Assembly: GCA_902386135.1 (NCBI GenBank)
Contig: CABMIB010000037.1
Location: 1-64,000, forward strand
Direction of reading: 5' to 3'
Source: an uncultured archaeon
GTDB taxonomy: Archaea; Halobacteriota; Methanosarcinia; Methanosarcinales; Methanoperedenaceae
DNA length: 64,000 nucleotides
Below the pieces are notes generated by a model. The model ran no database searches and was not told where the DNA came from. It saw only the letters and a program-made list of their open reading frames with translations. Of the stretch, positions 1 to 64,000 are shown piece after piece; positions within the stretch are counted from its first letter, which is position 1, and the number at the start of each line of letters is the position of its first letter. Made by a program: the position numbers and the translations under genes.

Positions 1-1
1 A

Positions 2-1444
2 TTATTTTCTGAAAGCTTCTACGAAAGCATCAGATAACGTCTTCATGGGGCTTCCTGATAATAAGCCTGAATATTCGCTGAACGGCAGTCTTATTTCAGC
101 GCCCTTCTTAGTGATGATAAGCTCTCTTATATCCTTATCGTGGTCGCTGCCTCTCATCTTGAGCACCGAGAGCGCTTTTCGCATTTCACTCTTTATCTCC
201 ACGTACCGCAGCAGGATAACAGTATCCATGGTTGGGGATATCCCTGTACCTGTGATCTGCGTGGTCCCTGTCAGGTTCGAGGTTTCATTTGTGTATATGG
301 CTGTTACATTTTTATTTTTTATGTTATTGATAACGTCTCCCATATATTCCGGAAACGGGATAAACTGGGGCATCATCCTGTTCAGCTTGCCTGTGCCGTC
401 AAACAGCAAACGCCTGGCATTTATTTTTTCAATTGTCTCGTAAAGCTGGAGCGCCAGTTCATGGACATCGGATTCAACAGGGGATATTATCTTGAGGAGG
501 TCCTTCTTCTCATGCTCTTCCAGGTTCCAGCCGAACATTTTGGAATTTTCACGTATCTGCAGCGCATCTTCCTCAAAAGAGACTATCACTCCGGGCTCCT
601 TTTTTAACAGGCCGTCTACAATGAATTGTGTTCCGATAGTTGTTTTACCTGTCCCGCTTGAACCTGAGATCAATATTGACGAGCCCCGGTTAAATCCGCC
701 GTCTGTCATCTGGTCAAGACCTTTTATCCCTGTGGATAACCGTTCTTTTGATACGGATGTCCTGATTGCTGGAGACACCCTGGGGAACACCATGAACCCG
801 TCTTTTGTTATCTTACATGAATGCTTGCCTCCGTGAAAATCCAGTCCCCTCATCTTGAGAACATTGAGATAACGTACGTTCCGGTCTAAGAATGGTTCGT
901 TGCTGATATAAATGACGCCATCGACCAGGTAGCTCAGCGTGCTTTTAACAAGCGTATCAGAAGTAAATTCGCCCGTTAACAGGACAAGGGAGTTCCAGCT
1001 TTTCATGCTTGTGAAGAAGTCATAATAGAACTGGCGCTGGGATTCTTCATCAAGTCCGTATACGAACACGTTCGCAGGGTCGATGACGATCCTGTCCGGT
1101 TTGATTACTTCTATGTTCCTTTCCATTTCATCAATTATCGCTTTTGAGCCTTTATGGATCGTTTCGATGTCGATGGGCACGTATTTCACATTGCCTTTTC
1201 CCAGTAATGAAATGTTATAGAAAGAGAATTTTGACATGAAATTATTGATCATGGCAATAGGCTCTGAGAGCGCAGTGATATACATGCATACTTCTTCGTT
1301 CCTTGCCGCGTTAAAGATGGACTGCATCACAAGGGTAGTTTTTCCCGTTCCTGCGGTGCCTGCTATCAATACAGTTGATGGTCGCAGGAACCCTCCTTCC
1401 AGGACATTATCAAGACCAATTACTCCTGTCGCTACCTGTTTCAT
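2..1444 (-). CDS. KaiC-like double RecA-domain ATPase
   Basis: A 480-residue protein of the KaiC/RadA-like ATPase group with two tandem RecA folds. Walker A motifs GTAGTGKT (about residues 29-36) and GSSGTGKT (about 262-269) are both intact, each preceded by a TGxxGLDxxxxGGF-type entry motif. Hydrophobic strands ending in Asp (RIVIDP, RLLFDG) look like the Walker B sites. Archaeal KaiC-like proteins act in signalling or regulation, and no cyanobacterial clock partner is seen here. It follows the roadblock protein gene by 5 nt on the same strand, so the two are probably co-transcribed and may work together. The stop codon lies at the very edge of the window, so the gene is complete. The exact target is unknown. 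Confidence 0.85.
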   Translation of the reverse strand: MKQVATGVIGLDNVLEGGFLRPSTVLIAGTAGTGKTTLVMQSIFNAARNEEVCMYITALSEPIAMINNFMSKFSFYNISLLGKGNVKYVPIDIETIHKGSKAIIDEMERNIEVIKPDRIVIDPANVFVYGLDEESQRQFYYDFFTSMKSWNSLVLLTGEFTSDTLVKSTLSYLVDGVIYISNEPFLDRNVRYLNVLKMRGLDFHGGKHSCKITKDGFMVFPRVSPAIRTSVSKERLSTGIKGLDQMTDGGFNRGSSILISGSSGTGKTTIGTQFIVDGLLKKEPGVIVSFEEDALQIRENSKMFGWNLEEHEKKDLLKIISPVESDVHELALQLYETIEKINARRLLFDGTGKLNRMMPQFIPFPEYMGDVINNIKNKNVTAIYTNETSNLTGTTQITGTGISPTMDTVILLRYVEIKSEMRKALSVLKMRGSDHDKDIRELIITKKGAEIRLPFSEYSGLLSGSPMKTLSDAFVEAFRK

Positions 1445-1449
1445 ATTAT

Positions 1450-1842
1450 TTACCCCAGCACTTCTTTTATTTTCTCGGATGCTTTTACTACCTCTACCAG
1501 GATTAATCCGAGACTTGCGTTCGGTTCGGTCGTAACCAGAAGCAGCGCTTTTGGACCCGCTCCTGTTGCGATTATTTTCCCGTACTTTGATTCTACGATA
1601 ATCCTTTCCGGAATGCCCTTCCCGAGCTCTGTTGTTGCAGTTTCCGCAGCTCCCAGCATTGTAGCGGCCATGGCTGCGAACGTATCTGCATGGAACTGGC
1701 GGGGAACCGTTGAGGAGATAAGTAAACCGTCCCTGCTCGCCACAGCCGAGGCTTCGATACCTCCGATGTGTTTGAGGTCGTTTAATATCTTCTCAAGCAT
1801 TTCCGTTGTAGTCATGTTTACCAGCATTAATATACTACTCAA
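1450..1842 (-). CDS. Roadblock/LC7 domain protein
   Basis: A 130-residue protein with the roadblock/LC7 fold pattern: an N-terminal helix, then GGIEASAVASRDGLLISS, and the alternating strands of a small alpha/beta protein (IIVESKYGKIIATGAG, LLLVTTEPNASLGLILVEV). Family members, such as MglB-like proteins, regulate small GTPases or nucleotide-dependent switches. The gene is first in a two-gene unit with the KaiC-like ATPase downstream, which suggests it modulates that ATPase; this is inference. The start could be the first ATG or the internal Met at residue 5 or 10, since the conserved part begins near residue 10. Confidence 0.8.
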   Translation of the reverse strand: MSSILMLVNMTTTEMLEKILNDLKHIGGIEASAVASRDGLLISSTVPRQFHADTFAAMAATMLGAAETATTELGKGIPERIIVESKYGKIIATGAGPKALLLVTTEPNASLGLILVEVVKASEKIKEVLG

Positions 1843-1922
1843 CTTTATCAGATAAATATTTTAGTTCCCTTCCGGTCAGATTGATAACCGATATGATGCC
1901 TCTGATCAGATTATTTAAGGCC

Positions 1923-4778
1923 TTATTCGATATATATCGCAGGTCTCATAGGGGATGCGAAACGGCTTTTCCCCTGGGGGTCGTACTCAGGTGCATCCGC
2001 GCTATATATCTCTATACTGCACCCTACAGCCTGGCTTAAGAAATCCCTGGCTTCGTTTAAGGCAGAAGTCTCATCAAACTCCACCTCAAGCAGTGAATTC
2101 ATCAGTTCAGGCTCCATTCCCTGGATATCGGTAATTACCTTTTGAGCGAATTTGGGTATTTCCTTTGCCTGCCCTCTCATTGCAGGGTCGCTCATAAGCG
2201 CGTTCATAAGGGTTTTCATATCAAGGTTGTTCTCTTTTTTAAGTTTTATGGCTTTCCTCAACACCATTTTTTTCCATGATGCGGATGTATACAGGATTAT
2301 CCTTTTTGGTTTTATCTTAATAAGCCTGATGATCTCTTCCATATCCCTGAGCGTATTGCTCGTTATCTCTTCTGCAAGCTCGGCGCTCCTGTCAATAAGA
2401 GCCGGGTCAGCCTTCGGGAATTCTGCCAGGGATATAAAATTCCCGCCCATTTCTTCCTCTATCTCCTCGCATATGTGAGGTGTAAATGGCGCCATTAACC
2501 TGACCCAGGTGCCCAGTATCTGTCTTCGCGCAGCGCCGCCCCCCCTGCGTTCGTACCATTTTATATCGTTCATAAGCAGGTAGAAGGCGTTCTGGACCGC
2601 TCTTCTTGTCTGTATTTTATCAAGGGCCTCGGTGGCCTCCTGTATCCTGTACTGTAATTTGCTCAGCATCCACCTGTCGATCAGTTTTAATCCGCCTGCG
2701 TTCTCTGACCTGATGATATCGTATGCTATTTTATAGAACCTCTCAACCTGTTTCCTTGTGGCATCAACATCCGCTTTCCTCCAGTCGGCATCCTGGACAT
2801 GCTCTGCCGTGCTCAGGATATAGAGGCGTGTGATATCAGCGCCGTACTCTTTTACCGCGGATTTCAAAGTGAGCAGGGGTCCCTTGGATTTGCTCATCTT
2901 TTGCCCTTCAAGCGAAACAAACCCGTTGATGGCTATGGCGCGGGGCCAGTATTTTTCAGGGAATATCGCAACATGGTGGAAGAGGAAGAACAAAAGATGA
3001 TTGGGGATCAAGTCCTTTCCGGACGAGCGCAGGTCAACCGGATACCAGTACTCAAAATCCTTCCTTGTCCTTTTAATGAGGTCGATATCCATCCCGGTTT
3101 TTGACGCAGCGGCTTCAGGCGCGCCCTTACCCAGCAGGTAGTAATCAAAGAAATCTTCTTTTAATTGTTCGGGCTTGATCTTGTCAAGGTATTTAGCAAG
3201 GATATAATAGCTCATGTATATTGTTGAGTCACCGAGCGATTCGATCATCCATTCAGGGTCCCAGGGAAGCCTTGTCCCGAGCCCTTTGCGCCGCGCGCAG
3301 GCTTTATCCTTCAGCCAGTCCACCTTGTTCTCAAAATCCACCCTTAGCTCAGGCGGGATTATCTGCATCATTTCAAGACATTTGTAGACAAGCGCTTTCC
3401 ATGCCGGATCCGAGTAATTCAAAAACCACTGGTTCTCGACCATCTTTATGACACATGTGGCTCCGCACCTGCATATCACGGGCTGTTCGCTGAACTCATA
3501 GAAAACATCCGCCACCCCCTCGGAAATAAGGTCATGCGTCAGCACGTCTTTGATCTTGGAGACGGCCATGCCTGCATATTTACCCGTGGTCTCGGTGAGC
3601 ACGCCGCCGTGGAATTCACGCCTGTACACGAACTTGGTGGCCTCTTCCGCCTTGGGGTCGTTCTGGTCTTTCACCTTCAGTTCGTTGACAGCATCTACTG
3701 CCGGGTATTTCCCGTATTCAGGTACTTTAATTAGAGATATCAGTTGTATTGTGGAAACGTCTTCCGTGATGCCGTATTCCGTTAAGTCCGCACCCTTTAG
3801 ATCGCGAAGAGCAAGGTAATCGTATGGCGCATGTGCCGGTACGCTCATGACGATGCCGCTTCCGTTCGCCGGGCTTACAAATGAGGCGGGCAGTATCGGA
3901 ACGAGAGAATCAGTGACCGGGTTTTTCACTTTTTTACCTATCAGTTCGCCGGCATCGGCATCTTCCAGGAATTCCACCTTCTTATCCGTGAATTTAAGCT
4001 TCTCATACGCCTCTTTGCTGACAACCCAGGTCTCGTCGTTGACTTTTATCCTTACATGATGGTTCTTCGGGTTTACCCACAGGTTCGTGACCCCGAACAC
4101 GGTCTCAGGGCGCAGCGTTGCGCAGGGAAGGATATCGTCGTTGAGTTTGAATTTTATCAGGGTATATTCAATTATGGTGGCATCCTCTCCCCTCAGGATA
4201 TCGTGGTCTTCGACAGGATTCTGGTCGTTCGGGCACCATCTGACGGGATGCGCGCCTTTTACCACCTTGTCTTTTGCATGGAGAAGGTTGAACTGCCATG
4301 TTATGAACTTCTGGTAATGGGGGTCTGTGGTAGTGAATCTTCTGCGCCAGTCGATCGAGAAACCGATGCTTTTCATGGCAGCCTCCGCTTCTTTGCTGAA
4401 ATATTCCACGATCTGCTCAGGTGTCTGGATGGTCTTCAGGATATCAAGAGGTATTCCGTGAAGCTGGTTATACACCCTTATGGTCTCAGGGTCTTTTTTC
4501 TGGATCTGTTCCGCGAGTCCCACTATCGGCGTCCCAGTGGCGTGGAACCCCATCGGGAACAGGACGTTGCAGCCCAGCATCCGTTTGTACCGCGCAATTA
4601 CATCGCCGATGGTGAATGTCCTGGTATGACCTGCATGAAGGTTGCCGTTTAAATAAGGGTAAGGGATTGTTATGAAGAATTTTTCCCTCTCATCAGGCTC
4701 AGGCTGGAATATCCTGGTTTCCTGCCATTTGCGCTGCCACTTTTCCTCTATTTCGTGCGGGTTGTAACGTTCTTTCAT
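1923..4778 (-). CDS. leuS: Leucyl-tRNA synthetase, archaeal type
   Basis: At 951 residues this matches the length of archaeal/eukaryal cytosolic LeuRS. The class I signature HAGH is at about residues 48-51 within a YPYLNGNLHAGHTRTF context, and KMSKS is at about 626-630. A large CP1 editing domain sits between them, with a threonine-rich segment and the ATLRPETVFGVTNLWVNP editing-site motif. An anticodon-binding domain (RWMLSKLQYRIQEATEAL onward) and a C-terminal domain follow. The enzyme charges tRNA-Leu and edits mischarged products in the cytoplasm. It stands alone on the minus strand, and its start lies only about 70 bp from the integrase start, so the mobile element is inserted just upstream of this essential gene. 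Confidence 0.97.
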   Translation of the reverse strand: MKERYNPHEIEEKWQRKWQETRIFQPEPDEREKFFITIPYPYLNGNLHAGHTRTFTIGDVIARYKRMLGCNVLFPMGFHATGTPIVGLAEQIQKKDPETIRVYNQLHGIPLDILKTIQTPEQIVEYFSKEAEAAMKSIGFSIDWRRRFTTTDPHYQKFITWQFNLLHAKDKVVKGAHPVRWCPNDQNPVEDHDILRGEDATIIEYTLIKFKLNDDILPCATLRPETVFGVTNLWVNPKNHHVRIKVNDETWVVSKEAYEKLKFTDKKVEFLEDADAGELIGKKVKNPVTDSLVPILPASFVSPANGSGIVMSVPAHAPYDYLALRDLKGADLTEYGITEDVSTIQLISLIKVPEYGKYPAVDAVNELKVKDQNDPKAEEATKFVYRREFHGGVLTETTGKYAGMAVSKIKDVLTHDLISEGVADVFYEFSEQPVICRCGATCVIKMVENQWFLNYSDPAWKALVYKCLEMMQIIPPELRVDFENKVDWLKDKACARRKGLGTRLPWDPEWMIESLGDSTIYMSYYILAKYLDKIKPEQLKEDFFDYYLLGKGAPEAAASKTGMDIDLIKRTRKDFEYWYPVDLRSSGKDLIPNHLLFFLFHHVAIFPEKYWPRAIAINGFVSLEGQKMSKSKGPLLTLKSAVKEYGADITRLYILSTAEHVQDADWRKADVDATRKQVERFYKIAYDIIRSENAGGLKLIDRWMLSKLQYRIQEATEALDKIQTRRAVQNAFYLLMNDIKWYERRGGGAARRQILGTWVRLMAPFTPHICEEIEEEMGGNFISLAEFPKADPALIDRSAELAEEITSNTLRDMEEIIRLIKIKPKRIILYTSASWKKMVLRKAIKLKKENNLDMKTLMNALMSDPAMRGQAKEIPKFAQKVITDIQGMEPELMNSLLEVEFDETSALNEARDFLSQAVGCSIEIYSADAPEYDPQGKSRFASPMRPAIYIE

Positions 4779-4847
4779 TCACACGTTGCACTACCTGATA
4801 GGAACATAACCGATTGTTTTATTACTAATTACGTTCATATTTAAGTT

Positions 4848-5936
4848 TTGGTGATTGTTATGAGTCGTGCGCCTCCAGCACCTAACAACAAAGTGATAAC
4901 TGATAAGCTTTACGAAGCATGGCTTAAAAGCCTGAGTGAAAAGACAGCATCGAGATACAGATACGGACTTATCGCATATTGTGAGCATACCGGGAAGACT
5001 TGCAGCGCATTGATTAAAGAGGCTCACGAGGATTATATTAACCGTGTGGCTCCCTGGGAGTTAAGGCACATCAAGGCGTTTGAAGGGTTCATACAGAGCA
5101 TCAAAGGCGATCCTGAATTATCCAACTGGACAAAGTTGGGCTTCATCAATGCAGTGAGGCACTTCTATAGGTTTAATAAAATTCCAGTAGAAGGACTAAG
5201 TAAAGCGAATATTCCCGCAATGGCAACAGAGCGATACCTGGATTTACCCGGATTGAAGTTAGATGACATACGGAAGGCTGTATTAAGCTGCGGAGTGGAT
5301 GAGAAATTAACTAAAGCTCTGATACTTACGTTCTTATCATCAGGCCAAGCACAGGCAGAAGTTCAGCATCTCCAAGGAAGACATTTGAAAAATATAGTTA
5401 ATAATGTGGCTGTCGTGAATATGACAAGAGGCAAAACCAACAGGCGATACACTTTCTTTATCGGCTCTGAGGCATTAACCGCTATCCACGAATACAAAGA
5501 CAAGATCGGAGATAATGATTTCGTATTCACTCAAAAGACGAAGGATAAGCCTTTAAACGACACTTACATCGGAACAATCTTTAAGCGGTTGGCTTCAAAG
5601 CTGGGGTGGGAGCGGTCATATTTCCAGCCCCATAGATTCAGGCATTATTTTAAATCTCAATTGAGCGGCTCAATGGATAACACTTTTATTGAGTATTTGT
5701 TGGGTCATAAGCTCCCTGGTGTAGAATCAAATTATTTCTTAGGGAATCAAGAGAAGATGCTGGAGCAATATGTTAAAAATCAGGATAAGCTAACTATATT
5801 CACGGATGCGGAGACTTTACAAAAACAATACGACGAACTCAAACAAGAGAACAGCACGTTAAAGTCAATGTTTACTCCTGATATGATTCAAAAAATGATT
5901 GACGAAAGAGTATCGCAATTACTGAAAAATAAATAA
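4848..5936 (+). CDS. Tyrosine recombinase (integrase) of the mobile element
   Basis: A 362-residue site-specific recombinase. The C-terminal catalytic half shows the box II pattern HRFRHYF, then LLGHK and a nucleophile candidate in ESNYF. A likely beta-hairpin lysine lies in TRGKTNRRYTF. At the place of the usual first catalytic Arg (TGLRxxE in most families) it has SGQAQAEV, so that residue may have shifted or is not recognisable by eye. The N-terminal part (about 20-130) resembles a SAM-like core-binding domain, and the last 35 residues form a predicted coiled coil. A second in-frame Met at codon 5 is an alternative start. It defines the left end of the integrated element. No tRNA gene is visible next to it. 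Confidence 0.85.
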   Translation: MVIVMSRAPPAPNNKVITDKLYEAWLKSLSEKTASRYRYGLIAYCEHTGKTCSALIKEAHEDYINRVAPWELRHIKAFEGFIQSIKGDPELSNWTKLGFINAVRHFYRFNKIPVEGLSKANIPAMATERYLDLPGLKLDDIRKAVLSCGVDEKLTKALILTFLSSGQAQAEVQHLQGRHLKNIVNNVAVVNMTRGKTNRRYTFFIGSEALTAIHEYKDKIGDNDFVFTQKTKDKPLNDTYIGTIFKRLASKLGWERSYFQPHRFRHYFKSQLSGSMDNTFIEYLLGHKLPGVESNYFLGNQEKMLEQYVKNQDKLTIFTDAETLQKQYDELKQENSTLKSMFTPDMIQKMIDERVSQLLKNK

Positions 5937-5974
5937 TCTTTCTCTTCTTGCTTTATCTCTTTTTGTTCAAAGCT

Positions 5975-6019
5975 ATGATTGAGGCGAGGGTAAAGGAATT
6001 AATGAAAAAAGGTCAATAG
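5975..6019 (+). pseudogene. Remnant resembling an integrase C-terminus
   Basis: Fifteen codons (MIEARVKELMKKGQ, then stop) closely resemble the last codons of the intact integrase upstream (MIDERVSQLLKNK, then stop). The nucleotide match is also visible: both begin ATGATTGA and share GTA, AATTA and TGAAAAA blocks in register. The reading frame stays open upstream but loses similarity. This could be the tail of an older integrase, left by a previous insertion or gene replacement, or one half of an attachment site. The stop overlaps the end of the convergent gene by a few bases. Confidence 0.45.
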
Positions 6020-6588
6020 AATGAGTTTAAACGCTGCAGTCTATACTGAATATGGTCAGATGTTAAAGCAAAAGCAATATCTTCTTTTAACCCTGGCACC
6101 ATATTGGACATTAACTGAGTAGCGAGCCGTCTAACAGATTCAATCTTAGCGGGTTCTACTCCAAAGTTTTGGACGGTCGGCTTAATATCCCTTTTTTCAA
6201 GGTCCTTCTTCATTTTTTCAAGTTCGTCTTTGCTTCCTTTTTCCATGCACAAACTAATGAAATGCTCATATGCCTGCGGTACACGGGATTTTTCATCACC
6301 ACACATCACATCTATGAGCTTTAAAACATCTTGCGGATACTCATAGTTATTTACTATGGTAAAAAATATCTCATTATCTGTAATCCCGATACTCTTAACA
6401 ACCTTTGAATCGATTTTAATATAGGGTTTAATAGTCCCATCCGATAACAAGCGTCTTATATTATAAAGAATCGGTTGATGCTGCTTATTTAATTTTTTGA
6501 GTTCTGCGAGATTTGTTTCCTTATTTGTTTCCTCATTTTTCTTTATACAATTAAGGATATTTTGTTTATGGGTTTCTTTATCTTCCAT
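6013..6588 (-). CDS. Hypothetical element protein, possible winged-helix regulator
   Basis: A 191-residue protein not recognised as a named family. Residues about 5-55 (helix, helix, LYNIRRLLSDGTIKPY) look like a winged helix-turn-helix ending in a wing. The middle is a charged helical region (SKDELEKMKKDLEKRD) and the C-terminus is helical. It is transcribed divergently from the AbrB-like gene across a 111-bp gap that carries a direct repeat, as expected for a regulator controlling a lysogeny-type or copy-number switch; that role is inference. It is convergent with the integrase gene. Confidence 0.6.
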   Translation of the reverse strand: MEDKETHKQNILNCIKKNEETNKETNLAELKKLNKQHQPILYNIRRLLSDGTIKPYIKIDSKVVKSIGITDNEIFFTIVNNYEYPQDVLKLIDVMCGDEKSRVPQAYEHFISLCMEKGSKDELEKMKKDLEKRDIKPTVQNFGVEPAKIESVRRLATQLMSNMVPGLKEDIAFALTSDHIQYRLQRLNSFY

Positions 6589-6603
6589 GAATTATACCTC
6601 ATT

Positions 6604-6672
6604 TTTTACTTTAGTACAAAATATTGCTTAAAAAAGCTATATAGTTTTACTTTGTATTAAAACTATTGTTTA
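6604..6672. promoter_or_regulatory. Divergent promoter with a direct repeat
   Basis: Two similar blocks about 27 bp long begin TTTTACTTT at 6604 and 6645, 41 bp apart. After a short variable stretch both continue AAAA(C)TATTG(C/T)TTA. An 8-bp palindrome CTATATAG lies between them at about 6637-6644. The region separates the minus-strand regulator (start 6588) from the plus-strand AbrB-like gene (start 6700). It probably holds both promoters and operator copies; which protein binds is not known. Confidence 0.5.
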
Positions 6673-6699
6673 GGTTACTAACCGAAGAAGGTTACGACT

Positions 6700-6891
6700 A
6701 TGATAAGAAAAATACAAACAAACAGGGATTTGTCTTTTGTGTTTATCCCGAAAGCGTTTATGGAGCTTTTAGGGTTACAGAAAGGGCAGAAAGTAGATGT
6801 CAGGGTAGTAGATGAGAAAATCGTAATTGCGCCAGTCCTTGAAAACCGCCAAGTTACCAGAACTGACGCAAGCCAGCCAACACCCAGCTAA
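6700..6891 (+). CDS. AbrB/SpoVT-type DNA-binding protein
   Basis: A 63-residue protein with the swapped-hairpin AbrB fold: RKIQTNRDLSFVFIPKAFMELLGLQKGQ, then VDVRVVDEKIVIAP. The usual pattern is a conserved strand, a PK(A/E) turn, a short helix with LGL.KGQ.V and a final strand. Such proteins are dimeric transcription regulators or antitoxins. No toxin gene follows directly; the next gene is a 40-residue protein of unknown role. It is probably an element-encoded repressor acting at the divergent promoter upstream. Confidence 0.8.
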   Translation: MIRKIQTNRDLSFVFIPKAFMELLGLQKGQKVDVRVVDEKIVIAPVLENRQVTRTDASQPTPS

Positions 6892-6906
6892 GGGAGTGAT
6901 GCCAGC

Positions 6907-7029
6907 ATGTCAGATATAAGCGCATTTCTAAGTAAAAACCCTTCCATCCCTCAAATTCTTGAATTTGTAGAATCGGAGGCGCAGCGCATAGCATCAGACC
7001 GCAAAAGGGCAGCGGAGGGTTCGTCATGA
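6907..7029 (+). CDS. Small element protein, 40 residues
   Basis: A short open frame beginning MSDISAFLSKNPSIPQ and ending AAEGSS. A GGGAGTGAT ribosome binding site lies 7-8 nt before the ATG, and the stop overlaps the next start as ATGA. These two signs support translation even though the product is tiny. It is helical and charged in the second half (about residues 18-36). No family is recognised. It is part of the tightly packed chain leading to the primase gene. Confidence 0.55.
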   Translation: MSDISAFLSKNPSIPQILEFVESEAQRIASDRKRAAEGSS

Positions 7030-7358
7030 CCGATACCAAAGATAAATCGGTTGTCGTCCTGACGGAAGGAAAATACGGTCTTATTCTGCTTGATGCCCGT
7101 AACTGGTGCATAGCCGAGTTAAACGATAGTAGGGCTTCAATAGACATCAATACGAAGGACTTTAACCCCAACTCTTACACTTACCATGCCAACATCAGAC
7201 AGGCCATAATTGAGATGGCCGGCAGGATGACTAAAGATAAGATAAGAAAGTCCTGCGAGAGTAAACCACTGGAACTTCGAGAACTTATCGAAATCATCAA
7301 GGGAAACGACCAGTGGATGAGAAAAGCGATTATGGGAAGGGCTGGGGTGGAAAAATGA
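7026..7358 (+). CDS. Hypothetical element protein
   Basis: A 110-residue protein of unknown family. The N-terminal half is strand-rich (KSVVVLTEGKYGLILLDARNWCIAEL) and the rest is helical (ANIRQAIIEMAGRMTKDKIRK, ELRELIEIIKGNDQWMRKAI). Start and stop overlap the neighbouring genes as ATGA on both sides, so it is translationally coupled within the replication operon. A role close to DNA replication is suggested by position only. Confidence 0.6.
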   Translation: MTDTKDKSVVVLTEGKYGLILLDARNWCIAELNDSRASIDINTKDFNPNSYTYHANIRQAIIEMAGRMTKDKIRKSCESKPLELRELIEIIKGNDQWMRKAIMGRAGVEK

Positions 7359-7573
7359 CAAAAAATGAATGGAATACAGCCCCCACATCTGAAGGTCTTG
7401 AGACCTCAACAGGAAAGGGGGCTATTAGTTCTAAGATTGTTTCTCATGGTTTAAATAGGTTTTGCCATAACCATGAAAAACCCAATAGCTTACAATTCTG
7501 TTGTTCTGGGATAAGTCCATGCTGCTCCTGCGATGCTCCTCGGCAACCATTGTGCAGTTTGGTGGGGCGGTGA
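7355..7573 (+). CDS. Small cysteine-rich element protein
   Basis: A 72-residue product starting at the ATG that overlaps the previous stop (ATGA). The C-terminal part is rich in Cys and His: a CHNH motif, a CC pair, CCSC and a final Cys. This suggests a small metal-binding module, but the spacing does not match a zinc finger that I recognise. The start further upstream in the same frame would overlap the previous gene by 46 nt and is less likely. Confidence 0.5.
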   Translation: MTKNEWNTAPTSEGLETSTGKGAISSKIVSHGLNRFCHNHEKPNSLQFCCSGISPCCSCDAPRQPLCSLVGR

Positions 7574-7576
7574 GTT

Positions 7577-7780
7577 ATGGTAGTTTTAATTTGCGCCAAA
7601 TGCGGTAAAAAGTGCCGTGGACATTTAAATAAGAGTGGCAATTGGGTAACTGCTTGGAAAGTCCTGGCAGGGCATATCATAGCTTCCCGTGACCATATAC
7701 GCAAGAAATGGGCTAAAGCATTCCTGCTATCATCAAATGTAGGAACAGGATTATGGGAAGATAGGGGGCGGTTGAGATGA
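7577..7780 (+). CDS. Small zinc-finger-like element protein
   Basis: A 67-residue basic protein. The start CAKCGKKCRGH gives a CxxC pair followed by Cys and His, and further His residues (GHIIASRDH) could complete a zinc site. The basic C-terminus (HIRKKWAKAF, WEDRGRLR) fits nucleic acid binding. Its stop overlaps the start of the primase gene as ATGA, so it is likely co-translated with the replication protein and may assist it; that is inference. Confidence 0.55.
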   Translation: MVVLICAKCGKKCRGHLNKSGNWVTAWKVLAGHIIASRDHIRKKWAKAFLLSSNVGTGLWEDRGRLR

Positions 7781-10239
7781 GTACCGAGGACATACTCACG
7801 GCAGCCAAAGAATACACAGCTAAAGGCTGGGTGGTTCATCCTCTATCAAGTCCGAAGGATAACGGCAACAGTCCAGGAAAAAGACCGTTATTATCAGCAT
7901 GGCAGGAATTAACGCATACACCCGAAGATATAGGCGCACACATTAAAAAAGGCGGCAATATCGGGTTAGTGTGTGGTTGTGTTAGCGGAGTTATTGTTTT
8001 AGACTTCGATAGCATGTTATTTTATAAAACTATATTCCCTGACGGCAGTAATACGCTTGAAAGCCAGAGAATTGAAGGACGAAGGCACGTATATCTAAAA
8101 TATCACCCTTCGCTTACATCGAAATCAGATAAGCATTTAAAAATCGAATTGCAGAGTGATAAAAGGAATCTTGTATTACCCCCGTCCATTCATGCGGAAG
8201 GTCAAACATACGACTGGATCAATCCTGAAACACCAATAAGAGAACTTACGGAAGATGAAATAACGAGGATAAATGGATTATTCCAATTATCCGCTAGTCT
8301 CCAAGCAAAAATAAAGGACTGTGGGCGATGTTTCGAGAGGATTTTAGAGCTTAAATCTGACATGACTACTGGGGGAGATAGAAGCGCATTATTAGGACTT
8401 TTCACGGAGCTTAAACTTCATGAGGCCACCGATGATGAACTGTTCTTAATGGCTAAGTTGATTTTTAAGGAGAAATTCGATAAGAAAGAGACTGAAACCA
8501 GTTTAAGATATATCGACATTGGTAGACCTCACAAATGTGAATCGTTACGGCAGGACTTCGGCAAATACATTAAATTTGACGGATTATGTGATAACTGCAA
8601 CCGATTTAACAGGCAAAATAAAGGAAAAAAGAAAAGTAAAGAATCATTAAAAATAGAATTACCTCTGATACCACAGGAACAAATAGAACAAAATCCGATA
8701 ACAATACATGAATTGTTAGATGTCTATAAAAAGTATCTTTACATTGAAGAAAACGAAAGCATAACCATACCACTGGCTGAGACCATAAGCAATTTTGCAC
8801 CTATAGAACCTGATATAATGGGAATTATAGGGGCGAGTGGTTCCAGCAAAACCGAAGTTATTAGGGCGTTGGGAGAATTGGAGAACCAGTATATCTATCC
8901 TGTAAGCTCCATAACCGGGCATACTCTTGTAAGTGGTTTTGAAGATAATGTAGATTTAGCACCGTCTTTGAGGGGTAGATTATTAACAATCAAAGACTTT
9001 ACCACATTATTAGCAAAAAAGAAAGACGAAGTGAGCGAAATATTTGCCGATCTTCGAGAACTCACAGATGGACATATAGGAAAGGACTTTGGCAGCGGAG
9101 TTAAGAAGCACTATACAGGTATTCATACTTCTATACTTTTTGGCTGTACTAATGCCATTGAAAAATATAATTCGATGTTTTCATTATTGGGGCAGAGGAT
9201 ATTATTTTTCAGACCTCGTAGCGACAAAAAGAAAGCAATGTACCAAGCTATGAAGAACGCGGGTAAAGAATCCGCATTTAGGGATGAGTTGCACAAAAAA
9301 ACAATGCAGTTTATATATCATATCTTGAATACTAAAAAAGATAGATTGACCAACCTAAGCCACATACCCGAAGTATATGGCGAAATGATAGGAGAATTGG
9401 TTTATTTCTTGGCGATTGTGAGGACGCATATAGACAGGGATTTTAAAGGCGAAATGGCAACATTACCAGAACCAGAATATCCCACACGATTAGCTAAAAC
9501 AATGTGTAAGTTGGTAGATGCACACGCGGTTATACATGACCGTGAACCGATAGTGGATGATCTGAGGATAGCGTATAGGTTAGTCTTGGATAATATCCCC
9601 ACGGATCGGTTAAGGATATTAAACACGCTACTTGATGGGAACGAGAGGACTACATCAGAAGTTCAAGAAGCTGCAAGGGTATCTAACGCTTTCGCGAGGA
9701 GAATATTAGAGGACTTGAAAGCTTTAGAAGTGATTGAATATTTTAGTGGGGGAAAAGGTAAACCAGATATTTGGCAATTTACTGATGAAAAATATAGAGA
9801 AATTTTAACCCAAATTCAGGATTTTAGTAAACATGAAAATAAGAATAGTTCGCCTGATGCTGAACAACCCCAGGGTGCTATTCGCTTACCGGGGGATACT
9901 GAAACTATTAAAAAGGTACTCCAGAAATTAAAAAATAAAAATAAAGGAGAGAAAGAGGAGAGTCCCATAAAAGAGGAGAGTCACCACCTAAGCGAATACC
10001 ACCCCGGACTCACAGAGTCGGCAAGTAATGGTTTAAAAACAGACCACTTAGAAAATCAGGAGATCATAGATTATATAAAATCTGTAAAAGAATGGAATGT
10101 CAAACCTGATTCAGAGAGCAATCGTAACTACAGGGTCACAAACGGTAGTCCTGAGATAGCCAGAAAGTTTAACATACCTACAGAAAAAGCCTATAAAATC
10201 TTTAAGGACTATTGCAAGGCGCGGGGCTGGGGATCATGA
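7777..10239 (+). CDS. Primase-polymerase / P-loop ATPase replication protein
   Basis: An 820-residue replication initiator or primase-helicase. The N-terminal domain has the bifunctional primase-polymerase (Prim-Pol) signature: GWVVHPL, metal-binding DFD at about residues 76-78, and GRRHVYLKY near 101-109. A cysteine cluster (HKCESLR to CDNCNRF, about 250-275) may bind zinc or an iron-sulfur cluster. A P-loop ATPase follows with Walker A GASGSSKT (about 352-359), RGRLLTIKDF as a Walker B candidate and SILFGCTN as a sensor. A winged helix (about 620-680) and a charged, low-complexity tail with a last helical segment complete it. This architecture is typical of plasmids and viruses of archaea. 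The iteron array lies just downstream. Confidence 0.85.
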   Translation: MSTEDILTAAKEYTAKGWVVHPLSSPKDNGNSPGKRPLLSAWQELTHTPEDIGAHIKKGGNIGLVCGCVSGVIVLDFDSMLFYKTIFPDGSNTLESQRIEGRRHVYLKYHPSLTSKSDKHLKIELQSDKRNLVLPPSIHAEGQTYDWINPETPIRELTEDEITRINGLFQLSASLQAKIKDCGRCFERILELKSDMTTGGDRSALLGLFTELKLHEATDDELFLMAKLIFKEKFDKKETETSLRYIDIGRPHKCESLRQDFGKYIKFDGLCDNCNRFNRQNKGKKKSKESLKIELPLIPQEQIEQNPITIHELLDVYKKYLYIEENESITIPLAETISNFAPIEPDIMGIIGASGSSKTEVIRALGELENQYIYPVSSITGHTLVSGFEDNVDLAPSLRGRLLTIKDFTTLLAKKKDEVSEIFADLRELTDGHIGKDFGSGVKKHYTGIHTSILFGCTNAIEKYNSMFSLLGQRILFFRPRSDKKKAMYQAMKNAGKESAFRDELHKKTMQFIYHILNTKKDRLTNLSHIPEVYGEMIGELVYFLAIVRTHIDRDFKGEMATLPEPEYPTRLAKTMCKLVDAHAVIHDREPIVDDLRIAYRLVLDNIPTDRLRILNTLLDGNERTTSEVQEAARVSNAFARRILEDLKALEVIEYFSGGKGKPDIWQFTDEKYREILTQIQDFSKHENKNSSPDAEQPQGAIRLPGDTETIKKVLQKLKNKNKGEKEESPIKEESHHLSEYHPGLTESASNGLKTDHLENQEIIDYIKSVKEWNVKPDSESNRNYRVTNGSPEIARKFNIPTEKAYKIFKDYCKARGWGS

Positions 10240-10394
10240 CCGCATGTCCTAATAAATGCCTGGACTGCAAGTCCTCTATCCGCAAAGTTACCGGGCAATT
10301 CTGCAAGCAGTGGGGGCTATTGTGTATAGAAGTAAGTGAGTGGTGCGGTGTGGGAGGTATGAGATGGGTGAAAATGTCGGCTTCTCACAAATAA
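10236..10394 (+). CDS. Small cysteine-rich protein, possible zinc ribbon
   Basis: A 52-residue product starting at an ATG overlapping the primase stop (ATGA). Motif CPNKCLDC followed by Cys residues at QFCKQ, LLCIEV and WCGVG gives up to six cysteines, typical of a tiny zinc-binding protein. No family is recognised. An in-frame start 24 nt upstream exists, but the overlapping ATG fits the pattern of the operon better. Confidence 0.5.
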   Translation: MTACPNKCLDCKSSIRKVTGQFCKQWGLLCIEVSEWCGVGGMRWVKMSASHK

Positions 10395-10449
10395 CTATGA
10401 GTAATAATATGTCATAATTCGAGGGTAAAATGTGGACTGAAATAATACC

Positions 10450-10541
10450 GTTTTACCTCTGTTATAGATTCGTTTTACCTGCGTTTTAAAAGTGTTTTAG
10501 CCCTGTTTTAGTGTGTTTTAACGTGTTTTAAAAGTGTTTTA
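10450..10541 (+). repeat. Helically phased GTTTTA iteron array
   Basis: Eight exact copies of GTTTTA start at 10450, 10472, 10483, 10494, 10505, 10515, 10525 and 10536, and a variant GTTATA at 10461 fills the only gap. Spacing is 10 or 11 bp throughout, one helical turn, so all sites face the same side of the DNA. On the other strand these are phased TAAAAC tracts, which would also bend the DNA. The array sits between the end of the replication operon and the next regulator gene. A replication origin or a cooperative regulator binding region is the likely function. Confidence 0.75.
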
Positions 10542-10618
10542 ATGCACTGTTTCAGAGTTCATGAGGATATTCAAGACCTTCATAAGATATAAGTACTTTG
10601 ACTATATATTATAGGCAT

Positions 10619-11026
10619 ATGTTAGGAAATACTAATAATAAATCGAAAATTGAAACGAAAGTGAGCTATGAAGAGTTTGAACAGTTCTATCTGGAACATC
10701 CTGGGGAATCGCCACAGACATTATCCGAGGTGTTCAATGTATCACCAAGATGTATCTATTACAAGCTGAGGAGATTTAACCGACTCCATAATGATAAATT
10801 CGTAGATGCATCTTCCCTACTACTTCAAGCATTCAGGGACGGAAGAAAAGAAGGTTACGATGAAGGAGTTTTAATTGGTCTCGGCATAGGGGATTTATTA
10901 GGGGAATTTTTGAAATCAAATGGTATAGGCATTACTGATTTTATCGCTAAATTCTCAGAGTATGTGCATGGAACTTATGCAAAAAAAGAACAGGTGATCG
11001 CAAATGACAGAACAAGCACAGCCTGA
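10619..11026 (+). CDS. Helix-turn-helix protein of the element
   Basis: A 135-residue protein. Residues about 30-52 (QTLSEVFNVSPRCIYYKLRR) form a clear helix-turn-helix. After it comes a helical stretch with a glycine-rich segment (EGYDEGVLIGLGIGDLLGEFL). The ATG at 10619 follows an AT-rich TATATATTATA tract and is preferred over a TTG 21 nt earlier. It is the first gene after the iteron array, so it may bind the array or control replication; this is inference. Its end overlaps the next gene by 23 nt. Confidence 0.65.
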   Translation: MLGNTNNKSKIETKVSYEEFEQFYLEHPGESPQTLSEVFNVSPRCIYYKLRRFNRLHNDKFVDASSLLLQAFRDGRKEGYDEGVLIGLGIGDLLGEFLKSNGIGITDFIAKFSEYVHGTYAKKEQVIANDRTSTA

Positions 11027-11729
11027 AAATCTCCCAGCACCGCAAGAACAGCCCGCACCATCTAATCCTAACATTGGTGATTTTTTCAAGAATTTCTCCC
11101 TAAAAGATATTTTGGACTACATCCAGGAGAACCCAGAAGCCATAGACGAGTACCTCCCGGACATTAAGAGAGACCTTGCAGGTCTTGGAACAATAGAGCG
11201 CGGTATTGCAGATATGCTATTGCGGTCAAAAGCACCCAAATTATGGGAGAGGATACACAATGATAACCCTGTAAGCAGCCCCAAAAATGACAACGAAGAT
11301 TCACGGACGAAAGATAACGATAATGGGAACAGTCCTGAAGTAACATATTCCCCGGAACAACTCCGAGATGATGTGATCGAATTGTTTGAATCGCCAGAAG
11401 AATACAGCGAAAATGAGATAGCAGGTATTCTTGATGAGGAATATTTTGAGAAATACGGGAAGCATGTTCACCAATCACAAGTATCCAGGATCATCAGAAA
11501 ATATGAACAAAATGGAAATGGGGATAGAGATGGGGAAGATTACCCGGACAACCACGACCACGATAAACCGAAACCCAAGAAAATAGTTGATGCGATAGCC
11601 TCCGAAGTAGTTAAGAAACTACAAAGCCAGGGGATAACTCAACCTGCTCCTACTCTTGCTCATGCACCACAGCAACCAAAAACAGGACGTAACGGATTAA
11701 TAACGCGATTTGTCAGATGGTTTATTTAA
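11004..11729 (+). CDS. HTH domain protein with disordered linkers
   Basis: A 241-residue protein. The first 25 residues are Pro/Gln/Ala rich. A helical region follows (about 27-85, FFKNFSLKDILDYIQENP). A charged, probably disordered stretch (NDNEDSRTKDNDNGNS) precedes a DNA-binding domain at about 112-170, which contains SENEIAGILDEEYFEKYGK and VHQSQVSRIIRKYEQNG, a winged-helix or ParB-like HTH pattern. The C-terminus is again low complexity. It could be a partition or regulatory protein of the element, but no ATPase partner (ParA) is present. Confidence 0.6.
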   Translation: MTEQAQPENLPAPQEQPAPSNPNIGDFFKNFSLKDILDYIQENPEAIDEYLPDIKRDLAGLGTIERGIADMLLRSKAPKLWERIHNDNPVSSPKNDNEDSRTKDNDNGNSPEVTYSPEQLRDDVIELFESPEEYSENEIAGILDEEYFEKYGKHVHQSQVSRIIRKYEQNGNGDRDGEDYPDNHDHDKPKPKKIVDAIASEVVKKLQSQGITQPAPTLAHAPQQPKTGRNGLITRFVRWFI

Positions 11730-11748
11730 TTTTAAGGATGTGATCAAT

Positions 11749-12057
11749 ATGAGAACGATGAGAAAACCAAGACATAGAGGTACGAAATCAGAACCAAAAC
11801 CAGAACCAGAAAAAGATAAAGACAAGTTACTTACTATACTGTTAAAGACCAAAGTTTCAGATGTAGTAAATCTGATGGATAACTTCAAGATTAGAGAGTT
11901 CGCTAAACAATATCCAGAAAAGACATTCAGTGACTTGGGTGAAGAGATTTTAACAGCATGGGTAGAAGTAGTTAAAAAACATCCTGAAGAATGGGGAGTC
12001 ACAAAAGAGCAAATCGAGAAACTTAAGAAGGATGAGATAAAAACAACTAACATTTGA
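11749..12057 (+). CDS. Hypothetical basic element protein
   Basis: A 102-residue protein starting MRTMRKPRHRGTKSE. The first 30 residues are Arg/Lys/Pro rich and look disordered or nucleic-acid binding; the rest is helical (TKVSDVVNLMDNFKIREFAKQYPE, LGEEILTAWVEVVKKHPEEWG). The ATG at 11749 is preceded by GGATGTGATC, one mismatch from the perfect anti-16S sequence, and this decides the start over a TTG 39 nt earlier. No family is recognised. Confidence 0.6.
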   Translation: MRTMRKPRHRGTKSEPKPEPEKDKDKLLTILLKTKVSDVVNLMDNFKIREFAKQYPEKTFSDLGEEILTAWVEVVKKHPEEWGVTKEQIEKLKKDEIKTTNI

Positions 12058-12253
12058 ACATGGTCTAATCTTGTTTGAGTCGTGTTCAAATCTTGATAAT
12101 TCATTCTTCCGATACCTTTTTTCACTATTAAATGGGGGATATTCCAGTAGGATTTTTCTAAACCAGTGTACGAACATGTACAATCTGACCATTGGTAGTA
12201 TTCCAATAGTAATCTATAAGTAGGAATAAACTCATACTTTTAGCCGTGATAAC

Positions 12254-12451
12254 ATGCCACGAAGAACTATGGAAATGGTAAAAGTTAGCATTTCGATGCC
12301 TGTATGGGTACAAAACGAGATTGATAGCTTATCTGAAGAAATGAACACATCCCGAAGCGATGTAATTTCGGAAATCTTGGAGTACGTAATTGAAAATGAG
12401 GATGTACTTAACGATATTTTCCCGATGGAAGATGAAGAACCAGGGGAGTAG
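12254..12451 (+). CDS. Ribbon-helix-helix (CopG-like) regulator
   Basis: A 65-residue protein with the ribbon-helix-helix pattern: strand EMVKVSISMPVWVQNEID, helix SLSEEMNTSRSDVISEILEYVIE. The MPxWxxxxIDxLSEEMxxSRSDVI signature is typical of CopG/NikR-like DNA-binding domains. An acidic tail follows. It opens the module that contains the beta-rich proteins and probably controls it, or acts as an antitoxin. The 196 bp upstream (12058-12253) hold no gene and probably contain its promoter. Confidence 0.8.
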   Translation: MPRRTMEMVKVSISMPVWVQNEIDSLSEEMNTSRSDVISEILEYVIENEDVLNDIFPMEDEEPGE

Positions 12452-12465
12452 CAAGACGGGATAAT

Positions 12466-12756
12466 ATGAAGCCACATAGTCATACATATAATTTTGAAGA
12501 ATTTGCCGATATGATAGCTTCCGATCCAGAATTAGGGGAATTATTTTATGATCCTGAACCTGAATCTCTTTATGATCCTGAGCCTCTGGTCTTAGGAGAA
12601 ATACCACAATCTTGGTTTATTGCCATGAGACGGGGAATAGCAGAGCGTTCAGATGTTCGTTACCCAGGTCTTTGGGCATGGCGTATCTGGAAAGCCTTAA
12701 GCCCAGAGGAGCGGGAAGAAATCAAACTTATATCCTTACATGGTGGGCGATTCTAA
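12466..12756 (+). CDS. Hypothetical acidic element protein
   Basis: A 96-residue protein with a repeated acidic-proline motif (FYDPEPESLYDPEP, about residues 26-40) and a Trp/Arg-rich helical half (RYPGLWAWRIWKALSPEEREEIKL). No family is recognised. It starts 14 nt after the CopG-like gene, and its stop TAA overlaps the next start (TAATG), so it is part of an operon with the two beta-rich proteins downstream. Confidence 0.6.
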   Translation: MKPHSHTYNFEEFADMIASDPELGELFYDPEPESLYDPEPLVLGEIPQSWFIAMRRGIAERSDVRYPGLWAWRIWKALSPEEREEIKLISLHGGRF

Positions 12757-13307
12757 TGGGATTTTGGGATATATTTTTCGGAAGCTCACCAAAGGCACAG
12801 CAGAGCCAGTCACAGCCTTGCAGACCTTCCCAGGCAGCCCCTTTGATTCAAGATACTAACCGTATCCTTACACAGCAGGAAGCCCTTTTAAGAAGGCTTA
12901 ATGAAGGTCTTGTAAACAGTCCTCAGCATGGGGATATCACAAGCGAATATACCACACGAAACAATTACAGCGCGTTTAGAATAGGTAAGTCATGGTTCTT
13001 CAATCAGAATATCACATTTGCCGGTACTGTTATGGATATCCAGCTTACCAATATCAATGCAATGGTTTATAATAAAATCAGCTTGAGCTTTGACGATGCG
13101 ACCGCGAAGGATTTTGACATCCGAGGATACCCGGAAGCATCCAGTTCAGCATATGAGGATTTAGATAATAAAACCGCCGATACAAATCAATTCGTTTTGG
13201 TTGCTACGGATTATAAAATGCCTCCGAGTAGCGTTTTATTAATTCACTTTGCGAATTTTACAGTAGGTAAGAAATGCTCAATTCGAATACAGGGTGATGA
13301 GATATGA
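12756..13307 (+). CDS. Beta-rich element protein, possible virion or surface component
   Basis: A 183-residue product starting at the ATG that overlaps the previous stop. Residues 1-60 are helical and Gln-rich (MGFWDIFFGSS, then LTQQEALLRRLNEGLV), resembling a coiled stem. From about 75 to the end alternating hydrophobic strands suggest a beta sandwich (YSAFRIGKSWFFNQNITFAG, MDIQLTNINAMVYNKISLSF). No signal peptide is seen. This layout is common in phage tail or decoration proteins, but I recognise no specific family. Stop and next start overlap as ATGA. Confidence 0.5.
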   Translation: MGFWDIFFGSSPKAQQSQSQPCRPSQAAPLIQDTNRILTQQEALLRRLNEGLVNSPQHGDITSEYTTRNNYSAFRIGKSWFFNQNITFAGTVMDIQLTNINAMVYNKISLSFDDATAKDFDIRGYPEASSSAYEDLDNKTADTNQFVLVATDYKMPPSSVLLIHFANFTVGKKCSIRIQGDEI

Positions 13308-14101
13308 AGATTACAGAAGTATTGAATGGCAGACAGGTATCACTCGACCAAGGGCATCAGCCCCAATTTTTAGTGGGGCTGGATAGCCAGAAGAACGCGA
13401 ACCCAGGTAAAGGTGATACATATTATGCCTATGATACAGGCAGGCAGCTTACCTGCTTCGTGAATGGTGTGTGGTCTGTAGTATCATCCCCTTCAACTAT
13501 TCGAACCGGGAATCATGAGGGAACAGTAACGAACTTCTTTAAAACCGCTGTAGTAGGCGCACCAGATGTTACCACATTAACTTCGAATCATGCGTTAAGC
13601 ATGGATCCAAATAGCGCGGGGGATTCAGTTGAATATTACACCGATGTTTTCTATACCCCGGATAATTTTACATTCTTAGCTTCATTCTTTATTTATGCCG
13701 TGAACTTGGGGTCAGCCGCGCCCAATGGTCATGAAGTGAGGATAGGTTTGCACGATAGGTTAGGGATAGATGGGAACGCCAGCGCCCAGGCTATGTTTAT
13801 GGTGAACTCTAATGATGGTCAATGGAAGTGCGTAACGTCGGATGGCGGGGGCGGGCATACCCAGGTAACGAACATCTCAGCGCCATCATTCCCAGGGAGT
13901 AGCTTCTCAGTGTACACTTCACCAGGTAATGGCTTTACTCTTGTTATATATACGATGAACGGGGTAATTGTGGCGGTACATACGAACATCTTATTACCTG
14001 TGGTCAATCTGGTGTCTGACAGCTATATAACTGCATTATCAGCGCCCACGGTCTTTGCTACGCTTCAAACCTCATTCATTGGATTAGATATTCTAACCTG
14101 A
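13304..14101 (+). CDS. Beta-rich element protein, possible receptor-binding or tail-tip protein
   Basis: A 265-residue protein of almost continuous predicted beta strands, rich in Gly, Asn, Ser and Thr. The first 65 residues contain GDTYYAYDTGRQLTCFVNGVW, a motif style seen in phage fibre and tail-tip head domains. The rest looks like a jelly-roll or lectin-like sandwich (EVRIGLHDRLGIDGNASAQAM, GFTLVIYTMNGVIVAVHTNI). No signal peptide or anchor is visible. It is translationally coupled to the previous beta-rich gene. A virion or cell-surface role is inference. Confidence 0.5.
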   Translation: MKITEVLNGRQVSLDQGHQPQFLVGLDSQKNANPGKGDTYYAYDTGRQLTCFVNGVWSVVSSPSTIRTGNHEGTVTNFFKTAVVGAPDVTTLTSNHALSMDPNSAGDSVEYYTDVFYTPDNFTFLASFFIYAVNLGSAAPNGHEVRIGLHDRLGIDGNASAQAMFMVNSNDGQWKCVTSDGGGGHTQVTNISAPSFPGSSFSVYTSPGNGFTLVIYTMNGVIVAVHTNILLPVVNLVSDSYITALSAPTVFATLQTSFIGLDILT

Positions 14102-14343
14102 TGTTTTATCTCATCCTTTAACCGTATAATTTCCAGTGGAACAACTGCCATATCCCATTTATTGGCATTACTGAGGCATTTAGTACGGCATAGAACAGCA
14201 CTACAGCATTACCTTACCGCATCCAATAGGCAAAGCTATATCTCCAAAAACTTATTGTGGGGGCAATTAAAATGTTAAAAATTTGAAGTAAAAAAAGAAG
14301 GTCAGAAAGTGATTTCGTACACTGAAATGGTAGGAGAATATAT

Positions 14344-14577
14344 ATGAACAGAATAATGATATTTGCTGGGTTCTTTATAATCCTTATAGGATTTGCGAAT
14401 TTTCAAAATTTTCAAAGCTTCGGCGGCATCGAAGGTCAGGTAATTGGCAGCACCGTTTTCTGGAATCTTGTGGTTTGGCTCGGATTTGGAATTATTGGAA
14501 TCGGAATTGGAAAGAGCGATAAAAATCATGGGGGTCATAACTCTGCGTTATCTCATGGAACAGAAGATTTACATTAA
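14344..14577 (+). CDS. Small membrane protein of the element
   Basis: A 77-residue protein with two hydrophobic segments, IMIFAGFFIILIGFANF (about 4-20) and FWNLVVWLGFGIIGIGIG (about 40-57), and a His/Lys-rich tail. GGTAGGAGA just before the ATG serves as ribosome binding site. Two-helix hydrophobic proteins of this size form the coat of spindle-shaped archaeal viruses, but they are also common as holin-like or hypothetical proteins, and there is no sequence match I can name. Confidence 0.55.
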   Translation: MNRIMIFAGFFIILIGFANFQNFQSFGGIEGQVIGSTVFWNLVVWLGFGIIGIGIGKSDKNHGGHNSALSHGTEDLH

Positions 14578-14710
14578 CCATTACTCAGTCGTTGCCAGAA
14601 CAGGCTTAAACATGCTCAGACATGGCTTAGAATGACTGAGGAGGGTATAAGGTCATGTTGTGGGGATGATCTCAGGGAATAGGTAGATTTACTTAAACCT
14701 GTGGTACAAC

Positions 14711-14782
14711 ATGGCTAAATGGATAGGGCTATCCGTGATAAGCGGGATTGTGGGGATTGTAGTCGGCAGGGTGATTTTATGA
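14711..14782 (+). CDS. 23-residue single-helix membrane peptide
   Basis: A minimal frame MAKWIGLSVISGIVGIVVGRVIL followed by TGA. It is almost entirely one transmembrane helix with an N-terminal Lys. The stop overlaps the start of the coiled-coil gene as ATGA, which supports real translation and coupling. Without that overlap it would not be called. Function unknown. Confidence 0.4.
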   Translation: MAKWIGLSVISGIVGIVVGRVIL

Positions 14783-15066
14783 CAAAAAAACCGAAAAGAA
14801 GAGTCGATAGCATTTCGACAGAGGAAGAACTCGAAAAATATGTAAGCGATCAAATAGATGAAATGAGTATTGATGAAGAACTAAAAGGAGATATGAAAAA
14901 ATCATATTCTCGATTGATAGATAAGTTAATAAATTCGTTTGACTTGAAAAAAGAAATAGTCCTTTCACAGTTTGATTCACAATTAGAAAGAAGTGATAAC
15001 TTGAAAAGACTTTATGCAATTGAGGCACGGCTTGATGCGATTGAGGCATGGATGAAGGCGCATTAA
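14779..15066 (+). CDS. Coiled-coil element protein
   Basis: A 95-residue charged protein, MTKKPKRRVDSISTEEELEKY to the C-terminal LYAIEARLDAIEAWMKAH, which is a regular heptad pattern. The ATG at 14779 overlaps the stop of the tiny membrane peptide and is preferred over an in-frame ATG 60 nt upstream. It has no recognised family. It may pair with the membrane peptide. Confidence 0.55.
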   Translation: MTKKPKRRVDSISTEEELEKYVSDQIDEMSIDEELKGDMKKSYSRLIDKLINSFDLKKEIVLSQFDSQLERSDNLKRLYAIEARLDAIEAWMKAH

Positions 15067-15336
15067 AGGCGTTCTGAGCATAACCCCAGGGGAATAGGTA
15101 CAAACACCTTACCTTTTTATCAATCGCTGAAATAAAGCCTATTTGCGTAAGGCAGGATAGCCTTAGAATGAAGGGGATAGGGTTAAAGGCCATGAGTTCA
15201 TGAGGTCATGTCCTGGGAGATGTAGGACTTTAACGTAGCCGTAACGGAAAACGAAAGTAGTATCCATCAAAGACCCATAAGAAAGCCTCTCATATCGCAT
15301 TTATGGGGTTTGACTTCATAAAAATATAGATAAAAG

Positions 15337-15666
15337 TTAAGCCGCAGCAAGTCTTTTTTCAAGATCAGCAATCTTAAGTTCTAAAGCCGTTATCTTTTCG
15401 ATTACCGGGATACGCTTTTCCAGGGAATCAAACTTTACGTTCATTTCTGTTCTCAGGCCGTCTATTTCTTTTCCGACGCTGGTTATTTCTGTCTTTGTCT
15501 CATTTCTCAGGCTGCCTATTTCTATTTTCATTTCGTTTCTGAGGCTGTCTATCCGTTCATTCGTTGAATCTATCCGGGCATTGATTGCCTTAAGTTCGCC
15601 TTTTATCTCATTGAGTTCGGGCATCAACACTTGTTTTAACCAGGACGGTACTTTTTCCACAGGCAT
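15337..15666 (-). CDS. Coiled-coil protein
   Basis: A 109-residue protein that is almost entirely a long coiled coil, with repeated units of the type IDSLRNEMKIEIGSLRNETK. A short N-terminal segment (VPSWLKQVLMPELNEIKGEL) precedes it. Such proteins occur in many archaeal genomes with no assigned role. It is transcribed against the element genes, and it is unclear whether it belongs to the element or to the chromosome, so it marks the uncertain right border. Confidence 0.6.
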   Translation of the reverse strand: MPVEKVPSWLKQVLMPELNEIKGELKAINARIDSTNERIDSLRNEMKIEIGSLRNETKTEITSVGKEIDGLRTEMNVKFDSLEKRIPVIEKITALELKIADLEKRLAAA

Positions 15667-16010
15667 AATCTATACTTGATGTATGTTCTATTTAACTTTA
15701 AGCTGCATGGAGTTAGAGGTAAAAGGCTCTATTTCTATCCGCGATCCTGTCAGGAACAACTTTATAAATATAAGAGATTAATATAAAAAAGATTTTTACT
15801 TTCTATAAATACCCCGATTGATTTTTGACAATGAATATCTATAGTTCAGAAATTAGTAATCATACAAAATATATTACTCCCTGATAGTAAAAAGATTTAA
15901 CGGTTTGGGATTCGCTTGTGAGTATGATGGGGAATATTATACTTAGAACCTATCTGAAAATTGTATTGCCTATCCGATTTCTTCTTTTTATAAAAATTCG
16001 CACTTTTATT
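15667..16010. other. AT-rich gap near the right border of the element
   Basis: About 340 bp without a supportable gene. The sequence is AT-rich, with runs such as TTTATAAATATAAGAG and a GATTTTTACTTT tract. I looked for a copy of the sequence left of the integrase (4779-4850) that would be an attachment repeat. I found only an 8-bp CCTGATAG match (about 4796 and 15882) and a 9-bp inverted match (TTACTAATT), both within chance. The right end of the element is therefore not located. Confidence 0.4.
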
Positions 16011-16351
16011 TTATTTTTCCATATCGCTCAGAACTTCTTCTATGAGAGGCTTCAGATTCGGTATGTCCTCTTCCAGCACAAGCCACACCTTCTCAAGGCT
16101 AACCCTGAAATAAAGATGAGTGACCTTATCTCTCATTCCTGCTATGTCTTTGGGATTTGAGGATATTTTTTACGGATATCATCTGGTATGTGTTTAACAG
16201 CTTCTCCTATAATCTCGATGCACCGCAAAACGGCAAGATATGTCCTTTTATCAATTATAAACTCCTCATAGCTCATATCACTTACAAAATCTTCTGCAAG
16301 TTCCATATGCTCGATGATATCTTTAATATACAGCGACACGTCCCGCTTCAT
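16011..16351 (-). pseudogene. HEPN (DUF86-like) toxin, frameshifted
   Basis: The open frame gives 69 residues of a HEPN-domain protein (MKRDVSLYIKDIIEHMELAED to DDIRKKYPQIPKT) and then stops. The missing half continues in another frame: KDIAGMRDKVTHLYF, EKVWLVLEEDIPNLKPLIEEVL, stop at 16011. The junction at about 16150 lacks the tryptophan codon usual in PQIPWKDIAGMRD, consistent with a small deletion of 4 bases or 1 base. The RX4H RNase motif (RDKVTH) lies in the lost part, so the truncated product would be inactive. The start overlaps the MNT gene stop as ATGA. A sequencing error is possible. Confidence 0.75.
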
Positions 16352-16641
16352 ACATATACTACTTCCTTCAGAATCCTCTCTTTTAATTCATACCTGATAT
16401 CTTCCTTAGGCACAACATCCACCTTTGTCTCTATGAGATCGGCTAAGAAATTTTCCAGATTCACTAATTTCAAAAGACTTATTGGCTTTTCAAACTCAAC
16501 CAGAACATCCACATCGCTCTTTTTTTTCTGTTCGCCTCTCACATAAGAGCCGAAGATTCCAATTTCTCTTACACCATATTTCTTTCTTATGGCTGGCTTT
16601 TGCTTTTTCAATATCTCTTTTATCTCTTCAAGCGTTCTCAT
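16348..16641 (-). CDS. MNT-type nucleotidyltransferase antitoxin
   Basis: A 97-residue minimal nucleotidyltransferase with GSYVRGEQKKKSDVDVLVEF at about residues 30-50, the GSxxxGxxxxxSDxDhhV active-site signature. In HEPN/MNT systems this enzyme modifies and silences the HEPN RNase. It is encoded first and overlaps the HEPN gene by 4 nt. With the HEPN partner frameshifted, the pair is probably no longer a working toxin system. Confidence 0.85.
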   Translation of the reverse strand: MRTLEEIKEILKKQKPAIRKKYGVREIGIFGSYVRGEQKKKSDVDVLVEFEKPISLLKLVNLENFLADLIETKVDVVPKEDIRYELKERILKEVVYV

Positions 16642-16733
16642 TTAAAATCACCCTGAACTCCTCAAGGATTTTATTAAACATCGGTATTTTACATAAGATG
16701 CACTCATAATATAAAATTATATTTAAAATCCTG

Positions 16734-18923
16734 TTATTTTTCAGGGTTTCTTACCATTACCTTATAAACAACCACATCCCTGTACTCAAATACCTTCTCG
16801 AACCTCTCAGGGTGCGCTTCAAACAATTTTGGGCTGCTGTATTTCTTTGCCTCAGCATCTCCAAAATATATGTAGGATACGTTGTACTTGCGCAAAAGCG
16901 CATCGACATCATTGAGATTAAGCGACGTGTATATCGTACCGGCATCAGACCAGCGCGTATCTACCTCATAGCTGTAGGGGTATCTCCAGTTTTTCTCATG
17001 CCCTGCCCAGCCTATTACCGTGGGAAGACCGGTAAATGCGGTGATATACGTGTTCCACTGGTACAGGTCCCCCGGTGCCTGCAATACCACAGGCTGTCCG
17101 CTTATGTTCCTGAACCAGAGTATAGCCTCGTAGTCCTGCGGATGCTCCCTGCTGACGTAAGCCTCGCCATCAAGCGTGGGAGCGCCCCCGAAGCCTACCG
17201 ATTTCCCTATGGTTGCGAGAACTGGGTATATGGAGATCATCAGTATCAGGATTATAGCTATAATACTCCACGCCTTCCTTCCGGTAAAACTCTCCCTGAA
17301 ATAAAATACAATAGCCCCTGCCGAAGCTCCCCACATGACCCAGTTCTGGAGGTATAATTTAAACACCGTGTTCAAACGGATATACACGGGGTTCCCGCTC
17401 CCCAGGGCGTCTTTGATATAAAAAAATTCGCAGAAAAGGGATATAAAAATACCTGTTATTATCAAAATAAGAACAAAAACCCGGTTCTTGTCCTTTTCCC
17501 TGATTATCGAGATAGCTGATAAAATAAGCAGCGGTACAAGTAAGATCATCAGTTCAAGTTCGTTGATCTGCGGGTTGCTCACATTATCTGAAATAAATGA
17601 TTTTAATTCTATTGCCGATATCAATATAACAACCGATGCCGTTATCGAGAGCAGAATCAGAGAGATATTATAATACCCCGGTTTCAGGTTGGATTTTTTA
17701 TAATTTAACATAACAAAACTGTACAATAAGTAAATGAACGCCCCATAGATGGCAAGATAGAATATCAGCGATGTCCTCCCCGAAGGAACAAAAGATATCG
17801 TTTTATCAACTTTGTAGGATGCATGGTACGGAAGATAGAGAAGATAGCTGAACGCTGCTGTTGCACCGATCGCTGCAATCAGTTTTACAAAATCTTTTAC
17901 TGGTTTGAGAGATAGCCTGTTTGTTATGATAAAATGAGATACAAGAACAAAAACTGCCAGGAACAGATAAACCGGGTAGTCCCACGTATTCAATGGATAC
18001 AGGAAGCCGATCGACAAACCCAGGATCAATATGGAAGCTATACCCGGCGTCCCGGATTTCATCACATTCAACAGGAGGAGTATGATAAGAAGCTGAAAAG
18101 CGATTGAGATCATATGGGCATGCACATCGCCCTGGAGGAAGCTAAAGTATGGGAACTCGTTGATGGTATCGGGTATCACGCGCGAGCTTGTCCAGTAATA
18201 GAACGAGAGCGCACCGTTCATGCCCCCTTTCTGGATGAACAAAACATACATCAACTGGAAAAAACCCACGAGGTTTCCCGCGAGAGTTACGAAAAAAGCC
18301 GTAATAACCCCATATTTTATTCTTTCCGTAAGGTTATATCCGATACCGAACGCTGCTGTTAGTGAGAGCGCAAAAAAGGATGCCGTAGCAAGGTTGAACG
18401 CGATGGAGGGAAGAACTGCTGTTATTTTTATCAGATCGGCAACTATCAGGTAACCGAAATAGTAATAGTATATCGAGGTACCCGACATCCACGGGTCGGC
18501 CGGAGGGAATTGCGAAGTCCTGAGGAGGCTGTTTATGTAGGTCATATCCATGATCTTCTCGCCCCCTGTCCAGTAAATATCAGGGCTGTAGGCGCGGATA
18601 ACCGCAAAGCCCAAAAAGGCAAGAAGAAACAATACTTCGAATTTTATTGCATAGTTCTTATCGATAAGAAGACCTTTTCTCCTGTAGACGATAAGCGAGA
18701 CTACAGCTATGATGCCTAAAGCCAATGCGACCGAATAGGTTGAGTATCCGGCTGAAAAAGAGATCATCCAGCTTATGTAAGTCAGTAGCAATAACCCCAG
18801 GGGTTTGGATACGGAATACCCGTGATCCTTTAAATTGCGGCAGATATACGAAGAGACCGGGAGGGCGGCAAAGCCTGTTATTTCTAAAGCCAGCCACCAT
18901 ATAGCGATGTCAGCTAATCCCAT
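16734..18923 (-). CDS. DUF2298-type multispanning membrane protein
   Basis: A 729-residue protein with about 13-15 hydrophobic segments and an extracellular-type C-terminal domain. The motif SIYYYYFGYLIVADLIK (about 150-165) and the DPWMSG/QGDVHAHM pattern match the archaeal YYY membrane protein family (DUF2298), thought to act as lipid-linked sugar transferases or in surface glycosylation. The C-terminus (about 570-729) resembles soluble parts of GT39/oligosaccharyltransferase-like proteins. It overlaps the GT2 gene by 10 nt, supporting a common role in glycan assembly. The substrate is unknown. Confidence 0.75.
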   Translation of the reverse strand: MGLADIAIWWLALEITGFAALPVSSYICRNLKDHGYSVSKPLGLLLLTYISWMISFSAGYSTYSVALALGIIAVVSLIVYRRKGLLIDKNYAIKFEVLFLLAFLGFAVIRAYSPDIYWTGGEKIMDMTYINSLLRTSQFPPADPWMSGTSIYYYYFGYLIVADLIKITAVLPSIAFNLATASFFALSLTAAFGIGYNLTERIKYGVITAFFVTLAGNLVGFFQLMYVLFIQKGGMNGALSFYYWTSSRVIPDTINEFPYFSFLQGDVHAHMISIAFQLLIILLLLNVMKSGTPGIASILILGLSIGFLYPLNTWDYPVYLFLAVFVLVSHFIITNRLSLKPVKDFVKLIAAIGATAAFSYLLYLPYHASYKVDKTISFVPSGRTSLIFYLAIYGAFIYLLYSFVMLNYKKSNLKPGYYNISLILLSITASVVILISAIELKSFISDNVSNPQINELELMILLVPLLILSAISIIREKDKNRVFVLILIITGIFISLFCEFFYIKDALGSGNPVYIRLNTVFKLYLQNWVMWGASAGAIVFYFRESFTGRKAWSIIAIILILMISIYPVLATIGKSVGFGGAPTLDGEAYVSREHPQDYEAILWFRNISGQPVVLQAPGDLYQWNTYITAFTGLPTVIGWAGHEKNWRYPYSYEVDTRWSDAGTIYTSLNLNDVDALLRKYNVSYIYFGDAEAKKYSSPKLFEAHPERFEKVFEYRDVVVYKVMVRNPEK

Positions 18924-19657
18924 AAGAACTCATACCATAACCTGAATATCTGGGAGCCCATCCCGAAGACGTCCCTCATTAAATTAACTTTCGTGGCACC
19001 GCCGTGTTTCCAGTCCACAGGGAACTCCCTGACCTTAAAGCCCGCGCGCTGCGCCCTGACAAATAATTCCGTATCCCAGAACCAGTGGGTATCCTTGACA
19101 TCATCCAGAAGCTTGAATAGCGGCTCCCGCCTGAATGATTTAAAACCGCACTGGTGATCATAGAGTTTTGAGCCCAGCATCGAACGTGTCAGGAAATTAA
19201 AACCTTTACTTGCGAACCCTCTTTTGAAAGGCCTTTTTACATTGCTATCAGGAAGCATGCGCGAACCCGTGGCAAAATCACAGCCGTCGCGGATGTACTG
19301 GATTAGCTCGCTTAAGTGCTTCATATCAGTAGCAAGGTCAACATCGATATATCCGAGGATCTCTCCTTTTGATGATTTGAAAGCGCGGTTCAGGGCTCGT
19401 CCCCTTCCCTGCCTCTCATCCGAATGAAGATGCACTATAAAATCATATTTCTTTGCAAGGGCTTCGCAAATCTTATCAGTGCCATCTTTGCTTCCGTCCT
19501 CTGCGATTATAAGCTCAAACGACGGTGTAATTTCGCGAAGTGCTGCTGCTGTTCTCTCTACTGTGCTCTCTATTCTTGCTGCTTCGTTGTATGCCGGAAG
19601 AACGATTGAAACTTCGACTATCTTTATACCTCCGTCTTTATTATTGTCTCTGCACAC
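18914..19657 (-). CDS. Family 2 glycosyltransferase, dolichyl-phosphate type
   Basis: A 247-residue GT-A fold enzyme. IVLPAYNEAARIESTV (about 18-34) binds the nucleotide, the DVD motif at about 105-107 coordinates metal, and GYIDVDLATD and DHQCGFKSFRREP are typical of dolichyl-phosphate mannose/glucose synthases. No C-terminal membrane helices are present, so it is a soluble DPM1-like form. It probably loads sugar onto the lipid carrier used by the membrane protein encoded next. The ATG overlaps the upstream gene by 34 nt; no better start is available. Confidence 0.88.
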   Translation of the reverse strand: MCRDNNKDGGIKIVEVSIVLPAYNEAARIESTVERTAAALREITPSFELIIAEDGSKDGTDKICEALAKKYDFIVHLHSDERQGRGRALNRAFKSSKGEILGYIDVDLATDMKHLSELIQYIRDGCDFATGSRMLPDSNVKRPFKRGFASKGFNFLTRSMLGSKLYDHQCGFKSFRREPLFKLLDDVKDTHWFWDTELFVRAQRAGFKVREFPVDWKHGGATKVNLMRDVFGMGSQIFRLWYEFLWD

Positions 19658-20919
19658 TTAAACCCTGCCACTATCGAGCCGTTCATGCTCCTTTCAGGAT
19701 AATTCGCCTCTGAGAACATGCCTGTAAGATAAAGCCCCTTGATATTCGTTTTATAAGGCAGGACTTTTTTTCCGTATCCTACCTCGTATACTGGCGCAGT
19801 ATCCATATCCCGGCGCATGCGCCACCATTTTACCTTCTTCCGGAACCCGGGGAAGAGCTTCTCAAGCCCCTTCATGTATAATTCGACGACATCTTCATCG
19901 CCGGATTTCCAGAGAACGTTGTCAGTATCCTGGAAATACGAGGTCACGTACGCCAGGTGCTCCCCGTAATCCGATGGCGGGATGAAGTTCGTGTGTTCTA
20001 TCACCGCGCCGAAAGGTGCATCATCCTTTATGTTCAGCCAGTAAATATCATCCATGAGCTTTTCCGATAATCCGAACAGCACACAGGCAGTCCCCTGGTA
20101 GTTGATGTTCATATCCAGTCCTAAAAGCCGCGTGTCGATTATTTTTTCAAGGATATGGGGCGGCACTGTTGATATGACCCTGTCGCATCCGATCTTCTCC
20201 CCGTTCACAACAACGCCCATCACTGCGCCATCGATGACTTCTATCCGAGATACCTCACCGTTTATTATTCTGCCGCCTTTTTTCCTGATACTGTCTGCCA
20301 TTGCCTCAATAAGCGCATGGAAACCGCCGCGCATGTATCCGAGAGTCTCGCCTTTTGCGCCCCTGTTTGAGCGTATCTGCACGCGCCCCAGAAGCCATGC
20401 TGCCGATACCCGCTCTTTATTATCCCCGAACTTGCTCTGGAGCAGGGGCTCAAAAAAATTATTATATACAGATTCGCCTGCAGTTCCGATTATCCAATCT
20501 TTTGCAGCAACATTGTCGTAAGGAGACCTGTCTTTTATAGACTTTGCTTTCAGTACAAGCCATGTAAGCCTGATAACATCCATCAGCGGCAGCGCTCTCA
20601 GTATCTCAAAAGGCGTGTTCATCGGGTAGGTTTTGCCATCGAAATAATAACCCGTGGTGCCTCTTATCCACTCAAGCCGCTCTTTAAGACCAAGTTCTTC
20701 GATGAGAGATATAAGTTCCTTATCGCCGGCAAAAATATGGTGGTAATACCTCTCGATATTGTATGTTCCCGTATTCAGGTGCGGTGCCTGTATGCTGTAG
20801 CTTGCAGCCACGCCCCCGACTTTTATCTCTCTCTCGATAATGGTTACCTCGTCCTTTCCTGTAAGCCTGTAGGCGGCAGCCAGCCCCGCAAGCCCGCCGC
20901 CTATGATTATAGTTCTCAT
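19624..20919 (-). CDS. FAD/NAD(P)-dependent oxidoreductase (amine-oxidase-like)
   Basis: A 431-residue flavoprotein. The N-terminal Rossmann motif TIIIGGGLAGLAAAYRL and the acidic strand end EVTIIERE bind FAD. YMRGGFHALIEAMADSIRKKG (about 200-220) and the C-terminal LYLTGMFSEANYPERSMNGSIVAG are standard for the protoporphyrinogen-oxidase/phytoene-desaturase/UDP-galactopyranose-mutase superfamily. The substrate cannot be set from sequence alone. Its position at the head of a GT2 and DUF2298 operon suggests modification of a lipid carrier or sugar. Confidence 0.8.
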   Translation of the reverse strand: MRTIIIGGGLAGLAAAYRLTGKDEVTIIEREIKVGGVAASYSIQAPHLNTGTYNIERYYHHIFAGDKELISLIEELGLKERLEWIRGTTGYYFDGKTYPMNTPFEILRALPLMDVIRLTWLVLKAKSIKDRSPYDNVAAKDWIIGTAGESVYNNFFEPLLQSKFGDNKERVSAAWLLGRVQIRSNRGAKGETLGYMRGGFHALIEAMADSIRKKGGRIINGEVSRIEVIDGAVMGVVVNGEKIGCDRVISTVPPHILEKIIDTRLLGLDMNINYQGTACVLFGLSEKLMDDIYWLNIKDDAPFGAVIEHTNFIPPSDYGEHLAYVTSYFQDTDNVLWKSGDEDVVELYMKGLEKLFPGFRKKVKWWRMRRDMDTAPVYEVGYGKKVLPYKTNIKGLYLTGMFSEANYPERSMNGSIVAGFKCAETIIKTEV

Positions 20920-21256
20920 TACACGCCAGTATAGTTAGGAAGGAATATAAAAAAGATGGTACAATCAAGAAAAAAATGCCGCCACATTTACATTACTTTT
21001 AATATTATTTTTTTTTACATATGCAGCCGCGATGTGTATTCACTATATGCATTGCCACCTGCTTTGACATATGCAAAAGCATATGCATAGCCATATGTAA
21101 CGTTTAGATGTCCCCTGTTCTTAATGTTTTTTAAGGTATGTAATAATATTATGCTAATACAACAATTTAAGAAGTGCTTCGGGTATTCCTCCGGGAACCC
21201 GGGGACTTGAAAAGCCAAAGAGCATTGTGGGGACATAGGAAAAGTGGTGGGATAAA
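20920..21256. promoter_or_regulatory. Intergenic region with CATATGC palindromes
   Basis: About 340 bp between divergent genes. It contains a perfect inverted repeat CATATGC-AAAA-GCATATG (21068-21085) and further copies of ATATGCA or CATATG at about 21018, 21045, 21083 and 21091. The clustered motif suggests binding sites for a dimeric regulator of one or both neighbours. No gene was found here. Confidence 0.5.
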
Positions 21257-21784
21257 TTGGAAAACAAACAATTTCAGATAGGACTGTTCTCTATCTCAGG
21301 GTTATGCAAGGTTGTGGGGGTACTGGCGGTCATATCCATCGTAGGAGGATGTATCGGCAGCGAAAATAAAGCGGACCTAAATCTTCCTGGCATGAATGGA
21401 AGCCAGAATGCCAGCCAGAATAACGTTACTCTGGCAGGTTATGCATCCGACACCGGCAATGCAGGTTCAAACATGGTGAAGCTGGTCATCAAGCCGAAGG
21501 AATTCGATAAGACCGGCAAGCTGCCGATAATGTTGAAGGTCATGAACCCGAAGCTTAACGAGACCGTTATCACGGTTCTTAAGCCGCAGTTCGGGCAGGA
21601 GTGGTACAGCCAGACCAGGATAACCCGTATTACAAACCATAGCTGGACGCAGAATTTCACCGTAAAGCCGCGGGGCAACATCAGTTATGTCCGGATGTTA
21701 GTCCAGATCTACGAGAATAACACATCGGTAAGAAAGGCTGAATGGAATATTACCTTTGGTACGCCTGTCGGCAGGCCGAAATAA
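21257..21784 (+). CDS. Exported lipoprotein-like protein
   Basis: A 175-residue protein starting at a TTG codon. A hydrophobic segment (about 15-32) ends in VISIVGGC, a plausible lipobox with the Cys near residue 32, followed by an Asn/Ser-rich linker. The rest (about 70-170) looks like one Ig-like beta domain (KLPIMLKVMNPKLNETVITVL). Several NxS/T sites (NVT, NHS, NIS, NNT) could be N-glycosylated. No specific family is recognised. It opens the row of exported proteins on the plus strand. An alternative start was not found with a good ribosome site. Confidence 0.6.
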   Translation: MENKQFQIGLFSISGLCKVVGVLAVISIVGGCIGSENKADLNLPGMNGSQNASQNNVTLAGYASDTGNAGSNMVKLVIKPKEFDKTGKLPIMLKVMNPKLNETVITVLKPQFGQEWYSQTRITRITNHSWTQNFTVKPRGNISYVRMLVQIYENNTSVRKAEWNITFGTPVGRPK

Positions 21785-21861
21785 CCGGGTCCAAGTCCCG
21801 GGGGCGCATTTACCTGGCTAAGCGCCGGGTAAGATTAGGAAAATAAAATGAGGTGAATATA

Positions 21862-22983
21862 ATGAAAAGAATAATGACAATGTTATTCGTAGTGTCGATA
21901 GTTACAGGACTGGCACTTCCAGCAATGGCCGGTTCATCGACCAATTCTGGCTCGACTGCGGGAGACGCTCAATCTGGAGCCACGGGGACTTCAGGCTCTA
22001 CTGTGACGGGGACAACCAATCCCGTAACTACGGGGACTTCTGAATCAACAGGAGTTGGGACTACTGATGCCAAAACCAAAGGGGATGCAAACTCACAGAG
22101 CACAGGTACAACGAACTCAGATGCGAAGGGAGGAGCTAACAATGCTAACATTGGTGTGACCGTGGATGGGGCCAATGTAGCTACAAACTCAATAAACCAA
22201 GAACAGAAGAACGGCGCCCAGTCGAACTGGGCTCAGGGCAATGCTGTCGGAGGAACTACTGTAGCAGGCTCAAATGCTAAATCCAGTGCGGATACAGTGA
22301 CCAATTCCAATAACGAGAATAAAGTCAAAGGCGGCAGCGCGGGAAGCGGCGTTGGCGGCTCTGGTAATAACATCGCCACAGGTACAGGCACAGGTAATGG
22401 CGGCAATGGAGGCGGTGGGAGCGGCAATGCCGTGGGCACTGGCAAAGAAAGCGCCACAGGTGGAAACGGTGGCGCCACAGGTGGAAACGGTGGGAGCGGC
22501 AGCAGCACTGGTGTAGGTGTAGGTACTGCTACCAGTACGGGCGGTAATGGCGGACCGGGCGTTGGCGGCGACAGTACCACTGCTGGCAGTGCTGATTCCG
22601 CAGTCCAGACCAGTGGTGGAATATCAGATGCAACCTCTTCAGCCGATGCAAATAGCGGAAATGTAGAGGGATTCAGCGGCGATGTCTATCAGATAAATGC
22701 CAATGTTCAGGTCGCATTGGCAAAGATCGACAACAAGCAGAGTCTGACGCAGGCTGTAGAAATAGACAACTCGCAAAGTGCAGACGGCGGACCGATCGAT
22801 GCATTCACGACTGTAGCCTCCGATGCAACCTCCGAGCCGACTATTGATGCGACAACTGATGTAATCCCAGATGCCAGCACATCTACTGACTCCAGCGCTA
22901 CAACAGATGCAGTCTCAAATGCGGCTTCAGACACATCCTCAAACGCTGACACAAATTCAGCATCCGGCGCATCCTCCAGTTAA
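21862..22983 (+). CDS. Exported Gly/Ser/Thr-rich low-complexity protein
   Basis: The ATG at 21862 follows a GAGGTG ribosome site; an in-frame GTG 9 nt earlier is less likely. A signal peptide (MKRIMTMLFVVSIVTGLALPAMAG) is followed by Thr/Ser/Gly repeats, a Q-rich patch (NSINQEQKNGAQSNWAQGNA), a long Gly/Asn segment (about 165-245) and a segment with QINANVQVALAKIDNKQSLTQ. The tail is Asp/Ser/Thr/Ala rich. No membrane anchor is visible at the C-terminus. It looks like an extracellular matrix or fibre protein; family unknown. Related Q and GN patterns occur in the next two genes. Confidence 0.65.
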   Translation: MKRIMTMLFVVSIVTGLALPAMAGSSTNSGSTAGDAQSGATGTSGSTVTGTTNPVTTGTSESTGVGTTDAKTKGDANSQSTGTTNSDAKGGANNANIGVTVDGANVATNSINQEQKNGAQSNWAQGNAVGGTTVAGSNAKSSADTVTNSNNENKVKGGSAGSGVGGSGNNIATGTGTGNGGNGGGGSGNAVGTGKESATGGNGGATGGNGGSGSSTGVGVGTATSTGGNGGPGVGGDSTTAGSADSAVQTSGGISDATSSADANSGNVEGFSGDVYQINANVQVALAKIDNKQSLTQAVEIDNSQSADGGPIDAFTTVASDATSEPTIDATTDVIPDASTSTDSSATTDAVSNAASDTSSNADTNSASGASSS

Positions 22984-23051
22984 TGAATGGAGAGGTAACC
23001 TGGAAGCTTGTAGATCCAAGCAGTGGATGTTAGAAAAGTGAGCTATAAGGT

Positions 23052-23090
23052 TTAGAGGAAGGCGATGCCCTCTTCTAATCCTTTTTATGG
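23052..23090 (+). terminator. Hairpin plus T-rich tract
   Basis: A 12-bp stem with one mismatch (TTAGAGGAAGGC paired with GCCCTCTTCTAA, loop GAT) is followed by TCCTTTTTATGG. It lies between two exported-protein genes on the same strand and probably ends or attenuates transcription after the low-complexity protein. Confidence 0.5.
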
Positions 23091-23111
23091 CTTTTATGGG
23101 AGGTGAGAAGT

Positions 23112-23516
23112 ATGCTGAAAGTTTTTATTGTGCTGGCTGTTATTTTTATCCTGATAATGCCTGCGCTTGCTGACGTTAGCCAGAAAGCGAAAGTAGCAGG
23201 CGGTAACGTAATGGATATTAAGGTAAAGCAAACAGCCTGGAATTACGGCAGCGGGAGTATAAAGCAGGATACAGACGTCCTCGCGACAGGAAATGTTCAG
23301 AAATTATCTCAGGATAGCCAGGTACTTATCTCGGATTCCGATTATGATGGTAACATAAATAATACCATGAATGGGGTTAATCTCATAATACTCAATCTTG
23401 ACCAGTATTCAAAGAACATGGCACAGGGTAATGTCGCCCAGGGGATCGATGTCACAATAGAGGGCAATGTGCAGCTCCTTGACCAGAATATCATACTGAA
23501 TGTTGCCGGGGATTAG
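23112..23516 (+). CDS. Exported Q/GN-repeat protein
   Basis: A 134-residue protein with a signal peptide (MLKVFIVLAVIFILIMPALADV). The ATG at 23112 follows GGGAGGTGA. The mature part has spaced GN and Q motifs (AGGNVMDIKVKQ, ATGNVQKLSQDSQV, AQGNVAQG, IEGNVQLLDQN) at roughly 20-25-residue intervals. This resembles the spacing of strand-turn repeats in curlin-like amyloid proteins, though the exact curlin consensus is not met. It lies 3 nt before the next exported protein gene. Confidence 0.6.
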   Translation: MLKVFIVLAVIFILIMPALADVSQKAKVAGGNVMDIKVKQTAWNYGSGSIKQDTDVLATGNVQKLSQDSQVLISDSDYDGNINNTMNGVNLIILNLDQYSKNMAQGNVAQGIDVTIEGNVQLLDQNIILNVAGD

Positions 23517-23519
23517 AAC

Positions 23520-24464
23520 ATGAAAAGATGGATCTGGCTATTTGCAGGATTACTGGCTGTCGCCGCCATCGCAGCCGCGGAGGAAGATACGAGCTCAGCG
23601 CAGCTTGTACAGTTCGCAGTAAGCATGACGGGGAACAATGACCAGGAGGCAGCAGTTTCAGGTTTTGGTACTGCCCAATCAAGCCAGGTAGGCTATTCCT
23701 CGGATGGCAATGTTACCCAGACTGTTTCATACGATAATATCAGGAACGGAAGCATTACCCAGTGGGGCGAGTCCGGGGAAATGGGCTATGCCGAGAGGTG
23801 GAGTTATCTGGACAGTGTTGGAGACTCGGTCAACATTACGAACTGGGAGAATGGCAAAGTGAACCAGACGATATATATCAGGAATTCCGAGAATATATTC
23901 CTGTTGCAGAAAATCGGAGGATTAAAGAAAATCCTTTTCCCTGACCCGCAGGCTGCACCTGTAGAACCGAACGCAAACAACTGGTGGCTCTGCGGAAATG
24001 CTGTGAACAGTTCAGGCGGAAAGCCTCGTTGCGCTGAAGAAATGGCAAAAAGGATCTTCAATGGAAAAGCGTCTGCGCGGGATTATTACATGCTTGAGGT
24101 GCTGGAGGAAAATTACGATGTTTACCCTCCGGAGAACCTGACACCCCATGTGATCCTTACGAAATGGAATATAACCCAGGCAGACGGCAAAATAACTATA
24201 AAATTCCGCGGACATAACTTTGGAAAGAGAACTTATAATGCCACTCTTATGGTAGATCTTATCTCATCTGCGAATGTAGTCAGTCTTGAAGGAAAGAGCG
24301 GCTCAGGGGGAGTACCGAACTGGGACATCAAGCTGCCTGAGAGAAAGAGCATCGAGGTCGGAAGTTACACAGTCCATAGCGCGAAGGATTTAGAGCATGA
24401 AGTGGTATTGCCGCTCAACGGCACGCAAGTGAATAATATGCAAATAAGGTTGATAAGCAGATAA
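23520..24464 (+). CDS. Exported protein with N-terminal Q/GN-rich part and C-terminal beta domain
   Basis: A 314-residue protein with a signal peptide (MKRWIWLFAGLLAVAAIAAAEE). Residues 25-130 carry SQVGYSSDGNVTQTVSYDN and GSITQWGE type repeats like those of the previous gene. A small Cys-containing region (WWLCGNAV, KPRCAEEMAKR) follows, then a domain from about 205 (LTPHVILTKWNITQADGKITI) that resembles an Ig-like or CARDB-type fold. Possible N-glycosylation sites are many. It forms an operon with the gene before it. Function unknown, probably cell surface. Confidence 0.6.
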   Translation: MKRWIWLFAGLLAVAAIAAAEEDTSSAQLVQFAVSMTGNNDQEAAVSGFGTAQSSQVGYSSDGNVTQTVSYDNIRNGSITQWGESGEMGYAERWSYLDSVGDSVNITNWENGKVNQTIYIRNSENIFLLQKIGGLKKILFPDPQAAPVEPNANNWWLCGNAVNSSGGKPRCAEEMAKRIFNGKASARDYYMLEVLEENYDVYPPENLTPHVILTKWNITQADGKITIKFRGHNFGKRTYNATLMVDLISSANVVSLEGKSGSGGVPNWDIKLPERKSIEVGSYTVHSAKDLEHEVVLPLNGTQVNNMQIRLISR

Positions 24465-24469
24465 ATCAG

Positions 24470-24828
24470 ATGAATCTGAAAAGTTACAACGCAGATACCA
24501 ACAAAGATATCTTAGGCGTGGATATTAACAGGCATGTCAAGACTTCAAGCGACTTCAACAGAAGGTAAGCAACGGAGTCTTGTCTTTCAGGGTGAACAAT
24601 AGCTAAGTCGGGGTTAAAAGATCGGAAGCAGGGATACCAGTTTCCAATGATTCCGTATCCTAGGAAGAGTCGATTAATAATACTACGCTGACATCGGCTC
24701 ATCCGAACGTTTCGGAGACTAAAAAACCTGGAGGAGCCTTGGAGCTATCGGCTGCATTTGTGCTTGCAGGCGGGGCAATGGGGATAGTCTATTACCTGAA
24801 ACTGAATCGTATAAAGCGGAAAAATTGA
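24470..24828 (+). pseudogene. Decayed exported or membrane-anchored protein gene
   Basis: An ATG 5 nt after the previous stop opens a frame NADTNKDILGVDINRHVKTSS that ends at 24568. Protein-like sequence continues in another frame (NGVLSFRVNNS, VGVKRSEAGIPVSNDSVS, EESINNTTLTSAHPNV), broken by a TAA at 24604 and a TAG at about 24659, and ends in a membrane helix with a basic tail (LELSAAFVLAGGAMGIVYYL then KLNRIKRKN). This looks like a frameshifted, degraded fourth gene of the exported cluster. The first part is faintly similar to a dockerin/EF-hand calcium loop. Confidence 0.45.
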
Positions 24829-24878
24829 AAGTATTTGCGAAACCATATGTAAAGGAACAGTGTTAAGTTAACAGACCT

Positions 24879-25484
24879 TCACTTGCTCCCGCCTCTAACC
24901 TGGGAATCCTGTGCTCCTGCTTTCCAGATATTTGCCACTTTCCGCTCGTCCGGGTCTATTAATGCTGAAGTCCCTTCCCACGTCACGCTGAGCAATGTTT
25001 TCGGCGCATAGAATTTTTCTGCCGTAGAAGGCAGTACGCGCTTCACGCTTGGAGTGCCTGAACCGATAACCGAAGAGGCTATTTCCTGGTTCCCAAGGGC
25101 GAGGCCGATCGCTTCGTTCCTGTACTCCTGCGGTATCGCCTCAAGAAGATATCCGGTAAGCAGAAGTTTATCTCCTTCGTATACAAAATCGTATATATCA
25201 GGGTACTCAGAATCTTTTGCCGTGGCTATCACCCGCAGGCGCAATCCACTGCTCCCACTACCTGCGCTTATGTTTACAGTCTCGTATTCTGTCCTGTAAG
25301 GGCTTATCCCGGTCCATAGAAGTTCTTCTATTCTGGCAGCATCGCCAGGCTTATTCTGCCAGTCTACTTTATGCACCCACGGAGGCATAGGATCGGGTTG
25401 TTTGTAGCTTAAGCTTAGCCCAATGCCAAGAGCTAATAATACTATTCCAACAAGCCCGATCGCGAGTTTTGTCTGCGTGTTCAT
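24879..25484 (-). CDS. Membrane-anchored hypothetical protein
   Basis: A 201-residue protein with one N-terminal membrane helix (LAIGLVGIVLLALGIGLSL, about 7-25) and an outside domain. The outside part is mixed alpha/beta (EYETVNISAGSGSSGLRLRVIATAKDSEYPDIYDFVYEGDKLLLTG). No family is recognised. The start overlaps the stop of a 38-residue membrane peptide as ATGA, and the pair follows the large NEW3-like exported protein on the same strand. Confidence 0.6.
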   Translation of the reverse strand: MNTQTKLAIGLVGIVLLALGIGLSLSYKQPDPMPPWVHKVDWQNKPGDAARIEELLWTGISPYRTEYETVNISAGSGSSGLRLRVIATAKDSEYPDIYDFVYEGDKLLLTGYLLEAIPQEYRNEAIGLALGNQEIASSVIGSGTPSVKRVLPSTAEKFYAPKTLLSVTWEGTSALIDPDERKVANIWKAGAQDSQVRGGSK

Positions 25485-25597
25485 GGTTTAACATCTTCCG
25501 TTCTATCTTTTTTTGATGACCTTTTACCGAAAACCTGCTTTAAGAGCAGGGTGATGAGAGCAAAAAATAAAGGCAGAGGTTCATAGTTCTTACTCAT
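25481..25597 (-). CDS. 38-residue membrane peptide
   Basis: Frame MSKNYEPLPLFFALITLLLKQV followed by a basic tail (GKRSSKKDRTEDVKP) and TGA. It has one short hydrophobic segment and a positively charged cytoplasmic-type end. The stop overlaps the next start (ATGA), and it lies in line between two co-oriented genes, so it is likely translated. Function unknown. Confidence 0.45.
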   Translation of the reverse strand: MSKNYEPLPLFFALITLLLKQVFGKRSSKKDRTEDVKP

Positions 25598-25634
25598 GTT
25601 TCTCACTTCATGGGGAAAGAGTAAAAGGGAGTAT

Positions 25635-26912
25635 TTACTCCCCTATCGTTATAGTGTACTCGAACTTGTCTGTGTCTCTGGGAAGCACTTTCAGTTTCCA
25701 TTCGCCTGCCGGGATATTGGCTGTATAGGTCTCAATATGCTGCGTTCCTATATCCTGGTATATGCCGGTGCTGTCCACCTCCCACGGCGGTATTTGGCCT
25801 CCCATACTTACACCGCCTTTTATCACGGTCTTTTCGAGTTTCAATTCGGCTTTTCCTGTCCCGCCTTCAAGGTATATTTCAAAAGAAGGCTCTTTTGCGT
25901 TACCTGTCCCCATGCCGCTTGCAAGCATTGCAAGCTTGTAAAGATCACCAAAGTAGCTGGAGCTGACCTCTATGGTGACGGGCGAGGGCTGCTTCAGGGT
26001 GAAGCTCTTGACAAAGGGCTCGGTTGGCTGCTTCCAGACATTGAAATTAAGATTAACTCCTCCAGACCCGCCGAACCTTTGAATGGATGGGTCTTCTATA
26101 CCGAGGTCTATCATTCCGTTATACATGCCCTTGGAGTCAGCGGGCACTTTAACGTGAATTTTTACGCTCTCTGTAGTGCCTGCAGGTACGCTCTTGGGCG
26201 CAGTTATCGTTATTGCACTATCCGGGAAGGCTGATCCCGCTGTTCCGTAGGGACCGTACATGTAATTTTCCTGGCTTATCTTTGGGGCTATAGCAACCTC
26301 CTTGTCGCCTGTGTTCTTGAGCTTTATCTCGTAGTCGTATTCCTTCCCGGCCTCAAGCTGGTCGCTTATGTAGGGTGTTGTGATCTGGATAATGGGCGGT
26401 GTCCAGACATCCATCGAAAGGCTGAAGGAATGAACATAATTAGGAACTGGCTGCGGATAGGGCGATGGTATTTCCTCGTCCGTAAAAGCGACCTGTGCGT
26501 TATAAAAGCCTGCAGAAGCATCCTTTGGCACAGATGCTTTTAGTGTGAACTTCTGGCTCCCTTCAGAGGGTATATCTGCGCTGGCGGGTGTAACCGTTAT
26601 CCATTCCTTATCCATGATATATTCGCTGAACGGGGGTATTACTATGTTGGGTTTTAGACTGACTACTTTTTTTTCCTTGTTTTTAATTGTAATCGTCATT
26701 TCCTTGCTCTCCCCGGGCTGGAGCCTGAAATTGCCATAGCGGGGTAAAATCTCAAGCTTTGTGAAGTTGCCCGGCTGCTCCGCCGCGGGCATGGCAGGCA
26801 TGCTTACAACTTTTTCCTCAGCAACTCCTACAACCTGGGCTGAAACACCACCAACTGCGAATAACCCCAGGATAAGCGCTATTATTGCAATACCACTTGC
26901 ATATTTATTCAT
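25635..26912 (-). CDS. Exported NEW3/Ig-like repeat protein
   Basis: A protein of 425 residues from the ATG at 26912, which follows GGGAGGAAATT; the start 21 nt upstream is less likely. A signal peptide (MNKYASGIAIIALILGLFAVGGVSAQ) is followed by at least two Ig-like domains of the NEW3/alpha-galactosidase-associated type: NFRLQPGESKEMTITIKNKEKKVVSL with KDASAGFYNAQVAF, and LEAGKEYDYEIKLKNTGDKEVAI with ADSKGMYNGMIDL. A third C-terminal beta domain ends the protein. No C-terminal anchor is seen. Such proteins are cell-surface or secreted. Confidence 0.7.
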   Translation of the reverse strand: MNKYASGIAIIALILGLFAVGGVSAQVVGVAEEKVVSMPAMPAAEQPGNFTKLEILPRYGNFRLQPGESKEMTITIKNKEKKVVSLKPNIVIPPFSEYIMDKEWITVTPASADIPSEGSQKFTLKASVPKDASAGFYNAQVAFTDEEIPSPYPQPVPNYVHSFSLSMDVWTPPIIQITTPYISDQLEAGKEYDYEIKLKNTGDKEVAIAPKISQENYMYGPYGTAGSAFPDSAITITAPKSVPAGTTESVKIHVKVPADSKGMYNGMIDLGIEDPSIQRFGGSGGVNLNFNVWKQPTEPFVKSFTLKQPSPVTIEVSSSYFGDLYKLAMLASGMGTGNAKEPSFEIYLEGGTGKAELKLEKTVIKGGVSMGGQIPPWEVDSTGIYQDIGTQHIETYTANIPAGEWKLKVLPRDTDKFEYTITIGE

Positions 26913-27026
26913 AATTTCCTCCCGTAAATACAAGATTTACTTTCTTAGCACCGACCTGTTTTGACGCATTGTATTTAAATTTTTCGTTTTTAATCTTGTT
27001 TTTAACAGAAACGAAAAAAATCTAAT

Positions 27027-27062
27027 TATAACTAAAATTTGACATATAACTAAAATTCGACA
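27027..27062 (-). promoter_or_regulatory. Tandem 18-bp direct repeat upstream of the NEW3-like gene
   Basis: Two directly adjacent 18-bp units TATAACTAAAATTTGACA and TATAACTAAAATTCGACA differ at one base. They lie about 115 bp upstream of the start at 26912 and about 50 bp beyond an ATTTAAAT element that could be the TATA box. A pair of sites for one regulator is the simplest reading. The Lrp-like protein encoded next door (27111-27785) is a candidate. Confidence 0.55.
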
Positions 27063-27110
27063 CAACTGTAGAAAATAATTGATATTTTAAAACCGGTGTG
27101 AATTATACGC

Positions 27111-27785
27111 CTATATCTCCAGATCGCGTAATTCTTTCAGGGGATTGGCAGAGCCACCTTTATTCCCTATCTGGAAAAATTCCTTGAGTTTTTTTATTGC
27201 CTTCTTATCGACGAAGAAATTACTGACCGTCCTGTACTTGTTTATAAGCAGGCTTACCTTAATGCCCGGATACCTGCCAGCAACATAATTCTTGCAATAA
27301 ACCGCAGCATCCTGGTCGGATGTTGCCCTGCCGATTATTATTCCCATGATCCTGTCACCGTAGCACTGGTAGACATCCTGCAGGACAACGCAGCCTGAAA
27401 TCGTTGGTGTCACAACGATATCTCCATGCTCTGAGGAGTATTCATCCGCCGTTATCACATGCCTTTTCTCGATCTCAAGCAATTGTTCTTCATTCTCTGC
27501 TTCTGCCAGTATGATGAATTCTGTCGGCAATCCGACGCGCTTCCAGTTCGGGACAATGGTATGCCGCTCAATGACCCCATCCTGCTGCATAGTGCGCGTA
27601 TGATACGCTACAGAGTTCCCGTCTTTGAATTTCAGCATTTTAGCCAGTTCTGCATTGGTCTTCTTGCTGTCAGCAAGCAACGCCAGAAGGATGAACATAT
27701 CGGTTTCGTCCAGATGTGAAACTTCAGAGATTATTTGTGCTATTTTTTTCATCCTGTCGGTTTGCATCTTATCCATTATGATCAA
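27111..27785 (-). CDS. Lrp/AsnC-like transcription regulator
   Basis: A 224-residue protein. A winged HTH at about 25-75 (DETDMFILLALLADSKKTNAELAKML, NSVAYHTRTMQQDGVIERHTIVP) has the usual Lrp/AsnC order. Its C-terminal part is longer and diverged from the standard RAM domain, with PTEFIILAEAENEEQL and MGIIIGRATSDQD. Internal Met residues at 4, 7 and 12 are alternative starts. The gene follows a methyltransferase gene by 21 nt on the same strand. It may control the exported-protein gene downstream, whose promoter holds a tandem repeat; that is inference. Confidence 0.7.
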   Translation of the reverse strand: MIIMDKMQTDRMKKIAQIISEVSHLDETDMFILLALLADSKKTNAELAKMLKFKDGNSVAYHTRTMQQDGVIERHTIVPNWKRVGLPTEFIILAEAENEEQLLEIEKRHVITADEYSSEHGDIVVTPTISGCVVLQDVYQCYGDRIMGIIIGRATSDQDAAVYCKNYVAGRYPGIKVSLLINKYRTVSNFFVDKKAIKKLKEFFQIGNKGGSANPLKELRDLEI

Positions 27786-27806
27786 CGATAATATATATTC
27801 GTTTAA

Positions 27807-28400
27807 CTAAAATAACTTTTCGTCTGCAAAATGCCTGATACGGTTAAAAACCAACAAATAATTATAAGGTCCCGCATCCGACCGCTCCACAAATTCAAAA
27901 CCGCTATTCTTGCAGATTGGGATTATTTCTTCTTCAGCCAACCGCTCTTCCACAGGCGGTCCGAAGTCCATTTCTATTTTCTTCCAATCGACTATTGCCA
28001 GTTTTCCCCTGCTTGAAAGAATACGCTTCCCTTCCTCCAATATGGCACTCCTGTCTTCGAGCTCGTGGAATACATTAGCCATAAGCAGGACATCAACTGA
28101 ACCGTCAGGCAGCGGTATTGATGACTCTTCCGATAAGATGGTCTCGATATTGGCGATTTTTTGTTTTTTTATTTTGTCTTGCAAAATATCAAGCATTTCC
28201 TGCTGCACGTCGAGCGCGTACACTTTTTTGATACGCAACGACGCAGGTATCGTGAAAAAACCTGTCCCGCAACCAAGATCGGCAAGTACCATCTTCCTGT
28301 TCAGACCTATCCTGTCCAGAATATTATCCGGATTCAGGAATTGCTTTCTATCCTGACTGTCAAGGATCTCTGCTCTCTTTACATCGAACTTATGAGACAT
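27807..28400 (-). CDS. Class I SAM-dependent methyltransferase
   Basis: A 197-residue enzyme with motif I VLADLGCGTGFFTIPAS (about 35-51), motif II VYALDVQQEML, and LPDGSVDVLLMANVFHELED as the post-motif. This is the Methyltransf_11/31 pattern. The substrate is not shown by the sequence; relatives act on small molecules, lipids or arsenite, and no Cys triad for arsenite methylation is seen. It is probably co-transcribed with the Lrp-like gene. Confidence 0.85.
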   Translation of the reverse strand: MSHKFDVKRAEILDSQDRKQFLNPDNILDRIGLNRKMVLADLGCGTGFFTIPASLRIKKVYALDVQQEMLDILQDKIKKQKIANIETILSEESSIPLPDGSVDVLLMANVFHELEDRSAILEEGKRILSSRGKLAIVDWKKIEMDFGPPVEERLAEEEIIPICKNSGFEFVERSDAGPYNYLLVFNRIRHFADEKLF

Positions 28401-28467
28401 ATTTGCTATAACAGGTTTCGCATTTTATTAATTAAGCCTTTTGCGTTCACTAAGCCAGCATCATCAC

Positions 28468-28806
28468 TTAAACAAACCTGGAAAGCCTCCATGTAACCGG
28501 AACAAGCACAAGCCAGATTACCATGCCGATGGCAAGGCTTTTCACAAGACCTATTCTCTGGGTGAGCAGGATAACGGCGAAAATATAACCATACCAGGGT
28601 ATATTCCCGACCACAACTCCCTTCGCAAAAAGGACTGCCCCTTTCTCGCCCAGGACACTGTTGATCATTAACAGGCTTATGATTGTTGCCGAGGGTATGT
28701 TCGCAATGATGCCTCCAAGCTTCGGGTCAAAATATTCTGCAACCCACGTTGTTCCTGCAATTATTGCGCCGCCTATCAGGAACCTGATTAAATACGGATG
28801 ATCCAT
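28468..28806 (-). CDS. Four-helix membrane protein, DUF3147-like
   Basis: A 112-residue protein with four hydrophobic segments (about 8-24, 31-48, 60-78, 85-105). The motif GGIIANIPSATIISLLMI fits the small DUF3147 membrane proteins as I remember them. No function is known. It stands alone between the methyltransferase gene and a gap of about 255 bp (28807-29061) that holds no gene, only two close copies of TACGAACT. Confidence 0.6.
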   Translation of the reverse strand: MDHPYLIRFLIGGAIIAGTTWVAEYFDPKLGGIIANIPSATIISLLMINSVLGEKGAVLFAKGVVVGNIPWYGYIFAVILLTQRIGLVKSLAIGMVIWLVLVPVTWRLSRFV

Positions 28807-29061
28807 ACAGAAGTTATTGGAGGGAATAGTAATAAAAGCGATGCAACTACATGTATGAGCTCACCGCAAAGAGCGCGAAGAACGTAAGGCGGGGCGGCAG
28901 TCTTTTATAAAAAACAACGAACTGATACGAACTCGTACGAACTTGGCGGTGCGGTGTTAGGGCACGGCGCAGTCAATTGAACTCAATGCCCAGCTTCCGC
29001 GTGCGCCGCCGCATACCTCGCCATGATGAGAGCACTCTTAAGTATGTGGAAATGAGGACGA

Positions 29062-30516
29062 CTATTTAATCTCCAGCCCTTTTGCCACGCGCTTGCCAAA
29101 CTCTACGTCAGCCTTGGTAAGGTTATCCACCATGCTATGCTGGATAGGTTTTTTAGCCTTGCCTAAAGAGTCAACGATATTATCCACCAGGTGGTCCTGA
29201 TCCCTTTTGCTAAGTGAACGATAGCGTTCACCTGCCTGGGTGTAGTCGTCCTTTAAGGTAATTTTCTTGCGAATGATATTGCCTTCAACGTGATAAACGG
29301 CTGGAGTTCCAGTCGCCGGGGCCTCATGGGGCACCCCGCCTGCCAGAGTATTGGGCTCGTAATTGACCGTTCCTCCACCATAGGGCGCGTATTGCATAGC
29401 ACCATCGCGTTGGTTGTTGCTGACCGCCACCTTGGGCCGATTGACTGGAAGTTGCAGGTAATTGGTTCCAATTCGATGCCTCTGGGTATCCGCATAGGAA
29501 AAGGCTCTGCCCTGCAGGAGTTTGTCGGCTGAAAGCTCAATGCCTGGGACTATGGAACCAGGGGAGAAAGCAGCCTGTTCCACTTCAGCAAAGTAGTTCT
29601 CCGGATTGCGATTAAGCACCATTTTACCAACAGGCATAAGTGGAAATTTATCCTCGGGCCAGGTCTTTGTGGGATCCAATGGGTCAAAACTCTGCTTCAA
29701 TTCATCAGCAATCTCCATGAGCTGGATATTCATTTCATATTCTACTGTCTTACCTGAGGCGATGGTCTCATACAGATCACGTGTGGCCATGTCCGGGTCC
29801 TCTCCCGCAAGGCGAGTGGCTTCATGGCGGTCGATCGTTTCTACCCCTTCTCTTGGCTTCCAGTGGTACTTAACATAAACAGCCTCGCCTTCCGCGTTCA
29901 CCCAATTGTAGGTATTTACACCGAATCCTTCCATTTTCCTGTAGCTCTTAATTGTGCCACGATCAGAAAAGAGCCAGGTGATCATGTGAGTCGATTCTGG
30001 AGTAAGTGAGATGAAATCCCAAAAACGACTGTTAGCTGACGAGCTAGTAGGGATGTTAGTATCCGGTGCAGGCTTAAAGGCATGCACCATATCAGGGAAC
30101 TTGATAGGATCTCTGATAAAAAACACTGGAAGGTTATTTCCTACCAAATCGTAGTTCCCTTCTTCGGTGTAGAACTTCACAGCAAAGCCCCTTGGATCAC
30201 GAGCCGTATCTGCAGACCCTCGTGCGCCGACCACAGTAGAAAAACGGACGAAGATCGGTGTCTGCTTCTTGGGATCTTGAAGGAATTTCGCGCAGGTATA
30301 CTTCGCCATGCTCTCATACACCTGGAAGTAGCCGTGGGCGCCAGCTCCCCTGGCATGAACCACACGCTCCGGGATGCGCTCGCGGTCAAAGTGAGCTAGC
30401 TTCTCGATCAGATGAACATCTTGCAGCGATACAGGTCCACGCTCACCGGCAGTCAGTGAATTCTGGTTGTCGGTGACAGGAACCCCTTGATTAGTTGTTA
30501 GTTGTTTATCTTTCAT
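29062..30516 (-). CDS. katA: Monofunctional heme catalase
   Basis: From the ATG at 30516 the protein has 484 residues, the length of small-subunit (clade 3) catalases. Distal His in RVVHARGAGAHG, Asn in VGNNLPVFFIRDP, and the heme-ligand Tyr in RAFSYADTQRHRIG are all present, as is FDRERIPERVVHA. It breaks down hydrogen peroxide in the cytoplasm and protects an oxygen-sensitive anaerobe. The upstream start would add 21 residues unlike the family. The close match to bacterial catalases suggests acquisition by gene transfer. No regulator is adjacent. Confidence 0.95.
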   Translation of the reverse strand: MKDKQLTTNQGVPVTDNQNSLTAGERGPVSLQDVHLIEKLAHFDRERIPERVVHARGAGAHGYFQVYESMAKYTCAKFLQDPKKQTPIFVRFSTVVGARGSADTARDPRGFAVKFYTEEGNYDLVGNNLPVFFIRDPIKFPDMVHAFKPAPDTNIPTSSSANSRFWDFISLTPESTHMITWLFSDRGTIKSYRKMEGFGVNTYNWVNAEGEAVYVKYHWKPREGVETIDRHEATRLAGEDPDMATRDLYETIASGKTVEYEMNIQLMEIADELKQSFDPLDPTKTWPEDKFPLMPVGKMVLNRNPENYFAEVEQAAFSPGSIVPGIELSADKLLQGRAFSYADTQRHRIGTNYLQLPVNRPKVAVSNNQRDGAMQYAPYGGGTVNYEPNTLAGGVPHEAPATGTPAVYHVEGNIIRKKITLKDDYTQAGERYRSLSKRDQDHLVDNIVDSLGKAKKPIQHSMVDNLTKADVEFGKRVAKGLEIK

Positions 30517-30733
30517 AATTACCCACTCTTTATTTAGTGAGATAGTTCCTTTACACGCCGTATTATAGTTTTCGCTCATCTCAATCTCCGAAGAGTTAGA
30601 AGGTCAGTGTGAGACGGTTTGATACAGCTTAGGGTAAAAACCCTGCTAACCTTTAACTGTGTACTCTTCATCATATATGGGAAAATCATTGTATAGAAAA
30701 TATTTTAAATACTAAAAACAATAAGAAATATTT

Positions 30734-32293
30734 ATGAGAAAAATATTAAAGCTCTCATTAATACTTATTGGCATTTTTTCCGTGCTCGCAATTCTCATGG
30801 CATCATCCGGCATATGCCCGCCCCGGGGACCCTGGCCTTCTCCTCCGTGGTGCGGGGAAACAAATGGGAATGCCGGGTCTGGCATTACACCAAATGTTAC
30901 TTTTATAGTCACTGTCCCGGAGGTAACTCCCGGGGACGACGAGGTATACATCTATAGCCGGGATTTTCCCGCCACAAAGATGACCCGTGTAAACAGTACC
31001 ACCTGGAAAGCCGAGATATTAGTCCCTCCTTACAAAGATGTTTACTACGGCTATGACCGCAACAATGTAGGCTATGAAACCAGTGAGGAAGTTACATCCA
31101 CTGACGTCAATGGGGACTGGTTTAAAAAGAGAAAAATAAGATTCGAACCTCCTAAGAGTCTCACACAGTTCGATACTGTAAAAAAATGGCGATGGCTTTT
31201 AAATGAACCTCCCAATGTAGAAATACCTCAGGAAACCGCAAAATTTTCGCCCCGTGTCAGCGGATTGAATTTCCAGAAAGGTATCGCCGTAATAGACTAC
31301 TGGTGGAATGTCTTCTTTGATAATGGAGAGACAGAGAATACAGTTAAGCGGATAGTAGAGGATAAAGCCAGCTATGTTCAGTATTCCCCTACATGGACTG
31401 TGGATATAACCGATGAAAATATCAAGTTGAATAAAACATGCAGCTATTGCTACCCCGAAAAGGCAATCAGGTACGAGGTAAGGGCGGCTAAGAGCGCAGG
31501 TCTTAAAGTAATCTTCAGGAACCAGGTATGGATGGATATTCCTGCTGAAGTAATAACAAAAAAGCGGTCAGATGAATGGTGGGCGCAATATTACAAAACC
31601 AGGCGGGAGTACCTGTTGGATATCGCTAAAATCGCCCAGGAAGAAGGGGTGGAGGCAATGGATATAGGTGCGGATTATGATACGTTATCGGGTTTTACCA
31701 CATGGGGAAATTCACCTGGCGAGTCCTGGAAGAAATGGGTTGAAGATATACAAGAAGTCAGGAAAGTATACAAAGGCAAAATCTACTATGATTTCAATCC
31801 AACCGGGAAACTTGCGGATTCTTATTCAATCGATATGAAAAAATTCCAATCAATCCTGGACGAAGTGGATTTTATAGGGATCTCCTGGTGGAAGGGAATA
31901 AGCGACAAAGACAACCCGGCACTGGAAGGGCTTGAAAAGAATGCAGGAGAACAGTTCGACAGGTATTTGAAGCCCGTATATGAAAAAACAGGCAAGCCGT
32001 TAGTGTTAATAAGTATCGCATTCCCAAGCGCGCAGGGCGGTTCCACAGGCAAATATCTTGTGAACTCCCGCGCTGTAGATGTATGGAAACCCGAAGATGA
32101 TACTAATAACGACTTCAGGGAGCAGGCGTATGTTTATGAAGCCCTGATGAAGGCTGTTGCAGACAGACCATGGATTGTCGGTACTTATACCTTCGGCTAC
32201 TGGCGCCACGACCAGCAGGACAAGGGCTACAACATCAGAGGCAAGCCGGCAGAACAAGTTTTAAAGAAGTGGTACAGCAAAACCGGGGAGTGA
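30734..32293 (+). CDS. Exported glycoside-hydrolase-like protein with starch-binding-like domain
   Basis: A 519-residue protein with a signal sequence (MRKILKLSLILIGIFSVLAILMASSG); the Cys that follows (GICPPRG) could be lipidated. Residues about 50-130 form a small beta domain resembling CBM20 (VTPGDDEVYIYSRDFPATKMTRVNSTTWKAEI, YKDVYYGYDRN). The rest reads as a TIM barrel: IAVIDYWWNVFFD, GLKVIFRNQVWMD, EGVEAMDIGADYD, IYYDFNPTG, DFIGISWWKGI, GKPLVLISIAFPSAQGG. The order resembles GH113-like glycosidases. Catalytic acids cannot be assigned with certainty. It is probably an outside enzyme acting on polysaccharide. Confidence 0.65.
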   Translation: MRKILKLSLILIGIFSVLAILMASSGICPPRGPWPSPPWCGETNGNAGSGITPNVTFIVTVPEVTPGDDEVYIYSRDFPATKMTRVNSTTWKAEILVPPYKDVYYGYDRNNVGYETSEEVTSTDVNGDWFKKRKIRFEPPKSLTQFDTVKKWRWLLNEPPNVEIPQETAKFSPRVSGLNFQKGIAVIDYWWNVFFDNGETENTVKRIVEDKASYVQYSPTWTVDITDENIKLNKTCSYCYPEKAIRYEVRAAKSAGLKVIFRNQVWMDIPAEVITKKRSDEWWAQYYKTRREYLLDIAKIAQEEGVEAMDIGADYDTLSGFTTWGNSPGESWKKWVEDIQEVRKVYKGKIYYDFNPTGKLADSYSIDMKKFQSILDEVDFIGISWWKGISDKDNPALEGLEKNAGEQFDRYLKPVYEKTGKPLVLISIAFPSAQGGSTGKYLVNSRAVDVWKPEDDTNNDFREQAYVYEALMKAVADRPWIVGTYTFGYWRHDQQDKGYNIRGKPAEQVLKKWYSKTGE

Positions 32294-32310
32294 AGCGGCA
32301 CTCTCAAATA

Positions 32311-34617
32311 TCAACCCTTATACTCCCCGCTCACCACTTCCTTAATCCTGTCCGCCGTCTTTGGCCCGACAAGCCCCACCTTCATCAGTTCCTCACGGGA
32401 CGCCAGCATGACCTTTTCCACGCTCCCGAAATGCTGGAGCAGGTTCTTCGCCACGACCGGTCCAATCTCAGGAATGGATGATATCACATATTCCTGCTGT
32501 TCTTTAAGCGTGGGGGCTGTCTTTTTCCCGTGCAGGTTTATCCCTGTCTTGTTATCTATCTGTTCCCTTTTCGCTATTACGCTTATCAACGCCGCCGTAT
32601 CTTCTTCATCCTTGCTGAAGATTATCGGCACCCCGAAGTCGATTGCAATGGACGAGAGGACACCGCGTATGGCATTGGGATGTATCTGCCTCGTCGTGTA
32701 GAGCCCTTCGCCCTCTATTATCAGGAGGGGGCGTTCAAAAGTGCGTGCAAGGTCTGATATCTGTCCGAAAAGGTCTCTCCCGTCCATGAGCGTGCTCAGG
32801 AAATCCTCCACTGTTTTTCTCTCGATGCCAGCCCTGTCGCTTGCCACATAGTCCCCTACCTCCAGCGTCCTCAATTCTACTTCCATTCCGAGCTTTTCAA
32901 GCGCCCGTGCAACAGGGGAGCGGATTTCTCTCTGGTCAACATAAACCTTCGGGGAAATATTTTCGGATTCCGGCACCTGTATCCTTTTATCAGGAAAATC
33001 CAGTAGCTTTTTCTGCCCATCGTCCTCAGTTTGCTGGCTTGATTCACCTGCTTCTCCTGCTTCTTTTGCTTTTGACTGGAGCTCCAGTTCACCATTGATG
33101 TTTTGCATCGTCCTCAGCATGGTTTTTTCTTTCCTGCTGCTGCTCCAGTGATACGCTTCATCCTTTGACCCTTTTGCCATAAGGATCACCACCCTGCCTG
33201 CGTGTTTTCTTCCTGTCCTTCCTTTTCGCTGGATGCTGCGTATCTCTGACGGGATGGGTTCAAAGAATACCACGAGGTCTGTGGCAGGGATATCCAGCCC
33301 CTCTTCAGCCACAGAGGTAGCCACAAGTGTATTGTACTCACCGTCCTTGAATCTCTGGATGATATCGACCTGCTGCTTCTGGGTCAGGCCCGTATCCCCG
33401 CTTTTACTCGCCTGTCCCACGAACCTCACAGGCTTTACGCCGTCCACTTCTTTAAGAGCACCCGTAACAAGCTCTGCCGTATCCCTGTAGTTGGTGAAGA
33501 CGATTATCCGGGATTGCGGGGAGCCAAGCACCTGTTTCCCGACAAGTTCTTTTACTGCGTTAAGTTTCGGATTATCGCCATTGCATCCCGCAAGATGGTG
33601 CACTGCCCTGCGCATGTTCAGGTCTTCCATGAGCCTTTTTGCAGCCTTGCTACCATTCTGTGACCGCGCTTCGCTCTCAAGCCGCTCGAAATATTTAGAC
33701 AGCGCTGATGCGCCCTGCGTGTCCGATATTTCTATGGCATGGCTGAGCTTCAGGATCTCGGCGAGGATGGATATGCCTTTATACACCTTCTGGTCAGGGG
33801 AAGATGAGCGAAGCTGCGACTGGATCCGCGCCTGCAAATCGAGCATTTCCCTCTTTGATAATTTCGTCTGGTAAGGCGAAATAAAACCGAGCTCGCGTAA
33901 CTTATTCAGCCTGTCGGTCAGAATACTGTCCATCAGTTGTTTCAATCCCTTGATCTCTATCGGGACCGACACGTATCTCCATTCGATATCCTTATCGAAA
34001 ATATAAGGCCTGACATCGGGGTCTGAATCCGTTCTCATCTCGACAGAACTGATGTGAAGGGCTGCGCATACTTCCTGTATCTTATCCTGTTTGCTGCCCG
34101 GGCTTGCGGTTATCCCGAGTACGAGAGGCTCTTTGTTCTGCTGGGCATACTTCTCTGCAATGTACACATACGAGTAATCCCCCGTTGCCCTGTGCGCCTC
34201 ATCAAAGATTATGCACGAAACGTCCTCAAGTGTTATTTTTTTCCCAAGGAGGCCGTTCTCTATTACCTGCGGGGTTGAGACCACGACCTGGGCGCTCTCC
34301 CACATCGATGAACGTTTCTGCGGCGGTGTGCTGCCCGTGAACAGGACTATGGTTTCAGGCAATATCGTAAGTGTGCTCTTAAAAAAGGCTGCGTGTTGTT
34401 CGACAAGTGGTTTTGTGGGTGAGAGGACGAGGACCTTTCCTTTGGGAAGGCAGGAGACCATTACAAGGAGCGCGACTACAGTCTTACCGAGACCGGTCGG
34501 GAGAACTACGAGGGTTGACCTTTTAAGGGCTTCCCCGGCCAGGGAAAGCTGGTATAACCTCTGTTCTACCGTATCCGGCTTTATGAGAGGGTGGCTAATG
34601 TACTGCACATCGCTCAT
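32311..34617 (-). CDS. hef: Hef helicase/nuclease (XPF/FANCM-like)
   Basis: A 768-residue protein with the archaeal Hef domain order. SF2 helicase: PTGLGKT at about 40-46, DEAH near 136, TASPG, and RKGRTGRKHAGRVV near 460. XPF-type nuclease: GVERKTVEDFLSTLMDGRDL at about 595. C-terminal tandem helix-hairpin-helix: SSIPEIGPVVAKNLLQHFGS and KVGLVGPKTADRI. It resolves stalled replication forks and branched DNA. The gene is monocistronic and convergent with the glycosidase-like gene. Confidence 0.95.
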   Translation of the reverse strand: MSDVQYISHPLIKPDTVEQRLYQLSLAGEALKRSTLVVLPTGLGKTVVALLVMVSCLPKGKVLVLSPTKPLVEQHAAFFKSTLTILPETIVLFTGSTPPQKRSSMWESAQVVVSTPQVIENGLLGKKITLEDVSCIIFDEAHRATGDYSYVYIAEKYAQQNKEPLVLGITASPGSKQDKIQEVCAALHISSVEMRTDSDPDVRPYIFDKDIEWRYVSVPIEIKGLKQLMDSILTDRLNKLRELGFISPYQTKLSKREMLDLQARIQSQLRSSSPDQKVYKGISILAEILKLSHAIEISDTQGASALSKYFERLESEARSQNGSKAAKRLMEDLNMRRAVHHLAGCNGDNPKLNAVKELVGKQVLGSPQSRIIVFTNYRDTAELVTGALKEVDGVKPVRFVGQASKSGDTGLTQKQQVDIIQRFKDGEYNTLVATSVAEEGLDIPATDLVVFFEPIPSEIRSIQRKGRTGRKHAGRVVILMAKGSKDEAYHWSSSRKEKTMLRTMQNINGELELQSKAKEAGEAGESSQQTEDDGQKKLLDFPDKRIQVPESENISPKVYVDQREIRSPVARALEKLGMEVELRTLEVGDYVASDRAGIERKTVEDFLSTLMDGRDLFGQISDLARTFERPLLIIEGEGLYTTRQIHPNAIRGVLSSIAIDFGVPIIFSKDEEDTAALISVIAKREQIDNKTGINLHGKKTAPTLKEQQEYVISSIPEIGPVVAKNLLQHFGSVEKVMLASREELMKVGLVGPKTADRIKEVVSGEYKG

Positions 34618-34751
34618 TCGGTGAATAATATCTCTTATGATTATAAATCTAATGTGAGCGGTGTGAAAGTAATGGAGCGAGATTAAGAAAGTTTAATATA
34701 ACCAGAGCAAGATTAAACATATACAATCATTATATTCGGAGGTGAAATAGC

Positions 34752-34913
34752 ATGTGCAGCGTCGGTGATGCGTTCAATATCGAAATCCAGACACTTGAGG
34801 CGAAATTCTACAAGTGCGGTGACTGCAAAAACGAGTTCAGAGGCGTCGGGAGAAAAGTAATATGCCCCTCCTGCCACTCAGCCAATGTAAAACCCATGTT
34901 TAAAGATGAATGA
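34752..34913 (+). CDS. Small zinc-ribbon protein
   Basis: A 53-residue protein missed by length filters. After MCSVGDAFNIEIQTLEAKF it has YKCGDCKNEF and ICPSCHS, a CxxC-x16-CxxC zinc ribbon. GGAGGTGA 8 nt before the ATG is a strong ribosome site, and the stop overlaps the next start as ATGA. Tiny zinc ribbons of this kind occur in many archaea as transcription or ribosome accessory factors. The role here is unknown. Confidence 0.75.
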   Translation: MCSVGDAFNIEIQTLEAKFYKCGDCKNEFRGVGRKVICPSCHSANVKPMFKDE

Positions 34914-35371
34914 TCCCGTTAAATAATAATGAGATGCTCCTGCTCCGGGGAAAGGAAGGTACCCTTGGTATTGTAAAAGTAGGAGAGAACAACCAGTTTT
35001 TCCTTGAAACAGAGAAAGAGGAGATACTTCTGGCGCTTGAGCCTGATAACCTGCTTGTAGCCTCGGGTTTCGGGACGGATGAAAAGACCGTGAACGGCTT
35101 GAAATGCGTGCTTTACATGATACGCGAGGTGGGTTCGCCTTTCATTGTCCTGCCAAAGAACCATCCGGCATCAAAACGCCTTAAAATCGTGGTCTCTGTC
35201 GGGGACAGGACGCGGCTCAGTTGCAGCATAACCCCGGGGACGCATCCTGAGCAGGATATACTATGCGGCGCTGACGAGTTTGATGGAATGGAGATTCGCG
35301 GGGTAAAAGGGGGAGTGGAAATAAGCGACCTCATGGGAGCTGCGATAGAACGCATACCTTTTGAAGTCTGA
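34910..35371 (+). CDS. Conserved-looking hypothetical protein coupled to the zinc ribbon
   Basis: A 153-residue protein of unknown family, mostly beta strands: EMLLLRGKEGTLGIVKVGENNQFFLETEKEEILLAL, GSPFIVLPKNHPASKRLKIVVSVGDRTRLSCSITPG. No signal peptide or membrane segment is seen, so it is cytoplasmic. Its start overlaps the zinc-ribbon stop as ATGA, so the two are co-translated and probably work together. It may be one of the archaeal domains of unknown function, but I cannot name which. Confidence 0.65.
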   Translation: MIPLNNNEMLLLRGKEGTLGIVKVGENNQFFLETEKEEILLALEPDNLLVASGFGTDEKTVNGLKCVLYMIREVGSPFIVLPKNHPASKRLKIVVSVGDRTRLSCSITPGTHPEQDILCGADEFDGMEIRGVKGGVEISDLMGAAIERIPFEV

Positions 35372-35423
35372 TTTTGAAGTAATAATGTTGTGGCGCCCCT
35401 GCCCAGGGCACGCCACGTTTTGA

Positions 35424-35990
35424 TCAACTTCTGTACAGGTGGAGCGTCCACATCGACCCTGTATTGAAGCCGGGAAGCTTGAACGGGTTGAAAACGCTCA
35501 TGCTTGTCATCGCGCCGCTTATTGAATCCGAAGGCGCGCTCACAATCCTCAGGTTGCAGCCTGCGAGAATGAGTTTCGACATCGGCACATCATTGCTGAT
35601 TATAGTGCAGTTGCCAAGCCCCTCATATTCTCCTGCGTAATCTCCGTTGTCAAGAGTAAACTTGATGTAGAACGGGTCAGTTGTGAACGGCGGGAAAGCA
35701 AAGCTGACTATTCGTATGCAGGCAGTCGCATTTCCGATGCGGTTTATCTGGTCGTTGACAACAAGACCATCGCTGGCACGCGTCTGAAAAGACCAGAAAG
35801 ACGCTCCAAGTTTGGCGTTCACATCGAAAGGAGCTGCGGAACACACCGCAGGGTCGGGAGGCGTTGAGGGGTCCTCGATAGAGCGGAACTGTATGATGTT
35901 CTCCTCAGCCATGACCGGGGCTGATAGCGCTGGCAGGATAAAGGCTGCAACTATAAGCCACCAAGCGCCACGCATAATATTATGCTTCAT
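35424..35990 (-). CDS. Exported hypothetical protein
   Basis: From the ATG at 35990 it has 188 residues, with a signal peptide (MKHNIMRGAWWLIVAAFILPALSAPVMAEEN). The upstream start would add 17 charged residues before it and is less likely. The mature part is beta-rich (SFAFPPFTTDPFYIKFTLDNGDYAGEYEG, NLRIVSAPSD) with three cysteines. No family is recognised. It is convergent with the zinc-ribbon operon and stands alone. Confidence 0.6.
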   Translation of the reverse strand: MKHNIMRGAWWLIVAAFILPALSAPVMAEENIIQFRSIEDPSTPPDPAVCSAAPFDVNAKLGASFWSFQTRASDGLVVNDQINRIGNATACIRIVSFAFPPFTTDPFYIKFTLDNGDYAGEYEGLGNCTIISNDVPMSKLILAGCNLRIVSAPSDSISGAMTSMSVFNPFKLPGFNTGSMWTLHLYRS

Positions 35991-36113
35991 GTTTACTTTT
36001 CTGATATCGATGATATCATCTGGGGTATCCAAAACGTACATAATCTCACCTCAAACATTTTCAATGATTTTTCATGCTATTTAACTTATGCTCTAAAAAA
36101 GAAAAGATGAAGT

Positions 36114-36455
36114 CTAACCTTTTACCGCATTTCTCAGCGCCTCGATCGATGGCGGCGCTCCCACAAAAGCGCGTTTGCCATTGATGAATATGGTGGGAAC
36201 TGCCTGTACGCCGTACAGCGCCGCCTTTGCATAGCCCTGCGGCGTTGCTGTCGATTGCTCCACGACCTGGATGCCGGGAATCTGCATTGCAAGCTCTTTT
36301 GCCATCGAAAGCGCTCTCGGGCAGTGGGGGCATGTGGGTGATGTGAACACTTCGATAACTGCAGGAGGTTTTGGGGCCAGTATTTCCTGCTTGCGCCTCA
36401 TCAGCTCTTCAAGCTTCTTTTTCCGTATCTGTGCAAGCTCGTCGTCTTCGGTCAT
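36114..36455 (-). CDS. Thioredoxin/glutaredoxin-like protein with charged N-terminal helix
   Basis: A 113-residue redox protein. Residues 34-113 have the thioredoxin fold: IEVFTSPTCPHCPRALSMA with the CPHC active site at about 43-46, and a cis-Pro in GVQAVPTIFINGKRAFVGAP. The first 30 residues (MTEDDELAQIRKKKLEELMRRKQ) are a charged helix like the start of PDCD5-type archaeal proteins, an unusual addition. The start overlaps the stop of the gene before it (ATGA), which also encodes a thioredoxin-like fold. Confidence 0.85.
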   Translation of the reverse strand: MTEDDELAQIRKKKLEELMRRKQEILAPKPPAVIEVFTSPTCPHCPRALSMAKELAMQIPGIQVVEQSTATPQGYAKAALYGVQAVPTIFINGKRAFVGAPPSIEALRNAVKG

Positions 36456-36739
36456 GCCTTCTCCTTCCGTATAGCTGAGCGAAGGATATTTTCGTCTATA
36501 CTGTATGTATTTTTCCCGATTATCACTGCGGGGAGTTCCCTGATATTATACTTTTTAATTACCTCAGGATGGACTGAGGTATCGATTATTGAGAATTTCG
36601 CTCCTTCTTCCACTGCTATTTTCTTTACGGTGGCGGTTATTTCAGGTGTTGGGTCTTTCGACAGGACTGCCATGCCGCAGGTGCACTCGATGCGTTCGTA
36701 GCCGAGTTCTTTTACGAGTTTGATTTCAGTCGGGGGCAT
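36452..36739 (-). CDS. Thioredoxin-fold protein with CxC motif
   Basis: A 95-residue protein from the ATG at 36739 (MPPTEIKLVKELGYERIE). It has CTCGMAVL at about 19-26, a CxC pair rather than CxxC, then VKKIAVEEGAKFSIIDTSVHPEVIKKYNIRELPAVIIGKNTYSID, a thioredoxin-like pattern with a cis-Pro (LPAVII). The longer start at 36838 would add a 33-residue hydrophobic piece encoded by promoter-like AT-rich DNA with TATATAC, so it is less likely. It forms a two-gene redox operon. Confidence 0.6.
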   Translation of the reverse strand: MPPTEIKLVKELGYERIECTCGMAVLSKDPTPEITATVKKIAVEEGAKFSIIDTSVHPEVIKKYNIRELPAVIIGKNTYSIDENILRSAIRKEKA

Positions 36740-37021
36740 TTGGGCAAGATATTGTTTTATTTGGTTATTAGTTTTTATGATTTGTTGGTGGAAAAGTAAT
36801 ATTAGTATAAAAGTATATAAAAAATATAAGTATCCCAAATCTTTTAAACTGAGTTGGTTGAGCGCATCTTCAGGTTGTTAAGAGGCAAGCGAAAGGTAAG
36901 AGTGGTATCGGGGTAGAGAGCAGCAGTGCGTTGATATATCAGGATGAAGGGAATGGACAGGGTAAAAATTCTTTTCAAAAAGCACATATACCATAACCCC
37001 CTCTAAGCCACCCTGATAATC

Positions 37022-37453
37022 ATGCCTAATCGAACAGCAGTCTTAGAAACCGTAAAAGGAACGATAAAATTCGAACTCCATGAAAAGGAAGCACCGATCA
37101 CGACAAAAAACTTTATAGATCTCGCTAATAAAGGCTTCTACAACGGCTTAACCTTCCACCGCGTCGAGCTTGGCTTCGTTATACAGGGCGGCGACCCAAA
37201 GGGGAACGGCACGGGCGGCTCAGACAAGACCATCCCTCTTGAGATAGCGCCTTCGCTCACCCACAAAAAGGGCGCCGTGGGAATGGCACGCTCGCAGGAC
37301 CCGAACAGCGCAAGCTCGCAGTTCTATATCTGCCTTGAGGACGCAAAGTTCCTGGACAGGAACTATGCAGTATTCGGGCAGGTGACCGAGGGTCAGGATG
37401 TTGCCGCGAAGATCAAAAAAGGCGATAAAATCCTGAAGGCGACTATCCAGTAA
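37022..37453 (+). CDS. Cyclophilin-type peptidyl-prolyl isomerase
   Basis: A 143-residue cyclophilin. [52 protein letters not shown] and [16 protein letters not shown] are standard, with catalytic Arg in FHR and Gln in QGGDP. There is no signal peptide, so it works in the cytoplasm on protein folding. It is monocistronic and convergent with a lipoprotein gene. Confidence 0.95.
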
Positions 37454-37454
37454 C

Positions 37455-38120
37455 CTAATATTTTTTAGTATACAGCGGATAAGCGAACCGCCATGTCGTC
37501 GGGTCTTTATCCCCGGCATCATCGAAATAGCCATAAACATTGACCTCCGCAACAGTTTTCCCTAAATTCTGGTTGAGCACCTGCTCTATTGTTTCCTGAC
37601 TCATCAGCTTGTTCGTCTGGGGCTCAAAGAAATACCATGAAGAATAGCCGAATACTGTCGATTTGAACGAGAGCAGTGCATGTCCTGAACCGTCTGTGAA
37701 CGTGATCGCCGCAAAATAGGCTTTATATCCGGCTTTCGTAGAGTCGTTGATCATATCCACTGTATACTGCCCGCATACATATTCCTCAGGCGTGTATATC
37801 CTTATATTGAGGTTGTGGGCCATGAACCAGTCCACATATTCCCGGTAATTCACTTCCACAGCCACGGATTTGTTCTCATACGCCGATGCATGGGTTTTCT
37901 CATTAAATTTCTGGATAATTTCGGCAGGCTTCGGTGTAGCAGCAGGAGAGCTGACAGTCTGGACAGGGGATATTGGAGGAGTGTTAAGAGACATGGGGAT
38001 AGGTGCAGGCGACGGGCTTACATCATGCGTGGTTGAAGCTGCCATCTTATCACCATCAGGTGCTGTGCATCCGGCAATTAGCACAAAAACAAGGAGCACT
38101 GGTATACAATATTTTTTCAA
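37455..38120 (-). CDS. Lipoprotein of unknown function
   Basis: A 221-residue protein with a lipoprotein signal (MKKYCIPVLLVFVLIAGCTAPDG; lipobox LIAGC with Cys at 18). A Pro/Thr/Ser-rich linker (about 30-70) leads to one globular domain (about 75-221) with YREYVDWFMAHNLNIRIYTPEEYVCGQYTVDMINDS. This resembles small archaeal extracytoplasmic domains, but no family is recognised. Confidence 0.65.
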   Translation of the reverse strand: MKKYCIPVLLVFVLIAGCTAPDGDKMAASTTHDVSPSPAPIPMSLNTPPISPVQTVSSPAATPKPAEIIQKFNEKTHASAYENKSVAVEVNYREYVDWFMAHNLNIRIYTPEEYVCGQYTVDMINDSTKAGYKAYFAAITFTDGSGHALLSFKSTVFGYSSWYFFEPQTNKLMSQETIEQVLNQNLGKTVAEVNVYGYFDDAGDKDPTTWRFAYPLYTKKY

Positions 38121-38250
38121 ATCTCCACCACCAGGTATTTTTCACGATATAATTCAGGTTATGTTATTTTTTATAATGATTGGAAGATATTTAAATGTAG
38201 CGGCGTTGGATTTTTTGCCTTGGGATATTATGAGTATCGCCTGAAAACTA

Positions 38251-38685
38251 TCAGAACAAAACATCCAGTATTATATGCAGCGCATTGGCTATTACAATTC
38301 CTACAAGAAAAATAAAAACATAAACAGAAGAGATCATTGTTTCGGGGGGAAGCGACCTGAACAGGAGATAATATACACTAAGAATTATAATACTAAAATA
38401 TATTACCCTCACTATTGCTCCGTACAGGATATTATGGGAACTCTGCCCGTGTTTGAACAGCCATTTATAAGGAAGCCATATGACCTTCAGCTTGCCCCAC
38501 CTTTTTATCGCCGTGCTTTCAATATCCAGGTCTGGTGTTATGAAATCCGTGCCTACATAGAAACCGATGCCCAGCGCAAGGAATAGCTTTAGGTCGGTGA
38601 TAACTATTTGCAATTTGAAGAGCAGGACTGAAATTACAAGGAACGCGAGGTAGTTAAAGACCCTGTGGGTATTATAGTCCGGCAT
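38251..38685 (-). CDS. Membrane protein, DUF2227-like putative metal-binding protein
   Basis: A 144-residue protein with three or four membrane helices. DYNTHRVFNYL at the start, GTDFITPDLDIES in the middle and HGQSSHNILYG after it give conserved Asp/His residues like those of the YdjM/DUF2227 membrane hydrolase-like family. The start overlaps the hemB stop (TAATG). The family assignment is tentative. Confidence 0.6.
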   Translation of the reverse strand: MPDYNTHRVFNYLAFLVISVLLFKLQIVITDLKLFLALGIGFYVGTDFITPDLDIESTAIKRWGKLKVIWLPYKWLFKHGQSSHNILYGAIVRVIYFSIIILSVYYLLFRSLPPETMISSVYVFIFLVGIVIANALHIILDVLF

Positions 38686-39662
38686 TACTTCGAAGCGATC
38701 TCTTTAGCTACGTCCTTTGCAAAATACGTAAGGATCATATCCGCGCCCGCACGCTTTATTGACAGCAGCGATTCATACACTGCCCTGCGCTCATCGAGCC
38801 AGCCGTTTTGTGCTGCGGCTTTTATCATGGCATACTCACCGCTCACATGGTACGCGGCGGTAGGCATCCCGAACTTCTTTTTTACGCGGTAAATAACATC
38901 GAGGTAAGGCAGCGCGGGTTTGACCATGATGATATCCGCCCCTTCCTCGATATCAAGTGCGACCTCCCGCATGGCTTCATCCGAGTTCCCGATATCCATC
39001 TGGTACGATGCGCGGTCGCCAAAGGCGTAGCCTGAGCCTGCCGCTTCCCTGAACGGACCGTAGAATGCAGAGCAGTATTTTGCAGCGTAGGACATTATGG
39101 GCACATCCTTGAAATCGTTATCATCAAGAGCGCTGCGTATCGCTTTAACCATCCCGTCCATCATCCCGGAGGGCGCAACGATATCAGCACCGGCGCGGGC
39201 GTGGCTTACAGCGGTCTTCCCGAGGATCGTAAGTGTGGGGTCGTTCAGGATCTCATGAGCTTCATTCACCACACCGCAGTGCCCGTGGGATGTGTACTCG
39301 CAGAGGCAGAGGTCAGTAATGACTATAATATCGTTCCCAGCTTCCTTCTTAATGGCGCGGACCGCTTTCTGGGTCACGTCGTCCTCACCATAAGCATGGG
39401 TTCCCATCTCATCTTTCTCTGCCGGTATCCCGAACAGGATAAGAGCAGGGATTCCCATATCCGCTATGCACTCCGCTTCATCTGCGATCATATCAAGAGG
39501 CAGGCGGGAGCAGCCCGGCATCGAGTTAATCTCCACAGGTTCAGTTATGGTTTCATCCACAAATACAGGGCAGATCAGGTCCTTGACATCAAGCTCGGTT
39601 TCGCTCACAAGCGGGCGCAACTTCGACGAGCGTAATCTTCGCATGCGTGTGATTGGGAACAT
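38685..39662 (-). CDS. hemB: Porphobilinogen synthase (delta-aminolevulinic acid dehydratase)
   Basis: A 325-residue enzyme that joins two 5-aminolevulinate molecules to porphobilinogen, for heme, F430 and corrinoid synthesis. The zinc-site motif [14 protein letters not shown] (about 118-131) is complete. Active-site lysines lie in [15 protein letters not shown] and [11 protein letters not shown]. Other hem genes are not adjacent. It is followed by a membrane protein gene in a 1-base overlap. Confidence 0.96.
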
Positions 39663-39763
39663 ACGTGATTTTATTAAACGGAAAGTACTTAACGATTACT
39701 GAAAGCATTCAGGACAGCGTAAAGAATATGAATTATGAATGTTTTTATGAGAAGTGTGATAAA

Positions 39764-40783
39764 ATGACGACTAGGAAAATTCTTGTTTATTTTCTGATAA
39801 TGCTGCTGACCGTATATCCGGTTTCAGCAGCCCAGGTAGCCCTTAACAGATGGGTATTGAACGTAACACTGCATGACGACGGGGTTGTTGAAGAGGTCAT
39901 TCAGGCTGAATTCGACAACAACGGCTCTTCACCCCTTGAAGGTTTTTCGTTTACATCTCCTGTACCCGGAGTTGAAATAGAAGACAACCAGAGTACCGGA
40001 GTCACGGTCAGCAGCGAGGGTGGCATGAGTTTTAATTCCCCGGGCGTGAAACAACAAATCGTCTCGGGTAAAGCAAATATAATTGTCACTTTTGATAAGC
40101 CGGTCGAAGCAGGAAAGAAATGGAACGGGCGTATTGGTCTCAAAGCTGCAAACTGGGCGGTAAAACAAGATTCGAATTATTCGATAGATATACCAGTTAA
40201 TTCGCCCCAGGCTGTTTCTTCAGGAAAAAGCGCTGATGTTTCAGTACCCGCGGATGCCGATATCAGAGCCCAGGTCTTCCTTCCGGAATCTGTTGAAGTA
40301 ACATCGGTCACGCCAACACCTTTCAGGATACTGTTCCAGTACGACCGCATGGTCCCAACATGGTCTCCCGATAAACTGCATATAGGGGACACTATCAGCA
40401 TAAAAAGCTCGTACTCAAGTGTATTAAATAAGATAACCGGAACGGATATAAAATGGAGGGAATTAAAAGCCCGGATTAACGAAGCAGAAAAGAAAGGGAC
40501 AGATGTTTCAGAAGCAAAGACTCACCTGAATAATGCTGAGGATTACAACACCAATCAGGCGCTACAGTCATACTGGAAAAAAGATTATACTGCTGCCCTG
40601 GAATCTAATGCACATGCCAACGATGAATTGAACCAGACTGAGAACAGCCTTTCAGGGGTAGCAAAAGAAAACCCCCAACTGACCGGGAACCAGCCGGCTG
40701 AGACATCAAAAACACCGGGCTTTGGCGCTCCAGCCGCAATATTCATATTAACGCTGGCTTACCTGGTCATCAGGAGAAAATAA
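39764..40783 (+). CDS. Surface protein with PGF-CTERM-like sorting signal
   Basis: From the ATG at 39764 it has 339 residues; the start 111 nt upstream adds a non-signal-like sequence and is less likely. The signal peptide is MTTRKILVYFLIMLLTVYPVSAAQ. A beta domain (about 20-185, RWVLNVTLHDDGVVEEVIQ) is followed by a helical linker (KARINEAEKKGTDVSEAKTHLN). The C-terminus TPGFGAPAAIFILTLAYLVIRRK matches a PGF-CTERM signal: PGF motif, membrane helix, basic end, processed by archaeosortase. It is probably anchored to the cell surface through a lipid. Confidence 0.75.
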   Translation: MTTRKILVYFLIMLLTVYPVSAAQVALNRWVLNVTLHDDGVVEEVIQAEFDNNGSSPLEGFSFTSPVPGVEIEDNQSTGVTVSSEGGMSFNSPGVKQQIVSGKANIIVTFDKPVEAGKKWNGRIGLKAANWAVKQDSNYSIDIPVNSPQAVSSGKSADVSVPADADIRAQVFLPESVEVTSVTPTPFRILFQYDRMVPTWSPDKLHIGDTISIKSSYSSVLNKITGTDIKWRELKARINEAEKKGTDVSEAKTHLNNAEDYNTNQALQSYWKKDYTAALESNAHANDELNQTENSLSGVAKENPQLTGNQPAETSKTPGFGAPAAIFILTLAYLVIRRK

Positions 40784-40944
40784 GCCTTTACTCCCTTATT
40801 TCGGATTGGCTGGAAATGCTGATGATGTAGATGTAGGTGAGGTTTCTCACTGGAATTTTTGCGCAATGTTTAAATACTATCCTCATGATGATGAAACCTA
40901 ACGAAAGACCTAATCAAAGTAAAAACAATCAATAGGAGGTAAAT

Positions 40945-41148
40945 ATGGCAAAAATAATGCATGCGCAGACTGTTCTTACGGTCGACGACATCGAAGCCCT
41001 GAAGCAGAAAACGGGCGAGAGCAGTACCAAGGATGCGCTGGCTAAAGCGGTAACGCATTATCTTGAATGTGAATATACGCAAGTAGAAGATATGTGGGCC
41101 AAGAAGCTTGAAAAAGTTGTCAAGCGCAAAAGAAAAGAAGACGAGTAA
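40945..41148 (+). CDS. Small conserved protein (DUF5371-like)
   Basis: A 67-residue protein with AGGAGGT 6 nt before the ATG. The sequence MAKIMHAQTVLTVDDIEALK then GESSTKDALAKAVTHYLEC resembles a ribbon-helix-helix type strand and helix. I recall it as a short Methanosarcinales protein of type DUF5371, but this name is from memory. The basic C-terminus (KKLEKVVKRKRKEDE) fits DNA binding. It is probably a small regulator; no partner gene is close. Confidence 0.6.
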   Translation: MAKIMHAQTVLTVDDIEALKQKTGESSTKDALAKAVTHYLECEYTQVEDMWAKKLEKVVKRKRKEDE

Positions 41149-41210
41149 ACCGATCCAATGGATGGCTGATGCCGGCTGTTTTACTGGTGATAATGGGGTT
41201 TTGACCGTTA

Positions 41211-42287
41211 TTACAGCCGCATCCTTCCTATAACCAGGAAATCAACCCGGGAGTCCACGGCTGCATATATCATTTCTTTCCTTACGCTGTTGGCGAGCCG
41301 CACAGCGCGTGAGAGCTGTTGCAGCGAAAAAACGTGGTCATGCGCTATAGCATGTATCAAGTAATCCGAATGGGGCAGGCTTGAAATATCCTCTATGTCT
41401 TTGTAAACGCGAAAATGCGTTCCGAATTTGAACCCGGTTTTGGGGACAAGCCCGCTATTTCGCAACTGCTCATAAACTTTATATTTTATCGCGAAATCAT
41501 TTTCAATATCAGATGCGATCCTTAAAAATCCTGCAATATCCAGTGCCTCATGGTTTCTCTGTTCAATACCCAGGACACCTTTGCTCAACAGGTAGCAGGA
41601 TTCAACAAGCGACATTTGCAGGTGCCCTTCATCCATAGGTTTGCCAAAAAACCCTTTGTTATGGAGCAAGCCTGATACATCGGAGTCCCAGACCATTACC
41701 CTGTCTTCAAGAAGGCTTGCTACTGATAGTGAGCTGTCCAGCCTTAATTCGCAGGAACCCGACAGGAGCGTTTTTTTCACCTCGTAATAGGTGATATCGC
41801 TCTCCTCGTCCACGATTGCCAGGACCAGCCTTTTCTTTAAATTCTCCACGGTATCAAGATGCTTTCTCAGCTCTGAAAGCAATAGTGGTATCCTCTCCGA
41901 GGTTACGAACACAAAGAATTCGGCAGGCGTCTTCCCCGGATGCCCGCCGCGCGGATATACCCTGAAACCGGTAACCGAAGGCTGAAGATAATATCCCCTT
42001 TCTCTCAGGTCTTTGTAAACCACATACGATAATTCAAAATTTTTTGCTATAGAAGAAGCTTTAAGGAAAAATTGTTTAAAACCAAGCTCCTTACCTTCGG
42101 ATTTAACTGTTATCTTCCCCGTGTACATAAGGTACGCACTTTCAGTGAGAGATAGCTCAAGAGAATCAGCCCTGGGACGCCCGTAAAAACTCGTGTCGTA
42201 TAGTCCCTCGATCGCCTGTCCGTCCAGTATTACTTTATCTTCTGTTAATTTTCCGGATAATGTCATATTCATCTCAGATATCTTCAA
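41211..42287 (-). CDS. endA: tRNA-splicing endonuclease, double-repeat form
   Basis: A 358-residue EndA of the long (alpha-2) type in which two endonuclease repeats are fused. The N-terminal repeat (about 1-165) contains FELSYVVYKDLRERGYYLQPS. The C-terminal catalytic repeat has KFGTHFRVYKD (Tyr), SDYLIHAIAHDHVF (His) and RLANSVRKEMIYAAVD (Lys). It removes introns from tRNA precursors. It overlaps the DUF192 gene upstream by 14 nt. Such fused forms are known in Methanosarcinales, haloarchaea and Archaeoglobus. Confidence 0.95.
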   Translation of the reverse strand: MKISEMNMTLSGKLTEDKVILDGQAIEGLYDTSFYGRPRADSLELSLTESAYLMYTGKITVKSEGKELGFKQFFLKASSIAKNFELSYVVYKDLRERGYYLQPSVTGFRVYPRGGHPGKTPAEFFVFVTSERIPLLLSELRKHLDTVENLKKRLVLAIVDEESDITYYEVKKTLLSGSCELRLDSSLSVASLLEDRVMVWDSDVSGLLHNKGFFGKPMDEGHLQMSLVESCYLLSKGVLGIEQRNHEALDIAGFLRIASDIENDFAIKYKVYEQLRNSGLVPKTGFKFGTHFRVYKDIEDISSLPHSDYLIHAIAHDHVFSLQQLSRAVRLANSVRKEMIYAAVDSRVDFLVIGRMRL

Positions 42288-42603
42288 ACTCCATTTGCCC
42301 GCCTATCGAAAGATTGTATCTTTCAACTGAGCCGGCGTGCGTCTCAATAACGTATTTTACGTTCTTCATGGCTTTATGCCCGGTCCAGGGGTTTAACCTG
42401 GAAAGCCCTGCAATCTTCTTTTCATTGTTTAAAAAGATAACGTCGATGGGGGACCGCATAAATAGCATGTGTACATTAACTGAAGTGGGCTTCCCCAGTA
42501 CGAATATCATCGCATAACCGGGCGGGATATGCCTGCGGAACATCAGGCCCAGCGTCTGGCTCACTACCGTCCTTGCAAATTCGACATTCTCTGCAATCGC
42601 CAT
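42274..42603 (-). CDS. DUF192 family protein
   Basis: A 109-residue protein from the ATG at 42603; the longer frame upstream is promoter DNA. The pattern [50 protein letters not shown], then [34 protein letters not shown], is typical of DUF192 (YceD-like barrel, COG1430). No biochemical function is established. No signal peptide is present, unlike many bacterial relatives. It is the first gene of an operon with endA. Confidence 0.85.
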
Positions 42604-42686
42604 ACCATTATATTTTAATATGTGGAGCATCAAGAAGTTATATAACTCTCTTGCGTAATATAAGAATGGAGGTATTAATCCAACAA

Positions 42687-42995
42687 ATGAGTTCAGAAAT
42701 GTGTACTGTCTGCGGACTGCCAAAAGAACTTTGCATATGCGAAGAAGTGGCAAAAGAGCAGCAGAGAATAATAGTAAAGGTAGATACGAGAAAATACAAG
42801 AAGGAAGTCACGGTGATAGAGGGTCTTAACCCCACTGAGATTAACCTGCAGGAGCTAACGAGCTATCTGAAGTCCAAATTCGCCTGCGGCGGAACGATAA
42901 AAGATAATGTTATCGAGCTCCAGGGAAATCATAGGAACCGGATGAAAGCTGTTCTTATCCAGAAAGGCTTCTCTCCGGAACAGATAAAAGTGTAA
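42687..42995 (+). CDS. Translation initiation factor aIF1 (SUI1)
   Basis: A 102-residue protein: short Cys-rich start ([15 protein letters not shown], a possible zinc knuckle), then the SUI1 domain with [46 protein letters not shown]. aIF1 binds the 30S subunit and checks start-codon choice. The ATG at 42687 fits the known archaeal length; a Met 21 nt earlier is possible, and the GGAGGT at about 42668 lies 13 nt away, a long spacing. Confidence 0.93.
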
Positions 42996-43052
42996 ATCTT
43001 ATTTTAAGTATAATATATTTTTTGAAAAATATACAGAAATCCAAAAATCAGA

Positions 43053-43079
43053 AAGGAAGTGAAAAAAAATCACTTCCTT
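43053..43079. terminator. Bidirectional hairpin terminator
   Basis: A perfect 10-bp stem, AAGGAAGTGA paired with TCACTTCCTT, with a 7-A loop, lies between the convergent aIF1 and mtd genes. It is followed on either strand by A/T-rich sequence. It may terminate both transcripts. Confidence 0.55.
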
Positions 43080-43090
43080 AAAATCCTGTT

Positions 43091-43918
43091 TTACTGGGGT
43101 TTCTCAAGAAGTTTTGTCTTGGTCAGCAGTCTTCCATCCTTTGCATGTGGTTTTCTGAGGATGGAGTCATTCGCTTTCTCCATTTCACGAGCTTCATCTG
43201 CGAGCCTTGCTGCTGCGCGCATAGCCTCATGTCCTGCGGCTGCTGCAGTTGCGATCTGGTCTACCTCTTTAAGTACAAAGCAGGCGGGGAAATCGATTTC
43301 CGCAACCTTGGTAGCTATGTGGAGGGCTGCCAGCGCCTTGGCTTTTGCGTATGGGTTTGAAAACCCGGCGCTCTCGACGCATTTCTCTGGCTTTGCAAGG
43401 ATCTTTGGAAGCGCCGGGGGCTTTGTTCCGGCTGCGACCTGGTCTATTACCTTGTCGATCTCTGTCTGGACAAGCCTTATTGCGCCGCCTATGGACAGCA
43501 CCTTGAGTGCATCACTATTGAATGATGCCATCTCGACGGGGTCAAGGAATTCCCTTTTTGCCCCTATTAACGGGTCAACGGGCAGTATAATGTAGCCAAA
43601 GCCTGCCTGTTCCAGTTTCTCCCTGTCCTCTTTCTTGGTCGGACCGTCTGAGACCACTATCACCGGAGTACCTTTCCAGACATCCCGCGCCGCCGTCGGG
43701 CCAGGTGCGCTTGAGTTGGGGCTTATCATGACAACGAAGTCCGGTCCCCAGTTCTTGAAAGAGGCTGTTTCCTGCGCCTCATCCTTCCCCATCTTGGCGC
43801 CTGTTCCGAATACACGTACTGCAATTCCCTCTCTGGCTGCGATCTCATCAAGTAACAGGTCGATTACCTGCGAGGTGCCGAGATTTCCAAGTTTTATGAA
43901 TCCTACTTTAACGACCAT
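43091..43918 (-). CDS. mtd: F420-dependent methylenetetrahydromethanopterin dehydrogenase
   Basis: A 275-residue enzyme of the C1 pathway that interconverts methylene- and methenyl-tetrahydromethanopterin with coenzyme F420. VKVGFIKLGNLGTSQVIDLLLDE, FVVMISPNSSAPGPTAAR and PVIVVSDGPTKKEDREKLEQAGFGYIILPVDPLIGAKREFLDP are characteristic. It works in methanogenesis, or in reverse in methane oxidation. The gene is monocistronic. It is the strongest single sign in the window that the host is a methanogen or methanotrophic archaeon. Confidence 0.97.
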   Translation of the reverse strand: MVVKVGFIKLGNLGTSQVIDLLLDEIAAREGIAVRVFGTGAKMGKDEAQETASFKNWGPDFVVMISPNSSAPGPTAARDVWKGTPVIVVSDGPTKKEDREKLEQAGFGYIILPVDPLIGAKREFLDPVEMASFNSDALKVLSIGGAIRLVQTEIDKVIDQVAAGTKPPALPKILAKPEKCVESAGFSNPYAKAKALAALHIATKVAEIDFPACFVLKEVDQIATAAAAGHEAMRAAARLADEAREMEKANDSILRKPHAKDGRLLTKTKLLEKPQ

Positions 43919-44026
43919 ATTTGATCACAAGGAGAGAATCGCCGGGTTTAGTTATAAGGTTTTTGAAATTGTTCTGGTATTTTAAGAAGATGGCTAAAAA
44001 TTGAGGGTTCACTGTGCTATTGGGTT

Positions 44027-44347
44027 TTAACCATAAATCCGCACACCACGTATCATACTTTTAACTCGTGGTAGTTCAGCACGCGGGACATCAACAAGTA
44101 CACGATCTTCCTGTAATTTGGCTTTCAGAATGCCGAGGAGCATCTCTTTTTCTGGCACGTCGACTACGTTATTATTCTGATCAAGACGCATTTCTCCCAA
44201 TATCAATATCCCATGTGGGGTTTTTGCAATTATTTTAACATTCCAGGTGTTCTGTTGTGCGTCATAGTAAACATCGCCTGCTGATACTAATTCACCTATA
44301 TTTTCGATAAGGTATTCTTTTGCCTTTTCGTAGATTTCTTTATACAT
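44027..44347 (-). CDS. Hypothetical protein next to a C39-like peptidase
   Basis: A 106-residue protein without a recognised family. It has an N-terminal helix (YKEIYEKAKEYLIENIGELV), a strand-rich middle (TWNVKIIAKTPHGILILGEMRL) and a C-terminal helix (EMLLGILKAKLQEDRVLVDV). It starts 1 nt after the peptidase stop on the same strand, so it is probably its partner: a substrate, inhibitor or chaperone. This is inferred from position. Confidence 0.6.
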   Translation of the reverse strand: MYKEIYEKAKEYLIENIGELVSAGDVYYDAQQNTWNVKIIAKTPHGILILGEMRLDQNNNVVDVPEKEMLLGILKAKLQEDRVLVDVPRAELPRVKSMIRGVRIYG

Positions 44348-44348
44348 A

Positions 44349-44807
44349 TTACTCCTTGTCGATTTTGATCATCCAACAGCGAGTGGCATTCCATGCTGCA
44401 CGGAATGCTTCGTGATTGCATTGCATGAATTCTCCTTCAGGTACATCAGGGTCATGGTAAACGAGTTCTGTATCCGTAAAGCCAACTATAACGATGAAAT
44501 GACCAAAACCACTTACGCCGCCGTAAAGGTAGCTCGGGTCGATCAGTGCTATTACTGGCTTTCCTTCTTTTATTTCCTGTTTAAGGTCATCAATGTTTGC
44601 ATTCTTGACCGAAGTGGCTTTCAGACCGGATTTTTGAGCGGCTGCTGATATTTGCACTGGCGTTGTGCCGAGTTCAGTAGTACCGCAAGCTGCCTTTACT
44701 TCTGTTTCAGTTCTTGTGACTCCAAAGAAAGCAAGAACCATGCGTAAACAAGCTGGTCCGCAGGTATACCAGCTTTCTTGCTTAAAGTATGGGAGCCTTA
44801 TGTTCAA
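44349..44807 (-). CDS. C39-like cysteine peptidase, stand-alone
   Basis: A 152-residue papain-fold peptidase. QESWYTCGPACLRMVL (Gln 10, Cys 16) has the oxyanion Gln and nucleophile, GFGHFIVIVGF (His 103) and YHDPDVPEG (Asp 119) complete the triad. The domain is the leader peptidase type usually fused to ABC exporters, but here it is alone, with no membrane segment and no signal peptide. Stand-alone relatives process small peptides or ubiquitin-like proteins. The short gene encoded directly after it may be its partner. Confidence 0.8.
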   Translation of the reverse strand: MNIRLPYFKQESWYTCGPACLRMVLAFFGVTRTETEVKAACGTTELGTTPVQISAAAQKSGLKATSVKNANIDDLKQEIKEGKPVIALIDPSYLYGGVSGFGHFIVIVGFTDTELVYHDPDVPEGEFMQCNHEAFRAAWNATRCWMIKIDKE

Positions 44808-45024
44808 ATAATCACTGAATTTAAGAAGTCACAGGGGATATTAAAACTTGTTATATGACCTGACTTAAACTAAGTGTAATGCCCATTGCAGCATGTTCCA
44901 TGTAACAAATATTTCCTACGCACCGCCTTTTAAGCTATAATCAGTATAAAAAACCTGGCAGTATGTTAGCGAACACTACATTTAATATGTAAATAATGTA
45001 TTTAAAGGAAATTAAGGAAGAAAA

Positions 45025-46109
45025 ATGGAATTTAGAAATATTGATAACTGGGATGAAAATTATATTAATGAGCTAATCGACAAAAAAGAGAAAGAAAGCG
45101 TTCAGCTTGAGTTTAAAGGAGGCGACTTTCTTAAAAACACCCCAGAAGGTAAATTTAAACTCAGAAAATGGGTTACCAGTTTTGCAAATTCCGCAGGCGG
45201 TTTTTTGTAATTGGCGTCAGAGAAAAAGAGGAAATTGAAGAAATCAATGGTAAAAAAGTAATAAAAGATGAATATCCAGAAGAAATTGATGGAATCGATA
45301 AAAGTGAATTTACAATCCCTATCAGAAAATGGATCGAAGATACTATAACTGATTCAATATTTCCTCATCTAAATCCAACTCCTTTGGTAAAAACATTCAC
45401 ATGGTCAAAAGACTCCAATAAAGAGATTGCGATCATTCGTGTCTGGCAAACCAATGCTGTTGTACATTATGTGAGCTATAAAGGAAAAGAATATTATTTC
45501 CATCGCCATAATTTTGAAACTGTAGAAATGGATGAATGGGAAATCAGGGCACTTCTTTTCGGAAGAGCGCCACCGCCTGTTTTTCAGTTGCATTGTGAAG
45601 CTGTGCGATCGAAGACTTCTGTTAAAAAAACCGATGGAATAGAAGAGATAAAACATGATGAAATAATTTTTAAACTAACAAATGAAGGTTTTGGCATCGG
45701 GAAAAATATACAAATAGGAATGATTTATAATTCTTCCATAGTCATATACAATATCAAAACTAGCAATGGAATTTATTTACCAGACGATGAGTTTATGTTA
45801 TTTGATAAATTGCCACTTTCATTTAAAGAGATTTTCGATTCCGATGGAAAAGTTACTATTACAAGAATATATTATGACCGAGTTCTCCATTCGGAAGATG
45901 CTAGATCATTTACCTTTAGTTTGAAAATAGAAAGGAAAAATAATGCATTTGATTATAAAAGAATAAATAGAATTGGAGTTTTTATCTTCAGTGAGATTTC
46001 TAAGCCTACATATTTTGGAGTTGAATTTTGTTTGGGCGCTATTTATGATATTAATCAATTGATAGCTAATGTTATTCCTTACTCAGGCTATAAAATCAAA
46101 ATTGAATGA
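45025..46109 (+). pseudogene. AlbA_2/Schlafen-like protein, frameshifted in a T run
   Basis: Two frames make one protein. The first (from 45025) has the AlbA_2 start ESVQLEFKGGDFLKN and WVTSFANSAGGFL, then a stop; the next frame continues VIGVREKEEIEEINGKKVI and runs to 46109. The break lies in a run of six T (about 45201-45206); seven T would restore GGFFVIGV, the family motif GGxLxIGV. The rest is about 300 residues: end of the AlbA_2 domain and a beta-rich domain with FHRHNFETVEMDEWEIRALLF. AlbA_2 proteins are putative DNA-binding, ATP-related regulators, often in defence contexts. A sequencing slip or a phase-variable tract are both possible. Confidence 0.7.
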
Positions 46110-46153
46110 AAGTTACACCTTAATTAGATTCTATTATAAAACGATGAAATAAC

Positions 46154-46684
46154 ATGATCAAATCAAACTCAATCCTGGAAATCAGTTGCGGAAGCCACTC
46201 AAAGCTGTACGAGACAAGAGGTAAGGAATGGAATCTGTTTGTGGGCATTGACATCAACATGGATCTCTGCAAACAAGCGAAGAAGCAGGGGCTTGAAGTA
46301 GTATGCTGCGATGCCTTTAACCTTCCATTCAAGCCGAAGTCATTCCATGACGTGTATATACAGTGCTTCACGGCGCTTCTTGAGAAAGACGCATTCATTG
46401 AGGCGTTCCAGAAAAGCGATTATGACGAGTTCTGCGAGTTCATGGGCAACGAGATAGACTATGCGTGGCAGATAATCGATTCGTTCTATGAGTTGCTTCT
46501 TGAATGCAAACAGGTGAGCGACCATATAATATGCCTTCCGTCATGCAACCTTGAGATGAACAGGTATCTTGTTAATGCTGTCAAGAACCTGCCAAGCGTT
46601 ACTGTTGATGTCCAGCGCCAGAACTGGGGCAAGGGAAAAGCCTGCGTGATGTACCTGGATATTGATTGCACAACATATGTCTGA
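46154..46684 (+). CDS. SAM-dependent methyltransferase-like protein
   Basis: A 176-residue protein with a Rossmann-type core. LEISCGSHSKLYETRGKEWNLFVGIDINMDLCKQAKKQGLEVVCCDAFNLPFKPKSFHDVYI shows motif I in variant form (ISCGSHSKL), acidic motif II (GIDIN), motif III (CDAFNLPF) and post-motif. It is short and has an unusual helical insert (about 80-120). Substrate unknown. It follows the frameshifted AlbA_2 gene by 44 nt. Confidence 0.7.
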   Translation: MIKSNSILEISCGSHSKLYETRGKEWNLFVGIDINMDLCKQAKKQGLEVVCCDAFNLPFKPKSFHDVYIQCFTALLEKDAFIEAFQKSDYDEFCEFMGNEIDYAWQIIDSFYELLLECKQVSDHIICLPSCNLEMNRYLVNAVKNLPSVTVDVQRQNWGKGKACVMYLDIDCTTYV

Positions 46685-46776
46685 TTCGCGGGCAAAATCG
46701 GTTCAGATGCATTATGCATGTATTATTCCATAACATTAATAAGCAGTCAGCTTTATTGAAGGCGCAGGTGATTTAG

Positions 46777-47019
46777 ATGAGTGAATGTTTCCTTTGTCAT
46801 GCTGCTATTGAACCGGTTAGCGATGCCGAAATAGAAGGAGTAGACCTGTGCGTTGATTGCTGTGATAATCTGGATGCAATTATAAGAGATTACCTGGCTT
46901 CAAGTCCGGGCGGTCTTGACCTTGTTCTTGATATAATCGCAGAAGACCTCTCAAATCCTGAGAGCAGATTAAAAGATGCCCTGAAGGATGTTATCAGAGA
47001 AGTTATGTCAGAGAAGTAA
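46777..47019 (+). CDS. Small zinc-binding protein
   Basis: An 80-residue protein. SECFLCHAAIEPV (CxxC) and VDLCVDCCDNL (CxxC) form a zinc ribbon, followed by a helical acidic part (YLASSPGGLDLVLDIIAEDL). A related gene with the same order (CxxC pair, CDRC, helices) lies at 53893. No family name is recognised. Confidence 0.65.
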   Translation: MSECFLCHAAIEPVSDAEIEGVDLCVDCCDNLDAIIRDYLASSPGGLDLVLDIIAEDLSNPESRLKDALKDVIREVMSEK

Positions 47020-47043
47020 AACTTCTCTGTTGTTATTTTTTTT
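47009..47043 (+). terminator. Hairpin plus T tract after the zinc-binding protein gene
   Basis: Perfect 9-bp stem CAGAGAAGT paired with ACTTCTCTG, loop AAA, overlapping the stop codon, then TTGTTATTTTTTTT. This is a strong intrinsic-type terminator shape for the gene ending at 47019. Confidence 0.65.
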
Positions 47044-47059
47044 CCGTGCTGATTCAGGA

Positions 47060-47173
47060 CTATCGGGGGACTGAGTAGAACAGCTTAAAAAAGCCGATTG
47101 CTATCAAAAATAATATAATTATAAGCAGGACTATAATAATATCGTCTTTTTCGAGGTTTATTTTTTCTTTCAT
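47060..47173 (-). CDS. 37-residue single-helix membrane protein
   Basis: Frame MKEKINLEKDDIIIVLLIIILF then LIAIGFFKLFYSVPR, stop. It has one membrane helix (about 12-30) with charged N-terminal side. GGTGGAAGT directly before the ATG is a good ribosome site. Upstream DNA is promoter-like. Function unknown; tiny hydrophobic proteins like this are often missed. Confidence 0.45.
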   Translation of the reverse strand: MKEKINLEKDDIIIVLLIIILFLIAIGFFKLFYSVPR

Positions 47174-47257
47174 ACTTCCACCTTTTTTGCATCTTCTACG
47201 TTTTTACATCTTTTACTTTTTTAAGGTATATAAAATCATCCAAAAAATTACATGCTA

Positions 47258-49105
47258 CTATTTCCTGTGAAAATACTGGGAGGAAAATAACCCTGCTTTT
47301 ATCTCTTTTTTATATCTTCTTATGGCTACGCTGACCATATCCCTGGGAATAGAGTGCTTATTCATAGCCAGATAATCGCCTATTATCTTTAATTCATTCT
47401 GGTACGCAGGCGCTATCATCTCCGCATATTCAACACCGTCGCTGGTCAGGACATACTCATACCGCTGCCTCCACCTGCCGTTCTTTTCATAATACCGCAG
47501 GTCTTCGTCCACCATTCCCATCGCGACGAGAAGCTGTATATCCTCAAAAAGCCGGTCGCTGTATAGGAACCCGTAGCGGTTATGGAAACTGTAGTCAAAT
47601 AAATTGTGAAGCCTTTCCATCTTCCCGAGCTCCCTGACCAGGCGGTATACCAGGTTAATATTGCGAAGCCTGGGCATGATGACTCTGCCATCGGATTCTT
47701 CGCTGAACAGCCTGTGCGCACTGTAGAATATGAGAAGAAGGCCTTCGATAGGCAGGTAGGTTTCGTTCCTGATAAAGTTCAAAAGCCTGGGCGAAAGGTC
47801 CTCAATGCCGAGCAGGAGCTCGTGCGATGCCTGCGAGAGCATGGAATCATCACCGCTCCTTGAGAAGACGCACAGCGATATCTGGCGCGAGATGGCTCTC
47901 ACAAGACCGTTGGCAAGGGCGGATTCATCATAGAAAAATCCCTCCTCATCCCCGGTTTTCACCCTTGTGCTCTTCGGGATACCGCTTGCAACATCAAGGT
48001 CAACAAGAACGGGCGCCCCGTACCTGGAAGCGAAACGCTTCGCAAGCTCCACCTCGAACATCTTTTTAGCCACCCCGTTCCTTGCGATCGTGGAGAGCGC
48101 CATTCGCGTCCTGGGATTAAGGGTTTTCTGAGTAAAGCGCGATACAGCGTTGCAGATATTACCGTTTCGGATATTACTTATCAGTTTTTTCGCGCTGGCA
48201 TTTCCGTTAGCTTCGATGAAGTTCAACAGGTCGCTGTCGATGTATGAAGTAAAAAACCCAGCCACGGTCGTTTTCACGCCTTTTCCTGATCTTTCGTAGC
48301 TGGCAAGCGCGTTCTCAAGAGCCTGGAGCAGCATGACCCTTGCTCCCTGGGTTTTCGGGTTATGGATTATCGCGGAATAATGATGCGCCCTTGCAATCAG
48401 CATGGACTCGGCTGCGATCATAGCCATGTCTTCATCATAACTGGCAGCGCCCCCCAGAACCATCCTGCCATTGCACAGCGTCAGGCTTCCCACGATCTGG
48501 TCCACGTCCACAAGCCCGAGCGAAACGCCAGTGTGGTATGAGTCGCGCAGCAGGAAATCGATCCTGTCTGAATCTATGTCATTAGAAATGATCTGGGCAA
48601 GATAGGGCTTCGGGAGTGCATCGACATCGCCTGTTGCCATTTTAGCTATTTCTTCAAAAAAGGATTCCGCCCTACCGGAAGTTTCGGCGCGCTTCGCGAT
48701 TTCAGGCTTTGTGTGGAATGAGTTTGATATTATGTATTTCGTGAACATCTCATGCTTCACGAATTTCTTGCCGTCTATTACAGGCTGGTAAGCTGGGTTC
48801 CGTTTCAGGACGCTCTCTACGACATGAGAGAATGCGCAGTGACCGATATCGTGAAGAAGAGCCGCGAGCCTCACCTTTACGATTTCTTCCTCAGGAAGAT
48901 CCAGAGCCTTTGCCATCGTATTGGCGATAAAAAGCGTCCCAACGCTGTGCTCAAAACGGGTATGGTTCGCACCCGGAAAAGCGAGGTCGGCAAGCCCAAG
49001 CTGCTGGATTCGGCGGAGGCGCGCCATCTCAGGAGTATTGATAATGAGCTGCTCAAGTTCGCTTAGCACCACACGACCGTAAATCGGGTCTATGATAGAG
49101 GGCAT
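47258..49105 (-). CDS. HD-domain phosphohydrolase (dGTPase/SAMHD-like)
   Basis: A 615-residue protein. The N-terminal metal-binding HD domain has HTRFEHSVGT (His 53), ALLHDIGHCAFSH (His 85, Asp 86) and a later Asp in SNDIDSDRIDFLLRDSYHTG, the pattern of dGTPase/SAMHD-type hydrolases. The remaining 350 residues are helical with a C-terminal region ending in a basic motif. It probably hydrolyses dNTPs or other phosphoester nucleotides. It stands alone and may help nucleotide balance or defence. Confidence 0.85.
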   Translation of the reverse strand: MPSIIDPIYGRVVLSELEQLIINTPEMARLRRIQQLGLADLAFPGANHTRFEHSVGTLFIANTMAKALDLPEEEIVKVRLAALLHDIGHCAFSHVVESVLKRNPAYQPVIDGKKFVKHEMFTKYIISNSFHTKPEIAKRAETSGRAESFFEEIAKMATGDVDALPKPYLAQIISNDIDSDRIDFLLRDSYHTGVSLGLVDVDQIVGSLTLCNGRMVLGGAASYDEDMAMIAAESMLIARAHHYSAIIHNPKTQGARVMLLQALENALASYERSGKGVKTTVAGFFTSYIDSDLLNFIEANGNASAKKLISNIRNGNICNAVSRFTQKTLNPRTRMALSTIARNGVAKKMFEVELAKRFASRYGAPVLVDLDVASGIPKSTRVKTGDEEGFFYDESALANGLVRAISRQISLCVFSRSGDDSMLSQASHELLLGIEDLSPRLLNFIRNETYLPIEGLLLIFYSAHRLFSEESDGRVIMPRLRNINLVYRLVRELGKMERLHNLFDYSFHNRYGFLYSDRLFEDIQLLVAMGMVDEDLRYYEKNGRWRQRYEYVLTSDGVEYAEMIAPAYQNELKIIGDYLAMNKHSIPRDMVSVAIRRYKKEIKAGLFSSQYFHRK

Positions 49106-49164
49106 AGTACATTATATAAGAAGGAGGGGTATTAAAATCAATCTTTTCTTTATACAAATTTTTC

Positions 49165-49500
49165 TCAGATTATTCTTATCCCCTTTTTAATTGCCTCGTT
49201 AACTATACTAATCTGTTCTCTTTTCCGCGCAAACTCATCGGGAGTATAGCATAAGACATCCACAACCTCAGCATTTCTGTCGGTTAGTAAGCCTATGGAC
49301 TCGATGAACTTATACATCCTTTTTGTGAACTTTATATCAGAGAACTTTTTAGACACAATAATGAGGTCTATGTCGCTATATTCACCCGGGCTTCCGTATG
49401 CTCTTGACCCCCAGAGCCACATCTCGTCTGGTGCATATATGGACTTTATTCTGGCAAGGTATTTATTCAAAAAGTAGGATACTTTTTTATCAAATGCCAT
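49165..49500 (-). CDS. MNT-type nucleotidyltransferase
   Basis: A 111-residue minimal nucleotidyltransferase with MWLWGSRAYGSPGEYSDIDLIIVSKK (about 27-52), the GSxxxGxxxxxSDxDhhV signature. Family members are antitoxins or nucleotide-modifying enzymes. No HEPN partner is adjacent, unlike the pair at 16.0-16.6 kb. It differs clearly in sequence from that copy. Confidence 0.8.
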   Translation of the reverse strand: MAFDKKVSYFLNKYLARIKSIYAPDEMWLWGSRAYGSPGEYSDIDLIIVSKKFSDIKFTKRMYKFIESIGLLTDRNAEVVDVLCYTPDEFARKREQISIVNEAIKKGIRII

Positions 49501-49587
49501 CTATTACATCATCCAAATCATTCAGAACCATACTACTCTTATTATTGTTTTTATCGTTTAAATGTTATTTGATGTATTTTAAAATTT

Positions 49588-49916
49588 GAGTGAGGAGAGT
49601 AAGCCCCTTTATGTTTAGCGCAAAGGGCAATGCCCTTGTCGCGCTCATGCGGCATTCAGCTATGCGCCGTACTCGGACAGGTCTGGACTGCCCTGTTGTC
49701 CTATTTCGGCTTGCACCCGCGGGGATTCGCCGTTCCATCCGCACACGCATGACCTCGCCCTTTCGGGCTCATCGCATTTCTGTGCTGCGGTATCGTTTCT
49801 GTTCCAGAGCCAGGATTCTCACCCTACGCACTTGAATGCGTCCGCGGTCCAGAAGGTGAGGGGACTTTTCTCAGCAGCATTCCTGCCACCGGCAGCCGCC
49901 CTTCCTCTCTCACTTC
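49588..49916 (-). ncRNA. rnpB: RNase P RNA, archaeal type
   Basis: About 330 nt without a supportable protein gene, read on the minus strand. The conserved signature pieces of RNase P RNA are in order: GAGGAA near the 5' end followed by AAAGTCCCC, ACAGAAACG in the middle, GATGAGCCCGAAAGGGCGAG as a GAAA-capped stem, GGATGGAACGGCGAATCCC, then GTGCAAGCCGAAATAGG, and a 3' end CTCTCCTCACT whose last bases pair with the 5' AGTGAG (helix P1). It matures tRNA 5' ends. Ends are approximate. Confidence 0.85.
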
Positions 49917-49995
49917 ATTAAACAACGTATCATCTTTTATAATTACCGATAACTTGATAATAAAAACGGCATTTAAGGGGTTCAAGGTGCAATTA

Positions 49996-50178
49996 ATGAA
50001 AAGAGACCTGATGGATATCCTGTGCTGCCCGATGTGCAAGGGCGACCTCGTGCTTGAAGTAACGGAAGAGAACGAAAAAGAGATCGTAAAGGGAACACTG
50101 TACTGCGGGAAATGCAAGGAGTGCTACCCGATTGATGACGGCATCCCCAACATGCTGCCGCCGGACCTCCGGGAATAA
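49996..50178 (+). CDS. Trm112-like zinc protein
   Basis: A 60-residue protein from the ATG at 49996: MKRDLMDILCCPMCKGDLVL then TLYCGKCKECYPIDDGIPNMLPPD. CCPMC and CGKCKEC bind zinc, and the YPIDDGIPNMLP ending is the Trm112 hallmark. Trm112 activates several methyltransferases acting on tRNA, rRNA and release factor. The start 42 nt upstream is less likely. It lies just beside the RNase P RNA gene on the other strand. Confidence 0.9.
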   Translation: MKRDLMDILCCPMCKGDLVLEVTEENEKEIVKGTLYCGKCKECYPIDDGIPNMLPPDLRE

Positions 50179-50190
50179 TTGCTGTTGCTA

Positions 50191-50676
50191 TTATTCTTTT
50201 CCCCCAAAATAGCTGAACGCTATGAGGGATGCAGCTACCACTGCAACTGCGATGCCAAAAAATAATGTTCCCTGCGGGTCTTTCCACTCCACAAGATGCT
50301 CAAGGAAAATAATACCCATAACAAGAATTATAACACTGCCAAGCTTCACCTTCAGGTCGTGAAGGTTCCTTATGATAAGCCAGTCCGGAAGAGATATATC
50401 CTCTATAAAAAGTTCGTACATGCCCATTGCGAAAATAAAAAGGACAGTGGCAATAAGGAATATGTCCATTAGCTCTATGAGGGCGATCATATCAAGGGGA
50501 TCTTTCCCGTAACCTGTAACAAAGCTGAATATAATAACAAGTGTCTTTACCAATCCCCATAAAAACCCGGCAGCTGATGCCAGAAGTGATGACGCAACGG
50601 CGATCAGAATTAAATTTTTGCTCCTCTCAATTGATTTTTTAAAGTATCCCCTCATATTATACCTTGCAGGATGCAC
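50191..50676 (-). CDS. YqhA-like membrane protein
   Basis: A 161-residue protein with four membrane helices (about 20-45, 65-85, 110-128, 135-155). The pattern MGMYELFIEDISLPDWLIIRNLHDLKVKLGSVIILVMGIIFLEHLVEW matches the YqhA/UPF0114 family. Function unknown. An internal Met at residue 8 is an alternative start. The gene is convergent with the Trm112-like gene. Confidence 0.8.
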   Translation of the reverse strand: MHPARYNMRGYFKKSIERSKNLILIAVASSLLASAAGFLWGLVKTLVIIFSFVTGYGKDPLDMIALIELMDIFLIATVLFIFAMGMYELFIEDISLPDWLIIRNLHDLKVKLGSVIILVMGIIFLEHLVEWKDPQGTLFFGIAVAVVAASLIAFSYFGGKE

Positions 50677-50698
50677 TCTTTAAAAAGTTATTTATTTT

Positions 50699-51727
50699 TT
50701 AAAGCTTTCCCATCTTTTTCAGGAGTTCTGCGTTCAGGACACTTGCGCCGGCTGCGCCTCTTATTGTGTTGTGCCCCATACAGATGTAGCGTATTCCGGG
50801 GCGGATGCGTCCTACAGATACGGTCATCCCTCCGCCCAGATTTCTGTCCATGCGCGGCTGGGGACGGTCTTTTTCTTCCTTTACTTCTATCACCGGGGTA
50901 GGTTCCGTAGGCAGGTCCGACAGCCCAGGATCAAAATCGAGGAAAGCCTGTTTAATATCTTCAGTCGATGGGTTATCTGCCATCTCGACCCAGACCGCTT
51001 CCGTGTGACCATCCATAACCATAACGCGATTGCAGCTTGCGCTCACCGCAAACGGCGCATCGATTATCTCGCTCCCGTTGAATTCTCCGAGAAGCTTCTT
51101 AGTCTCGGTCTCTACTTTCTCTTCCTCTTTTTCAATATACGGGATGACATTATCCAGGATAGCCATCGAGGCTACGCCGTCATATCCTGCGCCTGAGATG
51201 GCCTGCATGGAAGCAAGATAAATTTTCTCTATCCCGAACTTCATGAGCGGCTTAAGCGTCACGGTCATCATAATAGTTGTGCAGTTGGGGTTAGTGACAA
51301 CGTAGCCGTCCCACTTGCGGTTGTCCTGCTGGACATCGATAAGACCGAGATGCTCCTGATTCACTTCAGGGATGACGAGCGGTACGTCTTTGACCATCCG
51401 CAGGGCGCTGGCATTACTTGCAACAACAAAACCCGCTTTTGCGAACTCAGGTTCCACTGTCTTTGCAAGGTCGGTAGGAAGTGCTGAAAAAACGATGTCT
51501 GCATCGACTTTCTTCGGGTCAACGGGCACTACGGTCATGTCAGAAACATCTTCCGGGATCTTACTCTCAAGCCTCCAGCTTGCCGCTTCGCCGTACTTCT
51601 TGCCCGCGCTCTTATCGGAAGCTGCAAGGGATGTCAACTCGAACCACGGGTGTTCGCTTAACATCTCGATGAACCTCTGGCCTACGTTACCTGTCGCGCC
51701 CAGTACCCCTGCCTTTATTTTCGCCAT
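50699..51727 (-). CDS. asd: Aspartate-semialdehyde dehydrogenase
   Basis: A 342-residue enzyme that makes aspartate semialdehyde for lysine, threonine and methionine synthesis. The NADP site [17 protein letters not shown] is at about 8-24, the catalytic Cys lies in [11 protein letters not shown] (about 147), and the signature SGAGYDGV and a final [30 protein letters not shown] fit the archaeal/fungal type. It is followed by a ferredoxin gene upstream on the same strand, with a 40-bp gap. Confidence 0.96.
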
Positions 51728-51767
51728 AGCTACCTTGCCGGTATTTTATTTTGTTATTTATTGTTGT

Positions 51768-51941
51768 TTATTCCATCTTGATCGCACTGTTAGGGCAGGA
51801 ATCCACGCATGTGCCGCATTCAGTGCATTCCTCTTCATCAACTTTAGCTTTTTCGTTTTTCAGCTCTATTGCAGTTGCTGGACATTCGTCTACACATATT
51901 CCACATCCTGTACATTCATCAGTGTTTACCTTTGCTGGCAT
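51768..51941 (-). CDS. 2[4Fe-4S] ferredoxin
   Basis: A 57-residue protein from the ATG at 51941 ([20 protein letters not shown]). Two CxxCxxCxxxCP motifs ([24 protein letters not shown]) bind two iron-sulfur clusters. The start eight codons earlier lacks a ribosome site; AAAGGTGA fits the chosen start. It carries electrons in anaerobic metabolism. Confidence 0.93.
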
Positions 51942-52053
51942 TTGTGTCACCTTTGCCCTACCCATTGAATAAGTGAAATATAAAAGTAACGGTTTAGACG
52001 CGAATTTTTAATAGATAAATATACCTTTCATGGGCCTTTATGGAAATGGTTGC

Positions 52054-53016
52054 TTATCTCCCAAAATGCTCATACCCCCGCGCCTCCAGTTCCTCCACCC
52101 TTCCCGCCCCTTCAATAAACACTCCCTTCTCAATAACCTCCCCGATAACTGTCAGATGGCAGGCTTTTTTTACCCTCTCAAGCTTTTCAGGAGCGACGGT
52201 GAAAAGGAGTTCAAAATCCCCTCCTGTAAAGACCGATACTTCCAGGAGTTCCCTGCCTTTCAATAACGTTCTAACCTCCGGGTGTACAGGCAACCTGTTC
52301 TCATATATCTTAAAACCCACGCCGCTTGCTTTGCTTATGTCATGGAGCGAAAGCGCAAGCCCGTCACTTATATCCATCATCGAAGTAACCGAGCGGGACT
52401 TTGCAAGAGCCATGCCCTCATTGATCCTTGGCACTGGTTCAAACAGTGCTTTCAGTATTTCCTGGCTGACGGGTATTTTTTTATCCATGGCAAGAAGGGC
52501 TGCTCCCGCCGAGCCGAGATTGCCTGTCACGCATACGAGGTCTCTTACTTTCGCACCGCTTCTGCGTATAAGCAGCTCTTTTTTCACGGTGCCCAGCGCC
52601 GTGCCAGCCATCGTAAGCTCATCATGCGAATCCGTATCCCCGCCGATTATCTGCGTGCCGTATGTTGAGGCACATTCATCCATTCCCTTTACCACTTCTT
52701 CGATAAATGATAACTCGGTATCAGGCGGGATACCCATTGCCATTACAACACCAAGCGGCATGGCGCCCTTGGAAGCCAGGTCGCTCAAATTGACAGCGAC
52801 CGACATCCACCCTATCTGCCTCCCGGTCATCTGGAGAGGAAAGTCGGTTTTCCGGTGGAGCATATCTGTGGTGACGAGAAGATAGCGCTCAGGATCGATA
52901 TCAAGCACAGCGCAATCATCCTCCCCTGCCCCTTCGATGACTTTATTAACCGGTCTTGAAAGTAACCTGGCAATATGTTCAATCAATGCCCTTTCGCTTA
53001 GCTCTCTTATTTTCAT
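52054..53016 (-). CDS. thiL: Thiamine-monophosphate kinase
   Basis: A 320-residue enzyme of the PurM/ThiL fold. GAGEDDCAVLDIDPERYLLVTTDMLHRKTDFP, AVNLSDLASKGAMPLGVVMAMGIPPDT, IIGGDTDSH and MDISDGLALSLHDISKASGVGF are the conserved motifs for ATP and metal binding. It makes thiamine diphosphate from thiamine monophosphate. It is monocistronic and divergent from tatC. Confidence 0.95.
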   Translation of the reverse strand: MKIRELSERALIEHIARLLSRPVNKVIEGAGEDDCAVLDIDPERYLLVTTDMLHRKTDFPLQMTGRQIGWMSVAVNLSDLASKGAMPLGVVMAMGIPPDTELSFIEEVVKGMDECASTYGTQIIGGDTDSHDELTMAGTALGTVKKELLIRRSGAKVRDLVCVTGNLGSAGAALLAMDKKIPVSQEILKALFEPVPRINEGMALAKSRSVTSMMDISDGLALSLHDISKASGVGFKIYENRLPVHPEVRTLLKGRELLEVSVFTGGDFELLFTVAPEKLERVKKACHLTVIGEVIEKGVFIEGAGRVEELEARGYEHFGR

Positions 53017-53093
53017 ACATGGATATTTACTCCAGTGTCTAAAGAACTTTTCGCTGCACTATGTTTATAAATAATAAGGGCTCAGTAAATAGG

Positions 53094-53801
53094 ATGATTG
53101 CCGTACCCGGAGACGAAGAACTGCCGCTTGAGGATCATTTTAAAGAGCTGAGATCAAGGATGGCTATTGTTATTATCCCTGTTGCAATCATTACATTTAT
53201 TGCTTATCTTTTCTCAGGGGAAATATTTCAACTAGTATGGAAACATACAGTGCCAGTCCCTCCCTCTATCTATTCCCCGACCGATCTAATAGTCACAAGG
53301 CTGACAATTTCCCTTGTATGCGCTCTCTTTTTCGGGATACCGCTTATAGTCTATGAAACATTCATGTTCGTCGGGAAAGGATTGTATAAACACGAAAAAT
53401 CATTTTTCATCAAGGTCGTACCATTCTCCTTTATCCTTTTTTCAATAGGGGCGGTTCTTGCTTATTTTATAGTGATGCCGCTCGTATTTAAAACCACGGT
53501 ATTTTACTCAATTGATATTGCAGCCCCGCAGGTCTCATTGATAAAGACAATAAATACAATGATCACGCTTGTCCTGGGATTCGGGATTGTTTTCCAGTTT
53601 CCCCTGCTCCTGATATTTGCTATAAAAATGGGTCTCCTGAAGCGCGAGTACCTGAAAGGAAAACGAAAGATAGTCTACAGCGGCCTTGTAGCGTTCGCAT
53701 TTTTCATTTCACCGGGTCCTGAAGCCCTTTCCGAGCTGATAGTAGCTGCTGTACTTGTGGTTTTATTTGAGTTCAGCCTCTTAATAGCCAGGTTCTTTTG
53801 A
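53094..53801 (+). CDS. tatC: Tat protein translocase subunit TatC
   Basis: A 235-residue membrane protein with six helices. The N-terminal LEDHFKELRSRMAIVIIPVAIITF and the loop FVGKGLYKHEKSFF are typical of TatC. It receives twin-arginine signal peptides and forms the core of the export channel for folded proteins. The ATG at 53094 begins MIAVPGDEELPLEDHF; a start 33 nt upstream is possible. No tatA is next to it. Confidence 0.92.
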   Translation: MIAVPGDEELPLEDHFKELRSRMAIVIIPVAIITFIAYLFSGEIFQLVWKHTVPVPPSIYSPTDLIVTRLTISLVCALFFGIPLIVYETFMFVGKGLYKHEKSFFIKVVPFSFILFSIGAVLAYFIVMPLVFKTTVFYSIDIAAPQVSLIKTINTMITLVLGFGIVFQFPLLLIFAIKMGLLKREYLKGKRKIVYSGLVAFAFFISPGPEALSELIVAAVLVVLFEFSLLIARFF

Positions 53802-53892
53802 TAATCAAAGAAAAGGACTCTATAGAAAACAACTCTTGCAATAATTATTTATCTTATAAGCTCTTTTAATTGTATGTAATAAGGGGGAAATT

Positions 53893-54111
53893 ATGAACTG
53901 CGATATATGTGATGAGCCCACACAGAAAGATACGCCGATGTGTGATAGATGTCAGAAGATCATGGACAAGGTTATCAGGGAAGTCGGTCCTGATGTCTGG
54001 GAGAAGATAGACGATTGTAAATATATTTACCCCATGGTCAAAAGAGTAGCTGAAGGTTCACTGAGAACGCAGGACATTGTGAACGAGATCCTGAAAGGTG
54101 AGATGGATTAG
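53893..54111 (+). CDS. Small zinc-binding protein
   Basis: A 72-residue protein with CDICDEPTQKDTPMCDRCQK, two CxxC pairs, and a helical part (MDKVIREVGPDVWEKIDD, YPMVKRVAEGSLRTQDIVNEIL). The layout is like the gene at 46777, so the two may be distant paralogs. Function unknown. GGGGGAAATT precedes the ATG. It is convergent with hypA. Confidence 0.65.
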   Translation: MNCDICDEPTQKDTPMCDRCQKIMDKVIREVGPDVWEKIDDCKYIYPMVKRVAEGSLRTQDIVNEILKGEMD

Positions 54112-54113
54112 GT

Positions 54114-54479
54114 TCACGATATCTTTATCTTTTTAACACAGCACTCTCTTCCTGCAATTATATCAACGTCGCTCTCTCCGCACCGGGGACATTTTATTAC
54201 CGGCAGGAGAAAATGGAGCTTCTCAAAGAATTCGATAGGTCCGTTGTACGAGCATTTTTCGCAGCTTATTAACGGCGTTATAACCCGGATATCGTATCTT
54301 GCACCCTCTGCCGGGGTCCCTGCGCTTATAGTTTTAAAAATGAACTTTAACTGCTCGGGGTTGAGCGCGGTAAGCTCTCCTATCTCAATAAAGACTTCGC
54401 TCACCTTCTTTGCATTGTTTTTCTTTGCAGCATCAAGCACAGAGTCCATAATGGCACCGGCTATCGATATTTCATGCAT
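54114..54479 (-). CDS. hypA: Hydrogenase nickel incorporation protein HypA
   Basis: A 121-residue protein. The N-terminal MHEIS with His 2 binds nickel, and four cysteines in CEKCSYNG and CPRCGESD bind zinc. HypA with HypB delivers nickel to [NiFe]-hydrogenases. No hypB is adjacent. The next gene on the same strand ends 5 nt upstream, so the two are co-transcribed; that protein is Cys-rich and unassigned. Confidence 0.93.
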   Translation of the reverse strand: MHEISIAGAIMDSVLDAAKKNNAKKVSEVFIEIGELTALNPEQLKFIFKTISAGTPAEGARYDIRVITPLISCEKCSYNGPIEFFEKLHFLLPVIKCPRCGESDVDIIAGRECCVKKIKIS

Positions 54480-54484
54480 TCCAT

Positions 54485-55495
54485 TTATTCCCTGATGACC
54501 TCTATTTCAGACCGAAGCTGGATGCATTTTGCCGCAGCATAGAGCAATGATGAGAACGCGCAAACCGTGCCTATGCCCTTACCCACGAGCTCCCCGTCCT
54601 TTTTCACCATCGCTGTAATGTAGGTGTTCATCTTAACATCCGTCGTCATATCCTTATTTTCAAGAGCCACGAGAAGGTTATTCGCCTCTTCGCCTGTATT
54701 TTTCCCTTTCTGGCAGAGTTTTACAGGACATACCTTGCAGTATTCCCTGAACAGGGCGCCCCACTTAGGTCCTGCGATCCCTGCGTGCACCTCAGCCACA
54801 ACACCCGCATAGGCTATGCAGCATCTCATCGCCCTTCCAAGCACTTTTCCTTTTTCCATTATCTCACAGCATACCCTGCCGTTCTTGTAAAAGAACAAGT
54901 TCTCCATCCCGCGCTCGTATTTATCCCTGCCGGTGTTACGTTTGTCTTTGAGTTCTTCTTTTAGCTTTGCGGCAAGCTCAGGTGCGCGGGGGATCGTTGC
55001 GGCTGTGCCGCATGTGGGGCAGTAAGAGATTGGACCGACTGCTATTTCTTTATCATCCCTGTCTATGAAAGCGACCTCAACACCCCATGAGTTCCGCCTT
55101 ATAGCTACCCTGCCTCCATTCTTCCAGACCTCGTTGTACGCAGAGGCTACCGGCGTAACCACCCTTCCGTAGCCGTAAATATCGGCTACTTTTTCCATGT
55201 CGATGATGCACTGCAGGGACTTCGTCAGTTCGGATTCGATATGTTTCGGGAAAAAGCCGCCTTCAACAAGAGCGAACAATATCGCAGGAGGCCATGTTAT
55301 GCCCTCGCCTTCTCCCACTATGTTCCCCATGTCGTCAAGTATCCTTGAGCCCACCCCATCAGGTCGCTCCCATGTCACGGCTTTTCCCCCCAGCAGGGAG
55401 AGCTCTTTTAATACCTTGTGGGTCGTGCCGCAGTTTCCATCCTCTATTCGCAGTTTCCCTTCAAGGTTTTTCTTCACGCGCCCAACGAAATCCAT
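54485..55495 (-). CDS. Cys-rich hypothetical protein in operon with hypA
   Basis: A 336-residue soluble protein of unknown family. Cysteines cluster in YCPTCGTAATIPRAP (about 158-172), GRVCCEIMEKG, and YCKVCPVKLCQKGKN (about 257-271), a set that could bind a metal or iron-sulfur cluster. The N-terminal half has conserved-looking motifs GNCGTTHKVLKEL and GEGITWPPAILFALVEGGF. It lies 5 nt before hypA. A role in cofactor or metalloenzyme maturation is possible, from position only. Confidence 0.6.
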   Translation of the reverse strand: MDFVGRVKKNLEGKLRIEDGNCGTTHKVLKELSLLGGKAVTWERPDGVGSRILDDMGNIVGEGEGITWPPAILFALVEGGFFPKHIESELTKSLQCIIDMEKVADIYGYGRVVTPVASAYNEVWKNGGRVAIRRNSWGVEVAFIDRDDKEIAVGPISYCPTCGTAATIPRAPELAAKLKEELKDKRNTGRDKYERGMENLFFYKNGRVCCEIMEKGKVLGRAMRCCIAYAGVVAEVHAGIAGPKWGALFREYCKVCPVKLCQKGKNTGEEANNLLVALENKDMTTDVKMNTYITAMVKKDGELVGKGIGTVCAFSSLLYAAAKCIQLRSEIEVIRE

Positions 55496-55604
55496 AACAA
55501 TTCTCTGTTCGTAATAATACGAACTTTTATTACTTAAAGATTGTCAATGTATTTTAATTACAATTCTGATGTCCGGCCGTGTATTTAAGTTTTCCAATGG
55601 ATCA

Positions 55605-56126
55605 TTAAGGACTTACAACAGTGATTTTCTGCGGTTCTATATGCGGGTATTCTTTAATAGAAAATGTATATGTCCCGGTCTTATTGAATGTGTACACAAC
55701 CCGCTCCCCCTGATACCTCATTAATCCTGCCCTGCCCGTCCAGAGCCCTTCGTTGCTGACGAGAGTAAGCGGAAAATCATAGCTATCATCGTTCATCCAC
55801 CTGACTTTATCTCCGACATAAATAGAAAAATTCAGTATCGGAAAGTCGGAAGGTAATTGAATCGAGGTATTCCCCCTCACTGCTCTCATTCTGTAAAAAC
55901 CAAAATCGCTATCTATCCACACAATATATGTAGCAGGAAGCGCGGTCACAGGGGTAAATGATGGTGTGGGAACCGGAACGGTTGGAGCGATGGTTGGTTG
56001 AGGCATCTCTGTTGCGGTCGGTACTGCTGTGGGAACGGGAGTTCCAACCGGTGTTTTCCCAACACAGCCCGAAAAAATAAGTAACAGGGTAACGAATACT
56101 ATCAGGAATAATTTAATTTTTTTCAC
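55605..56126 (-). CDS. Lipoprotein with cupredoxin-like domain
   Basis: A 173-residue protein with a lipoprotein signal (MKKIKLFLIVFVTLLLIFSGCVGK; Cys near residue 21), a Pro/Thr/Val linker (about 25-65) and a domain (about 70-173) of cupredoxin style: FSIYVGDKVRWMNDDSYDFPLTLVSNEG, and VVYTFNKTGTYTFSIKEYPHI. The usual copper ligands (His, Cys, His, Met) are mostly absent: there is no Cys in the domain and one His near the end. It is probably a redox-inactive relative or binds something else. Confidence 0.65.
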   Translation of the reverse strand: MKKIKLFLIVFVTLLLIFSGCVGKTPVGTPVPTAVPTATEMPQPTIAPTVPVPTPSFTPVTALPATYIVWIDSDFGFYRMRAVRGNTSIQLPSDFPILNFSIYVGDKVRWMNDDSYDFPLTLVSNEGLWTGRAGLMRYQGERVVYTFNKTGTYTFSIKEYPHIEPQKITVVSP

Positions 56127-56231
56127 ACTCTCACCATAATTAATGTTAGTGACTGCCCATAAATAAAATTATCGTTTGCCTGTCCGAGGGCGGAACGATT
56201 TAATACAAAAACAAACCATGAGAACGCAACA

Positions 56232-56750
56232 ATGACTATCCAGATAGACGACCAGGGGTGGGGCACTCCCGTAGGAGGCGTGGGAATCATAGTCCTGCGT
56301 AAAGAAACAGGCGAGATGCATTATGATATAATTCCCATAGAGGATTTCAGAGTAGATGCCTTTAAAAAGAAGACCTACCTCGCTTCCGCAAGAAATATCG
56401 TAGAGCAGGGATTCGTCAAATTTAATATCCGCAAAGACGAGGATATCGAGATTTGCTCTGGCTGCATCCATGATAAAACAGCCGAGTGGCTGAAAAACGA
56501 GGGGTACAAGTTCACAGTAACAAAGATAAACGGGCTGGCGCAGCAAAAAGGTGAAGAGCTCTTTATCGAATATCTCCGCGGTCTTGGAATCCCGAATCCG
56601 CCCGGTATAGTTAATGAGACCGTGGACGAATACAAGGCGCAGTTCTTCTACCTGATGGACTGGGTCAGGGAAGACCCTAAAGGGAGGAAATCTCTGTGCA
56701 AGACCGGATGGAAGTATCTCATTAAGTTCTTCAAGAGAAAGAACAATTAA
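56232..56750 (+). CDS. Hypothetical protein, possible RNase H-like fold
   Basis: A 172-residue soluble protein. It begins MTIQIDDQGWGTPVGGVGIIVLRKETGEMHYDIIP, a beta hairpin with acidic residues like the first strands of RNase H-like proteins, then IEICSGCIHDKTAEWLKNEGYKFTVTKINGLAQQKGEELFIEYLRGLG, helix-strand-helix. The fold assignment is by pattern only. It lies 6 nt before the DUF84 gene and is co-transcribed with it. Confidence 0.55.
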   Translation: MTIQIDDQGWGTPVGGVGIIVLRKETGEMHYDIIPIEDFRVDAFKKKTYLASARNIVEQGFVKFNIRKDEDIEICSGCIHDKTAEWLKNEGYKFTVTKINGLAQQKGEELFIEYLRGLGIPNPPGIVNETVDEYKAQFFYLMDWVREDPKGRKSLCKTGWKYLIKFFKRKNN

Positions 56751-56756
56751 AGCCCT

Positions 56757-57287
56757 ATGAACCCTGGCGCAAAACGTATCCGTGTAGCCTCTATGAACCG
56801 GAATAAGATCAACGCTGTCCAGGAGGTCTTTCCTTCTTTCAGGGTTGAAGGCACTGCCTGCAAATCAGGTGTCAGGGAGCAGCCTTTGAGCCTTGATGAG
56901 ACCATCGAGGGTGCGATATTCAGGGCAAAAGCGGTTTTTGAGGATTGCGAATATTCCGTTGGTATAGAGGACGGCATTGCGCCGGTTCCTAATACACAGA
57001 GCGGTTACATGAACTTTTGCGCCTGCGCCATTTACGACGGCAAAAGGATATACCTCGGTCTTGCGCCGGCTTTTGAGTATCCGCCGAAGTTCACTGAAAA
57101 GGTACTGGACGGGGGAGTGACAATCTCGCAGGCGTTCGTACCTGCTACAGGAAAACCTAATATTGGGTACGAGGAAGGCATTATCGGCTGGCTGACCGGA
57201 GGGAGGATGAACAGGAAGGATTACACGAAGCTTGCTGTGGAGATGGCAAAGGTGCAGATAGATAATGCTGCGCTGTATCAAAAGTAA
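56757..57287 (+). CDS. yjjX: Inosine/xanthosine triphosphatase (DUF84)
   Basis: A 176-residue NTPase. IRVASMNRNKINAVQEVFPSFRVEG, DETIEGAIFRAKAVFEDCEYSVGIEDGI and EEGIIGWLTGGRMNRKDYTKLAVEMA are typical of the DUF84/YjjX family that hydrolyses ITP and XTP to clean the nucleotide pool. It is cytoplasmic. The gene is the second in a pair with the hypothetical gene at 56232. Confidence 0.88.
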   Translation: MNPGAKRIRVASMNRNKINAVQEVFPSFRVEGTACKSGVREQPLSLDETIEGAIFRAKAVFEDCEYSVGIEDGIAPVPNTQSGYMNFCACAIYDGKRIYLGLAPAFEYPPKFTEKVLDGGVTISQAFVPATGKPNIGYEEGIIGWLTGGRMNRKDYTKLAVEMAKVQIDNAALYQK

Positions 57288-57328
57288 AGTATCTCAGCAA
57301 ATGAATAAAACAGATGGAAAATAGAAGT

Positions 57329-58645
57329 CTACTCCCTCTTCAATCTTTTGACAATCCTCCCCTTTTTCTCAATGGCCTGCGCCGCCGCCCTATCCACAGC
57401 CTCTCTCATTTCGTCAAAATTCTTCGGCGTCTTCTCGCCTACAAGCTTCTTTATCGGCGTGTAAGCGGACTCCCGGAAGCGCGGCGTAAAGTCGCAGCTC
57501 TCCCCGTTAATAATCAACTCTGCGCCTGCACCTTCCTCTACTTTGCCGACGATGTCGATAGACACGCCCTTTTCCCGCACGCATCCCAGTATCTCATCCG
57601 CATACTCAGGCGGCGCGATTATCAAAAGGGCATCCAGAGACACGCCAAGATAATCGATCTCAAGCTTATCAAGCATTGCGAGCACTTTTTTATTCACAAG
57701 CGCCCGCAACTTTTCTTCCTCGAAAACCAGCTTAACGCGTGCCGTCCTTGAAATTTCCTTTGCATCCCCGCGAATCCCGCCGTTCGTCACATCGGTCATG
57801 GCATGGATTTTCCCGATCAATCCAGACTCGAACAGCGCCTCGCAGGCGTCGATGAACTTCAGGTTTATAGTCTCGTCAATGATATAGTGCATCCCGTAAT
57901 AGAGCGCAGTCGTTGAGACCGTGCCCCCGCCAGCGCCCTCCGTCATGATTATAACATCCCCCAGCTTTGCCTGGATGCGCGCCGTGAGACTCTCAGCTGT
58001 GCCCACCGCGCCAACGCCGCCGGTCATCCGTTCTCCGATGACCATATCCCCACCGATCCGAAGCGTGCTGCCTGTTACCAGAGGTACGCCCGTCAATTCT
58101 GATACTGTCGTGATGCCTGCGATATGATCGAAGATCTTTGCCACATCGCCATCGTCAGCAACATGGATATCGGACAGCAGTGCGACCGGGCGCGCTCCCA
58201 TCACGTACACATCCCGAAGAGCCGCCCGCGCAACATGGAAACCGGCAAGGAAAGGGAAATCAGAGAGGCGGGAATGCATGCCATCGATCGTGACCACAAT
58301 ATACTGCCCGCCCGCGCGCACAACGCCCGAGTCATCAAGGTGCGAGGAATCCACTACAGCAGAAGTTTTCCCTATCACCTCAGCTATCTTCTCATGAGTG
58401 TAAAAATCCCCGATACCGCGCGAGCCGACGCCGAATTCGCCCATCGTCACGCCTGAGGTTACAGGCTTGAGTATATCCCTTTTCGGGTTCATGGTGGCTT
58501 TTGCTTCCACGATAACAGCGTTTGCTATCTCCTCAGCATGTTTTCGAGAGATGTTCTTTATCTCAAGAATTCGCTCAGCAAGCTTTTCCTTAAGAGCTTT
58601 ATCATCGCGCCGTATCCCCCGCCTGGCGTAGCCTTCAAGGTCCAT
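57329..58645 (-). CDS. AIR-synthase-related (PurM-like) protein
   Basis: From the ATG at 58645 it has 438 residues (MDLEGYARRGIRRDDKALKEK). The PurM N- and C-domains are clear: SSHLDDSGVVRAGGQYIVVTIDGMHSRLSDFPF, MGARPVALLSDIHVADDGDV, MTDVTNGGIRGDAKEISR and DIVGKVEEGAGAELIING. Relatives include AIR synthase, SelD and HypE; this is one of the uncharacterised AIR-synthase-like proteins found in methanogens. Its substrate is unknown. It overlaps the hisH end by about 11 nt, so they are co-transcribed. A TTG start four codons earlier is possible. Confidence 0.8.
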   Translation of the reverse strand: MDLEGYARRGIRRDDKALKEKLAERILEIKNISRKHAEEIANAVIVEAKATMNPKRDILKPVTSGVTMGEFGVGSRGIGDFYTHEKIAEVIGKTSAVVDSSHLDDSGVVRAGGQYIVVTIDGMHSRLSDFPFLAGFHVARAALRDVYVMGARPVALLSDIHVADDGDVAKIFDHIAGITTVSELTGVPLVTGSTLRIGGDMVIGERMTGGVGAVGTAESLTARIQAKLGDVIIMTEGAGGGTVSTTALYYGMHYIIDETINLKFIDACEALFESGLIGKIHAMTDVTNGGIRGDAKEISRTARVKLVFEEEKLRALVNKKVLAMLDKLEIDYLGVSLDALLIIAPPEYADEILGCVREKGVSIDIVGKVEEGAGAELIINGESCDFTPRFRESAYTPIKKLVGEKTPKNFDEMREAVDRAAAQAIEKKGRIVKRLKRE

Positions 58646-59246
58646 AGCTCTCCACAAAATTCCGAAGCATCCTAAGCCCGGTGGCGCCGCTTTTTTCAGG
58701 GTGGAACTGGGTGCCTATGACATTCCCTGCCTCATTGGTGATTACAGCCGGGAACTCTAATCCATAATCGCACATCGCGACTTCATATTCAGCATCAGTG
58801 CTTACATGGTATGAATGTACGAAATACACAAAAGAGCCATTCTCTACATCTTTCAGCATAGGAATATTCTTTTTTATAATGAGCGAGTTCCATCCCATAT
58901 GCGGTACTTTCAGTTCAGAGGCAGGAAAGCGTACCACTCTTCCCTGGATTATGTCAATACCTTTATGCAAGCCCCCTTCTTCGCTCTCGGAGGCGAGCAT
59001 CTGCATGCCGAGGCATATCCCGAGAAGCGGCTTTCCCTCATCCACGGCATCTTTCACAACGCGCTCAAGTGTGGCGAAATGCATCATTGCATCGCGGAAA
59101 GCCCCTACACCGGGAAGTATCAGGGCATCGGCGCGGTCGATTGCCGAAGGGTCGTTTGAGATTTCCACGCTTGCGCCCACGTACTGGAGTGCTTTTTCGA
59201 TGCTGCGCAGGTTTCCGAGTCCGTAGTCGATGATGATGAGTTTCAT
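58635..59246 (-). CDS. hisH: Imidazole glycerol phosphate synthase glutaminase subunit
   Basis: A 203-residue class I glutamine amidotransferase. LILPGVGAFRDAM, the catalytic Cys in LLGICLGMQMLASESEEG (about 77-94) and GTQFHPEKSGATGLRML with the catalytic His and Glu are present. It supplies ammonia to HisF in histidine synthesis. No hisF is in the window. It is first in an operon with the AIR-synthase-like gene. Confidence 0.95.
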   Translation of the reverse strand: MKLIIIDYGLGNLRSIEKALQYVGASVEISNDPSAIDRADALILPGVGAFRDAMMHFATLERVVKDAVDEGKPLLGICLGMQMLASESEEGGLHKGIDIIQGRVVRFPASELKVPHMGWNSLIIKKNIPMLKDVENGSFVYFVHSYHVSTDAEYEVAMCDYGLEFPAVITNEAGNVIGTQFHPEKSGATGLRMLRNFVESYGP

Positions 59247-59459
59247 TTTTTATCCGATAAGATGTGTTACTCTACCGTACAAGCTTTTGATTAATAATTC
59301 TCATTACTCTTGATAATAGTAATCTATTAAAAACTAATTGAACTGTGCCGAAACAAACCTTTTTTTAGAACAGAAACGAAATGTTCTTTTATTTAGAACA
59401 CTTATTTTATTAAGTGCTCAGTTTCTTAAATCCCCGAGCAGCCCCTGGTAAAGCCCAAT

Positions 59460-61025
59460 TCACACTAATATACTTACAGCACCCTTTACCGCCTTTAAAT
59501 AAACTCCCTGATTTTTAAACTCAGCCCACAAGTTCATCTTCCTGAAATGCGCCCTGTAAAGTTTCTTCAAATATTCCTCCCACTCCTCTTTGCCCATTAT
59601 TTCTCTCAGCAGGAGAACACATTTCACCGCTTTTTCGTATGCGTAATTGCTTTTTTCCCCTATCAGCGCCTCCGCAAACTCCTTTAACTCTTTCTTCACT
59701 TCTTCTCTATAATCTTCCTTTAAATAATTCAGTAATTTTATCTTTGAGTTTGTATCAAAATTATGATTGCTCTTTTTATCTATCAACTTACTCAGAAGTC
59801 TTCTATCGCCAAGCTTAATCCCCACATCTACGCATAATCCGTAAAACTTAAATGAGTGACAGATATCAAAAAGTGTCCTCAAAACCTTCTCTAATCCTTC
59901 TCTCTTCTTGCTTTTATTTACAGAATCGAAAATGTCCCTGTAAAGATAGGGGTCAGCTTCCAGATACTTTCTTTTCTCTGTATCGCCTGCCACTTCTTTG
60001 AACAATCCGACCGCTTCATCATGCTCCCCTATTTCATGATAGTACTGTATCAGACTTGAATAGAACTCATTCCTCCTTGCAAACTCTATCGCATCATCCC
60101 TGTTAATCCGCAAGTACAGCCTGAACCTTCTCTCTTTACCCAGAGAGATATCTGTTTCGATTAATCCCCTCGCTTTTTCAGCCAGCCCGCAGTTTATCAG
60201 GAATTCAATGTAAGAATCTTCATCTAAAATTTCACCGACATAATTTTCAAAATTCTTTAACTTCTTTGCATTTTCCGCTGCAACCATTCGATGGAAAAAC
60301 GGACTCAGCATATCATAATCATCCATCTCCGCTAACTTGTCCAGCTTATCAAAATCTTTATCCTTTAATTCCTTCTTTGCGAACGCATCGCACAGATTCT
60401 CAAAAATAGTATCTCCAAAGTAGCTGTCTGAGTAATCGTCATAAAAATACCCGTAATCTTCGCAATTTTTTATTAAAAATTCCAGCGCATAGAAAATTTG
60501 CTCCTTCGTCAGGGCATTCTCGTTAACTTTTATGAACCTCGAGAAGTCATCCACAAATTCAGCATCCGCAACTTCATGTTGTAATCGTTTGAGCCTTGAC
60601 TTAATTTCTTTATCCACCGATTCAATCCGTTTTCCGCTTATTTTTTCCCCAGTGGATGGATAAGTCACTAAATATGACAGGTTTGCTGGATTCATGCTAA
60701 TCATTTTCTCTATAATATCCTTCAACTCCTCCCTGTCCATATCCTCCAGCTTTTTCATTATTTCATCCCCATCTACGTAATCCCCATTGAAATACTGGAG
60801 CAGCAATGCAACGCCATGTTTGCAGTTCCTCCCATACGGGCATGAACACTTGCTCTCAAAATTATCCAGATTCACTTCTGTCTTATATCTATCAGTCCCT
60901 ACCACCACTCCAAACATCTTTTCCTTTAGCTTTATTGCATTTGAAACTTTTCCTTCATAAAAATAATCAAGCCCCCGTTCAAAAATAGTCTCACTGTAAA
61001 CCCGGCGTATTTCTTTCTCGCTCAT
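59460..61025 (-). CDS. SWIM zinc-finger protein
   Basis: A 521-residue protein. An N-terminal SWIM domain has CSCPYGRNCKHGVALLLQYF (Cys 60, Cys 62, Cys 68, His 70), the CxCxnCxH zinc site. The rest is a long helical repeat region of charged residues (about 90-500), similar to HEAT or TPR-like scaffolds (EAVGLFKEVAGDTEKRKYLEADPYLYRDIFD). SWIM proteins bind DNA or proteins, often with helicases. No partner is adjacent here. Confidence 0.8.
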   Translation of the reverse strand: MSEKEIRRVYSETIFERGLDYFYEGKVSNAIKLKEKMFGVVVGTDRYKTEVNLDNFESKCSCPYGRNCKHGVALLLQYFNGDYVDGDEIMKKLEDMDREELKDIIEKMISMNPANLSYLVTYPSTGEKISGKRIESVDKEIKSRLKRLQHEVADAEFVDDFSRFIKVNENALTKEQIFYALEFLIKNCEDYGYFYDDYSDSYFGDTIFENLCDAFAKKELKDKDFDKLDKLAEMDDYDMLSPFFHRMVAAENAKKLKNFENYVGEILDEDSYIEFLINCGLAEKARGLIETDISLGKERRFRLYLRINRDDAIEFARRNEFYSSLIQYYHEIGEHDEAVGLFKEVAGDTEKRKYLEADPYLYRDIFDSVNKSKKREGLEKVLRTLFDICHSFKFYGLCVDVGIKLGDRRLLSKLIDKKSNHNFDTNSKIKLLNYLKEDYREEVKKELKEFAEALIGEKSNYAYEKAVKCVLLLREIMGKEEWEEYLKKLYRAHFRKMNLWAEFKNQGVYLKAVKGAVSILV

Positions 61026-61179
61026 ATTTATCGTCCCCGCACTCTTACAATCCAGATTATCCTTCTTCCCTCTTAAGCCCTCGTGCCGCCTCCCACTTAA
61101 ATTTTATCTCTTATTGGTTTCTCAATCCAGCATACAGCAGGATATCCAAGTCATGAGAACTTCAAAAATGTGATAAAAG

Positions 61180-61253
61180 AGCCCCGGGAGGGGTTTGAAC
61201 CCTCGACCTAGAGATTACAAATCTCTCGCTCTGCCAGGCTGAGCCACCGAGGC
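61180..61253 (-). tRNA. tRNA-Thr (anticodon TGT)
   Basis: A 74-nt cloverleaf on the minus strand. Acceptor stem GCCTCGG pairs with CCGGGGC with one G-T pair, T at position 8, D arm GCTC-GAGC, anticodon stem AGAGA/TCTCT with loop TTTGTAA giving anticodon TGT, variable loop, and T arm with GGTTCAAACC. The discriminator base is T. No intron and no encoded CCA are seen. Confidence 0.93.
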
Positions 61254-61308
61254 TTGAAGTAAAAGCTCTCGCCATTAAGGTTTGAATTACATTTAAAAGC
61301 TTCGGTAA

Positions 61309-62991
61309 TCAATCCTCGTCAGTATACTTCTTATCAGTAGCTTCAACGAGCAAACCCTGTATAATCACTGCGTAGGCTGGTCTTGCTATGAATACCCCGA
61401 TAAGCACGCCTGCTATTGTGATCTCAGCAAAACCCCTCAGGGCGCTTGAATCCATGAATAATATCAGGGGCAGCATCGCAACAAGTACGGTCGACGCGGC
61501 AGCAAAAATAATCGCAAATGCTTTAGAGATACGGGATTTGTACACTTTATCAGGCGGTAAAGCGCCTCCTGCAAGCGCCTCATCCGTTATGATTATGAGA
61601 TGGTCAACGCCCGTACCAATAACTGCGATGATTCCTGCGATAGTTGCAAGGTCAAGCTGCAATCCGAAAAGGACTGCAAAACCCAGTATTATTATGACTT
61701 CGCTGAAGGATGTTGAAAGCATCGGGACGATGATATTGGGCTGCTTATACCTGAGAGCTACAACGATGGCTACGAGTATCAGGGCAATTAATCCTGCGAT
61801 CGCGACCTGTTCTTTGAATTTCTGGCCAAGCGGCGCAGGTACTTCTCCTGAACCCGCCTCCTGAACCTGGACAGGCAGTGCGCCAGCTCTCAAATGAAGC
61901 TGGAGTTCTTTTGCTTTCTCCTGTCCGACGTCACCCGTACCTGTAGTTGCGACCATGCTTCTCACAGGCACGCTCTGTATGTTCTTTGCAAGATCAGGAG
62001 CCAGAGGCGCATCGAACACAAGGTTATCATCAAGATACATGCTCAGGTAGTGCGCGCCCGGATTGGTCACTGCCCCGTATTGTATCGCTACGTCCCGGAG
62101 TGCTTTAGCTCCATCATCGTTGAGTTCAAAAGACACGCCCCAGGAGTCCCCTTTTTCTTTCTGGGGTACCCCTACGCCGATTATCTGGTCGCCATAGAGA
62201 ACGTGGGCAGTCTCGTTGCCTGCAACCTGTATCCGGATCTCGAATTTTCCTGGCGTCAGGGACAGCTTTCTTGCTTCCTCTATCGATACTCCCGGCAGGT
62301 CGATAAGTAAGTAATTATCACCGATCGGCGTGATGGTTATCTGTTTAAAGGATATCGGATTAAGCTTGTCTTCCAGCCTCTTCTTTGTCTCATCGCGGGT
62401 TTCTGGGGTTACTCCCACCCTGAAAGGCGGAATGATCTTTCCGTCAACCGGTTTTAAGATGGCATTCAATGAATCCTCGGTTACGGCTTTTCTTATTTCA
62501 TACGTTGGGGGTCTGCCCTGGCTGCCCGGGATCAGTTTTACGTCTGCATTCAGGCTGTCCCTCAGGTATTTCTGGATCAAAAACTCCTTGCTCGTTTGCA
62601 ACGTCACTCTGGTACTGCCGTTGGGTGCGCTCGATACGGTTGATGTCCCGAATCCAAATGCGTCGATGGTTTTTTGTGTGGTCGATTTGGATGTGACAAA
62701 ACTGACAGAACTTGTAGATACTCCATCAATCTTAACGTTCGGGTCATTAAGCAATTTTGAGAACTCTGTCTGGACTATTTTTCCCGGGTCTGCATCTATC
62801 TGGGCAATAGCTCCCTGGAGCTGCACCTGGAGCCATGAGCCGCCGTCAAGGTCAAGACCGTATTTTAAATTGTTCCCGATATGGAACTGACCATTTGAAT
62901 AGGATATCGTTATGGCTGCAATAGAACCAAGGATAACAAATACGAGCAATAAAACGCGCCAGTTGTGATAAAAAGGTTCTTCGTCGTTCAT
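61309..62991 (-). CDS. secD: Protein-export membrane protein SecD
   Basis: A 560-residue SecD with six membrane helices, one N-terminal and five C-terminal, and a large external domain between. The N-terminal LKYGLDLDGGSWLQVQLQG is the SecD signature; GVDHLIIITDEALAGG and KVYKSRISKAFAIIFAAASTVLVAMLPLI are the RND-type C-terminal motifs. With SecF it uses the proton gradient to help protein export. The start overlaps the secF stop as ATGA. Confidence 0.95.
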   Translation of the reverse strand: MNDEEPFYHNWRVLLLVFVILGSIAAITISYSNGQFHIGNNLKYGLDLDGGSWLQVQLQGAIAQIDADPGKIVQTEFSKLLNDPNVKIDGVSTSSVSFVTSKSTTQKTIDAFGFGTSTVSSAPNGSTRVTLQTSKEFLIQKYLRDSLNADVKLIPGSQGRPPTYEIRKAVTEDSLNAILKPVDGKIIPPFRVGVTPETRDETKKRLEDKLNPISFKQITITPIGDNYLLIDLPGVSIEEARKLSLTPGKFEIRIQVAGNETAHVLYGDQIIGVGVPQKEKGDSWGVSFELNDDGAKALRDVAIQYGAVTNPGAHYLSMYLDDNLVFDAPLAPDLAKNIQSVPVRSMVATTGTGDVGQEKAKELQLHLRAGALPVQVQEAGSGEVPAPLGQKFKEQVAIAGLIALILVAIVVALRYKQPNIIVPMLSTSFSEVIIILGFAVLFGLQLDLATIAGIIAVIGTGVDHLIIITDEALAGGALPPDKVYKSRISKAFAIIFAAASTVLVAMLPLILFMDSSALRGFAEITIAGVLIGVFIARPAYAVIIQGLLVEATDKKYTDED

Positions 62992-63917
62992 GCTCTCTGC
63001 CCTTTCTTCTTTGGTTTTTCAATTCGTTTCACAGGCTTCTGTGTTTTCTCAATATACCATCTTAAAATACCCACGTTGGTCATCCATGTATTTATCATAT
63101 CTGCGATCAGGCCGAAAATAAGCACTATAGAAATATCTCTTATTATATCGATACGGGTGAATGATGTAATAAGACCCGACGATACGAAAAACATGGCAAC
63201 AAGAGCAGCAAGCGCGGTTGTTGTCATAGTCAGTCCTGTTACCATTGCATCCTTTGTCTTGGTGTTCAAATCACCCTTGCGCCTGAGCAGCCGTGTCGTT
63301 AGAAGTATATCCGTATCCACGGAATAACCAATAAGCATCAGAAGGGCTGCCACAGTTCCAAGAGATAGAAGTATCCCGAATACATCGGTCATCGCAGCAG
63401 CAAAGGCAATGTCAGCAAAAGCTGAGACCACCACCGCTATAGACGGAACAAAAGTCCTGTAAATTATGAAAATCACGGCTGCCATAAAAACGAACGAGAT
63501 AACTATGGCACGAACCGCCTGACTCTGCAGGGATTTACTGAATTGTTCACCCATGTCCCTTATTTCAACATTAGTAAATTCAGATTTTACTTTATTGACA
63601 AGCTCATCTTTTAAAGATGGATCCATCGGGCTGAATTCCATTATTTTACGGTCCCCCACACTGTATTGTCTTACCTCAACCCCCGGGTACTTCAAAAACT
63701 CCTCTTTTAACTGGTCCGGAGTTTTTGCGCTATCGAAGATTACCGCCGTACCGCCCTTGAATTCCATCCCGAGCTCCACAGGCGCACCTGTCCTGTAGGT
63801 TGTATAGGCCAGAATTGAGAGTGATAATAAGAGTAATATAACCGGGATGATGAGCATTTGTTTTAGAGTGAAGTTTTTAACGTATGCTTCTATTGCTTTT
63901 TCGCTAATAAGATCCAT
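62988..63917 (-). CDS. secF: Protein-export membrane protein SecF
   Basis: A 309-residue partner of SecD with six membrane helices. VELGMEFKGGTAVIFDS is the SecF entry motif, and LLMLIGYSVDTDILLTTRLLRRKGDLNTKTKDAMVTGLTMTTTALAALVAMFF is the conserved transmembrane core. A basic C-terminus (KTQKPVKRIEKPKKKGQRA) lies inside the cell. It precedes secD with a 4-nt overlap. Confidence 0.95.
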   Translation of the reverse strand: MDLISEKAIEAYVKNFTLKQMLIIPVILLLLSLSILAYTTYRTGAPVELGMEFKGGTAVIFDSAKTPDQLKEEFLKYPGVEVRQYSVGDRKIMEFSPMDPSLKDELVNKVKSEFTNVEIRDMGEQFSKSLQSQAVRAIVISFVFMAAVIFIIYRTFVPSIAVVVSAFADIAFAAAMTDVFGILLSLGTVAALLMLIGYSVDTDILLTTRLLRRKGDLNTKTKDAMVTGLTMTTTALAALVAMFFVSSGLITSFTRIDIIRDISIVLIFGLIADMINTWMTNVGILRWYIEKTQKPVKRIEKPKKKGQRA

Positions 63918-64000
63918 CTGAATTCTCCTTTCGACACTTGAAGGATTTCACTTAAATTATAGTACAATGTATTAATCTTTTGCTATATGCGGCGTTCCAG

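Follow-up and report, generated by a model that had tools for sequence, protein, structure and literature searches.

Boundaries and gene content of the element

In a Candidatus Methanoperedens genome, the window analysed here (the whole stretch of 64,000 nucleotides) holds, just ahead of the leuS gene for leucyl-tRNA synthetase, a compact unit with an integrase, a replication gene, regulators, a chain of tiny genes and a set of small distal genes (Table 1). A preliminary description had read this region as an integrated element and proposed comparing it with other archaeal genomes for an empty site. Such a site is indeed present in the close relative Ca. Methanoperedens nitroreducens Mnv1, and breakpoint comparison with it places both ends of the unit in an 8-bp direct repeat, CCTGATAG, whose leuS-side copy lies 15-23 bp before the start codon of leuS. 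The complete unit thus measures 11,086 bp, and its right end, initially placed at 15,700, lies about 190 bp further, at about 15,887. Ordinary chromosome was rejected as an explanation since the sister genome lacks the element and most relatives have leuS close to its neighbour gene. A tRNA attachment site was likewise rejected, the single tRNA found by ARAGORN being at 61 kb and none being near the element.

Table 1. Features of the integrated unit and its flank (positions in the window)
Feature	Position	Strand	Description and basis
leuS	1923-4778	-	leucyl-tRNA synthetase
attL core	4794-4801		CCTGATAG; breakpoint against empty site of G002:C11
attL arm	4811-4833		CGATTGTTTTATTACTAATTACG; partly inverted-repeated at attR; read directly
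g01	4860-5936	+	tyrosine integrase, 358 aa; Pfam PF00589, E=1e-15
g02	6013-6588	-	191 aa, divergent gene, possible regulator; weak matches only
g03	6700-6891	+	AbrB/MazE-like DNA-binding protein; PF04014, E=3e-8
g04-g07	6907-7780	+	four tiny chained/overlapping genes, 40, 110, 72, 67 aa; overlaps read directly
g08	7777-10239	+	820-aa replication protein with Prim-Pol and ATPase parts; PF09250, E=2e-21
g09	10236-10394	+	52 aa, Cys-rich; ORF and overlap
YGTTTTA array	10449-10541	+	helically phased; 8 copies, 7 at 10-11 bp spacing
g10	10619-11026	+	HTH DNA-binding protein; 45-49% identical homologue in G010 element, Pfam HTH seen in that homologue
g11	11004-11729	+	241 aa; residues 117-163 may form an HTH; weak match
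g12	11749-12057	+	102 aa; no significant database match
g13	12254-12451	+	ribbon-helix-helix regulator; PHROG CopG/Arc-like, E=3.5e-4; BrnA-like, E=3e-5
g14	12466-12756	+	96 aa; its C-terminal half matches a domain inside proteins of 582-584 aa on two other Methanoperedens contigs
g15	12756-13307	+	candidate decoration protein of the capsid (cement or turret type), 183 aa; a helix and an all-beta sandwich
g16	13304-14101	+	265 aa, beta-rich; candidate surface/receptor-binding partner of g15
g17	14344-14577	+	small membrane protein, 77 aa, hydrophobic in two segments; no database match, sequence read directly
42-nt motif	14665-14706	+	non-coding, around CAGGGAATAGGTAGATTT; also at distal end of G010 element
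g18	14779-15066	+	95 aa, coiled-coil-like; ORF, no significant match
g19 and upstream DNA	15337-15777	-	109 aa coiled coil (gene 15337-15666)
attR core	15880-15887		CCTGATAG; breakpoint against empty site of G002:C11

The gene content claimed at the outset stands: the tyrosine integrase, the Prim-Pol/ATPase protein and several DNA-binding regulators (g03, g13) are borne out by family matches, and the overlapping genes by stop/start overlaps read directly at 7026, 7355, 7777, 10236, 11004, 12756 and 13304; the distal group comprises beta-rich (g15, g16), membrane (g17) and coiled-coil (g18, g19) proteins. An integrase 73-77% identical to g01 occupies the same leuS site in a second Methanoperedens species (G006), in a different element flanked by the same arrangement of att arms (CAATTGTTTTATTACTAA / TAGTAATAAAACAATTTG). 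In IMG/VR, alignment revealed no relatives of the integrase. Two further Ca. Methanoperedens elements, G010 and G028, share this integrase family. Among the early genes, g02 is in a position analogous to that of a divergent 258-aa winged-helix-like gene in G010, relatives of g03 and g04 lie beside the G028 integrase, and g06 and g07 contain Cys residues.

At the distal end, the 42-nt motif is 93% identical to its G010 counterpart over 42 nt, with its exact core CAGGGAATAGGTAGATTT found in these two places only among 34 genomes. The g19 gene and its upstream DNA (89% identity to G002:C29) are probably captured host DNA, as members of this family are present elsewhere in the genus, at numerous loci. 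Compared with the 34 genomes, the DNA of the element otherwise gave only short or low-identity matches and no CRISPR spacer array was demonstrated; its non-coding stretches yielded no RNA families. A defence role was rejected, PADLOC matches being weak or coiled-coil.

Replication module and phased repeats

Small archaeal plasmids carry Prim-Pol replication proteins. Regarding g08, a Walker-type ATPase region comes after its Prim-Pol domain and is conserved in three further elements of Methanoperedens. Relatives of g08 in other Methanoperedens elements are 44-49% identical. By tblastn, g08 matches the 9.7-kb Sulfolobus neozealandicus plasmid (NC_006906, E=7e-5), the N-terminal Prim-Pol domain alone aligning (about 31% over 141 aa). 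This plasmid thus resembles the element in its replication domain and small size, whereas leuS integration and a virion-like module belong to the element.

The possible origin noted initially holds up as a repeat array: none of 5000 simulations of intergenic sequence reached its eight YGTTTTA copies. From its sequence, the array is a candidate iteron, operator or centromere-like site with g10, just downstream, as its possible ligand. Moreover, G010 has an array of the same period and different sequence before its g10 homologue.

The combination of a replication module with an integrase is that of an integrative plasmid, and the element could be an autonomous one that spreads without virions and has borrowed a surface-protein cassette (e.g., for virus exclusion or cell-surface change). 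The g08 match to the Sulfolobus plasmid, the likeness of phased repeats with an HTH gene to plasmid iteron or partition loci, and the existence of a related element, G010, of about 5 kb (with integrase, regulators and g10 module but devoid of g14-g16) all speak for this explanation. We nevertheless consider it unlikely, as no relaxase, VirB4 or FtsK-like gene was matched in Pfam or NCBIfam, and as g15 (see below), which lacks a signal peptide, resembles a virion decoration protein.

A candidate virion-related module

The genes g14, g15 and g16 all recur in another Methanoperedens contig, L098, with g15 and g16 adjacent and in the same order, and the g14 domain and g15 recur in L099, from Mnv1; both are contig fragments of unproven viral origin. 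The g14 domain matches at 47% over 53 aa (E=9e-13). The g15 homologue of L098 is 36% identical (E=3e-22) and the protein adjoining it matches g16 (27% over 175 aa, E=1e-7). In L099, the g14 domain and g15 stand beside a protein of 135 aa; over 96 aa this is 46% identical to the product of the gene directly following those for TerL, portal, head-morphogenesis and head-protease proteins in the viral contig L105. Across 238 genomes of the class, a g15 profile matched in three Methanoperedens genomes only, and phage records, IMG/VR and the PDB contained no convincing sequence relatives of g15 or g16.

In Foldseek comparisons, the AF2 model of g15 resembles the cement protein of phage KHP40 (7dou; target TM 0.60, rmsd 3.5 Å) and the turret chain of the head-tailed archaeal virus HFTV1 (8qpg; target TM 0.57, rmsd 3.8 Å), although normalisation to the full query gives modest TM-scores (0.39-0.44). 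Within the viral library, its best named matches are for the most part structural proteins of tailed phages; the beta-sandwich is also like that of cellular proteins, carbohydrate-binding modules among them, and some of these have better E-values. The predicted fold thus makes g15 a candidate relative of the decoration (cement, turret) proteins of tailed viruses, and the g14-g16 module a candidate virion-related one. The g16 model (mean pLDDT 31) was left out of the analysis. Since L098 also carries secreted surface proteins, the module could instead act at the cell surface. Five distal proteins had been proposed as the place to look for virion functions: the one at 12756 has the predicted decoration-like fold, the shared module also includes those at 12466 and 13304, and no match was obtained for those at 14344 and 14779. 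The fold of g15 and the shared module therefore move the reading away from a pure plasmid.

In line with the preliminary description, terminase, portal, capsid, FtsK and conjugation families are missing among the proteins searched against Pfam, PHROGs and NCBIfam (not every protein against every library). For the terminase large subunit, neither Pfam nor PHROGs matched the element, PF03237 detecting instead two regions of the same genome, C93 and C65; for portal and HK97-type major capsid proteins, all three libraries were negative, as were Pfam and NCBIfam for the relaxase, VirB4 and FtsK-type ATPase of integrative conjugative elements. Set beside head-tailed archaeal viruses such as HFTV1, the element lacks genes for terminase, portal, major capsid and tail proteins and is far smaller than a tailed-virus genome.

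C93 and C65 are further integrase-bearing regions with terminase genes, i.e., tailed-virus-derived elements in this host; as helpers they were rejected, having no late genes in common with the element.

A tailed provirus that has lost its head and packaging genes would account for late genes related to those of the larger contigs L098 and L099, and other elements of the same genome do contain only part of a tailed-virus gene set. Such a remnant is however quite improbable: all genes are open, with no pseudogenes or broken frames, overlaps are tight, att sites are intact and a related integrase uses the same site in another species, which argues for an active compact element.

Small integrating archaeal viruses exist, and the beta-sandwich of g15 or the two hydrophobic segments of g17 might suggest an autonomous virus with an unrecognised capsid, built from g15, or with g17 serving like the membrane-embedded major capsid protein of spindle-shaped viruses. 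We regard this as very improbable, and the least probable of the readings, since neither protein matches known capsid proteins in sequence (g17 has no family match), g15 recurs beside tailed-virus-like genes, and the packaging ATPase of spindle-shaped or membrane-containing viruses is absent, no second ATPase gene being present.

A proposed satellite-like element and its significance

Between integrative plasmid, satellite and small virus, the alternatives left at the outset, a satellite-like element fits best; a pure plasmid is disfavoured, and an autonomous virus is unsupported, no capsid or packaging gene having been found. We tentatively propose, at somewhat less than an even chance, a self-replicating, satellite-like integrative element with virion-surface genes that depends on a helper capsid. 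The element is integrated at defined att sites and has its own replication gene but no complete capsid and packaging set. The integrase would recombine at the 8-bp core just upstream of leuS, a site given by the empty-site comparison; Prim-Pol/ATPase, judging from its family, would replicate the excised 11-kb circle; and the phased array with g10 may serve as origin, copy-control or partition site. The late operon g14-g15-g16 would supply proteins for the virion exterior, with the predicted decoration-protein fold of g15 and its conserved neighbour g16. As the element has no capsid, portal or terminase, we propose that a helper virus packages it and that it decorates or retargets helper particles, unless its movement is particle-free. 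It may thus travel inside the particles of another virus.

Phage satellites (P4-like, PICI/SaPI, PICMI) are similarly small and integrated, with a tyrosine integrase, their own primase-type replication, regulators and no full capsid and packaging set. The element differs by its archaeal host and its as yet hypothetical helper; where SaPIs have capsid-size redirectors, it has decoration-like proteins. Unlike these satellites, it has no recognised small terminase or packaging site (no cos or pac site is known), which counts against the satellite reading. Closer to hand, G006 has the same leuS site and att architecture, and G010 has g10, its upstream phased array and the 42-nt motif, but these two and G028 have a different replication module (D5-like primase/helicase in G006) and no g14-g16. 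That the element described here represents a class of archaeal satellites in methane-oxidising archaea, with leuS-type 5' sites, Prim-Pol replication and their own decoration proteins to re-coat and retarget helper capsids, is speculative and rather doubtful.

Finally, Borgs are linear, reach 1.1 Mb and have long inverted terminal repeats, and HMp plasmids measure 156 and 192 kb (PMC11208441, PMC9674854), whereas the element described here is integrated and of 11 kb. In the literature consulted on Methanoperedens elements, where Borgs and large plasmids appear, we found no description of small integrated satellites. The phased arrays before g10 genes are compact and may mark an origin or partition locus, which would be of use should genetic tools for these archaea be developed. 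Moreover, with its exact ends, a few candidate virion proteins and a conserved integration site adjoining leuS, this element now makes it possible to test directly whether methane-oxidising archaea host capsid-borrowing satellites.

Site of integration at leuS

The window derives from Candidatus Methanoperedens. Of the genomes searched, its nearest relative is G002 (95% identity in the leuS protein), which contains record NZ_FZMP01000204.1 of Ca. M. nitroreducens Mnv1. Two window segments flanking the element match a single unbroken stretch of G002 with an overlap of ~15 bp, which is the empty site. Based on this site and on the repeated core CCTGATAG common to both ends, the core-to-core length of the element is 11,086 bp. 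The preliminary description was right to place an integrated element here, but its limits (4848-15700) have to be corrected, the right end lying ~190 bp further. As an integrative unit the element is complete, with an att core positioned 15-23 bp upstream from the start codon of leuS. Immediately right of attR are found MNT/HepT-type toxin-antitoxin genes; the HepT frame is seemingly broken, and part of this gene is absent at the Mnv1 site.

In most relatives having both genes on one contig, leuS is separated from the adjoining membrane-protein gene by tens of bases, and in a few by ~600 to 1,800 bp. In a second Methanoperedens species (G006), a 7.6-kb gap is occupied by a different element, with an integrase sharing 73-77% identity with the window integrase, a corresponding core (CTTATTAG) and inverted arms at both ends (CAATTGTTTTATTACTAA / TAGTAATAAAACAATTTG), arms likewise flanking the window element. 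Given this related integrase, core and arms, the leuS 5' site has served this integrase family in two species or more. As read from the sequence, the element parts leuS from its native upstream region, and the end of the element contains, on the strand of leuS, a TATA-like CTTAAATAT that may act as a replacement leuS promoter.

Coordinates of the features discussed
Feature	Record	Positions
Segments matching the empty site	window	1107-4804; 15876-16029
Core at the element ends	window	4794-4801; 15880-15887
42-nt non-coding motif	window	14665-14706
42-nt non-coding motif	L096 (element of genome G010)	10221-10260
~57-bp stretch upstream of g19	window	15690-15748
MNT/HepT-type genes	window	16011-16641
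HepT frame, continuing in another frame	window	16142-16351; 16011-16136
Integrase-bearing region, split terminase	L066 (C93)	5129-19668
Region with tape-measure-like gene	L152 (C65)	~3968-15840
90-aa protein	L063 (G024:C87)	5936-6208

Gene content and phased repeats

From left to right, the element begins with an integrase and the divergent g02, followed by an AbrB-like protein, a chain of four tiny genes, the Prim-Pol/ATPase and a small protein rich in Cys. The HTH gene g10 comes next, and after it g11-g12, a ribbon-helix-helix protein, g14-g15-g16, a protein with two hydrophobic segments and two coiled-coil genes. All reading frames are open, many overlapping by one to a few bases, and we regard a provirus remnant as improbable. 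As previously proposed from the sequence, genes for a terminase, portal, capsid, FtsK or conjugation are not recognised, no such family being matched in the element at the thresholds used; a small virus with an unrecognised capsid is less probable again. The last gene, g19, and its upstream DNA form a family present at many loci of the genus and are probably captured host DNA. The ~57-bp stretch upstream of g19, with ~78-90% identical copies at many loci genus-wide, may represent a common promoter or a small family of repeats. A 42-nt motif is common to two integrase-related elements of different species, its exact core occurring nowhere else in 34 genomes.

The stretch separating g09 from g10 contains eight copies of YGTTTTA; seven of them are spaced 10-11 bp (about one helical turn), and 0/5000 simulations of the intergenic sequence reached eight copies. 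A homologue of g10 (45-49% identity) is encoded by the G010 element and is preceded, at a similar distance, by an array of different sequence and same period, which exceeds all 1000 shuffles. It is plausible that array and HTH protein changed together as a cognate pair, and the array could act as an origin, copy-control operator or partition site. That the element is an integrative plasmid carrying a borrowed cassette is rather unlikely in our view.

The late module and related elements

For g15 and g16, no convincing sequence relative was found in phage records, IMG/VR or PDB; relatives occur in other Methanoperedens assemblies, the class-wide search placing g15 in three genomes, Methanoperedens only. 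In JAQUNZ010000040.1, the g14 domain closes a 584-aa protein, followed by four genes and then, side by side, by homologues of g15 (36% identity, E=3e-22) and g16 (27% over 175 aa, E=1e-7). In Mnv1, the g14 domain (47% identity across 53 aa, E=9e-13) comes first, ahead of a protein of 135 aa, a small one rich in Cys and a homologue of g15. In viral contig L105, the genes for terminase, portal, head morphogenesis and head protease are followed by a protein to which this 135-aa protein is 46% identical over 96 aa, so that the module adjoins tailed-virus-like structural genes.

The AlphaFold2 model of g15 (mean pLDDT 73; ~75-91 across residues 71-183) predicts an N-terminal helix, then an all-beta sandwich. 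Foldseek matched it to the Helicobacter phage KHP40 cement protein (7dou; target TM 0.60, rmsd 3.5 A) and to a turret chain of archaeal virus HFTV1 (8qpg; target TM 0.57, rmsd 3.8 A), whose turrets belong to the capsid surface and consist of a base protein plus a head protein (PMC12494034). Further matches were carbohydrate-binding modules and beta-sandwiches of other cellular proteins, and the top named matches in a viral library were mainly tailed-phage structural or tail proteins. With query-normalised TM-scores near 0.4, the model is suggestive, and no proof, of g15 as a candidate decoration protein.

The assembly of the window holds two further integrase-bearing regions. The C93 region encodes a ParB-like protein and a related Prim-Pol; its terminase large subunit occurs as separate ATPase and nuclease-like ORFs (related terminases in G001:C1 and G003:C75), and among the ORFs read, few of which were profile-searched, no portal or capsid gene was noticed. 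The C65 region has a terminase large subunit, a tape-measure-like gene, an HTH gene at the small-terminase position and a possible prohead-protease gene, no portal or capsid being recognised. Neither region has a late gene in common with the element. In another genome (G024), downstream of a related Prim-Pol, a 90-aa protein with no convincing profile match has two hydrophobic segments split by a polar loop, a layout reminiscent of the small membrane capsid proteins found in spindle-shaped viruses. From the C93 and C65 regions, partly equipped, tailed-virus-derived elements are present in this host. For the window element, a satellite-like life is, tentatively, the best single explanation, ahead of a plasmid, a remnant or a small virus.

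Follow-up and report, generated by a model that had tools for sequence, protein, structure and literature searches.

The question raised by this locus is what purpose is served by a row of short DNA words set one helical turn apart. The window, by which is meant the whole stretch of 64,000 nucleotides that was analysed, carries this row in a non-coding gap of an approximately 11-kb integrated element of Candidatus Methanoperedens, and a preliminary description had taken the even spacing on one face of the helix to suggest cooperative binding or an intrinsically bent origin. Little is known of the way in which the integrated elements of methanotrophic archaea, or their small viruses, are replicated. 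The features of the element are listed in table 1.

Table 1. Positions in the window of the array, the integrated element and its neighbouring genes.
Feature	Position	Strand	Remarks
Hexamer array, nine sites (eight GTTTTA and one GTTATA), one per helical turn	10450..10541	+	
Tenth site, GTTTCA, degenerate	10549..10554	+	13 bp past the ninth site
Integrated element, approximate extent	4814..15867		Inverted 17-nt arms at 4814-4830 and 15851-15867; att sites putative
Tyrosine integrase	4848..5936	+	Pfam PF00589; left element end, beside leuS; same site in G021:C7
Prim-Pol (primase-polymerase) gene of the element, 820 aa	7777..10239	+	Pfam PF09250, E=2.3e-21
HTH protein gene, 135 aa, proposed array binder	10619..11026	+	Pfam HTH_23 at E=0.16 only
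Second ORF of HTH operon, 241 aa	11004..11729	+	Weak HTH_32-like Pfam match, E=0.025, below cut-off
Third ORF of HTH operon, 115 aa	11710..12057	+	No Pfam match
Array-to-HTH gap	10555..10618	+	AT-rich stretches by eye, e.g. 10587-10614; candidate promoter or unwinding region

Exact copies of GTTTTA start at positions 10450, 10472, 10483, 10494, 10505, 10515, 10525 and 10536 and the GTTATA variant at 10461, with steps, in order, of 11, 11, 11, 11, 11, 10, 10 and 11 bp, followed by 13 bp to the degenerate tenth site. The eight exact copies and one variant at 10-11 bp spacing of the preliminary description were confirmed by this listing and by shuffles. Its 'perfect' helical phase stood as regards the single helix face, but not as regards strict regularity: with a mean step of 10.75 bp the row keeps to one face with some drift, which comes to about 2 bp (some 70 degrees) over the whole row. 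When hexamers were searched for exact copies chained at steps of 10-11 bp, the array gave the longest chain (7 copies); a chain longer than 2 was given by 0 of 2000 dinucleotide shuffles of positions 10401-10600, and the next best chain in the rest of the 64 kb was 3, even with steps of 9-12 bp allowed. For the non-coding gap (10395-10618), period 11 was matched at that period by 0 of 2000 shuffles, and the score of the array was reached at any period from 7 to 25 by 0 to 3 of 2000, according to scoring width. The array is real and non-random. No ORF of at least 60 aa was found across it, and when its own 3.24-Mb assembly was searched with a four-unit pattern, as many as 3 mismatches being tolerated, it was the sole match, so that this search gave no second GTTTTA array.

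The right end of the element was placed near 15.85 kb by a 59-bp match to the right flank of the element in L098 and by the left arm recurring there in inverted form, which gives a size of about 11 kb and puts the array near the middle. The genes follow in the order integrase, AbrB/MazE-like protein, Prim-Pol, array, HTH gene and more small ORFs, and the gene beside the integrase is, judged from its protein, presumably that of leucyl-tRNA synthetase (leuS). Upstream of the array lie a possible small ORF, which runs to 10394, and the Prim-Pol ORF; the latter stops 211 bp short of the array and shows, at residues 610-655, a weak TrmB/HTH-like match. Downstream, 65 bp separate the end of the degenerate site from the ATG of the HTH gene, the array as a whole occupying the region 65-169 bp upstream of this start, and AT-rich DNA was seen by eye on both sides. 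An integrase of 77% identity was found at the same leuS-side site in another genome (L098), in an element (3014-10535) with different cargo and without the array. The att-like arms at both ends of the window and L098 elements are inverted, not direct. Two small ORFs (16142-16641) adjoin the right end of the window element and resemble what we take to be a HepT/MntA-type toxin-antitoxin pair; farther on, two perfect 21-bp tandem units (22451-22493) lie within a Gly/Asn/Ser-rich ORF (21853-22983).

The HTH protein of the window gave no significant match to a Pfam or PHROG family and no known initiator domain. Its AlphaFold single-sequence model had helices at residues 17-57 and a mean pLDDT of 63.8, and no match at E<=0.001 was obtained with this model in Foldseek. 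Among 237 genomes of the class one relative was found besides its own genome, on contig G005:C95 (45-49% identity; locus L047), and a sample of 392 genomes of the phylum added none; viral contigs (also queried with the relative) and plasmids gave no match. A candidate third member of the family, on G000:C88 (E=0.006), was dropped as unconvincing.

The relative also has an array upstream of its gene, made of about six CATTRATTTAR-type units that follow each other every 11 bp, with a single 10-bp step. The distance from its end to the HTH start codon is about 75 bp, versus 65 bp in the window, and its period of 11 was matched by 0 of 2000 shuffles. The order of array, then HTH gene, is common to both loci. 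By tblastn, L047 and the window have in common the integrase (56%) and the HTH protein (45%); the window proteins at 6013, 7026, 7577, 11004 and 11710 had no match in L047 better than E=0.3, and Prim-Pol had none on contig G005:C95. Since the integrase alone was clearly matched among the seven other window proteins compared, array and HTH gene form the shared core. In this comparison the position and spacing of the array are kept and its word is changed, and the array appears to belong with the HTH gene and not with the Prim-Pol gene. The L047 element (9276-14059) is very small (about 5 kb) and contains an integrase, a regulator, a 217-aa protein without known family, the array, the HTH gene and two small ORFs, with no recognised replication enzyme among the ORFs scanned.

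Neither Prim-Pol nor the integrase nor the word itself proved to be a marker of such arrays. Stretches around 20 Prim-Pol matches were screened with a word detector, which was positive in L029, L030 and, inside the Prim-Pol ORF, L041; period analysis together with gene context added arrays of family X (described below) in L028, L032, L033 and L034. Because no word-detector match was obtained in the closest Prim-Pol relatives (L022-L024), the link of the array to Prim-Pol was dropped. The detector ignores words made up of two kinds of letter only, and the array of L107, missed by it, was found by reading and confirmed by period analysis. The background was 8 arrays in 603 kb, which is not a genome-wide rate because these sequences had been fetched for their relation to these genes. 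The integrase was rejected as a marker, with no array in L098, L099 or L100, and so was the word: 16 viral contigs (L077-L092) carry at least four GTTTTA at exact 11-bp steps in mixed gene contexts. One of these contigs has ten ACTATA units (L079), and in another (L080) the repeats adjoin a 420-aa ORF that by eye resembles a plasmid initiator. Phased short repeats are also present within Prim-Pol frames, namely in L041 at 11084-11140 (GTAACA) and in L040 at 8747-8812 (TTGTGGT).

Family X comprises proteins of 214-241 aa with a winged HTH (Pfam), encoded in elements of Methanoperedens, of two other genera of the order and of one more distant genome of the phylum; viral contigs and plasmids gave no match. 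Comparison of its profile with the window HTH protein returned a probability of 2.4% and a generic HTH match only, so that homology is unsupported and family X serves as an analogy for the window array. On the minus strand the unit of the window array reads TAAAACACNNN and resembles the family-X words TACAACACGAA (L029) and GTAAAACAAAA (L101), a likeness that was given no weight because the words are short and A-rich. Arrays of 11 bp were found inside the gene in all 13 of the 13 family-X genes with a readable linker (L028, L029, L030, L032, L033, L034 and L101-L107); in L107 the contig end cuts the gene before the HTH part, and L074, a fragment without linker, was left uncounted. The array lies about 300 nt inside the gene, away from its promoter, and the linker that joins the N-terminal HTH to the C-terminal part is a row of 11-bp units, in most cases five. 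Period 11 ranked top, alone or tied, save in L032 and L033, where it was second to 22. The two halves of the L101 gene are in different frames, the change of frame falling within the array, and a second 11-bp array (TATTCA, six copies, 5111-5171) lies between this gene and an integrase gene.

When the codons were resampled for the same protein, the repeat beat all 2000 resamplings in 5 of the 10 genes tested and was equalled in the others by 3 (L028), 5 (L106), 38 (L034), 67 (L032) and 70 (L033) of 2000. In the run of Asn codons beside the array AAT was used at 44 of 44 positions versus 56 of 93 elsewhere, counts that are not independent as the genes are related; the run is missing from L104. 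Of the family-X genes, six are in Prim-Pol loci, where five lie about 1.1 kb upstream of the primase and the sixth about 7 kb away, and some family-X genes adjoin an integrase gene. The match of the family to a Cox-like PHROG was very weak (E=0.09), and its AlphaFold model (pLDDT 38) was too poor for use.

Among the aligned family-X genes the mean pairwise difference was about 0.46 both in the codons of the recognition helix and in the array, and elsewhere mostly 0.05-0.25, save in the opening 45 nt and in a stretch near nt 251-275. The helix IKTVNVYCWLG and one word are common to L032, L033 and L034, the helix IREVWVYCRRG and nearly one word to L028 and L106, and L030, L029 and L105 each have a helix and a word of their own. 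L030 and L032 differ by 61% in the helix, 37% in the array and 10% outside, and L028 and L106 by 11%, 9% and 17%, respectively. Given the rest of the gene, helix and word co-varied with a partial Mantel r of 0.74 (p=0.0012) in the 8 alignable genes, a set in which L032 and L033 are nearly identical and L105 has an internal stop, and for which the helix and array columns were picked after the alignment had been seen; L101, L102, L103, L104 and L107 were excluded as too diverged. In these alignments, recognition helix and repeat word thus change together.

The proposal of an intrinsically bent origin held in part. The wedge model predicts a strong bend in the window array, 127 degrees over 90 bp, which ranks at the 99.94th percentile within the first 20 kb, and high values were obtained for L102 and L030, but the predicted bend is ordinary in L029 (46th percentile) and L034 (58th percentile), so bend is not the conserved feature. 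By this model phased A/T curvature does not seem to be kept in relatives, and bending can help without being the feature shared. GC skew, put forward as a check on an origin, showed no turn at the array and tracked gene direction from 5 to 15 kb, which is a point against the origin reading. Further points against it are that the window pair has a single relative, that no known initiator domain was found in the HTH protein, that no replication enzyme was recognised among the scanned L047 ORFs, and that GTTTTA rows also occur in viral contigs of mixed context.

In the explanation that we prefer, the HTH protein, whose gene begins 65 bp downstream, would bind along the array at about ten places, once per turn. 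The HTH molecules would dock head to tail on one helix face to build a nucleoprotein filament, and the filament would most likely mark and open the replication origin of the element for Prim-Pol and the host machinery; this would be an iteron origin of short period, served by an initiator of the element itself and following a lambda-O-like logic. Head-to-tail binding is suggested by the single site per turn, the strict short words with free bases between them, the private HTH gene and the scarcity of anything else shared. Cooperative binding on one face, as first supposed, gains inferential support from the recurrence of one-turn spacing beside the HTH relative and in family X, and the spacing, whose conservation in related elements had been put forward as a check, is kept, with other words, in L047 and in the unrelated family X. 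A role as origin is favoured because Prim-Pol lies next door and because the family-X array lies in an HTH gene beside an AT run, as in lambda O. We infer physical binding, cooperativity, origin activity and a role of the flanking AT-rich DNA, and we give an even chance to the reading, drawn from the sequences, that the array is a binding row of the HTH protein most likely serving as the iteron-type origin of the element.

The main rival to the origin reading is autoregulation, in which the HTH protein would polymerise along the row, one molecule per turn, and repress or activate its own operon with no role in an origin. An operator would sit just where the array is found, shortly before the HTH gene in the window and comparably in L047. 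Regulators of archaeal viruses, AvtR for example, are described as occupying their own promoter region over about 100 nt (PMC5569661), and BldC as sitting one per turn (PMC11963761). The family-X array, however, lies far inside the HTH gene and not at its promoter, and ten sites are many for an operator; we regard autoregulation as unlikely, though deserving of serious consideration. Plasmid centromeres typically hold short repeats set in arrays, and with two small ORFs following the HTH gene the row might be a partition site, coated by the HTH protein to segregate the excised element. No ParA-, ParM- or TubZ-like gene was found, however, in ten element ORFs (Pfam; ORFs at 12612-15066 outside the scan) or among the window ORFs scanned with PHROGs, the HTH operon holds no motor ATPase or GTPase gene of the ParABS type (ten ORFs, Pfam), and partition is improbable.

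The alpha protein of phage P4 binds its iterons via a C-terminal winged helix, and Prim-Pol, which ends shortly before the array and has the weak HTH-like match noted above, might bind the array itself in the same manner. A winged helix for origin recognition has been proposed in another archaeal primase (PMC5862659). Since the L047 element keeps an array on a contig with no Prim-Pol match, and the closest Prim-Pol relatives have none by the word detector, Prim-Pol, which had been named as a possible binder, is disfavoured in that role, and we hold it to be quite improbable. A filament site for a recombination-directionality protein (Xis/Cox/RdfS-like) would accord with the DNA filaments described for such wHTH proteins (PMC11963761), with the Cox-like match of family X and with the integrase gene beside some of its members, but the window array is about 5 kb from either element end and L098, with its 77% integrase at the same site, is without array, and this reading is very unlikely. 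Least probable of all is that the row has no cognate protein and is a bent-DNA element or a functionless tandem repeat. The exact four-unit GTTTTA rows in viral contigs of mixed gene contexts and the strong predicted bend in the window would fit such a row, but conservation is confined to the short words, with differing bases between them, the place beside HTH genes recurs, the period is kept while words change, and in family X helix and word co-vary and the bend is not conserved.

The origin reading may be set beside systems already known. Phage lambda has four iterons of about 18 bp. In ori-lambda directly repeated initiator sites lie by an AT-rich tract in the middle of the initiator gene O, and these iterons are described as intrinsically bent (PMC7466680). 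Like lambda O, family X has its repeats inside the gene, between the DNA-binding and C-terminal parts, where they encode the linker; family X is a different protein family, and the window array is non-coding and outside the HTH gene. Lambda iterons are longer than the 11-bp unit found here and little changed between related phages, and no homology of the present proteins to known replication families was found with Pfam or PHROGs. Plasmid iteron origins (RepE, RepA, TrfA type) likewise have short direct repeats by a putative initiator gene with AT-rich DNA near, and the window array is a compact set of several direct repeats of one short word. Classical iteron units are 17-22 bp long with a period of about two turns, whereas the period here is one turn and neither a Rep_3-type domain (Pfam) nor another known Rep-family initiator (Pfam, PHROGs) was found adjacent; the contrast in period that had been drawn at the outset was borne out by the period of 11 in the window, in L047 and in the 13 family-X loci.

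In geminiviruses, iterons of 5-6 nt are described as differing between close relatives, with the contacting parts of Rep changing too (PMC12548392). The fast change of a repeat together with its protein is alike, but the viruses and proteins are unrelated, the iterons few and replication is by rolling circle. In the wHTH filaments of BldC and RdfS, the molecules are described as following one another head to tail at intervals of one DNA turn (PMC11963761), but they act in the control of transcription and excision and use no strict repeated word (RdfS none). Borg repeats within ORFs are described as perfect, with a unit length divisible by three (PMC9879509). Borgs are similar in that they, too, are Methanoperedens elements with tandem repeats both inside genes and between them; the repeats found here are not exact copies, keep a unit of 11 bp within genes as well, and are not of the Borg type. 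The array is iteron-like, with a one-turn period and, in family X, co-varying specificity; no description of 11-bp one-turn arrays in archaeal elements was recognised in the literature searched, mostly at abstract level.

Plausible, if somewhat short of an even chance, is the wider proposal that HTH protein and one-site-per-turn array, the latter in family X inside the HTH gene, form, in mobile elements of methanotrophic and related archaea, an undescribed specificity module in which helix and word diversify together, which would set replicon identity and incompatibility and would have evolved at least twice, in the window family and in family X. If true, this would be a natural helix-to-word code, with most of the rest of the module staying conserved. 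The window would provide a candidate initiator-plus-origin pair for a methanotrophic-archaeal element and possibly a handle for vectors in Methanoperedens or Methanosarcina, and family X, in which helix and site change together, would be a ready data set for DNA recognition.
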